A stretch of 36,051 bases of DNA, taken from Oscillospiraceae bacterium (GTDB taxonomy: Bacteria; Bacillota; Clostridia; Oscillospirales; Oscillospiraceae). Each line of letters opens with the position of its first letter. Position 1 is the first letter of the stretch. Shown here one piece after another: positions 1 through 36,051 of this stretch. The stretch is taken from contig WQWL01000019.1 of the NCBI GenBank assembly GCA_009785345.1, forward strand, positions 1-36,051, in the 5' to 3' direction. The notes under the pieces were generated by a model, which worked only from the letters and a program-made list of their open reading frames with translations, was not told the DNA's origin and did no database searches. Made by a program: the position numbers and the translations under genes.

Positions 1-1
1 C

Positions 2-106
2 AAAGCGTGGACTTGTTCGAGAAACTCTGCCAATATGTCTGTGGATTGGCAATTCACTACTGACGATGCGCGAATTAAGCTGAAACACTTGTATCCGAAA
101 ATTTAA
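2..106 (+). mobile_element. 3' end of an IS630-type transposase gene (partial)
   Basis: The frame starting at base 2 runs in from the left edge and stops with TAA at 104-106. It ends in the peptide VDWQFTTDDARIKLKHLYP followed by KI. I recognise this as the typical C-terminal tail of IS630-family DDE transposases, where a short Trp-containing strand precedes an ARIKLK-LYP ending. Only about 34 residues are visible, so catalytic residues cannot be checked. The element should end within a few tens of bases after the stop, but I could not identify its terminal inverted repeat without the other end. It abuts a gene that lacks a normal start, suggesting the insertion removed that gene's 5' end. 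Confidence 0.7.
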
Positions 107-173
107 ACTTTACACTACACTAGCTACCTTTCGCAGAGCAAATGACTTACATACGCGTAGGATTAATGAGGAC

Positions 174-1076
174 TTGGCATCAGACTATAAGTTTTGTGAG
201 AACCAGATACAAGCTGAGATTGATAGGTTAGATATAGAAATTCGAGATTTAGAGCGTCGTATACGAAATGCAGGAACAATATTTGGTGCTTTTGATGGAG
301 CTACACTGGGAGACCGTCCACTCATGAACTCAACGCTAAACAATCTTAGAGTTCTTCGTAATGGGAATGTGGACAGGCTGTGTCGCCTGAATGCCTATGT
401 AGCTAATACGACCGGAATATATAATGAGCCGGAACGATTGCTGGGAGAAGCGAATCGCTTGTTTGTGCGAATAGAAAGCGCAGAACTTTGCAGAGCCACA
501 GGAAACGTGTATGTGCCGAGCATGGAAAGAGTAGATGAAATAATACGTGAACGTAAGACGCAGTTGTTCAATGAATTAGTTGAAAGAGTGGATGATCTCA
601 TCACTGACGACGACTTGAGGTTATTTAAATTACTGTTTGAAATGAACCCAGAGCGTGCGCTTAAATACCTTGAATCATATGAATTGATGATGTTAGCACT
701 GTCAGCACTCCCGCGGAATGCCCAATTAGTTGACGGACAATATATTGCTCATTTTATAGAACATGTTCGCAATCGTGTTAATGCAGAGGCGTTTATACTA
801 GAATTTGGAGCTGGCAGAGTATTCACAGAAGACGAAATACTATATCTTGGTGTAATATTGCGCGTTCAACGTCCTGAAAATGTAAATCTTAATGCGTGTA
901 TCTGGGAGCAGTACTTAGATCAAGTAAGTCCCACCATAATGGGCTTGCAATTCGGTAATATTCCCGATTATTTGATACCGTTGCATATGTTTCCAACTGA
1001 GAATTCTCGGGATTTATTTAATGAAAGTCGAAAATGGGCACCTTTAGCAGATATGCTGATGTCTATGCTTCCTTGA
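174..1076 (+). CDS. 5'-truncated effector-like helical protein
   Basis: This 300-aa frame has no ATG start. It is open back to a stop at 81-83, inside the transposase remnant, and the first usable codon is TTG at 174, with AGGA at 159-162. The N-terminal 60 residues are a charged coiled coil with RIRNAGTIF, which resembles EIRYAGNIF in the targeting region of the 762-aa effector at 10563. The remaining 200 residues are mostly helical, and I recognise no enzyme motif. The simplest reading is an LXG-like effector that lost its amino end to the IS630 insertion and may no longer be secreted. A genuine TTG-started protein is possible but less likely. Confidence 0.5.
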   Translation: MASDYKFCENQIQAEIDRLDIEIRDLERRIRNAGTIFGAFDGATLGDRPLMNSTLNNLRVLRNGNVDRLCRLNAYVANTTGIYNEPERLLGEANRLFVRIESAELCRATGNVYVPSMERVDEIIRERKTQLFNELVERVDDLITDDDLRLFKLLFEMNPERALKYLESYELMMLALSALPRNAQLVDGQYIAHFIEHVRNRVNAEAFILEFGAGRVFTEDEILYLGVILRVQRPENVNLNACIWEQYLDQVSPTIMGLQFGNIPDYLIPLHMFPTENSRDLFNESRKWAPLADMLMSMLP

Positions 1077-1083
1077 GGATGAT

Positions 1084-1224
1084 ATGGGCAAGGGGATGAA
1101 CGCTACGCTAAATGCTCCGCCGACTAAGCCGAGAGTGAACTATAATTATGAACCTTATGTTCAAGTTTTGAATATAATTATTATCGTAAGATTTAGAAAT
1201 TTTGCACTTTTCATTGTCTCTTAA
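1084..1224 (+). CDS. Possible small coupled ORF, 46 aa
   Basis: ATG at 1084 follows the preceding stop by 7 bases and has GAGGA at 1074-1078, 5 bases upstream, so translational coupling is plausible. The product has a polar Pro-rich start and a hydrophobic IIIIV stretch near the end. It may be the beginning of a membrane protein (a candidate immunity gene) whose remainder is lost. There is no recognisable family, and it may be chance. Confidence 0.2.
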   Translation: MGKGMNATLNAPPTKPRVNYNYEPYVQVLNIIIIVRFRNFALFIVS

Positions 1225-1477
1225 GCAGAAAGTGCCTGTCGTTTCGTTACACCTAGAGGCTGCTTTTTTAGGTGTTAATAAGAGAGGATATACGACTATG
1301 ACAAAACCGAAGAAGAGCATTGTCGCATGTTTCATTGATTATTTCGATACAAATCGGAAACGGATTGCACACAGATTAAGGTTCACAGCTCTTTCTCATG
1401 TGCGAAGTTTCAGTATTTTAGTATAAACTAAACGAAAAAATGATAACAGCTCATTTTAATGATGGAGGTAATATTTA
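1225..1477 (+). other. Intergenic region with no supported gene
   Basis: A 42-codon frame (ATG 1298) has a GAGAGGA site but no recognisable product. A short inverted repeat, CACCTA/TAGGTG, lies around 1250-1275 beside a T run and could be a weak terminator. I see nothing else here. Confidence 0.3.
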
Positions 1478-1724
1478 ATGGATGGAATTACAGTTTCATT
1501 TAGAGAAATCTATAGCAGAGCATCTGCTATAAGGCGACGCATAGACAATAATGTGATCTCTCGCATAGATACTGACTACACACAGTAATAGGATTCGTGT
1601 TTTGCAACAACAGGAATTACTAATAAGCGAAAACATGAGAGATGCAAACAATTCAATAAGTTTTCTAATATATTTGGAGAGATTCCGCGTCCACTGTGGA
1701 ACTTATTTTGCGAATTTACTGTAA
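1478..1724 (+). pseudogene. Frameshifted small helical T7SS partner-like gene
   Basis: ATG at 1478 has a strong ATGGAGG site 8-10 bases upstream. The first frame gives 36 residues (beginning MDGITVSFREIYSRASAIRR) and stops at 1586-1588. Near 1570-1585 another frame takes over with NRIRVLQQQELLISENMRDA and ends at 1722-1724. Joined, the two halves make an ~80-residue all-helical protein of the size and pattern of DUF5344/WXG-like partners that precede LXG toxins (for example the ywqH-ywqI-ywqJ arrangement in Bacillus). One indel explains the break. The following operon has its own promoter, so this gene may be a relic of an older cassette. Confidence 0.5.
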
Positions 1725-1745
1725 TTAGCTTATTCAACAAAAAAT

Positions 1746-1773
1746 TTGAAAATAATTGATTTTGTGATAAAAT
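1746..1773 (+). promoter_or_regulatory. σA-type promoter for cassette A
   Basis: TTGAAA at 1746-1751 and TAAAAT at 1768-1773 are separated by 16 bases in a very AT-rich stretch. They lie about 60 bases upstream of the start codon at 1832 and directly after the broken gene. This is read by eye and not mapped. Confidence 0.55.
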
Positions 1774-1831
1774 TATTAACTAATAAAACTATTTCTTGCA
1801 AGTATGCATGAATAAGTGAGGAGATGTATCT

Positions 1832-2182
1832 ATGTCAGGCACACATAATATCGATCACGACATCGTGGATGAAAAAGTTGCTCAGCTCACAAGTGAACTA
1901 TTGAATGACTTTAGCACTGCCAATAGCGAATACAATCGTGCATTAAGTACGATTGACGCTTTAGATAGTGCAACACATGCGTCTTTAGTTGAGGCGACGA
2001 AAAGCAATAGGCGAAAAGCAGCAGTGACATCACAAGTATTGATTAACCTACTTGACTTTGTAAGAGATGCTTCGAACTATTATAGACAACGAGATGAGCT
2101 GCAAGCCGCCTTGTTTCCACCAGCCGATAATTCTATCCATTTAGGCGGAGGAAACTCCGCAATGATTCCCAAAATGAAATAG
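1832..2182 (+). CDS. WXG-like small helical secretion partner, cassette A
   Basis: This 116-aa helical protein has no signal peptide and a good ribosome site (GAGGAG, 1820-1825). Around residues 40-95 its pattern, a Leu-Asp start to a helix, an Asn/Arg-rich middle, a hydrophobic LINLLDFV block and a final Asp, parallels the proteins at 10246 and 22106. Each of those also precedes a large effector. The size, position and pattern fit the WXG100-like partners of T7SSb effectors (TIGR04197 or Lap type), which bind the targeting helices of the toxin before export. It is the first gene after the 1746 promoter and is followed after 14 bases by the next partner. The family name is an inference from layout; the WXG motif itself is not present. 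Confidence 0.55.
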   Translation: MSGTHNIDHDIVDEKVAQLTSELLNDFSTANSEYNRALSTIDALDSATHASLVEATKSNRRKAAVTSQVLINLLDFVRDASNYYRQRDELQAALFPPADNSIHLGGGNSAMIPKMK

Positions 2183-2196
2183 GAGGAAATTGAACT

Positions 2197-2682
2197 ATGC
2201 CATATGGATTTAGAGGCAATGCAGCAGAACATTATTTACAAGCTGTTGAAATAGCCCTTTCGGATGCAATGGGTGTTCATAGCCAGAACCCTTTTGTTAC
2301 AACTCCTAGTGCCTTTGTTCCTCTTCCTGAGTTAGGAACTCGTGAGAACGCAACTATACCACATCCGTCAAACACAGCTCATAGCGGAGAGAGTTCAAGT
2401 GGTACAGGTAGTTCTTCTAACATAGTTGTTGATGACAACGAGTACTGCACTTTTCTTGAAAAAATTAGTCAAGCAGACTACAATATTGGAGCCACAATAT
2501 ATAGAGTTACGAACGAGATAGACACATTATGCGAAACATCTTTTGATGTGCCATTGACAACTCAGGAGGTCATAATTCTTGCACTTGGGACCAGAAATTC
2601 TATGGCTGAATTTGCAGAATTGATACATGAGATAGATACAGAAATGCGAAACTTTGTAAGTAACATATTGGAAATAAGCTAA
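2197..2682 (+). CDS. Second effector partner, cassette A (stand-alone head domain)
   Basis: This 161-aa soluble protein has a strong AGGAGG site upstream. Its N-terminus (YGFRGNAAEHYLQAVEIAL) resembles the first 20 residues of the effectors at 10563 and 22507 (YSGAPARQYLRTCEEAM). The spacing of later parts also matches: a low-complexity Pro/Ser/Gly linker at residues 40-90, then helices with IYRVTNEID and a PLTTQEV segment resembling IYNAIDNAV and TQVHLVTQM in the effectors. It therefore looks like a separately encoded version of what is the fused amino-terminal domain in cassettes B and C. It ends in EMRNFVSN, nearly the same as IRNFVSN in the protein at 29897. The gene sits 14 bases after its partner and 12 bases before the RHS gene. 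Confidence 0.55.
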   Translation: MPYGFRGNAAEHYLQAVEIALSDAMGVHSQNPFVTTPSAFVPLPELGTRENATIPHPSNTAHSGESSSGTGSSSNIVVDDNEYCTFLEKISQADYNIGATIYRVTNEIDTLCETSFDVPLTTQEVIILALGTRNSMAEFAELIHEIDTEMRNFVSNILEIS

Positions 2683-2694
2683 CGAGGAGAGAGT

Positions 2695-5600
2695 ATGGAT
2701 TTTGTATGGAACAGAGCGCTAGCTGAGAGCGTACGCCAAGATTGTATAGAGGCTATACGTATTCAAACGCGGAATATGCGAAGTACTGCAACCCGTTATG
2801 AATTACTGGCTCAGAGCTTAGATGAGCAAGCTGTAAGTGAAGAATTTACAGCCGACAATGCTACGATATTAGTTGTTGTTGATGTTAGTCCAAACGGTGT
2901 CATAACCAGAGAACGTGTAGAAGACTGGTCGACGCGAAATGCTGCACGTAATCGAGCCCGTGAGTTGCGCAGACAGGCAACGGATTTACGTACAGCAGTT
3001 GAAAATTTGGATACCGCCATGGAGGCGCTAGAAGGCGCAAGAGTCCGAACCAACGAAATGTTTTTCCGAATGCGCGATGAAGCGTCAAGCTACGACAGGA
3101 CTTCTTCCGCTCAACTTCAAGATACAACTCAAGCAATAGAAGCATTCACAAGAAAAATGGAAACTATACGTGATGGCTTTAATAATAGCGGATTGTCTCC
3201 AATGCAGTACTTAATCAACTCTCTTAGCGGCTTAGATGGTGTGGACTCAAATGCAATATTGGATGCATTGTTTTCTGCAGCTATGGCAGGGTTCCCGATA
3301 TTTTCGGCATTCGCAGGCGACCCTGTTAATATGGCTACAGGCAACTTTGTATATTCAAAAGAGGATATGAGTATTCCGGGTCGTTTTCCGCTTGTGTTTT
3401 CTCGATTCTACAACGAACTCGGAAGTTCAGAAAACAGTGCCATGGGTTCGGGCTGGACACATAATCTCAATATACGCTTACGTACAGAAAATAAAAAGGT
3501 ATACGTAATCTTTGGCGATGGACATGTGGAAGCCTACCATGAAATGGGAAACGGTCAATATATCTCAACGTTAGTCACCGGTAATGCCTTATGTAGAACA
3601 GATAGCGGATGGATTTTGCGCAATCCTGAAATGGAGACGTATCATTTCAACGATGAAGGTCTGTTAGAGAGTATCACATACATAAATGGAAGCAGCACAG
3701 ATTTTAGTTATGCAAACGGTGTGCTTGATTACGTTTCAACGCCTAGCGGTCAATTTTCTTTTACTTACAATGACAAAAGCTTGTTGACGATAGTAACGGA
3801 TCATACGGGACGCACTCTTGAGTTTGACTATAAAGATGGTAAATTAGTTGAAGTTATATACCCGACAGGTGTAGCATATAGATATACGTACGATAATAGT
3901 GGTAGACTAAGCGAGCTATTCACACCACTTGGAGCAAGAGAAACGAAGAGTGAGTTTGATTCCAAGAATCGTGCAACGAAACAATATCTTGCAGATGGCG
4001 GCGTGATTGAATATATTTACGATGACGAGAACAGAACGACCACATATGTGCAGCAAAATGGAAGCAAGATAATTTACAAGAATGACGAGAAGTGTCGCAC
4101 AACTGAGATTGAATATCCCGATGGCAGTGAGCTATTTGAATTTAATGAACAAAATCAAAAAACATCTATAGTCGATAAGTTGGGACACAAAACACAATAT
4201 GCATATAATGGAGCGGGCAAGGTAACAGAAATAACTGATGCGCTTGGTATCAAGACAGAGATAAATTATAGCTCATTGAACCAGATAAGTTCTGTGATAG
4301 TCGATGGACAGCAAAAATATCAAAATCATTATGACGATGAGGGCGAGCTTACTTCGATAGAAGATGCCTTGCAATATAAGACGGAGTTTAGCTATGCAGA
4401 AAAGGGTGTTCCGAATACCATAACGCAACCTGACGGCAGCCAAATTGAGTTTGAGTATGATGAGCGAAAGAATATAACTAAGATAACAGATGGTTGCGGA
4501 GTCACGACAACCTATTGCTATGATGATCTAAACTGTGTTGTAGCCACAGCAGATGGAAATGGTAATAAGACACAATATCAATACAATGTGGGTGGGAACA
4601 TAGTCGAGGTAAAAAATGCAGTCGGTGACACTCGAAAGTATGCATACAACATGACGGGTAAGATAACAGAGATTACAGATTTTAACGGAAGCACGGTGTA
4701 TCGTGAGTATAATGTATTGGATAAGCCGTCAAAGCTAATAGACCAACTTGGTCGTGAGACATTGCTCAATTATGATTCAATGTGGAATTTGGCACATATT
4801 GTAGAGTCAAATGGTGCAGAAACAAAGCTAAATTACAATACACTTAACAGACTGGAAACAGTAGAGAAGCCCGATGGCGGTGTTGTTTCATACGAATATG
4901 ACGTAAACGGAAATCGTACATCCATAACAGATGAGCTTGGCAACCGAGTACATTTCAAATATGATGCTCTTGGTCGCATGACGGAAGTGGCTGGTGAAGA
5001 CGAACTGCTGTATTCCTACGTCTATAACCCAGAGGGGCAAGTCACGCAAGCTTCTGATGCACTGGGCAATAGTGTTCATTTGATGTACGACGCGGCAGGA
5101 CAGCTGATAAAGGAGACCAATGCCGTTGGAGACAGTCGCGAGTATACGTACACATCTTTGGGTAAAGTAGAATGCGTGACAGATGAAGCTGGAAGAGTTA
5201 CGCGATACGAATATGAATTAGGTGGACGGTTACATGCAATACATTATCCTGACAATTCTAAAGAAGCGTATTTCTATGATAAAGGCGGGAACATAAAATG
5301 CGTAACTGACAGAGTTGGACGTACTTTGACCTATAGTTACGACAGCCTTGATCGTGTTGTCAAAATCGTCGGCGGTGCAAATGCAACAAAGAGCTTCACC
5401 TATGACGCTGTGAGCAATGTAACAAGCATGACAGATGAAAACGGAAATATAACAACTTACGAATATACACTTACCGGCAAGTTGGCAAGGGTCATAGATG
5501 CTCTTGGTAATGAAGCAGCATACACCTATGACGAGCGTGACAAGCTGATTGAAATCCGTCAAGGTGCGGGAGAGCAGTTAAGATTAGATGAAGATTTGCT

Positions 5601-7899
5601 AAATGCAAACGCTCAAAATCTATCAAACAACAAGCTTCGTATCACACGTTATGAGCGAAACATTATGGGTAAGGTGGAGTCCATAACTGATGCGCTAGGT
5701 CATAAAGAAAGCTATAGTTATGACAAGCGGGGGCAGCTTATAGAAAAGCTGGACAAGGATGGCTATTTGACAAAGTATGACTACACCGCACATGGAGATG
5801 TGAGCCATATTCAATATGCAGATGGACGCGAGGTCAAGTTGAGTTACAATCCGCTACGTCAACTGACAGAGCTGGAAGATTGGCTTGGCATAACGAAGAT
5901 TGAGGTAGATGAACTAGGTCGAGCAACAAAAGTAACAAATCATCAAGGCAAGTCTGTAAGCTACACATGGAGTGCAACCGGACTAAAAACAGGAATGATC
6001 TACCCTGATGGCAAACATGTTAAATATGATTATGATGATTTACTTCGTATGACAGCGGTTAATGATGGAATAAATCAAACGCTATATCATTACGATGAGC
6101 ACAGCAGGCTAACCGAAAAGCTATTCTCCAACGGAACAAAGACTGCATATCAGTACAATGATTTGGGGCAATTGCAAGAGTTGCGTCATGCAAGTGTAGA
6201 CGGTGTATTGGATAGATATCAGTATTCATATGACATCATGGGTAACAAGACAGAGATTCGTAAAGAACGTAAAGGCTTGACGGATGAATGCGGAACATAC
6301 TCTTACACCTACGATCCACTCAATCGCTTATGTGAAGTGCTGAAAGACGGTCAATTGCAAAGAAGTTACGAATATGACAACTTTGGCAATCGCTCCGCTA
6401 TGGCAGACGGTGATAACAGGACATCGTATGTATACAATGCGATGAACCAGCTTATTTCTATAGCAGATACAGTTGGCAATGAGCAGAGTTACAGCTATGA
6501 TAAGCGTGGTAATCTTACAGAAGTGCATAAAAACGGCACATTGGAGAATCAATATACGTTTGGAGCATTAAACCGACTTGAGGAAGCGTTGAACCACGGT
6601 ACAGGAATGGGCGCAACATATAAGTACAATGGATTTGGTCATCGTGTTGGCCAGAGTATTAGTGATACTGACTTGAACCCAACAAAGCACATTGACGATG
6701 TACTTGACTTAACACGCAACTTTAATAATCTTTTGGAGCGCAATGATGGAGATGCTGCAACGTCATACATTTGGGACACAAGTTTACTTGGAGCGATGGC
6801 AGCGGATGGCACATATCAAGGCTACTTGCTAGATGAACAAGGCGGTCCTGCGAGACTTGTTCATGATGGAGGCAATATAGATGCGTATAGTTATGATGAG
6901 TTTGGAAACACACTCCATGGCACAACAAGCATGTCACAGCCGTTCGGTTTTACCGGATATCAACATGACCCGATTGCCGGGACATGGTTTGCACAATCAA
7001 GAGAATATGACGCACAAACAGGACGCTTTACTGCAAAGGACTTAAACCGCTACATGAATCAGGGCAAGGTACAGTCGCTGAATTTGTACAATTACTGCTA
7101 TGGTAATCCTGTACGGTATGTTGATCCATTGGGGTTTGATCTGGAGGACCATCTTAACACATTATTTCCGGACTCTGATTTCAGCCAGAACGCAGGATCG
7201 AATGATGCAGTGCAAATATCAATTGACGGCAACGTTGTTACCATAGACGTGTTTGTTGACTTTCGCGGTGATGTTGATGTAATGATTCCAAACAGTTCAG
7301 GAGGTTACTACTCAGTTGTGGATTTGACTGTACAAGGTATTGAAGCAATAGGGGGCGTATATGTCGGTGTGTTCGGACAAATAGTTGCTGTTGACGTTAA
7401 TGTGCATCAGGGTTCACGTTCATGGTGGTCTTGGTTGCCTTGGGTATGTAGTCAAAACTTTGTTCCAACGTATTTGAATGTTGGTCAAGGCAGAGCCCAC
7501 GTGGCGGATAGCGGTTATTCAGATTGGTCTCGTACAAATCCAGGTACTGTACAAATGTTTACACGAACTCCACCTACCTCTTCAACCAACAGGGCAAGGA
7601 CATATTGGGAATATCTACAAACTCAGACACATGAATTCTTACACGTGCTTGGAGTTGGTGATGGTAATGAAGATGAAGGAAGAGGCAGACCTGAAGCGTA
7701 TATGTTGCGAGCTCTTGAGGAGATAACTGGATACACGGATGTAATGCTAAGTAATTGGGCAGAAAATTCGGTCATTTCACACTACACTATTCAACTAATG
7801 ATATTAGCAATGTTGACAGGGGAATGGCAACATTTCATGGAATATGATGACGGGCGAGCACAATCTATTCTTTTTACTGCAGAATTATCAAAGAACTAG
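2695..7899 (+). CDS. RHS-repeat T7SS-type effector with zincin-like tip (1734 aa)
   Basis: The start ATG follows GAGGAGAG closely. Residues 1-180 are a coiled-coil LXG-like targeting region, alignable by eye to the coil of the 10563 and 22507 proteins (an NG-ITRERV turn, then a long Ala/Arg-rich helix). A DUF6531-type entry (DPVNMATGNFVYSKEDM) lies near residue 208. About 1200 residues of YD repeats follow, and the RHS core closes with YVDPLGFD near 1475. The tip, residues 1480-1734, carries HEFLHVLGVGD at 1646-1656. This matches the HExxHxxGxxD zinc site of snapalysin-like metzincins, with ligands H1646, H1650 and D1656 and catalytic E1647. There is no Met at the expected Met-turn. There is no signal peptide, as expected for T7SS substrates. 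RHS shells usually enclose the toxin until delivery. The target is unknown. Confidence 0.8.
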   Translation: MDFVWNRALAESVRQDCIEAIRIQTRNMRSTATRYELLAQSLDEQAVSEEFTADNATILVVVDVSPNGVITRERVEDWSTRNAARNRARELRRQATDLRTAVENLDTAMEALEGARVRTNEMFFRMRDEASSYDRTSSAQLQDTTQAIEAFTRKMETIRDGFNNSGLSPMQYLINSLSGLDGVDSNAILDALFSAAMAGFPIFSAFAGDPVNMATGNFVYSKEDMSIPGRFPLVFSRFYNELGSSENSAMGSGWTHNLNIRLRTENKKVYVIFGDGHVEAYHEMGNGQYISTLVTGNALCRTDSGWILRNPEMETYHFNDEGLLESITYINGSSTDFSYANGVLDYVSTPSGQFSFTYNDKSLLTIVTDHTGRTLEFDYKDGKLVEVIYPTGVAYRYTYDNSGRLSELFTPLGARETKSEFDSKNRATKQYLADGGVIEYIYDDENRTTTYVQQNGSKIIYKNDEKCRTTEIEYPDGSELFEFNEQNQKTSIVDKLGHKTQYAYNGAGKVTEITDALGIKTEINYSSLNQISSVIVDGQQKYQNHYDDEGELTSIEDALQYKTEFSYAEKGVPNTITQPDGSQIEFEYDERKNITKITDGCGVTTTYCYDDLNCVVATADGNGNKTQYQYNVGGNIVEVKNAVGDTRKYAYNMTGKITEITDFNGSTVYREYNVLDKPSKLIDQLGRETLLNYDSMWNLAHIVESNGAETKLNYNTLNRLETVEKPDGGVVSYEYDVNGNRTSITDELGNRVHFKYDALGRMTEVAGEDELLYSYVYNPEGQVTQASDALGNSVHLMYDAAGQLIKETNAVGDSREYTYTSLGKVECVTDEAGRVTRYEYELGGRLHAIHYPDNSKEAYFYDKGGNIKCVTDRVGRTLTYSYDSLDRVVKIVGGANATKSFTYDAVSNVTSMTDENGNITTYEYTLTGKLARVIDALGNEAAYTYDERDKLIEIRQGAGEQLRLDEDLLNANAQNLSNNKLRITRYERNIMGKVESITDALGHKESYSYDKRGQLIEKLDKDGYLTKYDYTAHGDVSHIQYADGREVKLSYNPLRQLTELEDWLGITKIEVDELGRATKVTNHQGKSVSYTWSATGLKTGMIYPDGKHVKYDYDDLLRMTAVNDGINQTLYHYDEHSRLTEKLFSNGTKTAYQYNDLGQLQELRHASVDGVLDRYQYSYDIMGNKTEIRKERKGLTDECGTYSYTYDPLNRLCEVLKDGQLQRSYEYDNFGNRSAMADGDNRTSYVYNAMNQLISIADTVGNEQSYSYDKRGNLTEVHKNGTLENQYTFGALNRLEEALNHGTGMGATYKYNGFGHRVGQSISDTDLNPTKHIDDVLDLTRNFNNLLERNDGDAATSYIWDTSLLGAMAADGTYQGYLLDEQGGPARLVHDGGNIDAYSYDEFGNTLHGTTSMSQPFGFTGYQHDPIAGTWFAQSREYDAQTGRFTAKDLNRYMNQGKVQSLNLYNYCYGNPVRYVDPLGFDLEDHLNTLFPDSDFSQNAGSNDAVQISIDGNVVTIDVFVDFRGDVDVMIPNSSGGYYSVVDLTVQGIEAIGGVYVGVFGQIVAVDVNVHQGSRSWWSWLPWVCSQNFVPTYLNVGQGRAHVADSGYSDWSRTNPGTVQMFTRTPPTSSTNRARTYWEYLQTQTHEFLHVLGVGDGNEDEGRGRPEAYMLRALEEITGYTDVMLSNWAENSVISHYTIQLMILAMLTGEWQHFMEYDDGRAQSILFTAELSKN

Positions 7900-7927
7900 T
7901 CCAATATTAATGGTGGAGGTTTTTCTT

Positions 7928-8587
7928 ATGAAAGTTGCAATTATTATATTAGCAATAATTGTTATAGTTGGAAGTGGCATCCTCGGGTACATACTATTAC
8001 GAGGCAGAGCTGTAGAAGATTTGCCCTACGAAGACTCATCGGCAGAATATCTTCCCTACGAAGACTCAATGACAGAGGATCTGTTCTATGAAGATGATTC
8101 TTCTTGGCATGATATAGATTTACTGTTTTCTGAGAGTAACTTTCAGAGACTAGGTGAGCTTTTTGAAGAAACAGAGTATTACTTAGATCGATTTATTGAA
8201 TATCTATGGGTAAATGACTTGTTGCCAATTGAGCAAAATTTAAGAATTAATTTTACTGATGGGGAATTCACTGCGTCCGGCAGCTCGCAAGAAATTGTTC
8301 TGCGTTCAATAGATTGCCATGAGTTTAAAGAAGTCCTTCAAGGGATTAGCGATGATGGTATTATCCTTCGTATACAAGTGTCCGATCGTACATTTTCAGA
8401 CTCAGATGTTGAGATTAACTTTACCATAAATCGTGAATACACAGAATTTTTACGGGGCAACTACGGCAATCAAGGAGCAAACTTTTACTATATCAAAAGT
8501 TGGAGCAACAATGAAGAGTTTCTGCAGTTCGATTTCAGAAATATCAAGCAAAGTTGGTATATGCGAATAATGCCACCACCAGGTTAG
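7928..8587 (+). CDS. Membrane-anchored protein, candidate immunity protein of cassette A
   Basis: I chose ATG 7928 because GGTGGAGG lies just upstream and the first residues form a clean membrane segment (residues 3-25). In-frame codons upstream overlap the RHS gene and have no ribosome site. The 219-aa product has one N-terminal membrane helix and then an acidic linker with a three-fold LPYEDS-type repeat (residues 33-62). A soluble domain of about 150 residues follows, of no family I know. No lipobox Cys is present. The position directly after a toxin and the probable placement outside the membrane suggest immunity against the zincin tip, but the sequence does not prove this. Confidence 0.6.
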   Translation: MKVAIIILAIIVIVGSGILGYILLRGRAVEDLPYEDSSAEYLPYEDSMTEDLFYEDDSSWHDIDLLFSESNFQRLGELFEETEYYLDRFIEYLWVNDLLPIEQNLRINFTDGEFTASGSSQEIVLRSIDCHEFKEVLQGISDDGIILRIQVSDRTFSDSDVEINFTINREYTEFLRGNYGNQGANFYYIKSWSNNEEFLQFDFRNIKQSWYMRIMPPPG

Positions 8588-8649
8588 TTGGAGCACTTGG
8601 TTAGCTAGCAGATGAAAGTGGTAGTCGTATGAGGACTATAATGGTCACA

Positions 8650-8684
8650 CCCTTTCAAAAGCAGTAGTTTAAAATGTGAAAGGG
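8650..8684 (+). promoter_or_regulatory. Inverted repeat that masks a ribosome-binding site
   Basis: CCCTTTCA at 8650-8657 is the exact complement of TGAAAGGG at 8677-8684, and the right arm contains the AAAGGGG ribosome site for the ATG at 8693. If transcribed, this hairpin would sequester the site. The gene it serves is broken. Confidence 0.45.
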
Positions 8685-8692
8685 GCTATCTT

Positions 8693-8821
8693 ATGAGAGT
8701 CATAGTTATTATTATATCTACATTTATGATGTTCCTACTTCTTGGATGAGTAGGGAGAAAAATGATACGATGCAGTGCCGCCTATTCACTTGTCCCAGAA
8801 AAAACACTACGGACAAGATAG
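8693..8821 (+). pseudogene. Lipoprotein remnant with stop at the lipobox
   Basis: ATG 8693 gives a hydrophobic signal peptide (MRVIVIIISTFMMFLLLG), then TGA at 8747-8749, exactly where a lipobox Cys (TGT or TGC) would fall. The same frame then reads 23 more codons to TAG at 8819-8821. It looks like a candidate immunity lipoprotein that lost its Cys codon by one base change and has since been shortened. Recoding of UGA is unlikely, since other genes here use TGA as a normal stop. Confidence 0.45.
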
Positions 8822-8872
8822 CGTTACGCCCCATCCGCCTGCAGGTGAACAACTAATGAATTACATAAAGTT

Positions 8873-8917
8873 GCAACCCCGAATGCTGCATTGTGCAAAG
8901 CATTCAGGGTTGCTTTT
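8873..8917 (+). terminator. Intrinsic terminator, copy 1
   Basis: GCAACCCCGAATGCT pairs with AGCATTCAGGGTTGC (one mismatch), and TTTT follows. It closes the cassette A transcript and the remnant behind it. Confidence 0.7.
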
Positions 8918-9098
8918 AATATTAATGGTTTAATCCTAAATTCCGTCTAAATTCCGCATGTAATTATCATATACAAGCGCTACTGTCCGTTCACCTGCCC
9001 CAAGATTGATATTACGAGCCAGCAATTATTACGTCCCACCCACCCGCATGTGAACAGATTCAAACACTAACGAGATGCCGATATAGTTTCATAAAGTT

Positions 9099-9142
9099 GC
9101 AATCCCGAATGCTTGTCACAGACAGCGTTCGGGGCTGCTTTT
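9099..9142 (+). terminator. Intrinsic terminator, copy 2
   Basis: GCAATCCCGAATGCT pairs with AGCGTTCGGGGCTGC through G-U and Watson-Crick pairs, followed by TTTT. It is a diverged copy of the hairpin at 8873, and the two are preceded by similar sequence. Confidence 0.65.
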
Positions 9143-9291
9143 GTAGATTCTCAAATAAAAGCTCTAAAAAAGAGGTAATAATTTTCAGATTGTATAAATT
9201 GAGAATGTATTGAATGCGCAAGCACTGTGCAAAAATAATTTCAAATTAGACTAGTATTACTGTAAACTCTGTATGTGGAGGATAGAACCAC

Positions 9292-9910
9292 ATGCAGAAT
9301 ATTTTTTTATCGAGTCAAAACCCTGAAGATTATTCAGAGGAAATTGGAATTGGCGAATATCCTGAAGCACCCAAAAAGTGTCCATATGGAGATTGTGGAA
9401 TAAATCTTGAAATGAAGAAGAATGGATACTACCTGAGGTTTTTAATTACAATATTATTCAGCGGCAGGATAAGGATACGACGTTACAAATGCCCGAAGTG
9501 CAAGAGAACATTATCAATGCTGCCGTCATTTTGCATATCGGGGCATTCATACGGAGTAGAGCTGGTAGTAAAACTATTGCAGGAAGTAGTAAAGAGTGGT
9601 TCCATAAACAAGACGGTGTCAGAATGGCGTAAACATTGTGGAGGGATATCACGTAAGCTTGTTACGAAGTATTTACTGCGATTACGAAACAATCGGAAGC
9701 TGATACAATATCGACCTTGGTCAATCGTTCAGGGACACTGAATGGACAAAAATCTTCCTGTGTGGAATAGTGGCCCCACTCTCCACAGAGTTCAACGCCC
9801 GTTTCCACAAAACAACAGGTACATGTTTTATGTCCTACCACAATAAGTTGCATTTGTCACAAACGGAAACATTAATCAACATAAATTCGCAAATATTTGA
9901 CAAAAAATAA
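9292..9910 (+). pseudogene. DUF6431-type zinc-finger gene, frameshifted
   Basis: The first frame (9292-9741, GGAGG upstream) gives 149 residues with CPYGDC near residue 30 and YKCPKCKRTL near residue 64, a paired-Cys zinc finger. A helix-turn-helix-like middle region follows. After roughly 9690-9720 the matching sequence continues in another frame, including RDTEWTKIFLCGIVAPL and FHKTTGTCFMSYHNKLH, and stops with TAA at 9908-9910. The restored protein of about 205 residues fits what I recall of DUF6431 proteins, which are common in Firmicutes and thought to be transposon-related. I saw no flanking inverted repeats. The break implies an inactive copy unless a programmed frameshift is used. Confidence 0.6.
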
Positions 9911-10096
9911 CACCTCAGTCATTGATATCACTCAAATATGTTTTTGTGTTTCCGAAAAGACGAAATAAATAAAAAATATTGCATTTACCACTTCATTGTG
10001 TTAATATTACCCCGTGTTTGCTCGTTATATGTGCAAAGTACAGCGACTCGTGTTCTGGGCAATTGTTCACAGCTGTGTGCGCAGACCTCAACGGCA

Positions 10097-10114
10097 ATTA
10101 CACATACGTGTAAT
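10097..10114. promoter_or_regulatory. Perfect inverted repeat, possible operator
   Basis: ATTACAC-atac-GTGTAAT is a 7-bp perfect dyad about 40 bases upstream of a TATAAT box. The size and symmetry suit a dimeric regulator. No T run follows, so it is not a terminator. Confidence 0.35.
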
Positions 10115-10132
10115 CAGTTCACAGAAGCGGAT

Positions 10133-10160
10133 AGCACATTGTAGATTATTTGAGTATAAT
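10133..10160 (+). promoter_or_regulatory. Possible promoter of cassette B
   Basis: A perfect TATAAT lies at 10155-10160. The best -35 at 16 bp is AGCACA (10133-10138), only three matches to consensus, so the promoter may need an activator. It is about 85 bases from the start codon. Confidence 0.4.
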
Positions 10161-10245
10161 AGGTACGAAGAAAAGTCTCGCACTCGCGTATTGCGGGGGT
10201 AGGATATTTCGTATGGAAGGCATATACTGAGGGAGGGGAAATGCA

Positions 10246-10563
10246 ATGTCAGGTTCTAGTTCTAATATCCAAAGCAACCAAGTGGGCGTTCAAATGCAAT
10301 GTGGCGCAATTGGTCTATCAACACACGGGGTCGAACAATCAGCTGCAACCTATGCTACGCAATCTGATACACATCAAGGCGAGCTTGATGGTGCGGCTCG
10401 GCTTACCGCGCGGGGGCTAAATCGTGCCGCGAGACAAGCCGCTGGAGCGGCATGTGAAACAGTACAAAATTTATGCATTTTTATGGAAAACGCAGCACAG
10501 ACGATGGTTTTGGCTGACCAAGTAGGAAGCGAAAATATCGGGCAGTTGGGGGGGGGAGACTGA
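10246..10563 (+). CDS. WXG-like small secretion partner, cassette B
   Basis: This 105-aa helical protein lacks a signal peptide. It matches the protein at 22106 along its length: Ser/Asn/Gln-rich start, a HQGELDGAARL helix, and AACETVQNLCIFMENAAQT against AACATTHNIGAFIRNAAQT. It also matches more weakly the protein at 1832. It likely pairs with the effector encoded next, as WXG100-like proteins do in T7SSb. ATG 10246 was chosen over ATG 10241 because the GGGAGGGG site is better spaced and the alternative reads a different frame. The stop TGA overlaps the next ATG by one base. The last codons lie in a run of nine G residues. Confidence 0.6.
   Translation: MSGSSSNIQSNQVGVQMQCGAIGLSTHGVEQSAATYATQSDTHQGELDGAARLTARGLNRAARQAAGAACETVQNLCIFMENAAQTMVLADQVGSENIGQLGGGD
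10548..10556 (+). repeat. G9 homopolymer at the junction of partner and effector genes
   Basis: Nine consecutive G residues sit in the last codons of the partner gene (LGGGD stop) and also serve as the ribosome site for the effector start at 10563. Slippage would change the partner's C-terminus and could break the TGATG coupling. Confidence 0.7.
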
Positions 10564-12851
10564 TGCCAAGTGGATATTCAGGTGCGCCCGCAAGGCGATA
10601 TTTTCGTTGTTGCGATGAGGCGATGGACGATGCGCACAATGCCTTTACGTCAGGGGCGGCAAACACTCCGGCCGTGCCAAGACCGCCACTCCGCCAGCTT
10701 CCATACACCGAAGCGGATGCTGGATTCCTCGCACGCATAACCGCAGGAATCGAAACTATTATAAACATCGTGGCATCCATTGATCCCTTCAACCGCGCCG
10801 CAAGAGAGCATGAACTGTTTGGTGACTATATTTCTGATAAATTGCAGTACATCTATAATCAAATTGACAATGTAGTGGACACAGACTTGCAATTACCACA
10901 AGCTGGTGCACAGGTAAAATTGGTTACGCAGAAGCTGCAATCACTTATCCCTGAACTAAAGGGTTTGCTTAGTCAAGCGGCGGGTGTCACTAACCGGCAG
11001 GCACGTTCGATGCTGGCCATCGCCGGCGGAGGTGACGGATGGGAAGTCCACCGCCCAACTGCGGATGCTTGTCGTACAGAAAATGAAACCTGTATGCGCG
11101 GTCAAGCACTCGACATGCGGGACTGGGTGCAGCAAGCGCACGACTACACAGCAGACCTCAGAGTGAGAATCGAGAGACTGCGCCCAGATTTAAGCGCGAC
11201 AATGTTAGAGTGGGAGGTTTGCTGGGATGGCTCAGTCTCGTCTCGCAGAGTCCCTGACCACGCAACCCGTAGCGCCGCCGCGACACAGATTGCAACCTTT
11301 GAATGCGAAATCCGCATCTACACTGCCGAGGCAAACCGTGTCGCAGCAGCCGCAAACACCCTCGACGCTGAAATTCGCTACGCCGGAAACATCTTCGACA
11401 CAGACTGCGACGAATGCGTCGCCTGCGACACCTACTTTGCTGGTGAGTTCGAACAACTTGCGGCGAACGTAATGCGACTTACTGAACAAATTCAGGCGGT
11501 ACGCGATTCATTTTGCCCGAATGTTGGGATTGTTAGTTTTGTGGCGTTTTCGGGCATTGCGCAAGGTCATCCAATGTTTGAGCTTAAAGCGGACGCGATG
11601 TTGGCGGTTGTTTCGAACGGCGGGATGCTGGATAATGCGGCGCTTGAGTGGATTATGAACATACCGATTGAAGATCGACTATGGCAACACCAAGCGGCTG
11701 TCACCGGTACACTTGCACAGTGGACATGTCCGGATCAGTGGACATGGTTTTTGCAGATGCTTACGGTGTCTGGAGAGTCTCTGCCTATGATTAATAGCGA
11801 TGCTATGGTGCCGGGATGGGATATAAATTTGGCGGAAATCGAGTGGCTGCAAGAAGGTCTGAATGTTGTTTTTGCCGGGATGGTTGCACAGACTTACGGG
11901 TTTTACCACCATGCAAATGAGGAACCGTTTTACTCGTTGATTCAGCAACGGGCGCAAGAGGGCGGATTGAGCTTTGATCAGGCTAGAAGACGAATTGTAC
12001 AAGAGTTGGAGTGGCAAACAGCGCAAGTTTTTCAGAACAATATGTTGTTGTCATCTTTTGCTTCACTGCAACCCACCAACGGAGACCCTGCTTTTGTCGG
12101 TTATCCTGATGGCGTATTCCGTCTTGTCGATGGGCAAATGGTGCTTAACGAGGGTCCATCCGGTCCGCAATTTTTCGTAGGACAGACGGACAATGGGTTC
12201 GTGATCAATTTTGCGCCGGCGCAAAATGTGATACAATCTATCGACCCAAGTATTCCTGTTACTCTTACCAAGCATCAAGCACATGTGAGTGACGGAGCGT
12301 GGGGTAGCCATGCGAACCATGCTCTTTCCGGAAATTTGCTGTTGGCGACACATGGATCGACTGCCATGCGAGCCGGGATTGATGCAATGCTTGGCAAAGG
12401 TGCAAGCACATTGGTTTCGAATGCTTTTAAGGGAATCGGCAAAAAAGTTATTCCTGGCTTTGGATGGGCCGTTGGAGCGTTCAGCTTGATTTCTAGTGGA
12501 GTTTCAGCAGGTCAGCGGCACGAGCAAAATGTGCGCCAAACAGAGAATTTAGTGGAAGCGATAGATACTGCTGGTTTTGTAGGAAGTTTCCAAATGTACG
12601 CAGTTGTGACGACACAAAATGGTCAGCATGTGGTGCATATGTTACCCGGTCATAACACACAGCAGCGCATCGACAGCTTCAATGCAAACCTTGACGCAAA
12701 GATAGCAGATGGGGTGATTGATAGGCGCACGAGAGAACCACTAAACCCTTACGAATTTGGCTTCCCTTTCCCCATAGAAACTTTAGAGCAGCTTATGAAT
12801 TACCAACCTTATATTCAAACCATGAATGAATATAATCGCATAGTGTCATAG
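10563..12851 (+). CDS. T7SS-type effector with unrecognised tip (762 aa)
   Basis: The start overlaps the preceding stop (TGATG). Residues 1-165 (YSGAPARRYFRCCDEAM, then TQVKLVTQ-type segments) match the head of the 22507 RHS effector. Residues 165-330 match its coil and end with the Cys-rich IFDTDCDECVACDTYF and FCPNVGI motifs. From residue 340 the proteins differ: there is no RHS core. Residues 340-600 are of unknown fold. Around 610-655 a Gly-rich amphipathic and hydrophobic stretch (GIGKKVIPGFGWAVGAF) could insert in membranes, and a polar 100-residue tail follows. A pore-forming or membrane-damaging tip is possible, but no family is recognised. Base composition is visibly richer in GC than in cassettes A and C. 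Confidence 0.65.
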   Translation: MPSGYSGAPARRYFRCCDEAMDDAHNAFTSGAANTPAVPRPPLRQLPYTEADAGFLARITAGIETIINIVASIDPFNRAAREHELFGDYISDKLQYIYNQIDNVVDTDLQLPQAGAQVKLVTQKLQSLIPELKGLLSQAAGVTNRQARSMLAIAGGGDGWEVHRPTADACRTENETCMRGQALDMRDWVQQAHDYTADLRVRIERLRPDLSATMLEWEVCWDGSVSSRRVPDHATRSAAATQIATFECEIRIYTAEANRVAAAANTLDAEIRYAGNIFDTDCDECVACDTYFAGEFEQLAANVMRLTEQIQAVRDSFCPNVGIVSFVAFSGIAQGHPMFELKADAMLAVVSNGGMLDNAALEWIMNIPIEDRLWQHQAAVTGTLAQWTCPDQWTWFLQMLTVSGESLPMINSDAMVPGWDINLAEIEWLQEGLNVVFAGMVAQTYGFYHHANEEPFYSLIQQRAQEGGLSFDQARRRIVQELEWQTAQVFQNNMLLSSFASLQPTNGDPAFVGYPDGVFRLVDGQMVLNEGPSGPQFFVGQTDNGFVINFAPAQNVIQSIDPSIPVTLTKHQAHVSDGAWGSHANHALSGNLLLATHGSTAMRAGIDAMLGKGASTLVSNAFKGIGKKVIPGFGWAVGAFSLISSGVSAGQRHEQNVRQTENLVEAIDTAGFVGSFQMYAVVTTQNGQHVVHMLPGHNTQQRIDSFNANLDAKIADGVIDRRTREPLNPYEFGFPFPIETLEQLMNYQPYIQTMNEYNRIVS

Positions 12852-12867
12852 GGGAGTGAACGATAGT

Positions 12868-13395
12868 ATGAATAAGAAAAAGCGGATCATATGGGGAGTT
12901 TGCTTAGCTGCCATAACCGCACTTATATTATTTTCCAGTATATCAAGTTGCATGGATAGGAGAGCGGAAATGGAACGTGAAATAGAGTTGCAAAGAGAGT
13001 GGGGATTGATGCAAAAAGGACAGTTTGGTGCAGCAATGGGGCTTGCACCGCGCACGGAAGAAGGAGTGGGGGGCGATGCGTTTGTATTTAGTAGAATTTT
13101 TGATGTAGACGTAGTTTTTGTCCGCACGCCGGAAGAGGCGGAGACCTTCCCGGACAATGTGTTGGTAGGTTTTCCCACAGAACAGACAGAAGCGTCATTG
13201 CGTGCGTTGAATTTCTGGGTTGAAGTTTGGATTGAGGAAAAGGGTCACGTTCTGCCGGAAGGGTTTGAGCTACCATTAACTATGGACGATTTAATTGATC
13301 GTCAGGATGCGATGAAAGAACTTTTTTTCAGTCTTGACGTTACACTCAGGAGAGATATTAGTGTAGGTCATCCAGCCCCAAACGATGAGGAATGA
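12868..13395 (+). CDS. Lipoprotein, candidate immunity protein of cassette B
   Basis: ATG 12868 is preferred over GTG 12856 because GGGGAG lies about 11 bases upstream and the signal peptide (MNKKKRIIWG...) begins there. The 175-aa product has a lipobox-like ISSC with Cys28 and should be exported and lipid-anchored. The mature part is acidic, about 145 residues, with no recognised family. It starts 16 bases after the 762-aa effector, the usual place for an immunity gene. The role is an inference from position and from the similar layout in the other cassettes. Confidence 0.55.
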   Translation: MNKKKRIIWGVCLAAITALILFSSISSCMDRRAEMEREIELQREWGLMQKGQFGAAMGLAPRTEEGVGGDAFVFSRIFDVDVVFVRTPEEAETFPDNVLVGFPTEQTEASLRALNFWVEVWIEEKGHVLPEGFELPLTMDDLIDRQDAMKELFFSLDVTLRRDISVGHPAPNDEE

Positions 13396-13520
13396 TGCGA
13401 ACCACTCTCAATGCCAAAATCCGCGGCTCCGGTAACATTTTCGACACAGACTGCGACGAGTGCGTTGCCTCGCAAACATATCTCTGGAGACTATATCATC
13501 GCATACCGCGCGTTGTGTGA
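13392..13520 (+). pseudogene. Effector coil-motif fragment 1
   Basis: ATG 13392 overlaps the lipoprotein stop and gives 42 codons. The part RTTLNAKIRGSGNIFDTDC, then DECVA, copies NTLDAEIRYAGNIFDTDC and DECVA of the 762-aa effector (about 11353-11425), after which similarity ends. It is a stranded piece of an effector targeting region, not a gene. Confidence 0.65.
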
Positions 13521-13920
13521 TGTTGCACCTGCCGACATGACACATGAAATTTGCCATTTTCTTACCCATGCCTATGATTACTGAGGCATTGACAGATGAG
13601 CAGGAAGACCATATCTTGACAGGTCTCACCCACATGGCAGACAGTATACAGTTTGCTTACCCGAGATATAAATCAGTTTGTAAACAGGATTGGAGCAATT
13701 GCCAATGGAATTTCTGCATAGGTAGTCTTCCAAGGCTGAAAATAATCTGGGCAATTTGCAATCACTTTGTAGCATCTTTAATACGATTCACAAATGGCAC
13801 TAATCGTAGCGAACAATATTATGTATTTTTTCAAAATCAGCCGGGGAGCGTAAGTTTTATCCTCGGCTTAATTACAACCTTTTTACAGTCTCAACAAGAT
13901 ATGTTTACACAAAATCCTTA
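13521..13920 (+). other. Gene debris between effector fragments
   Basis: No intact gene is supported. One frame ending at 13584 reads GDYIIAYRALCDVAP and THEICHFLTHAYDY. A different frame after 13565 continues with LTDEQEDHILTGLTHMADS. Together they suggest a small frameshifted gene of unknown kind. A 9-bp hairpin (AGCCGGGGA/TCCTCGGCT, about 13840-13870) lacks a T run. Confidence 0.3.
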
Positions 13921-14235
13921 ATGTCTGAAGTCTCCGTAGCAATGATTGATGGAATTAACCAGATGATGAGCAGAAGTGTTCGACCTGATGGTGCTGCGTC
14001 TGGTCTTGAAGAAAGCATGAGGCTTTCAGGAACTATTTTTGATACAGGCTGTAATGAATGTATTCGTTGTGATACATATTATGAGAGTCAATTTCAGGAA
14101 CTTGCAGAGGAAATGCAACGTCTTTCTGTGAAGTTACAAACAAATAGCTTTTGCCTGAATGTTGGGATTATAAATTGGGATGCACTGTTTGAGATTAAAT
14201 CGCGAATGGATTGCACACAGATGTTACCAGAGTGA
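13921..14235 (+). pseudogene. Effector coil-motif fragment 2
   Basis: This 104-codon frame contains LSGTIFDTGCNECIRCDTYY and then SFCLNVGIINWDALFEIKSR. It matches the end of the targeting regions of the 762-aa effector (IFDTDCDECVACDTYF, FCPNVGI) and of the 22507 RHS protein (FCPNAGIIDWSGLLDVKSQM). It stops just where the variable tip should begin. There is no good ribosome site. It looks like the stump of an effector whose tip was replaced by the NACHT gene that begins 20 bases later. Confidence 0.65.
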
Positions 14236-14254
14236 TACCGGAGGTATAAATTAA

Positions 14255-16996
14255 ATGAAAAGGGCTCTAAAAGACAATATTCTATTTCAGCCTGTCGAGG
14301 TAAAAAGCTATTCAAATCTCTTTAGAGAAGTAGGTAAGGCAATATTTCATGGTTTTAACAAGGATTATGACAAAGTTTTGTTTAGCCTTATGGATGCTGT
14401 TGCTGAACTAGGAGTGGATGAAACCGAAGATAGGCTTGCGTGGACACTTGTTAACCGTTCAGTCATGCAGGCAATATCGGCGTTATTTAACAATTGTCAG
14501 GGTGTTATTCAGTCCATTGATGAGGATGTATTCATTAAAAAAATGAAAAAATTTAGGTACGATAAAAAAGTTGAGATAAGTACTGACTTTTTTAATTATC
14601 CTAAAGAGAGCGGATTTGTAAAAGATATGCAAGAAATATTGCGTGAATGGCTTGAGACCGTAGGTGTTGACAAGTGCAACGTGCAATCTATTGTATACAG
14701 GTTTCCAAGTTTTTTCATTTATTCAATGAACACTGAATGGTCAAAGAATCCAGAGAAGTATAGAAGATTATGCAAGCAAACACCTTTTTCTGATTCAGTG
14801 GTGATGGATGAGGATTGGGAGAGGTATAGAGCATATTTAAAAATGCTAACTGAAGAAAATGTTTTCGAAGAAGCATTTAGCTTATCACAAATATATGTTC
14901 CTCTGTATGCGTACTACGAAATGGATGAGCAAAAAGAATGTTCACATAAAATTCCACATAATGATAACAAGGAAATAAAGAGATGCGTTATTGGTCTTGA
15001 GGATTATATTCTCAAATGGATGATATCAAGTGGTAAAGAAGCGAAGGATGATGCTATTCGCATCATTTGTGGTGGACCGGGTAGTGGCAAATCCTCTTTT
15101 GCCAAAATGTTTGCATCATCAGCTTCAGATAAATACGATGTTTTATTTATCCAGCTCCATAAGCTCGACTTAACGCGAGACATTAAAGAAGTAGTTGGAG
15201 ATTTTTTGACTTCAAGTCGCTTATTCAATGAAAACCCTATTGGAAAATCTGAACAACTGTTAATTATCTTTGATGGGTTAGATGAAATTTCACAGCAAGG
15301 AGTTGCAAGTTTAAATGCCGCTCGAGATTTTATCGCTCAAATTCAGCAATTGCTGCACAGTCATAATCACACAACGCTACAAATAAGAGTAATTGTTACC
15401 GGACGAGATTTATCTGTTCAGGAAATTCAAACGCACTTCAGGATAGAAGGGCAAATATTGCATGTATTACCTTTCTATGTTTCTAATGAGGAGCGTAAAC
15501 TAAATGAATATGTTAATTCAAACTTACTCAATGAAGATAGACGCAACCTTTGGTGGGGCAAATATGGGGAACTGACTGGTAAAGGATACGTGGAACTTCC
15601 AAATGAGTTGCAAAAAAAATCTTTGGATGAAGTGACTGCACAACCTTTGTTGAACTATTTGCTGGCGTTGAGCTATGATAGGGGTAACATTGAATTTACG
15701 AAAGAAACGAATCTAAATGATATATATTATGATTTAATTGATGCGGTATATGAACGTGGTTACCAATCGCCGCATAAAGGGATTAAGGGAAGGATTACTA
15801 AACCTGAATATGAGAAAATTTTAGAAGAAATTGCTGTTTCGGCGTGGCAAGGAGCTGGGCGTACGACCACGATAAAAGCGATAGAAAAAAGATGTGAAAA
15901 AAATAGTCTTGATGGCATATTGAGAAAGTTTCAAGAACAAGCAAGTGAAATTGGTGTTACCAATCTACTTATGGCTTTTTATTTCCGTGATGCCGGCGTG
16001 CCTGGTGCAGATAAAGCTTTTGAATTTACACACAAAAGTTTTGGTGAATACTTAGCAGCAAGGAAAATTGTCAAGCATGTTCAAAAAACACAAAAAATGT
16101 TAAAACGTCAAATTGAAGAATATGAAGGTTGGAGCTTTGGAAGAGCACTTGAAGAATGGATTGATCTATGTAGTAACGCTGCTATCGATTCATATATTTT
16201 TGAGTTCGTATGTAATGAAATAAAAAGGAACGACATTGACGAAGTTAAAGAATGGCAAAAAGCTCTTTGCGAACTAATTTCATATATGCTAAAAAAAGGT
16301 ATGCCCATGGAGAAAGCTGCAATACCAAGTTTTCTGGAAATGACCCGCCAATCGAGAAATGCGGAAGAGGCGTTACTTGTAGCGTTAAGTGCCTGCTCCT
16401 GGTTTACTAATGAAATTTCTGAAATTAAATGGGAAGAAAAAACATCAGCAGGAGAGTGGTTGGTTAAACTTTGTGGTCAGCGCAAAGCGGATTATGTTTT
16501 TGTGCTTTCATGTTTGAATCATCTAGACCTTTCAAATTGTGACCTCATTATATTGGATCTCTACAATGCAAATCTAGCATTTTCAATATTACAAGCAAGC
16601 GAGATGGCTTATACTAACTTAGTGGATGCAAATTTGGGGGGTGTTAATTTGAAAGGTGTTAACTTAAGGAATGCCAACTTAGAGGGTGCCAACTTAAAGG
16701 ATGCTAACTTGGAGGTTGGCTTTATAGTTGGTGCCAACTTAAAGGACGCTAACTTAGCGAATGCCAACTTAGTGGGAGCTGACTTACGAGGAGCGAACTT
16801 AAAGGATGCTAACTTTGAGTGTGCTAACTTAGCGAATGCCAACCTAGTGGGAGCCGACTTACGAGGAACGAAAACGAACTTAAAGGATACCAACTTAGAG
16901 GGTGCTAATTTTGAAGATGCTAGGTTTTCAAAATTTATTTCAAAAAGTAATCAAAACGAATATTGGCGTCGCAGCTCGAATATGGAATTTTTTTAG
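14255..16996 (+). CDS. NACHT-type STAND NTPase with C-terminal pentapeptide repeats (913 aa)
   Basis: GGAGG precedes the ATG at a good distance. Residues 1-260 form an N-terminal helical domain ending in a YVPLYAYYE segment, often seen just before bacterial NACHT domains. Walker A GGPGSGKSS is at 273-281 and Walker B LLIIFDGLDE at 335-344, the latter with the DGLDE form typical of NACHT. The FEFTHKSFGEYLAA motif near 590 is also characteristic of NACHT winged-helix regions. Residues ~755-895 are A(N/D)LxxAN pentapeptide repeats forming a right-handed beta helix, the probable sensor. Proteins of this design act in antiphage defence. There is no toxin-secretion feature. It sits alone between effector fragments and the 17078 promoter. 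Confidence 0.85.
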   Translation: MKRALKDNILFQPVEVKSYSNLFREVGKAIFHGFNKDYDKVLFSLMDAVAELGVDETEDRLAWTLVNRSVMQAISALFNNCQGVIQSIDEDVFIKKMKKFRYDKKVEISTDFFNYPKESGFVKDMQEILREWLETVGVDKCNVQSIVYRFPSFFIYSMNTEWSKNPEKYRRLCKQTPFSDSVVMDEDWERYRAYLKMLTEENVFEEAFSLSQIYVPLYAYYEMDEQKECSHKIPHNDNKEIKRCVIGLEDYILKWMISSGKEAKDDAIRIICGGPGSGKSSFAKMFASSASDKYDVLFIQLHKLDLTRDIKEVVGDFLTSSRLFNENPIGKSEQLLIIFDGLDEISQQGVASLNAARDFIAQIQQLLHSHNHTTLQIRVIVTGRDLSVQEIQTHFRIEGQILHVLPFYVSNEERKLNEYVNSNLLNEDRRNLWWGKYGELTGKGYVELPNELQKKSLDEVTAQPLLNYLLALSYDRGNIEFTKETNLNDIYYDLIDAVYERGYQSPHKGIKGRITKPEYEKILEEIAVSAWQGAGRTTTIKAIEKRCEKNSLDGILRKFQEQASEIGVTNLLMAFYFRDAGVPGADKAFEFTHKSFGEYLAARKIVKHVQKTQKMLKRQIEEYEGWSFGRALEEWIDLCSNAAIDSYIFEFVCNEIKRNDIDEVKEWQKALCELISYMLKKGMPMEKAAIPSFLEMTRQSRNAEEALLVALSACSWFTNEISEIKWEEKTSAGEWLVKLCGQRKADYVFVLSCLNHLDLSNCDLIILDLYNANLAFSILQASEMAYTNLVDANLGGVNLKGVNLRNANLEGANLKDANLEVGFIVGANLKDANLANANLVGADLRGANLKDANFECANLANANLVGADLRGTKTNLKDTNLEGANFEDARFSKFISKSNQNEYWRRSSNMEFF
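16605..16920 (+). repeat. DNA repeat coding for pentapeptide repeats
   Basis: A 15-base unit of the form GCTAACTTAAAGGAT recurs with variation about 20 times inside the NACHT gene. It encodes A-N-L-x-x. The near-identity of neighbouring units suggests recent expansion and possible length variation. Confidence 0.75.
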
Positions 16997-17077
16997 ATCT
17001 GCGCCTAGCAGAGCGTTGTTTGAATGGAGATACTAACTGGAACATTTAGGAAAACGCAATATGTTTGAAAAAAGTAA

Positions 17078-17106
17078 TTGAATACGAGCCTCAGATTTGT
17101 TATAAT
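17078..17106 (+). promoter_or_regulatory. Strong σA-type promoter
   Basis: TTGAAT at 17078-17083 and a perfect TATAAT at 17101-17106 are exactly 17 bases apart. The untranslated leader to ATG 17250 is about 135 bases. It should drive the EsaA-like and LPxTG genes as one transcript up to the terminator at 22039. Confidence 0.75.
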
Positions 17107-17249
17107 TTAAGTGTTTAGTCCAATTTTCAATAAATTCTGTATCGATGATAATGGCATTACTATGATTATGCGAAGTGCGTGTTGTGATTTTTCTTGGGTC
17201 AAATCGCGAGGCATCAGCAATTAACATTATAAAAATGGAGAATAAAGAT

Positions 17250-19520
17250 ATGAAAAAAAGATGGATTCCGGTAATATTATTGTCACTGGTCGTAGCAATA
17301 CTAATAGGTCTACGATTTGGGACAGACATGGAGCAGCAACGATTCTTAGAGGCAGCAGATATAGAATCAATTGCTCCAGAAGCAATTGCAGTTGTCAACT
17401 CTGACACTGGTGCTGCGATGGATGGAGTAATCTTGAATTACTCTGCAGCAATAATAGACACGTTAGGTGATGGCTTTATTTTGGTTTCACCCGCAATGGC
17501 ACAAACTGGTCTTGAGCAAGGTGTTTATAGCGCAATATTGACATTTCCGTCGCATGTATCTGAACGAATAGTTGCGTTTAACACTGAGACTCCTGAACGT
17601 GTTCAGCTTGAGTTTAGAGTTAATCCAAACTTGGCTGAGTCAAATTATATAATGACACATCTGGAATTATTGAATCTTCAATTAGCAATAAATACGACTG
17701 TAGCAAATACCTATGTCACGTCATTGTTTTCTCAGTTTCACACTGCACAAGATGAGATGGGTGCAGTATTTCGAAACAACATAACCAGTCGCGAGGCAAT
17801 AGACGTTGTATATCTAAGAGATTTTACACCCGATCTAGATCTTGACTTTTTACCTGAAGTACCTTTCGAGCCGAACGAAGCAGACACATCAGAACACCTT
17901 CAAAGTGTAGCGGGTTTTGCTGAAGAAGTGAGACGTATATATCGTTCGAACTTTGAACTTGCTGCAACAATATACAGCGGAATGCGTGATACATTCGATC
18001 CTCTTGTTGACGGCTTTGATGATGAGCGCGCTGCATGGATTAGAGAAGCAAGCGCGTGGATAGCAGATTGGGTTCAGTTTTCTGGGGAAGTAGATGACTT
18101 TTTTGCCTTGGTGATTGGGCACCAAGGAGACCTGGTTGAGTGGAGAGCTAATGAAGCGATGGATTGGCATGGGGAACTAGAAGATTGGCATGATGGTGTT
18201 GAAGACTGGTATGATGCACTTGTTCTTTGGTATGGTGCTCCTGGTGTTCCCAATACAGCAAGAGAGTGGTTTGGTCGTGCAGAGAGTCAAGTTGCAGCAG
18301 TTAATTGGGAAATAAATGAAATGAGCTCAAGGTGGAATGATTTCTTTGCTCCGCCACTATGGACTAATGTACGAGCACAGGCTGAACTTCTTCCTACAAT
18401 GGAATCAGTTAATCCAGATTGTACTTGTATATGCCCTTGTGAGCCTATTCCCACATGCACGTGTGATACATGCGGTTTATCATGTAATTGTTCAGACGTT
18501 GGTACAGGTTCGTGCGGTGCTAGTTGCGCTTGTCCATCAGACAATTGTTGTATGGGTGTCTGCCTGCCAGGCGATTGTCCATTAACTACTAATCCTGATC
18601 ACATACATACAGCAGCATGTTTACAAAATAAAGCAGATGAACTTAGTGACTATATTTTAAACAATTGGGCACCCGGTTTTATATCTGCATTTAATAGTGT
18701 ACTAATCCCGACAAATGCAGAATTTATAGCCGACTGGATTGTTGATACTGATGGAATCACGTTTTCATTAAGCGAAGTTGATGAAGATATGCCACCACCG
18801 CCCACGCTTGATGGTGATGTAGAGCAAGCAAACAGGCGAGAAGTGCCACCAGAATGGAACGATGAGGATGAAGACTATGAACCGCCAACAAGACCTGAGG
18901 AAGAAGATGAATTGCCGCCGGATCCGCATGAAATTCTGGCTGGCATTCATGAAATAAATTATTTATTGCAACGATTCAATGTAGGAGATTTCATGCCAGA
19001 CGAACTTTCGGAAGAAGTTGGTGTTATGTTGGCTGCTTATTCTTCATATCTTGACTTTATCCGTGCAGACTTATCTTTTCAATTCATGGAGAACATATTC
19101 ATGCTCTTTGATGTTCGCTCAGAGTATATCGAATATCTTAATTATTTACGCACATCCGCACTTGAATCTGAATACGACGTAAGAACGGATTTGCAAGCCA
19201 CCATATATGAGTTTTACAACGTTGCACACGGTAGTGGTCAGGACACATATGAGAGACTCTCCAGTTTTACTGGTATGCTACCGGAGAGTCGCACAGCGGC
19301 GGGCATAAATCAAGAACTGGTTAATTTTACGATTGCGCCATTTGAGTTCATGACACCAGTAGTGCGTGCAGAAATAAGGACAGACATAGTGACTACATCT
19401 AATTTGCTTGACTTTTTACTGTTGCTTGCGCTTATTATTCTGGCTATTCTTGTAATATTGGCTGTGACGCTGACTGTAATAGAATATGTTAAGAAAATGA
19501 AAGCTGAGTCAAAGTTATAG
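17250..19520 (+). CDS. YhgE/Pip/EsaA-like membrane protein with Cys-rich insert (756 aa)
   Basis: ATG 17250 is chosen because GGAG precedes it by 9 bases and a membrane helix follows at once (residues 5-22). Residues 45-130 show the family's extracellular start: AVVNSDTGAAM, then a GLEQGVYSAILTFPS block. EsaA/YueB proteins of this family are T7SSb membrane components. Here only one C-terminal helix (about 724-748) is present, whereas EsaA usually has several. Two unusual parts stand out: a Trp-rich segment near 270-330 (repeated DWHG/EDWHD) and an insert at 390-443 with 16 Cys (CTCICPC, CTCDTC, CNC, CAC), followed by an acidic Pro-rich linker near 510-570. It is probably a secretion accessory spanning the thick cell wall. 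Confidence 0.7.
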   Translation: MKKRWIPVILLSLVVAILIGLRFGTDMEQQRFLEAADIESIAPEAIAVVNSDTGAAMDGVILNYSAAIIDTLGDGFILVSPAMAQTGLEQGVYSAILTFPSHVSERIVAFNTETPERVQLEFRVNPNLAESNYIMTHLELLNLQLAINTTVANTYVTSLFSQFHTAQDEMGAVFRNNITSREAIDVVYLRDFTPDLDLDFLPEVPFEPNEADTSEHLQSVAGFAEEVRRIYRSNFELAATIYSGMRDTFDPLVDGFDDERAAWIREASAWIADWVQFSGEVDDFFALVIGHQGDLVEWRANEAMDWHGELEDWHDGVEDWYDALVLWYGAPGVPNTAREWFGRAESQVAAVNWEINEMSSRWNDFFAPPLWTNVRAQAELLPTMESVNPDCTCICPCEPIPTCTCDTCGLSCNCSDVGTGSCGASCACPSDNCCMGVCLPGDCPLTTNPDHIHTAACLQNKADELSDYILNNWAPGFISAFNSVLIPTNAEFIADWIVDTDGITFSLSEVDEDMPPPPTLDGDVEQANRREVPPEWNDEDEDYEPPTRPEEEDELPPDPHEILAGIHEINYLLQRFNVGDFMPDELSEEVGVMLAAYSSYLDFIRADLSFQFMENIFMLFDVRSEYIEYLNYLRTSALESEYDVRTDLQATIYEFYNVAHGSGQDTYERLSSFTGMLPESRTAAGINQELVNFTIAPFEFMTPVVRAEIRTDIVTTSNLLDFLLLLALIILAILVILAVTLTVIEYVKKMKAESKL

Positions 19521-19596
19521 AGAGATATAGGAATTAAATCTAACGAAGAACAAGCGTGGATCATTCTCAAATATTAATATGAACAGGAGATACATA

Positions 19597-21984
19597 ATGA
19601 GGACTACAAAGAGAAGAATAATTGCGTTGATAACAATATTGACGATACTGTTATCGCTTACACCAATGGCGGTCGCATTTATAGATGAAGGCACAGGTTA
19701 TGAATTGTTAAGCGGGAGTATTGTAGATACAGTTTTAGCTAGTGCTAATGAAATGGACATAGCTTTGTTAGAAGTGAAAAATACAGAGTTATCCGACGAG
19801 AAAACTTTTGAGTGTGATAATAGCTATGGATCGTACAATTTATTTGAGGACCTTGAATGTGATTGTTTACATGAGTGCGAGCAGGAAGAGCTTTGCGAAT
19901 GCGTGTGTGAGCATGGCTATTATTATGATTGCATTTGTGAGTGTGCTTGTGGATTTGAAGAGTACTACATTGAGATTATGCCACTTAATACATTCACAGC
20001 TAGCGATTGGGTTCAACTACAGAGCGCATTTTCAAACATGTCAACCAATGGGTCCTATATGGTAAATATTGCAGGAAATATTAATATGGAGGATGGGCTA
20101 CCGACTATTCCTATAAATAGAACTGTCACAATCACAGGTGGAGGCACATTAACCCAACCAACTTCAAATCGTCACTTTACTGTAGCAGGTACATTAATTT
20201 TAGAGAATATTACGCTCAGTGGTGTTGTCGGAAACACAAATAATCACGGAGGAATCACTGTAAGTAGTGGTGGTCGCCTATATATGGAAGATGGTAGCAC
20301 AATCACCGGAAACAGAGCCAATATTAGTGGGGGCGGTGTAAGTAATAGTGGACACTTTACAATACGCGGTGGTGTGATTAGCAACAATACTACTACTGCT
20401 AATCTCGGTGGTGGTATATCCAACACCACTGTAGGTACTCTTGTTATGGAAAGCGGAATAATTAGCGGTAATATTGCTGAATTACGTGGTGGTGGAGTAG
20501 CTAATACGGGAAGTTTTACTATTAATAATGGTACTATCAATGGAAATAGAGTATATCGACCCAATGGTGGAGGCGGTGGAGTATATAACTTTACTGGTAC
20601 TTTCATTATGAATGGCGGAACCATAAGTGATAATGCCGCGGCTGAAGGTGGTGGATTATGGAATATGGGTTTTTCCACTATGAACGGCGGTGAAATAAGC
20701 GGTAATACAGCAACTCAGGGCGGTGGTATACATAATAATACTAACCATGCATCATTTACTATGAACAATGGTCTGATTTCCGGCAATGACGCAATGGCCG
20801 GTGCCGGTATCAGTAACTTTAGTGGTGGTTCAATCATTATGAGAGGTGGCGAGATCAGCGGAAATACCAGAGGAGTCGGTGTGGCCAATGCAATCAGCGG
20901 TTCTACATTCGTCATGTACAATGGAACTATATCGAACAACTCTAGTGCCGGTGTATCCAATTCAGGCACTTTTACAATGTATGGTGGCACAATTAGCGAA
21001 AACCTTGGTCTCGGTGGTGCTGGTGGTGTATTCAATTCAGGCACATTTACAATGCACAATGGTTCAATAAGCAATAATAATTCTGTTAGCTCCGGCGGCG
21101 GCATAAGCATTAGTGGTGGTACGGTTACTTTATATGCAGGTACAATAAGCGGTAATAGAGCAAATGGTACTAATGCACTTGTGCATGGAGGCGGTGGAAT
21201 CGCCTGGACAAACGAAGAGGCTTTACTCAACCTAACCATAGCTCCGGCGGTCGTGCTTTCAAACAATATTGCTGCAACGGGGCTTCGTATAAACGATGCG
21301 CTAAATAATGTTCACAATATTAATGCGAACGGCAGAATCAACCCAGGAACATGGACAGGAAGTGACACTGGTATTTCACATGCGTTCAATAATCACGACA
21401 TCAGAACGCCCGTTGTTCCAATTCAACCCCCACCAATTGAGCCGGAATATCGCAATATTCGCATTTACTATGTGATAGACAACGACAATGTTGATGAAAT
21501 CGTAATAAGTCCTATGATGTCTAACTATCCTTTAGGATATATTTACGAAGTCAACGAGACTTTTTACTTGACAGGTTCTCGTGCAATAGATATGAATGCA
21601 CTACCGGGTGATAATGTTTATATATTTGAAGGTTGGTTTGTCTTTGTGGGCGAAGATTGGGATGAATATAATTCTTATCTTCCAGGCTTAGTTGCAGATC
21701 AACTGCAAGGGTCATTTGTAGTACCTCAATCAACAGCGGGAGAAGATGTATGGGATGATATAACGTTATATGCGGTATGGTCCTTGCGTGAAGCACAAGA
21801 TGCAGTAACTCCGCCAAGTGCACCGACACCTCCTCCGGCTGGTGCTCTTCCGGCAACAGGTATTGAAAGCAGCGTGACATTATGGGTGGTATTATTGTCA
21901 CTTACGGTATTAGTAATTACAGGCGTTGTAATATGGCTTGTGATAAGTAAAAAGAAGAATCAGAAAGCTACATTAGGAAAATAG
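19597..21984 (+). CDS. LPxTG-anchored beta-helix surface protein (795 aa)
   Basis: ATG 19597 is preferred over 19579 because AGGAGA lies 6 bases upstream and a signal peptide starts there (MRTTKRRIIALITILTILLS; likely cut after AVA). Residues 87-120 hold a Cys cluster (ECDCLHEC, LCECVC, DCICECACG). Residues ~130-580 are Gly/Asn/Ser repeats of the form (F)TMxGGTISGNxA, a right-handed beta helix like that of Pmp-type and pectate-lyase-like proteins. Then comes a region ending in DITLYAVW, typical of InlB/Flg_new-type repeats, a Pro-rich spacer, LPATG at 751-755, a membrane helix and a Lys-rich tail. A sortase should link it to the wall. It follows the EsaA-like gene after 76 bases on the same transcript. 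Confidence 0.85.
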   Translation: MRTTKRRIIALITILTILLSLTPMAVAFIDEGTGYELLSGSIVDTVLASANEMDIALLEVKNTELSDEKTFECDNSYGSYNLFEDLECDCLHECEQEELCECVCEHGYYYDCICECACGFEEYYIEIMPLNTFTASDWVQLQSAFSNMSTNGSYMVNIAGNINMEDGLPTIPINRTVTITGGGTLTQPTSNRHFTVAGTLILENITLSGVVGNTNNHGGITVSSGGRLYMEDGSTITGNRANISGGGVSNSGHFTIRGGVISNNTTTANLGGGISNTTVGTLVMESGIISGNIAELRGGGVANTGSFTINNGTINGNRVYRPNGGGGGVYNFTGTFIMNGGTISDNAAAEGGGLWNMGFSTMNGGEISGNTATQGGGIHNNTNHASFTMNNGLISGNDAMAGAGISNFSGGSIIMRGGEISGNTRGVGVANAISGSTFVMYNGTISNNSSAGVSNSGTFTMYGGTISENLGLGGAGGVFNSGTFTMHNGSISNNNSVSSGGGISISGGTVTLYAGTISGNRANGTNALVHGGGGIAWTNEEALLNLTIAPAVVLSNNIAATGLRINDALNNVHNINANGRINPGTWTGSDTGISHAFNNHDIRTPVVPIQPPPIEPEYRNIRIYYVIDNDNVDEIVISPMMSNYPLGYIYEVNETFYLTGSRAIDMNALPGDNVYIFEGWFVFVGEDWDEYNSYLPGLVADQLQGSFVVPQSTAGEDVWDDITLYAVWSLREAQDAVTPPSAPTPPPAGALPATGIESSVTLWVVLLSLTVLVITGVVIWLVISKKKNQKATLGK

Positions 21985-22038
21985 AGCTACAGGGAATGGC
22001 AGTGTTGTATAATTACAACAATTTGTACAATATATATA

Positions 22039-22078
22039 ATCCGTATCCAACAAAGTCCACTTTGTGGGTACGGATTTT
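22039..22078 (+). terminator. Intrinsic terminator
   Basis: ATCCGTATCCAACAAAG pairs with CTTTGTGGGTACGGAT, leaving one bulged A and one wobble, around a TCCA loop; TTTT follows. It ends the 17078 transcript and lies just before cassette C. Confidence 0.85.
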
Positions 22079-22105
22079 GCATAGGTTTGTAAAGGAGAAA
22101 TAACA

Positions 22106-22402
22106 ATGTCAGAAATATTTGTAAATAATTCGGGTATTCAATCGCAAAGCGGAGCTATTTCTAATTCAACAAATGCTGCCGAGCAATCGACTACAAATTA
22201 CAGATCACAATCAATTACCCATCAAGGTGGACTTGATGGGGCGGCTAGATTTAGCACGTTGCAATTCAACGACTTCGCAAGACGGGCTGTTGAAGCAGCA
22301 TGTGCAACAACGCACAATATAGGTGCTTTTATTAGAAATGCGGCTCAAACAACAGCATCTTTAGACCAATCGCAAAGCAGAAGATTTATAATGGACCATT
22401 AA
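22106..22402 (+). CDS. WXG-like small secretion partner, cassette C
   Basis: This 98-aa helical protein lacks a signal peptide and has a good AAAGGAG site. It is a clear paralogue of the 10246 protein: both have THQGxLDGAARxxxxxxNxxAR, AAC-T-xN and NAAQT in order. It is the likely binding partner of the RHS effector that begins 104 bases downstream. No promoter is obvious between the 22039 terminator and this gene, so its expression may rely on readthrough or on an unseen promoter. Confidence 0.6.
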   Translation: MSEIFVNNSGIQSQSGAISNSTNAAEQSTTNYRSQSITHQGGLDGAARFSTLQFNDFARRAVEAACATTHNIGAFIRNAAQTTASLDQSQSRRFIMDH

Positions 22403-22429
22403 TTCGCAACTGATATGCCTATTGGGTTT

Positions 22430-22497
22430 GCAGACATGTTACTCGAGAGTCGTATTGCAGCGAGTATAAATCAAAATTTATTTACTTTTATTTAGGA
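22430..22497 (+). pseudogene. Fragment resembling the EsaA-like gene
   Basis: One frame reads FADMLLESRIAASINQNL and stops with TAG at 22493-22495. This parallels TGMLPESRTAAGINQELV of the 17250 protein (DNA about 19275-19320). The match is short but colinear, so this gap between partner and effector seems to hold recombination debris. Confidence 0.45.
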
Positions 22498-22506
22498 GGG
22501 CAGACG

Positions 22507-25500
22507 ATGCAAGGGTATTCCGGCGCTCCGGCGCGTCAGTATTTACGAACATGCGAAGAGGCAATGGATGCAGCCAATGCAGTAGTATCGTCATCAGCGG
22601 GTAGACTGCCAGCGATAGCGCGACCGCCGCTGCGTCGTCTTCCGCATTTGGAAGCCGATGCCGTATTTAGACCTGGAGTGACTGCCGGTTTTGAGTCGAG
22701 TGCCAATATAGTTGCCTCCTCTGGTCATTACAACAGTGCAGCACTTACGCACATAACGTTTGGTGAGGAAATAACCGGGCAACTGGATCAGATATATAAT
22801 GCGATAGATAATGCAGTGACAACAAACCTCCGCATGCCGCAAACAAGTACACAAGTACATCTTGTAACACAAATGCTTAGAATGTTAATGCCACAGTTAA
22901 GGGATTTACTATCCCGAGCCGGAGCAATAACGAACCGTCAGTCAGCAGCAATGCTAGGCATCGGTGGTGGTGGTGAAGGTTTTGAAATGCAACCTTCAGT
23001 TGCGGACTCATACCGGGTTGCCAATGAAGCAATCCTGCAAAATGTAAGTGAAGATATGCGTAATTATGCACAGCGTGCACGCACTCATGCCGATCACTGC
23101 GACACCCAGGCAGACAATTTACGTTGGCAACTAAATCGTATGCGTAATCAACCAACTCCTCCGAATCAAACTACGGCGCAAGCACGGGCACGTACTAATA
23201 CAATGAATCAATTGACGAGCAATATAAACAGTTTGCAGAGTGAAGCACAAGTGTATCGTGCAGAAGCTATGCGTTTAGATCAAGGAGCAGATAACCTTGC
23301 ACAAGACATATTATTTACACGGCGAAGATTTGAGCACTATGTGAAAGAATGTATAGATTGCGATGCACATTTTGCAGGAGAGTTCCAACAACTTGCAGGA
23401 GATATGCAACAGCTTGCAATGCAGTTTGAAGCGATAATGAGCAGTTTCTGTCCAAATGCGGGTATAATCGACTGGAGTGGATTACTGGATGTAAAAAGTC
23501 AGATGTCACCAGCAGATCAAGAGTTATTGTCCTTGTTGTTCTTTAGAGCTATGCTTGCACTAGCGGGTGTAAACAATTTTTGTTTATTCGGCTTAGACCC
23601 TGTCAACATGAGTACAGGCAACTTCATCTACAATAAAGAAGACATAACAATACCTGGACGCTTCCTTCTTGAGTTCAGACGCTTTTATAACAGCATTGGT
23701 GGGACTGAAGGTGTAGTTGGTGCAGGCTGGACACATAATTATAATATACGTTTAGAAGATAAAGAAAGTGCAGTTCATGTAATATTTGGCGATGGTCGTG
23801 TTGAGACGTATAACTGTTCAAAGGAAGATGGATATATCTCTCCACTAGAAAGTGACTATAGTTTGCAGAAAACTGACAATGGTTGGGAGCTTTCTACAAG
23901 CACCAACGAAGTTCATAAGTTCGACAAGATTGGATTATTACAAAGTATCTGTGATGCAAATGACAACGCAGTTACACTTGACTATAAAGACACGTTATTA
24001 TCTAAGGTATCCACCCTAGGTGGTAGCTTGAAATTTTTATATGACAAAAATAATCGCATAATGAATGTATCAGACCATACAGGTCGGGAAGTTAAACTCG
24101 AATATTCGGGCGTATTACTAAGCAAGGTTGTACATCCATCGGGAGCAGAGCATAAATATGGCTATGATTCATACGGTAATCTATCAACGATAATCAATCC
24201 TCTTGGTGTAGAGGTAATCAAGAACAAATATGATGGTAATGGCAGATTGGTTGGTCAGAGTTTTGCTGATGGCGGTGAGAGTTCGGTTAACTATGAGAAT
24301 GAAATAACGACTACTACAGAGCAAAATGGTAATGAGATAAAGTATGAGCGTGATAGCAAGTATCGTACTATACGTACCATCTACTCAGATAGTGAAGAGC
24401 GTTTTGAATACAATGATCAAAACAAGCGCACTAAACATATAGATCGTAATGGGAATGAGACTACATTTGAATATGATGAATATGGTCAAATGTTTAAAAT
24501 TACAGATGCTCTGGGTTACAAGACAAAACTTGAGTACAATGGCTCTGACTTAGTACAAGTAAGCCGTGAAGATGATATTATGGCGAAGTTATGCTGTGAT
24601 GATAACGGCAACGTAATCGAGGTCAAAGATGCATTAGAACGCATATCAAAGATTGAATATGATGGCAAAGGACAACCTGTTAAGGTGATAGCTCCGGATG
24701 AGTCTGTAACAATGATGGAATACGACGAGTGTGGAAACATTGTTGCCATAACTGATGCACTTGGTGCAGTAACAATGTATGAGTATGATAAACTCAACCG
24801 ACCTATAGCTACAACTGATGGTAATAGCAACAGAACTAAATTTGAATACAATGCTACGGGAGATATATCAAAGGTAACCAATGCCGATGGTAAGAAGCAA
24901 ACATTTGAATACAATGCAAATGGTAAAGTAACCAGTATGGTTGACTTCGATGAAAGCACCATAACGCAAGAATACAACAACATGGGTAAGCCTTGTAGAA
25001 TGGTTGACCAAGAGGGTAACGAAACCATACTTGAGTATGATTTGATGTGGAACGTATCGAAACAGATTGATGCAAATGGTAACGAGACAGTTTTTGAGTA
25101 TAATAAGCTAAACAGACTAGAGAAAGTAATCAATGCCAAAGGCACAGAAGTACGCTTTGAATATGACCCTAATGGCAACAGGACAAAAGTATATGGTGCT
25201 AAAGGTGAAGAGGTTACTTTATCATACGATTCACTTAACAGACTAACAGAAGTGACTGAGCCTGATGGTGCAAAGATGACTGCTAATTATGACTGTATGG
25301 GTCAAGTAACAAGAGTCACTGACGCAATGGGTTATGAGACCAACTTCATATATGATAAAATGGGGCAGAAGACGAGTGAAATAGACCCGACAGGTAGAAA
25401 GCTAAAATATACATACAACGCACTTGGTCAAATTGCTACCGTGACTGGTTCCATCGGTCGAACAGTTGAGTATGAATATCTTCCAGGAGGGCTATTGGCG

Positions 25501-28221
25501 AGTGTCACGCAACCTGATGGCAAAAGTGAGAAATATACATATGATGCAAACAAGAATATCATTTCTAAAGAATCGCAGGATGGATACACTCTCAGTTATG
25601 AATATAACTGTTTAAATCAAATAACGAAAATCAGTAGTAGTACAGGACAGATTAAAACACATACCTATGATGCTGTGGGTAATGTCACGAGCATAACAGA
25701 CGCAAATAGTAATACAACGAGATACATATACTCCCCAGCTGGCAATTTGATTTCTGTAATTGACCCTCTCGGCAATAAATCTGAATATGATTATGACAGG
25801 CTTGGCAATTTGGTAGAAGTTAAACAGTTTGCAGAGTTAAGCGAAGCTATGGAGATAAACAAGCAAAATTCAAAACTTCGTATTACCAAATATGATTGGG
25901 ATGAAATTGGTCAAGTTGAAAAGATAACAGATGCTCTTGGTAATATAGAAAAGTATACGTATGATGAATTAGGCAATGTTACAAGTAAACTCGACAAAGA
26001 CGGATTCTTGACGAAGTATGCTTACAACATAACAAATCAGCTTGAAGAGGTTGTTTATGCGGACGGCAACACGGTAAAGTTATCATATAATCCACTAAAA
26101 CAGCTAACTGAGATAAGAGATTGGCTTGGCATAACATCAATTGATGTAGATGAGCTTGGCAGAGCAAAGAAAGTTAGAGACCATAATGGCAATGAAGTGG
26201 AGTATACATTCGGCACAGAAGGCGAACAAAGGAGTATAAAGTACCCTGATGGCAAAGTTGCCGAATATATTTATGATGATTTATTGCGTCTGAAAACACT
26301 AATTGATGGTAATAACAAGGTTGATTATCTTTATGATAATAATGGTAGGTTAAGCGACAAGACATTCTCAAGTGGAGTCAGCACGAAATATATGTACAAC
26401 GACATGGGCCTACTCTCTGAGCTTGCTCATAGCGATAAAGATGGTATTCTCGACAGATACACATACTCTTATGATAATATGATTAACAAGTCAAGTATTG
26501 AAAAATACAGACGTGGCTTGGAGGAAGAGAGTGGTAACTACAGTTACTCATACGATGCGCTATCACGTCTTACAAAAGTGCACAAAGACGGACAGCAGAT
26601 AAAATCATTCGACTATGATGAGTTTGGAAATCGCAGCCAAATGATAGACAACAATGTTAAGACAAACTACACATACAACGCGCTCAATCAATTGATATCC
26701 ACAAACAATACAATCGGTATTGAGCAACACTTCAACTATGACAAGCGCGGCAACCTGACACAGATACTTGAAAATGGCAAGGTTAAGAACTCCTATGAGT
26801 TTGGTGCGCTAAACAGATTAACTAAAGCAACAAACTCGGCAGGACAGAGTGCAAGCTATGATTACAATAGTTTTGGTTTTAGAGTAGGCAAGCATGTGAC
26901 GGATAATCTCAATCCTACGAAAAACATCAATTATGTACTTGACCTTACGAAGCAATATCATAACCTCTTACAGATGAGCGATGATAAACAGACACAATGC
27001 TACACATGGGGTCATAATATCGCTTTTGCAGATGATAACGCATACTTGCAAGATGAGCTTGGTAGTCCGCTACGATATATTGACAGCACAGGCAATACTA
27101 TAGGCAGTTATGGCTATGGTGAGTTTGGTGATGACCTTTATGGCAATCAAGGCGCAGTGCAGCCATTCGGATATACTGGCTATATAGCGGACAGCATTGC
27201 AGGTACGTATTTTGCTCAAGCGAGGGAGTACCTGCCTAGTATTGGCAGATTTAGTGGTGAGGATATCGTCAAACAAGGTAATAATTGGTACGCATATTGT
27301 GGCGGAAACCCCTTAAAGTATATTGACCCCGATGGGCAGATATACATTGTATATGACCAGTGTGCAAGACAATTTGTGTATACTTCAAATAGAGATGTGG
27401 CGTTGCAATTCGTGAATGTTCCACCAGGTAGTGACGCAACGCCGTCTGGTGTTTTTATTGAAAGTACTAGCCCTGGGAGAGTGGTCTATGACCTGAGGGC
27501 TAGTGGTCAAACTGTGGTAACTGCAGATAGTTCAGCGTTCAGAGTGACCACAACAGGCAAAGTTGAACCTGTTGTGCGTTCTCCAAGGAATGACAATGGA
27601 GTTACTATATCTCAAACAGGAAATAATATTATAATTGAGGCATATTTTTATTTTCCGACTGCGGGCGTAATCTTCAATAGAGACAGGATTCCCGACAACA
27701 TTTGGACTGGTGATGAAAGTAATCTTACATATGCTCAGATATTTCTTCAGGGTGTTGAAGAACATTGGAGTGGCAATTTTGGGAATTATCAAGTAACTGT
27801 ATATGCAAGACGTGCAATGACTGCTAGTGATGGAATTCAGGTAAATATTCGTAATGGGTACGGCGTTTCAAATCTGAGAGTTATAGGTGGGGCAGCAAAC
27901 AATTGGTCTAACTCTAATCGTGGTACTATAACAATGTTTAGAGGAGACTTACGAAGTGAAACTACTCAGCCCTACTCGTTATCGCAGTTTATGTGGGTAT
28001 CAGCTCATGAGTTTGGACATGCACTTGGTATTGCTGATGCATCAAGATTTGAAAATAGCGAAGGATTTGAAAGTATTATGAATGCGTTCGGAATGCTTGT
28101 GCAAGAACGTGATATAACTATGCTGTTGCAAGCATGGGAAACGGGTAATTGGCAGATTTGGCCAGGCATGGGGGATCGCTTGCCAAGTACACCTTGGCTA
28201 ATAAATGAGTGTGTAGGATAA
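22507..28221 (+). CDS. RHS-repeat T7SS-type effector with zincin-like tip (1904 aa)
   Basis: AGGAGGG precedes the ATG. Residues 1-165 are the head domain shared with the 762-aa effector, and 165-335 the coil and Cys-containing end (ECIDCDAHF, FCPNAGIIDW). DUF6531-type DPVNMSTGNFIYNKEDI lies near 364. YD repeats run to DPDG near 1607. The tip, 1610-1904, has HEFGHALGIAD at 1834-1844, an HExxHxxGxxD site (ligands H1834, H1838, D1844; catalytic E1835). SIMNAF after it provides a plausible Met-turn. The tip matches that of the 2695 protein in GT(V/I)xMF, the zinc site and the final (T)GxWQxx segment, though upstream parts differ. There is no signal peptide, consistent with T7SS export. A candidate immunity lipoprotein follows. 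The protein target is unknown. Confidence 0.8.
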   Translation: MQGYSGAPARQYLRTCEEAMDAANAVVSSSAGRLPAIARPPLRRLPHLEADAVFRPGVTAGFESSANIVASSGHYNSAALTHITFGEEITGQLDQIYNAIDNAVTTNLRMPQTSTQVHLVTQMLRMLMPQLRDLLSRAGAITNRQSAAMLGIGGGGEGFEMQPSVADSYRVANEAILQNVSEDMRNYAQRARTHADHCDTQADNLRWQLNRMRNQPTPPNQTTAQARARTNTMNQLTSNINSLQSEAQVYRAEAMRLDQGADNLAQDILFTRRRFEHYVKECIDCDAHFAGEFQQLAGDMQQLAMQFEAIMSSFCPNAGIIDWSGLLDVKSQMSPADQELLSLLFFRAMLALAGVNNFCLFGLDPVNMSTGNFIYNKEDITIPGRFLLEFRRFYNSIGGTEGVVGAGWTHNYNIRLEDKESAVHVIFGDGRVETYNCSKEDGYISPLESDYSLQKTDNGWELSTSTNEVHKFDKIGLLQSICDANDNAVTLDYKDTLLSKVSTLGGSLKFLYDKNNRIMNVSDHTGREVKLEYSGVLLSKVVHPSGAEHKYGYDSYGNLSTIINPLGVEVIKNKYDGNGRLVGQSFADGGESSVNYENEITTTTEQNGNEIKYERDSKYRTIRTIYSDSEERFEYNDQNKRTKHIDRNGNETTFEYDEYGQMFKITDALGYKTKLEYNGSDLVQVSREDDIMAKLCCDDNGNVIEVKDALERISKIEYDGKGQPVKVIAPDESVTMMEYDECGNIVAITDALGAVTMYEYDKLNRPIATTDGNSNRTKFEYNATGDISKVTNADGKKQTFEYNANGKVTSMVDFDESTITQEYNNMGKPCRMVDQEGNETILEYDLMWNVSKQIDANGNETVFEYNKLNRLEKVINAKGTEVRFEYDPNGNRTKVYGAKGEEVTLSYDSLNRLTEVTEPDGAKMTANYDCMGQVTRVTDAMGYETNFIYDKMGQKTSEIDPTGRKLKYTYNALGQIATVTGSIGRTVEYEYLPGGLLASVTQPDGKSEKYTYDANKNIISKESQDGYTLSYEYNCLNQITKISSSTGQIKTHTYDAVGNVTSITDANSNTTRYIYSPAGNLISVIDPLGNKSEYDYDRLGNLVEVKQFAELSEAMEINKQNSKLRITKYDWDEIGQVEKITDALGNIEKYTYDELGNVTSKLDKDGFLTKYAYNITNQLEEVVYADGNTVKLSYNPLKQLTEIRDWLGITSIDVDELGRAKKVRDHNGNEVEYTFGTEGEQRSIKYPDGKVAEYIYDDLLRLKTLIDGNNKVDYLYDNNGRLSDKTFSSGVSTKYMYNDMGLLSELAHSDKDGILDRYTYSYDNMINKSSIEKYRRGLEEESGNYSYSYDALSRLTKVHKDGQQIKSFDYDEFGNRSQMIDNNVKTNYTYNALNQLISTNNTIGIEQHFNYDKRGNLTQILENGKVKNSYEFGALNRLTKATNSAGQSASYDYNSFGFRVGKHVTDNLNPTKNINYVLDLTKQYHNLLQMSDDKQTQCYTWGHNIAFADDNAYLQDELGSPLRYIDSTGNTIGSYGYGEFGDDLYGNQGAVQPFGYTGYIADSIAGTYFAQAREYLPSIGRFSGEDIVKQGNNWYAYCGGNPLKYIDPDGQIYIVYDQCARQFVYTSNRDVALQFVNVPPGSDATPSGVFIESTSPGRVVYDLRASGQTVVTADSSAFRVTTTGKVEPVVRSPRNDNGVTISQTGNNIIIEAYFYFPTAGVIFNRDRIPDNIWTGDESNLTYAQIFLQGVEEHWSGNFGNYQVTVYARRAMTASDGIQVNIRNGYGVSNLRVIGGAANNWSNSNRGTITMFRGDLRSETTQPYSLSQFMWVSAHEFGHALGIADASRFENSEGFESIMNAFGMLVQERDITMLLQAWETGNWQIWPGMGDRLPSTPWLINECVG

Positions 28222-28285
28222 AAATACCATGAAAACCATAGAAATTTAAATACTGATGTAAATGCGATGAGAATGGAGTGAAGAT

Positions 28286-29068
28286 ATGTTCAATGATTTG
28301 CAACGCATGAAAAAAACATTATCGTTATATGGTAAGATAATAATATTTATGTTGTTATTTATGTTGTTGATAATAGGCTTAGTGTCTTGTATGAGGAGTG
28401 ATGAAGAGATGCGCTATAGAGGAATATCAGATAGATATCTCCCTGAAAGGGTGCGTGAAGTGCCAATGGGGTTTGTTGCACTGGATACGGCGATACGTGA
28501 ATATGATGGCGTTTTAAGTTATTTGTTTTGGTCAACGAATTTTGTGATTCAGGACTCAGAGGATGTTACGATTTTTCAGACTGACGTAAAAAATAGTCAA
28601 GTTATAGTTTTGTATAGAAATGTGTACTATATTAACGAGGAAAAATTTTTGGAAATTTTGGAATACGCAATAGATATTTATGAACAACAGAGTAGGATAT
28701 ATGAAGTCGGAGAAATGATAGAAATTCGCGGATTAAAAGATGGAAACCGTATTGACTTTCACATTGTGATAACTTCTATTGAGAGAAATGTATTAAATGA
28801 AAATGCTTTATACATAATTAACTTTCTAGTAGATCCTATTATTTCTGATGATTATTTGTTGGAATTCTTTTATCGTGTTACAACACAGGGGGGAAATCAT
28901 AGTGATTTTCAACTAATTGATATAAATACCGTGCATATTGAAGTTGAAAACAGCTATTTTGTGGAATCCCTTTTACTGAAAAACTCGGAGAGACTGTCGC
29001 AGAGTGCTTTTCAGAACAGCGTACGCAGAGTTAGGGTGCATAATCAAAGTTCTGTATATTCGGAATAG
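28286..29068 (+). CDS. Lipoprotein, candidate immunity protein of cassette C
   Basis: ATG 28286 has GGAG 7 bases upstream; the internal ATG at 28307 would leave a shorter signal peptide. The 260-aa product has a long hydrophobic signal with lipobox LVSC (Cys35), so it should be anchored on the outer face of the membrane. The mature part is mixed alpha/beta by appearance, with no recognised family and no similarity by eye to the 7928 product. It starts 64 bases after the zincin-tipped RHS gene. A role as inhibitor of that protease is a guess from position. Confidence 0.55.
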   Translation: MFNDLQRMKKTLSLYGKIIIFMLLFMLLIIGLVSCMRSDEEMRYRGISDRYLPERVREVPMGFVALDTAIREYDGVLSYLFWSTNFVIQDSEDVTIFQTDVKNSQVIVLYRNVYYINEEKFLEILEYAIDIYEQQSRIYEVGEMIEIRGLKDGNRIDFHIVITSIERNVLNENALYIINFLVDPIISDDYLLEFFYRVTTQGGNHSDFQLIDINTVHIEVENSYFVESLLLKNSERLSQSAFQNSVRRVRVHNQSSVYSE

Positions 29069-29138
29069 CTCAGTAGAGAGGAAATAATGTAAAAAGACAA
29101 TTCGCAAATACATAATGAACACAATTTTTTGAGTTTCA

Positions 29139-29427
29139 CAATCAAAATTTATTTTAATTTTATTTAGGAGGGCAGACGATGCAAGGGTATTCCGGAGCTC
29201 CGGCGCGTCAGTATTTACGAACATGCGAAGAGACAATGGGTGCAGCCAATACAGTAGTATCGTCATCAGTGGGTAGTCTGCCCGCGATAGCGCGACCGCC
29301 GGTACGCCGTCTTCCACATTTGGAAGCCGATGCCGTATTTAGCCCTGGAGTGACCGCCGGTTTTAGTCGAGTGCCAATACAGTTGCCTCCTCTGGTCATT
29401 ACAACACTGCCACAAGTAATTTTATGA
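29139..29427 (+). pseudogene. Truncated, frameshifted duplicate of the cassette C effector head
   Basis: Bases 29139-29412 repeat 22465-22738 almost exactly, including the ribosome site and the start MQGYSGAPARQYLRTCEE. The original reads GGTTTTGAGTCG; the copy reads GGTTTTAGTCG near 29359-29369. Loss of this G shifts the frame, which then ends at 29427. Similarity stops soon after CATTACAACA, at the join with the next operon. It cannot make an effector but could recombine with the full gene. Confidence 0.8.
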
Positions 29428-29447
29428 ATATGGATGAGTAACAGACT

Positions 29448-29894
29448 ATGCAAAGAAATATGCGAACAACAGCACAGATTAGTAATGATATTAGTAGTGT
29501 GCAGACAAATTTAGTGTCTGCACGAAGCGAACTGCAGCGTCTTGAGGCAGATTTAGTTACCTTAAATACACTTTCTGGACACTGTAATAAGTATTGCGAG
29601 AGCTTTGATGAAGAAATTCATCTGCAACGTTCGGAAATAAACGGCTTGTCTGCGCTGAGTCAAAATTCGGTAATTATAGGACGTCATATTGATGTGATGA
29701 GTGATGCGTTGACTGGAGCGACGTATTGCAGTGTCAGTCGCGAACTTGATGAGTTATTAGCTGAAATTTCACGTGAAAGAACGAGCTTGGAAAATGCCAT
29801 CGATATTGAGCGTAGTAATATAGCAAATATGGAGGCACGCCTCACGAACCTGAGATGGGAACTTAATCAAGCTATGAGCATGGAAAGGATGTAG
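29448..29894 (+). CDS. Coiled-coil T7SS partner-like protein (DUF5082-like), lipase operon
   Basis: This 148-aa protein is almost entirely helical with two long coils (QLQRLEADL-type and ERTSLENAIDIERSNI-type heptads) and no signal peptide. Size and pattern are like YwqH/DUF5082 proteins, which precede LXG toxins and help load them. The ribosome site is weak, and ATG 29460 is an alternative start. The stop is two bases before the next ATG, so it is coupled to the 29897 gene. The family assignment is tentative. Confidence 0.5.
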   Translation: MQRNMRTTAQISNDISSVQTNLVSARSELQRLEADLVTLNTLSGHCNKYCESFDEEIHLQRSEINGLSALSQNSVIIGRHIDVMSDALTGATYCSVSRELDELLAEISRERTSLENAIDIERSNIANMEARLTNLRWELNQAMSMERM

Positions 29895-29896
29895 TT

Positions 29897-30205
29897 ATGG
29901 GTGATTTTAGACTAAGTGGTCTTACAGATGAGTGTGTCATTGTTGTTGATGGTGAATTTCAGCGTGCTCGCAGAGACTTAAATGATTATGCAAGATTTTT
30001 GTCACGCTGCATGAGAGATTACACAAATATACTTACGAATATTTCAGCCGAAGCGATTTCTGATGGGCAGCTAAGTGATAGTTTAGCTGAGTTTTGTTAT
30101 GAATCGCTTCCTCTTGCTAGCGAAATTGATGACGTGCGTAATAAGTTTGATAGTAAGATCCGAAATTTCGTAAGTAATGTCAATAGTGCAGATAATATAT
30201 CATAG
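29897..30205 (+). CDS. Small helical partner-like protein, lipase operon
   Basis: This 102-aa helical protein has AAGGATG just upstream and begins two bases after the previous stop. Its end (KIRNFVSN) matches EMRNFVSN at the end of the 2197 partner of cassette A, which supports a shared role in effector binding. It has no signal peptide or enzyme motif. It probably works with the proteins before and after it. Confidence 0.5.
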   Translation: MGDFRLSGLTDECVIVVDGEFQRARRDLNDYARFLSRCMRDYTNILTNISAEAISDGQLSDSLAEFCYESLPLASEIDDVRNKFDSKIRNFVSNVNSADNIS

Positions 30206-30231
30206 ATAAGTTATAAGGAGAGTTTTGTGAA

Positions 30232-30621
30232 ATGAGTAGTCACGGCATGCTTACAATACAATTTAGTTCATTAGAGATGGAACTGTTTAACTTCAAAGCA
30301 CTTGAAGAACGAGTTATGAATGGGTCACCTTACGTCAACACACTAGGTTCTGAGTTAATGACTAAAAGCTATGGGCGCAGTTTTGAAGCAATAAATCTCG
30401 CCTATGCTGAATTAAACAAAATTGAGCAAAAACTAGTGGATTTGGTAGGGCGCACACGATATGCTATAGAATATGCGGGTATAGATTTTGCCGAACTTGA
30501 CCACAGAAGAAGTGAACATATGCGAGAACTCCAAGAGCTTCATTCAAACCTCGCGTTTACAGGGATTGGCGTACGGTGTATGTATACATGCAGTGCTACG
30601 AACTCAGCCTGGGGTGATTAA
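30232..30621 (+). CDS. Third small helical partner-like protein, lipase operon
   Basis: TAAGGAGAG lies 9 bases before the ATG. The 129-aa product is mainly helical (residues 15-105), starts with a short strand (MLTIQFSSLEMELF) as many WXG/DUF5344-like proteins do, and has no signal peptide. Three Cys lie near the C-terminus. The position between two small helical genes and the lipase group suggests a targeting partner or chaperone. Confidence 0.45.
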   Translation: MSSHGMLTIQFSSLEMELFNFKALEERVMNGSPYVNTLGSELMTKSYGRSFEAINLAYAELNKIEQKLVDLVGRTRYAIEYAGIDFAELDHRRSEHMRELQELHSNLAFTGIGVRCMYTCSATNSAWGD

Positions 30622-30707
30622 TATAAAATGAATATGATGCAACATAATCTAATTTATTTCATTTTTGCACCGAGTGTGCGTATTTTCATTTTGGAGGTAT
30701 TATTTTT

Positions 30708-31409
30708 ATGGAAGTTCCAAAACGCACTGAAGAAATGTTCAATCGTGAGTTTAATCAATATATAACTCGCATGGAAATGTGTGATATGGATTTGCAAGAT
30801 CGGTTTGTTGCGCATATTGAACGCAAATATGGAATGAGCCAGAAAGATTTCAAAATAATTGCCGTACATCATGGTGATTTTGGAAATCCTTCTGACCGTA
30901 TGTATGCATATTTAGCTGACGGTGCACCAGAAACGAAAGGTTTTTCTGTTAGAAGTGTAGTCGATGACGGGGAAAGTGATATTTTATGTTCAGATAATCT
31001 TGCTGGATTATTTATGCGTGATGAATTAGAAGTGTGGATTGCCGATATTGCAAGAGAGTTTTTTGGCGAAGTAAAGGTATTTATAAGATCATTTCCTCCT
31101 GCATTACCTGATGATTTTAATCGCAACAGCTCAGCACAAGATTTGAAGGGACGTGAAACTGCACTAATTCACGTGTCTATTTGTGTAACCGAAAAGATTG
31201 GCAGTGCCAAAGAATTTGAAGCAGCTACGAAGCAGTTTTTTGAGAGGTGGGGTGACGAGAAAGTGAATACGAGCCTATCAGTAGTTTGTTTAGAACAAGT
31301 TGCTTTTGAAAATAGAGCACGCGAAAATCATCACGAGCCACTATCTGAAGGAATGGTTATAACAACACAAAGCAGAACAATTTGGCCAAACCGGTCTGTG
31401 GAGGAATAG
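30708..31409 (+). CDS. Leaderless paralogue of the 31987 lipoprotein
   Basis: This 233-aa protein has GGAGG upstream and lacks a signal peptide, so it should stay in the cytoplasm. Over nearly its whole length it matches the lipoprotein at 31987: both contain HIERKYG, MYAYL-DG, DNLAGLFMR-ELE-WIA, FPP-LP-DFNR-SSA-DL-GRET and SRTIW-NR. The family is unknown to me. A pair with one cytoplasmic and one surface member, both beside a probable lipase, suggests protection or holding of the enzyme before and after export. Confidence 0.65.
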   Translation: MEVPKRTEEMFNREFNQYITRMEMCDMDLQDRFVAHIERKYGMSQKDFKIIAVHHGDFGNPSDRMYAYLADGAPETKGFSVRSVVDDGESDILCSDNLAGLFMRDELEVWIADIAREFFGEVKVFIRSFPPALPDDFNRNSSAQDLKGRETALIHVSICVTEKIGSAKEFEAATKQFFERWGDEKVNTSLSVVCLEQVAFENRARENHHEPLSEGMVITTQSRTIWPNRSVEE

Positions 31410-31412
31410 CTA

Positions 31413-32003
31413 ATGAAACTATGGGATAAATCTCTAGTAGTGTGCATAATATGTGTGTCAATTTTATTTTCAGTGTTGCTCTCTGCCTGTGATGTTTTGC
31501 GAGATGAACTAATCACTCCAGCTCTGGAAAATGTTGTTGGGGGCTTAGAATCTGCTTTGGATGAACAAGAGAATACACAAGAAGAACTGATAAATGATCA
31601 GGCTGACGACGAGCTATTGGAAAATCCAATAGTTGGTAATTGGATTGCAGATCGTCCATATGGTGGATATTTTGAATTTACATATGATGAATTTAGGTGG
31701 TTTGAAGCACGAGAATATTTGGACGACAACTTTTTTTGGGGAACGTATACGTTTTCAGCAGGAGCTATGAGACATAACGGAGAGCTTGATTATGGTGAAG
31801 AAGGGCATGAAATATTCACGATTTATTTGACTTTTTTAGGTCAACAGTTAGATGGGATTACAGATGAGATAGAAGCACCGGGTGCACTAACCATCCAGCG
31901 TTTAGGTTCTGATGATTCATTGTTCGTTTTCAATCATGTTGCAGGACACACATTCAATATTGATAGGGTGTTAGAAGGAAATCAAAATGAAACTGAGAAT
32001 TAA
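31413..32003 (+). CDS. Lipoprotein with lipocalin-like domain
   Basis: GGAGGAA lies 6 bases upstream and the start is 3 bases after the previous stop. The 196-aa product has lipobox LSAC (Cys26), an acidic Glu/Asp/Gln linker (residues ~45-70), and then a region opening IVGNWIADRPYGGYFEFTYD and GTYTFS, a beta-rich pattern as in small lipocalin-like domains. It should sit on the cell surface. A lipid-binding inhibitor role beside a lipase is plausible but unproven. Its end overlaps the start of the next gene by 17 bases. Confidence 0.55.
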   Translation: MKLWDKSLVVCIICVSILFSVLLSACDVLRDELITPALENVVGGLESALDEQENTQEELINDQADDELLENPIVGNWIADRPYGGYFEFTYDEFRWFEAREYLDDNFFWGTYTFSAGAMRHNGELDYGEEGHEIFTIYLTFLGQQLDGITDEIEAPGALTIQRLGSDDSLFVFNHVAGHTFNIDRVLEGNQNETEN

Positions 32004-32760
32004 GTGCATTGTTTTCATAATCCTCATGACTCTACTCGCTATTTTTAGTGTGTCGTGTATGATTGCCAATCCTGACCATACAGAAGAATATCAATATATT
32101 ACACGACGGGAAATGCGAGATATGGGTCCAACGCAAAGGTTTGTTACGCATATCGAGCGTAAATACGGTTTGAGAAACCGTAGAGATTTCAACGTGATTG
32201 CTACACATTACGGAAGAGGGCTTTTATCTCCAAGTAACCATATGTATGCATACTTAGTTGACGGCACACGAGAGACTCATACATTCAGGGTCAGTGGAGG
32301 GACTGATAGTTATGGAAATGCACGTTTTATGGATAACCTTGCCGGACTATTTATGCGTGAAGAGTTAGAGGAATGGATTGCCGAAGTAGCGGAAGAGTTT
32401 TTTGACGATGTAAAGGTGTTTGTGAGGATGTTTCCTCCATCATTGCCTGCTGATTTCAATAGAGACAGTTCTGCAAGAGACTTAGCAGGACGAGAAACCG
32501 GATTGATTCAAGTTTCAGTTAGTGTTTCTGAGCAATTTGAAAGTATTGAAGAGTTTGAGACGGTGGCAGAAGCATTTTTAGACAGGTGGAGTGATGAGGA
32601 TGTAAACTCTCGCTTAGTCGTAGCCAGTCTAGAGCAACTTTTTTTTAATAATAGAACACGTGAAAACATCAATGACCCAATACCAGACGGAGTAGTTATA
32701 GCAGCTCACAGTAGAACAATTTGGGCGAATCGACCTGGAGAGGAGAATGATAATGAGTGA
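31987..32760 (+). CDS. Lipoprotein paralogue of the 30708 protein
   Basis: The ATG lies within the end of the previous gene, with AAGGAA before it. The 257-aa product has a signal peptide ending in VSC (Cys24) followed by the domain shared with the leaderless 30708 protein. Gene duplication with gain or loss of the signal is the likely origin. It overlaps the lipase start by 8 bases, so production of the two is coupled. It is the leading candidate for surface immunity to the lipase, analogous in position to TilA lipoproteins of S. aureus. Confidence 0.65.
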   Translation: MKLRIKCIVFIILMTLLAIFSVSCMIANPDHTEEYQYITRREMRDMGPTQRFVTHIERKYGLRNRRDFNVIATHYGRGLLSPSNHMYAYLVDGTRETHTFRVSGGTDSYGNARFMDNLAGLFMREELEEWIAEVAEEFFDDVKVFVRMFPPSLPADFNRDSSARDLAGRETGLIQVSVSVSEQFESIEEFETVAEAFLDRWSDEDVNSRLVVASLEQLFFNNRTRENINDPIPDGVVIAAHSRTIWANRPGEENDNE

Positions 32761-34333
32761 ACCAATCCAACTAACAGATGAGGAATTATTAGCATTAAAT
32801 AATATTATTTATCTACACGAATTTGGACCTGCAGGATTGAATGAAGAAACCGGTCCTCAAACAGTCGGCGAAATTCTGGAAGATATCAACTGGTACGTGG
32901 ATGCTGGTAATGTTGAGGTTATTGGTAGTGGTCGTAATAGTCGAAGAGTTTATCCAGCAGCGATGACGAGAGATGAATGGGATAATATCATCAACCTAGT
33001 CCAAAACTGTGAAAGACTACGAAATCTTGAGGTCCACCACCCACGCCATGACCAAATAACCGACGCAGTTTCGGTTGTATTTGTCGATCCGGCGAATCGG
33101 TATCATGGAAATGTAGTGTTTCGTGGAACGGGAGAAAACCAATGGCGAGATAATGCTCAGCTTTTAACAATGATAGCCACTCAATGCCAACTTGCTGCAC
33201 AGGAGTGGGTTGCGGGGCTTACGGAGTTTAGCTCGTTGACGTTGTCAGGACACTCAAAAGGAGCAAATACAGCAGTTTTTGTAGGCATCCAAGATGAGAG
33301 AGTGGTAAATGTTGTTGGATTTGACACACCGGGGTTTTCTAATGCTTTTCATAGACATTTTGAAGACTTACTAAATCAGCGTGCTGATATAGTAACACTC
33401 TATGCAAATGATTTAGACTTTATAAATATTCTGCTTCAACAAATTGGAGTAGATATCAACTTTTTTGCGAACCCAAATGTACAGAACTTTAAAAATCACC
33501 ATTCCCCCAATACCGGATTTATGATGGACGAGAATGGCTACATCCTGTCGTTAACGTTTGCTAATTATGGAACTGACTTACAACATCCTGTAATGGAAAT
33601 GCTCAATCGCTTTACTCTTTATTTACTTGAAAATGCATCGCCGGGTGAGCAGCGTTACATAATGAGTGTAATGGGTGAATTACTTATATCATTTATGGGA
33701 AATGATGACTATATGCGTAATAGACTATTAAATCGTTTTGGACCACAAGGTGCATTATTGATTTTTGATTACCTGAGAGAGTTTTTAATTTACCTTCAAG
33801 AGACTGATCCTGCTGCATATGTGCGTTACAGACATGCGATGACTGTACTGGCCGGTTCTATTTACTTTGATAGTGTGGAAAATCCTACTATCACAATGCT
33901 TTTAACAACAATGGTATTAGGCAATCAATCTCTAAATATACTTGAAGGGGTTGGTGATTATGCTCGCTTTTTTAACCATTTGTTCGGTGCAACTATACGT
34001 GACTTTTCCGAGCAAACAAAAGATGAACTTATTAGATCAGCTGAGAATTCAAGATTTAGAGATAAATCGTGGTTAGACTGGACTCGTTGGGGTGTTTCAC
34101 ATTTAGCAGAAGTAACATTTCCTCGTTTAAGTATTAGAGCACGACTTAATAGCGTAAGCAATTTTTTAGACGACGTGAATGAAATCCGACGCAGTAATGT
34201 TGATAACATAAAGCGAGTGTTTGAGGAAGTTCGTAGTCTTGATGCAAGCCATGCTTCACAAATAGAAAGTTCAACGGATGAGTTGACTCAAGTGACAAAC
34301 AAGCTAGAACAACTTGTGAGTCGTATAAGTTAA
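32753..34333 (+). CDS. Lipase-like effector with C-terminal coiled coil (526 aa), reverse-LXG-type
   Basis: ATG 32753 is chosen over 32747 because GAGAGGAG is then well spaced. Residues 1-255 form an alpha/beta hydrolase like DUF2974/Mbeg1 proteins: NVVFRGT oxyanion-type strand, then LSGHSKGANT with Ser168 as nucleophile. Asp220 or Asp222 and His249 or His250 are possible triad partners. Residues 290-420 are helical. Residues 455-526 form a coiled coil ending the protein (NSVSNFLDDVNEI, NKLEQLV). There is no signal peptide. S. aureus TslA, a T7SS lipase, has this reversed order (enzyme first, LXG-like coil last) and works with small helical partners and lipoprotein immunity proteins; the gene set here matches. 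Substrate specificity cannot be read. Confidence 0.7.
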   Translation: MSEPIQLTDEELLALNNIIYLHEFGPAGLNEETGPQTVGEILEDINWYVDAGNVEVIGSGRNSRRVYPAAMTRDEWDNIINLVQNCERLRNLEVHHPRHDQITDAVSVVFVDPANRYHGNVVFRGTGENQWRDNAQLLTMIATQCQLAAQEWVAGLTEFSSLTLSGHSKGANTAVFVGIQDERVVNVVGFDTPGFSNAFHRHFEDLLNQRADIVTLYANDLDFINILLQQIGVDINFFANPNVQNFKNHHSPNTGFMMDENGYILSLTFANYGTDLQHPVMEMLNRFTLYLLENASPGEQRYIMSVMGELLISFMGNDDYMRNRLLNRFGPQGALLIFDYLREFLIYLQETDPAAYVRYRHAMTVLAGSIYFDSVENPTITMLLTTMVLGNQSLNILEGVGDYARFFNHLFGATIRDFSEQTKDELIRSAENSRFRDKSWLDWTRWGVSHLAEVTFPRLSIRARLNSVSNFLDDVNEIRRSNVDNIKRVFEEVRSLDASHASQIESSTDELTQVTNKLEQLVSRIS

Positions 34334-34470
34334 GATGTATGGGACGATATAACGTTGTATGCGGTGTGGTCCTTGCGTGAAGCACAAGAAGTAGTAACGT
34401 CGCCAAGTGCACCGACACCTCCAGCGACTGGCGGTGGTGGTCTTCCGGCGACAGGTATTGAAAACAGCAT
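34334..34470 (+). pseudogene. Stranded C-terminal fragment of an LPxTG gene
   Basis: Starting at the base after the lipase stop, this stretch repeats 21744-21880 of the LPxTG gene with few changes: DVWDDITLYAVWSLREAQ, a Pro-rich spacer and LPATGIE. Similarity stops after LPATGIENS, before the membrane helix; the frame then runs out at 34540 in unrelated sequence. No start or ribosome site is present. Confidence 0.8.
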
Positions 34471-34474
34471 AAAC

Positions 34475-34511
34475 AACCCACTCTCGATCAAGCAAGATCG
34501 CGGGGTGGGTT
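34475..34511 (+). terminator. Hairpin, probable terminator of the lipase operon
   Basis: AACCCACTC pairs with GGGTGGGTT, then after a small internal loop CGATC pairs with GATCG around AAGCAA. The T run is short (TTT), so termination may be partial. Confidence 0.5.
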
Positions 34512-34573
34512 TCGGACAATATGTGGTTAGTAACCAGTAATTGTTATAGGAGCAAAGGTCGCCCCCTAAACAC

Positions 34574-34602
34574 TTGACAATTTTGCTCAATTCCTGTTTA
34601 AT
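34574..34602 (+). promoter_or_regulatory. σA-type promoter of fliM
   Basis: A perfect TTGACA at 34574-34579 and TTTAAT at 34597-34602 are 17 bases apart, about 60 bases before the fliM start. It gives the flagellar genes their own transcription, separate from the effector island. Confidence 0.7.
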
Positions 34603-34630
34603 GAAATGGTACTATTAAAGATTAAATTTG

Positions 34631-34647
34631 TTGTCGAAAATCGACAA
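34631..34647. promoter_or_regulatory. Perfect dyad before the fliM ribosome site
   Basis: TTGTCGA-AAA-TCGACAA is a 7-bp perfect inverted repeat that ends directly at AAAGGAG. It lies just downstream of the promoter, so it could be an operator or an RNA hairpin next to the ribosome site. Confidence 0.4.
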
Positions 34648-34662
34648 AGGAGTGGGTGCAGG

Positions 34663-35595
34663 TTGTCTGAGATATTATCACAATCGGAAATTGATGAGTT
34701 ATTAAGTGCGCTCATGACCGGTGACGAAGAATTTGTGACGGACTCATTAGCAGGAACTTCCGGGATGAAGATCAAAGATTATGATTTCAGAACCGCAAAT
34801 AGATTTCCAAAAGAGCAGATTCGTACATTTAGTGTGGTTTTTGAAACATATAGTCAACTTTTGTCCAATAATTTATCGAGCATATTACGCGTATCATGTG
34901 AGTGTGAAATACTCTCGATTGAAGAAGTTATATACAGTGAGTTCGACAATTCATTGCCGACTCCGGTTATTCTTGCAGTAACAGGAGCTCCACCGATGTA
35001 TGGGTCCTTATTGGTCCAAATGTCACCGGAGTTTGCATACATGCTCATAAGCCGCATGTTCGGAGGCGTTACAACCGGAGAAAATACAAAGCAATTTACC
35101 GAAATTGAACTTGCGCTAGTTGAGCGAATACTTCGTCAACAATGTGTTGTATTTGATGAGGCATGGGGTAAGGTGATTGAGCTTTCTATGCAAATTGATA
35201 GAATTGAAACAAGTCCTCAATTTGCACAGATAACTGCACCTAACGAGCCGGTAGTTGTTGTAATTATAAACGTAACAATGGGCGAAGAAAGTGGGCTGAT
35301 GAGTATTTGTATACCTCATACAGCAATTGAGCCTGTTGCGCAACAAATGGATACTTCCGTGTGGATTTCAAGCGGTGTGCATGCGCCGATGCCTCTAACA
35401 GCTTACTTTAAATCTACACCTGCAACTATAGATGATATAATTAGTCTACAAGTTGGTGATGTTATAAAGCTTAATCATACAGTAGATGAACCTCTTACCA
35501 TCAATGTACAAGACATTCCAAAATTTCGTGCGTCTGCAGGAACATATGATAACAAATATGCAATGCAGATTGTCGAAGTTCTAGGGGGTGAATAG
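34663..35595 (+). CDS. fliM: Flagellar motor switch protein FliM
   Basis: The likely start is TTG 34663, because AAAGGAG lies about 10 bases upstream and the protein then opens SEILSQSEIDELLSAL. This is the conserved FliM N-terminal segment that binds phosphorylated CheY and carries the signal for switching. ATG 34606 would add 19 residues foreign to the family. The 310-aa product continues with the CheC-like middle domain (from about residue 40) and the FliM/FliN C-terminal domain (about 230-300, ISLQVGDVIKL and VQDIPKFRA). It forms the C-ring with FliG and FliN. Length is near the usual 320-330. It has its own promoter and is followed by fliN after one base. Confidence 0.93.
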   Translation: MSEILSQSEIDELLSALMTGDEEFVTDSLAGTSGMKIKDYDFRTANRFPKEQIRTFSVVFETYSQLLSNNLSSILRVSCECEILSIEEVIYSEFDNSLPTPVILAVTGAPPMYGSLLVQMSPEFAYMLISRMFGGVTTGENTKQFTEIELALVERILRQQCVVFDEAWGKVIELSMQIDRIETSPQFAQITAPNEPVVVVIINVTMGEESGLMSICIPHTAIEPVAQQMDTSVWISSGVHAPMPLTAYFKSTPATIDDIISLQVGDVIKLNHTVDEPLTINVQDIPKFRASAGTYDNKYAMQIVEVLGGE

Positions 35596-35596
35596 T

Positions 35597-35932
35597 ATGT
35601 CACAACCATCAACAGCAGAGCAAGGTCGTGTCGTAGATGTACGTCCAGCTCATTTCCGATCATTTGACACCGATAACGGGTCGACTGACGACGAGCGCCA
35701 AAATATAAAAATTACTCATAATACTCCTATTCAGGTATCTGTCGAACTTGGAAAAGCGAAGAGGGACATCAGTGAGATTCTTGAATTTGAGTTAGGTACG
35801 ATTGTGGTTCTGGATAAGATTTCCGGCGATCCTGTAGAGGTTATGGTAAATGGTGAATTAATTGCACGTGGTGAGGTTGTTGTTGTTGGTGACAACTACG
35901 GTGTGCGGATAACAGATATCATAAATAGTTAG
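35597..35932 (+). CDS. fliN: Flagellar motor switch protein FliN (short form)
   Basis: ATG 35597 follows GGGGG by 8 bases and the fliM stop by one base; the in-frame GTG at 35588 lies inside fliM. The 111-aa product has a polar N-terminal 35 residues and then the FliN/YscQ domain (VSVELGKAKRDISEILEFE, then GTIVVLDKISGDPVEVMVNG, ending VGDNYGVRITDI). It builds the lower C-ring with FliM. It lacks the CheC-type phosphatase domain of Bacillus FliY. It is transcribed with fliM. Confidence 0.93.
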   Translation: MSQPSTAEQGRVVDVRPAHFRSFDTDNGSTDDERQNIKITHNTPIQVSVELGKAKRDISEILEFELGTIVVLDKISGDPVEVMVNGELIARGEVVVVGDNYGVRITDIINS

Positions 35933-35987
35933 GGTCTGCGGTAAAACCCCGAAAGTGCTGAAAACCCTGGATAGAATGGACATTATG

Positions 35988-35996
35988 TGTTACAAT
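35988..35996 (+). promoter_or_regulatory. Possible extended -10 promoter
   Basis: TG-T-TACAAT at 35988-35996 has the extended -10 form; no good -35 is seen. It lies about 48 bases upstream of the next start codon. Confidence 0.35.
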
Positions 35997-36043
35997 AACT
36001 CCAGTACAAGCGTCAATATCTAGCGATTTTGGGGGTAAAGCAT

Positions 36044-36051
36044 ATGTATCG
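36044..36051 (+). CDS. Start of the next gene (partial)
   Basis: GGGGGT at 36031-36036 lies 7 bases before ATG 36044. Only Met-Tyr and part of the third codon are in the window. From position it may be another flagellar gene, but nothing in the sequence shows this. Confidence 0.4.

Follow-up and report, generated by a model that had tools for sequence, protein, structure and literature searches.

The seven genes at positions 29448–34333 of the window (the whole stretch of Oscillospiraceae DNA that was analysed, 36,051 nucleotides long) raise the question of whether they encode a lipase exported by a T7SS, together with the proteins that target it and those that protect its producer. The original prediction was of a seven-gene, tightly coupled operon encoding a clostridial version of S. 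aureus TslA. All seven open reading frames are present in the order sp1-sp2-sp3-IMM-L-196-aa lipoprotein-IMM-P-lipase, and they are indeed tightly packed, with successive intergenic gaps of 2, 26, 86, 3, −17 and −14 nt. The features of the locus are as follows.

29448..29894, + strand: sp1, 148-aa coiled small protein, YwqH-like (DUF5082), probably Lap-type
29897..30205, + strand: sp2, 102-aa small helical protein, homologous to the first ~95 residues of a large forward-oriented protein of locus L099
30232..30621, + strand: sp3, 129-aa small helical protein, DUF5344-like, probably Lap-type
30487..30501, + strand: FxxxD/E motif of sp3 (F86-A-E-L-D90)
30708..31409, + strand: IMM-L, 233-aa immunity-like protein without a leader, paralogous to the lipoprotein IMM-P
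31413..32003, + strand: 196-aa lipoprotein without recognised relatives
31987..32760, + strand: IMM-P, 257-aa lipoprotein copy of the immunity-like family
32747..34333, + strand: lipase-like toxin candidate, 528 aa, PF11187 Mbeg1-like
33254..33256, + strand: codon of Ser170, the GHSKG nucleophile
33416..33418, + strand: codon of Asp224, proposed triad acid
33500..33502, + strand: codon of His252, proposed triad base
34133..34327, + strand: modelled C-terminal helix of the lipase, residues 463–527
29140..29410, + strand: left border, a 93% copy of 22469–22739 (5' end of the RHS-type gene at 22507)
34332..34468, + strand: right border, an 86% copy of 21743–21873 (3' part of the LPXTG-type gene at 19579)

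The lipase-like gene and other PF11187 proteins

The lipase matches PF11187 (Mbeg1-like) with 33.6 bits against a cut-off of 21.1, a distant match that leaves an additional C-terminal half, and this is its sole match up to E 1; the LXG domain (PF04740) was not found in it. An N-terminal class-3-lipase fold is predicted with a Ser170-Asp224-His252 triad, in which the GXSXG motif takes the form GHSKG, and in an alignment of lipases the three residues are kept in 36/36, 35/36 and 35/36 sequences respectively. The nucleophile originally given as Ser168 is the same residue, numbered from the ATG at 32753 rather than from the start at 32747, and the predicted lack of a signal peptide agrees with our inspection of the sequence by eye. 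Searching solved structures with the lipase sequence returned no hit under E 0.4, NCBIfam gave no match above cut-off for any of 10 proteins, and scanning the genome contigs with the window lipase alone returned 22 pattern matches and no relative.

PF11187 matches are common, occurring in 49 of 150 genomes, among them that of the window, and ordinary members are mostly open frames of ~360–450 aa, as might be expected if the lipase were an intracellular or membrane-remodelling household enzyme that lies near T7SS genes by accident. However, the window lipase is one of the two weakest matches in the 150-genome search (E 1.7e-8, most being at or below 1e-55), is longer and carries a terminal helix, and, unlike a household gene, it is matched in none of 18 genomes of the same genus, several of which are incomplete. 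Moreover, none of the 30 best ordinary PF11187 loci has an IMM gene or any of sp1–3; for IMM this compares equal 1.5 kb upstream regions, but the contrasts for sp1–3 and WXG100 genes are uneven, with ordinary loci spanning at most 1.5 kb per side and related loci up to ~6 kb. We therefore regard a household role as very unlikely. G166/L046, a secreted-type protein of 2509 aa whose end resembles a lipase, was judged not to be part of the same system.

The original prediction also depended on a T7SS ATPase gene in the genome, and the draft does carry T7SSb genes, both EssC and YukC/EssB, on a contig other than that of the operon. Because the two are on different contigs of an incomplete draft (85.9% complete, 237 contigs), a binning error may have brought them together. 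Genes for EssC or WXG100 proteins lie within the available flank in only 25/79 related loci, and in three loci the cassette is directly 3' of an EssC-type gene.

Three small upstream genes and the terminal helix of the lipase

Among 78 related loci in other genomes, 15 have the full order sp1-sp2-sp3-immunity-like-lipase and 4 more have it in part, so the gene set is more than chance; the cassette family is wide and found mostly in Clostridia. Counts were redone in six frames because genes lying under longer antisense frames had been missed (L112, L120), giving 15 full cassettes where ORFs had given 13; L120 is counted as partial: its immunity-like gene stayed under threshold, but a lipoprotein frame is present at that position. 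By the six-frame count an IMM gene is located no more than 400 nt upstream of the lipase in 59/78 loci (53/78 by ORFs, 57/75 within 1.5 kb), the IMM and small-protein profiles having been iterated on the same loci that were counted. Two other matches, L062 and L190, were judged false.

PF16888 (YwqH-like) is matched at E<=0.01 by seven of 21 sp1-family members, among them the window sp1, which at E 0.0057 nevertheless scores under the curated cut-off. At the same threshold 6/15 sp3-family members match PF17279 (DUF5344) and the window sp3 does not; these coiled small proteins also cross-match at a low level, as with the sp1 profile and the window sp3 (E 0.001). An FxxxD/E export motif occupies one shared alignment column in 14/15 sp3-family members (at most 3 in 200 shuffles), starting 44 residues before the C-terminus in the window copy and 10–23 residues before it in the others. 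A profile of three sp2 proteins matches residues 5–94 of a large forward-oriented protein (L099 1237-3105) with E 2.6e-6 among 323 proteins, the sp2-like part being its N-terminal domain, and the same profile before iteration gave a non-significant E 0.17 with the large protein of L104. Judged by this similarity, sp2 may be the detached targeting domain of a forward-oriented substrate.

A third partner was predicted to lie beyond the S. aureus set, and this part of the claim is consistent with the 15 loci with three sp genes. In a plain orthologue of TslA, two partners would do the targeting, and the third small protein would be dispensable or would act for another toxin. Enzyme fold class and domain order are the same as those described for TslA, and L113 and L142 each have one small gene that was not found (L142 with little upstream DNA), but the recurrence of all three small genes in fixed order in 15 of 78 loci speaks against such an orthologue. 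In addition, the TslA partners are encoded downstream and are reported to have no clear FxxxD motif (PMC10730906), whereas here the partners are upstream and sp3 has the motif. Plain orthology is, in our judgement, improbable.

The predicted C-terminal coil was modelled as a single 65-residue helix (residues 463–527), with helices from residue 281 onward and, unlike LXG-like domains, no hairpin in the model. In relatives such as L100 and L107, the alignment shows a VGLxDL-type stretch between two helical parts of the lipase end.

This type of terminal helix goes with the small genes, which are found in 14/14 loci whose lipase matches the helix profile and in 0/58 non-matching loci. Nine of the 58 have less than 2.5 kb upstream, where small genes could not show; with the remaining 49, Fisher's test gives p 2.7e-14, a value that ignores ancestry. 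The comparison leaves out the window and four seed loci (L111, L112, L113, L155). The profile was built on five seed ends, picked by eye when the cassettes were already known, and it was run on loci other than L119, whose lipase is split over two frames, L132, where no frame was called, and L134, where the frame is short. By ORFs, L130, L142 and L154 matched the helix profile but had no known small genes; in six frames each of them proved to have some, so that matches lacking them fell from 3/76 others to none. A tree, with ORF-based labels and loci with little upstream DNA left unlabelled, gives three independent contrasts if only well supported branches are counted, each pointing the expected way (sign test, p 0.25), and six if every branch is counted, supported or not. 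Lipases with a window-type terminal helix are those with sp genes, and ancestry accounts for part of the association. We propose that the helix is the docking or targeting part of the lipase.

A family of leaderless and lipoprotein immunity-like proteins

The leaderless protein had also been taken as an addition to the S. aureus set, and as a separate new partner it can be set aside: IMM-L, which has no leader by eye or by rule, is a paralogue of the second lipoprotein, IMM-P (54.5% identity over 233 aligned positions, E 7.5e-84). Both predicted lipoproteins, of 196 and 257 aa, have by eye a hydrophobic start followed by a lipobox-like cysteine. Loss of the IMM-L leader by a recent break is not supported, because DNA similarity between the two genes starts at codon 16 of IMM-L and codon 35 of IMM-P, past its Cys24, and because a GGAGG stretch precedes the IMM-L ATG. 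Just upstream of IMM-L, a different frame encodes a hydrophobic stretch, which was taken as chance. The 196-aa lipoprotein has no Pfam match, and its best other match among 1196 proteins of related loci is at E 0.11.

An AF2 model of IMM-L (pLDDT 90, pTM 0.85) has as its best fold match 4gl6, an uncharacterised DUF5037 structure (PF16440), to which it is also matched by profile. The name DUF5037 was not found in the literature searched, and PF16440 used as a search model against 394 genomes gave a single match, under cut-off and with stops inside. No match to DUF576 was seen at E<=0.1 among 49 IMM members scanned with Pfam; DUF576 and TslA are also missing from the fold-match lists, an absence that is uninformative. 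By a simple rule 25/79 IMM matches are leaderless, some being fragments or duplicates, and at L061 an IMM-like gene lies without an adjoining lipase.

IMM proteins could instead be chaperones (foldases) that help the lipase to fold or to be exported, with the lipoprotein copy helping outside, and the proximity of IMM to the lipase in 59 loci, a leaderless member being the sole copy found in a number of loci and the lack of a stated function for 4gl6 would each suit this. It is not obvious, however, why one operon would need a chaperone in both lipoprotein and leaderless form, and tandem IMM copies (two in L135, two in L155 and three in L157) are typical of immunity genes. TilA, which has the same place beside the enzyme-coding end of TslA, is described as an inhibitor (PMC10730906). 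We consider the foldase explanation unlikely and favour immunity.

A proposed toxin–immunity module and its relation to known systems

The operon is probably a T7SSb toxin–immunity module composed of the lipase, sp1–3 as a targeting module, and immunity copies for two compartments. The lipase is most likely antibacterial, and its immunity copies would act in the cytosol and at the cell surface; enzymatic activity, binding, secretion, toxicity and immunity are what we infer from the sequences and models. The lipase would be a (phospho)lipase acting against bacteria, with the enzyme domain N-terminal and the targeting part C-terminal, and sp1, sp2 and sp3 (sp1 and sp3 being probable Lap-type proteins) would form a helical targeting module. 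In this module sp3 would present its FxxxD motif to EssC for export, and sp2 would take the place of a forward-oriented substrate's own N-terminal helical domain. The terminal helix of the lipase would join this bundle, and the lipase would be exported with or by it. IMM-L would bind the lipase in the cytosol before export, and IMM-P would guard the outside of the membrane against toxin from sister cells, although where a leaderless copy stands alone the surface guard is missing and this two-compartment arrangement does not extend to such loci.

A further-reaching version, which we put forward tentatively and hold to be somewhat doubtful, is that sp2 is a substrate's N-terminal targeting domain made separately, that the three-protein bundle is complete without toxin, that the lipase rides in trans via its C-terminal helix, and that DUF5037-like proteins are a large unrecognised two-compartment immunity family. 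If sp2 is such a detached domain, then the three partners, the retained FxxxD signal and the LXG-like gene order would be explained, and reverse substrates could have arisen when the targeting domain of a forward toxin was split off and a new enzyme came to dock on it.

Occurrence outside Staphylococcus had been put forward as the novelty, but reverse T7SS lipases are already described from Listeria and Enterococcus (PMC10730906) and from the T7SSe of Neobacillus and the T7SSg of Paenibacillus (PMC11217815), so the taxonomic headline is not new. The view of a TslA-like version holds in part. As in the described TslA-TilA-TlaA1-TlaA2 set (PMC10730906), there is an N-terminal lipase with a Ser-Asp-His triad and a helical C-terminus, small helical partners, and a putative lipoprotein immunity gene beside the enzyme-coding end. 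Gene order and partner position do not fit: the order reported there is immunity-lipase-partner-partner, with two partners downstream, whereas here three upstream partners are followed by IMM, lipoprotein, IMM and lipase. Also differing from that description are the FxxxD motif in sp3, an IMM family with DUF5037 as best fold match and without a DUF576 match by Pfam, the leaderless copy and extra lipoprotein, and a terminal part modelled as one helix and not an LXG-like hairpin.

The other comparisons likewise rest on published descriptions. The T7SSe and T7SSg reverse lipases are alike in their C-terminal helical part and T7SS setting, and nearly every candidate substrate is accompanied by one or two small genes related to WXG100 (PMC11217815). 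Small helical partners of similar families are encoded upstream of the LXG toxins TelC and TelD (Lap1/Lap2) and TelA and TelB (DUF5082/DUF5344), and the FxxxD export motif is there in Lap1, but those toxins have LXG at the N-terminus (PMC9600955). EsaD also has three small helical partners (EsxB, EsxC and EsxD), one with a C-terminal YxxxE, but it is a nuclease with an N-terminal helical domain and the chaperone EsaE, and we recognised no EsaE-like gene here (PMC10653861). Immunity to EsxX similarly separates protection in the cytosol from protection at the membrane's outer face, although ExiAB and ExiCD are of distinct families and the window has two copies of one family (PMC12744356).

Weapons of this kind are known, and it is the helper set and the guard family that look new. 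The new elements are the recurring sp1-sp2-sp3-immunity-like-lipase order; a helix class matched to the sp genes, with the sp3 FxxxD/E motif and the match of sp2 to the N-terminal domain of a forward protein; and an IMM family of leaderless and lipoprotein copies apparently related to 4gl6. Garrett et al. (PMC10730906) call for more reverse substrates to be found and for an account of their recognition by the machine, and because the export motif sits in a defined partner and the helix class matches the partner set, partner recognition is testable by omitting single partners. The cassette also suggests a function for the orphan structure 4gl6, and one immunity family may guard two compartments.

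Operon layout and the surrounding toxin array

The window is the complete contig G000:C19 (36,051 bases) of a draft genome that is 85.9% complete in 237 contigs. The span 29448-34333 is filled by seven genes, all on one strand, with intergenic gaps of 2, 26, 86, 3, -17 and -14 nt in order.

Genes of the operon 29448-34333, in order, and its borders
First: sp1, 148 aa
Second: sp2, 102 aa
Third: sp3, 129 aa
Fourth: leaderless protein, 233 aa
Fifth: lipoprotein, 196 aa
Sixth: lipoprotein, 257 aa
Seventh and last: lipase-like protein, 528 aa
Left border, 29140-29410: 93% copy of 22469-22739, the 5' end of the RHS-type gene at 22507
Right border, 34332-34468, starting at the lipase stop codon: 86% copy of 21743-21873, the 3' part of the LPXTG-type gene at 19579

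Both edges are sharp and are formed by partial copies of neighbouring genes, so that the operon looks like a module swapped into a toxin array, as if toxin modules were exchanged between fixed borders. The 196-aa lipoprotein, for which no relative was found in Pfam or among the proteins of related loci, may be a second guard.

Elsewhere in the array, two long RHS-repeat proteins (PF05593, PF20148; 2695-7899 and 22507-28221) have metalloprotease-type HExxH motifs near their ends, and a possible immunity gene follows each. The second has the same N-terminal domain as a 762-aa protein (10563-12851), and the related small proteins encoded just before these two genes (98 aa, 22106-22402, and 105 aa, 10246-10563) are probable partners of that domain. 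A NACHT protein with an NNH3 domain and pentapeptide repeats (14255-16996) is perhaps a defence gene. A 781-aa protein (17175-19520), unmatched in Pfam, has a membrane helix close to either terminus, and in shape is presumably akin to EsaA/PIP-type T7SS membrane proteins.

The small proteins and the secretion system

In a six-frame search the order sp1-sp2-sp3-IMM-lipase (IMM being the immunity-like family) was full in 15 of 78 related loci and partial in four (L113, L120, L130 and L142), with little upstream DNA to search in L130 and L142. The recorded hosts of these 19 loci include Lachnospiraceae, Oscillospiraceae, Clostridium and one Coriobacteriaceae, many being metagenome bins. Locus L099 has a homologue of each small protein in the same position (E 7e-8, 6.9e-15 and 1e-4 for sp1, sp2 and sp3); its trio matches that of L104 at E 2.9e-14, 6.6e-10 and 5.1e-8, and between L104 and the window sp2 alone matches by itself (6.5e-5). 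At E 0.01, YwqH-like (DUF5082) is matched by 7 of 21 sp1-family members and DUF5344 by 6 of 15 in the sp3 family; no Pfam family matches more than one of the 22 sp2 rows. An F/YxxxD/E motif occupies a single alignment column in 14 of 15 sp3-family members (at most 3 in 200 shuffles), with no such column above shuffle level in the sp1 and sp2 families. Passages of PMC9600955 state that LXG toxin export needs the FxxxD of Lap1. The TslA partners TlaA1 and TlaA2 are reported, in passages of PMC10730906, to be without a clear motif, whereas window sp3 has one (F86-A-E-L-D90).

A three-protein sp2 profile matches residues 5-94 of a 622-aa protein in L099 (1237-3105; E 2.6e-6 among 323 proteins), and the two small genes preceding it match the sp1 (3.1e-5) and sp3 (7e-8) families. 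A 571-aa protein of L104 is not significant before iteration (E 0.17); it joins the iterated profile together with 540-aa and 539-aa proteins adjoining the cassette in L126 and L129. Thus a forward-oriented large protein contains the sp2 domain within its own chain, and its small partners are encoded separately ahead of it; the reverse lipase goes with three small proteins, none of them fused. sp2 may stand in for the built-in domain in trans. None of the four large proteins, which are candidate toxins, matches a Pfam family at an E value under 0.06. In the window, the last 84 residues of a 161-aa protein preceding the first RHS gene (2197-2682) match the iterated profile (E 5e-5); it gave no match when the whole genome was searched with the 22-row sp2 profile at E 0.1.

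The original prediction would have been refuted by a genome lacking a T7SS ATPase gene; EssC is present on contig C32, with the reservation that the draft is binned.

Secretion genes on contig C32
WXG100-like protein: E 8.6e-5, does not reach the cut-off
Small membrane protein, EssA-like: identified only by its position
YukC/EssB: E 2.7e-52
EssC, 1449 aa, FtsK domains: E 5.1e-58

After EssC come small helical genes and the beginning of another substrate-like gene. YukC occurs once in the source genome, and the window operon is the only match there to the sp2 and sp3 profiles at E 0.1. A short frame in the window (13544-13921), with 29 residues 62% identical to the C32 EssB/YukC-like protein, is a remnant copy of that gene. 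The link between cassette and T7SS is direct in three loci, in which an FtsK-type EssC-like gene lies upstream of sp1: in L111 (1363 aa) it stops 15 nt away, in L162 it encodes 1285 aa, and in L112 (1191 aa) a 97-aa gene lies in between. An EssC profile built in this analysis found EssC-type genes in 16 of 79 loci, and EssC or WXG100 in 25.

The lipases and their terminal helix

Mbeg1-like matches occur in 49 of 150 genomes of the family, most in open frames of about 360-450 aa, and the window lipase is among the two weakest; none of 18 same-genus genomes matches it at E 0.001. Of 394 genomes of the order searched with a two-row profile, 90 had a match. Strong matches are almost always long proteins (about 430-585 aa); weak ones are shorter in most cases, though not in all. 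The earliest clue was locus L045 (genome G146, another genus of the family), with an EssC-like gene (FHA and FtsK domains), a small YukD-like gene (by eye), two WXG100 proteins, a 221-aa protein, a lipase whose end is hairpin-like, and a further pair of WXG100-like proteins, one under the Pfam cut-off.

The C-terminal 75 residues of five lipases picked by eye (window, L111, L112, L113, L155) were made into a profile, which was run on the long lipases. With these seeds excluded, one or more of the three small genes occur upstream in all 14 matches (E 0.001), compared with 0 of 58 non-matches (Fisher p 3e-15), nine of which have under 2.5 kb of upstream DNA. The C-terminal end is the best-matching stretch in all 14; three seemed exceptions until the six-frame search revealed their small genes. 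A tree built on the first 290 lipase residues requires six changes of the trait, of which well supported branches force three, and independent pairs agree in 3 of 3 (sign test p 0.25). The window lipase clusters with L111, L112 and L113 (95 SH-aLRT), yet on a long branch. The data thus suggest, but do not prove, that the lipase docks via this C-terminal helix.

Lipases of about 810-830 aa form an additional subclass (L138, L158, L161, L163, L168, L175, L179, L185; some Acholeplasmatales), in which no immunity-like gene was recognised within 1.5 kb upstream. In L157 (1483-4455), whose record carries the name Parabacteroides and may be contaminated, an immunity-like lipoprotein stands in three similar tandem copies upstream of a 1987-aa lipase-headed frame.

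Novelty and proposed mechanism

Reverse T7SS lipases are described in passages of PMC10730906 (S. aureus, Listeria, Enterococcus) and PMC11217815 (T7SS loci of Neobacillus and Paenibacillus). The cassette was not found described in titles, abstract starts and passages of open-licence papers on TslA/LXG, DUF2974 with type VII, Mbeg1, Lap1, reverse LXG in Clostridia and Lachnospiraceae lipases. The cassette as such is therefore new within that literature, and the kind of system is already known.

Most likely, sp1, sp2 and sp3 would assemble as a Lap-type bundle bearing the export signal, the lipase would attach to it through its last helix, and EssC would carry the lipase out of the cell; the exported enzyme would attack the membranes of neighbours, with the two immunity-like copies guarding inside and outside. 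Because TslA is toxic only if exported, according to passages of PMC10730906, the leaderless copy would be an unexpected extra, unless the window enzyme has a cytosolic action too, as passages of PMC12744356 describe for EsxX.
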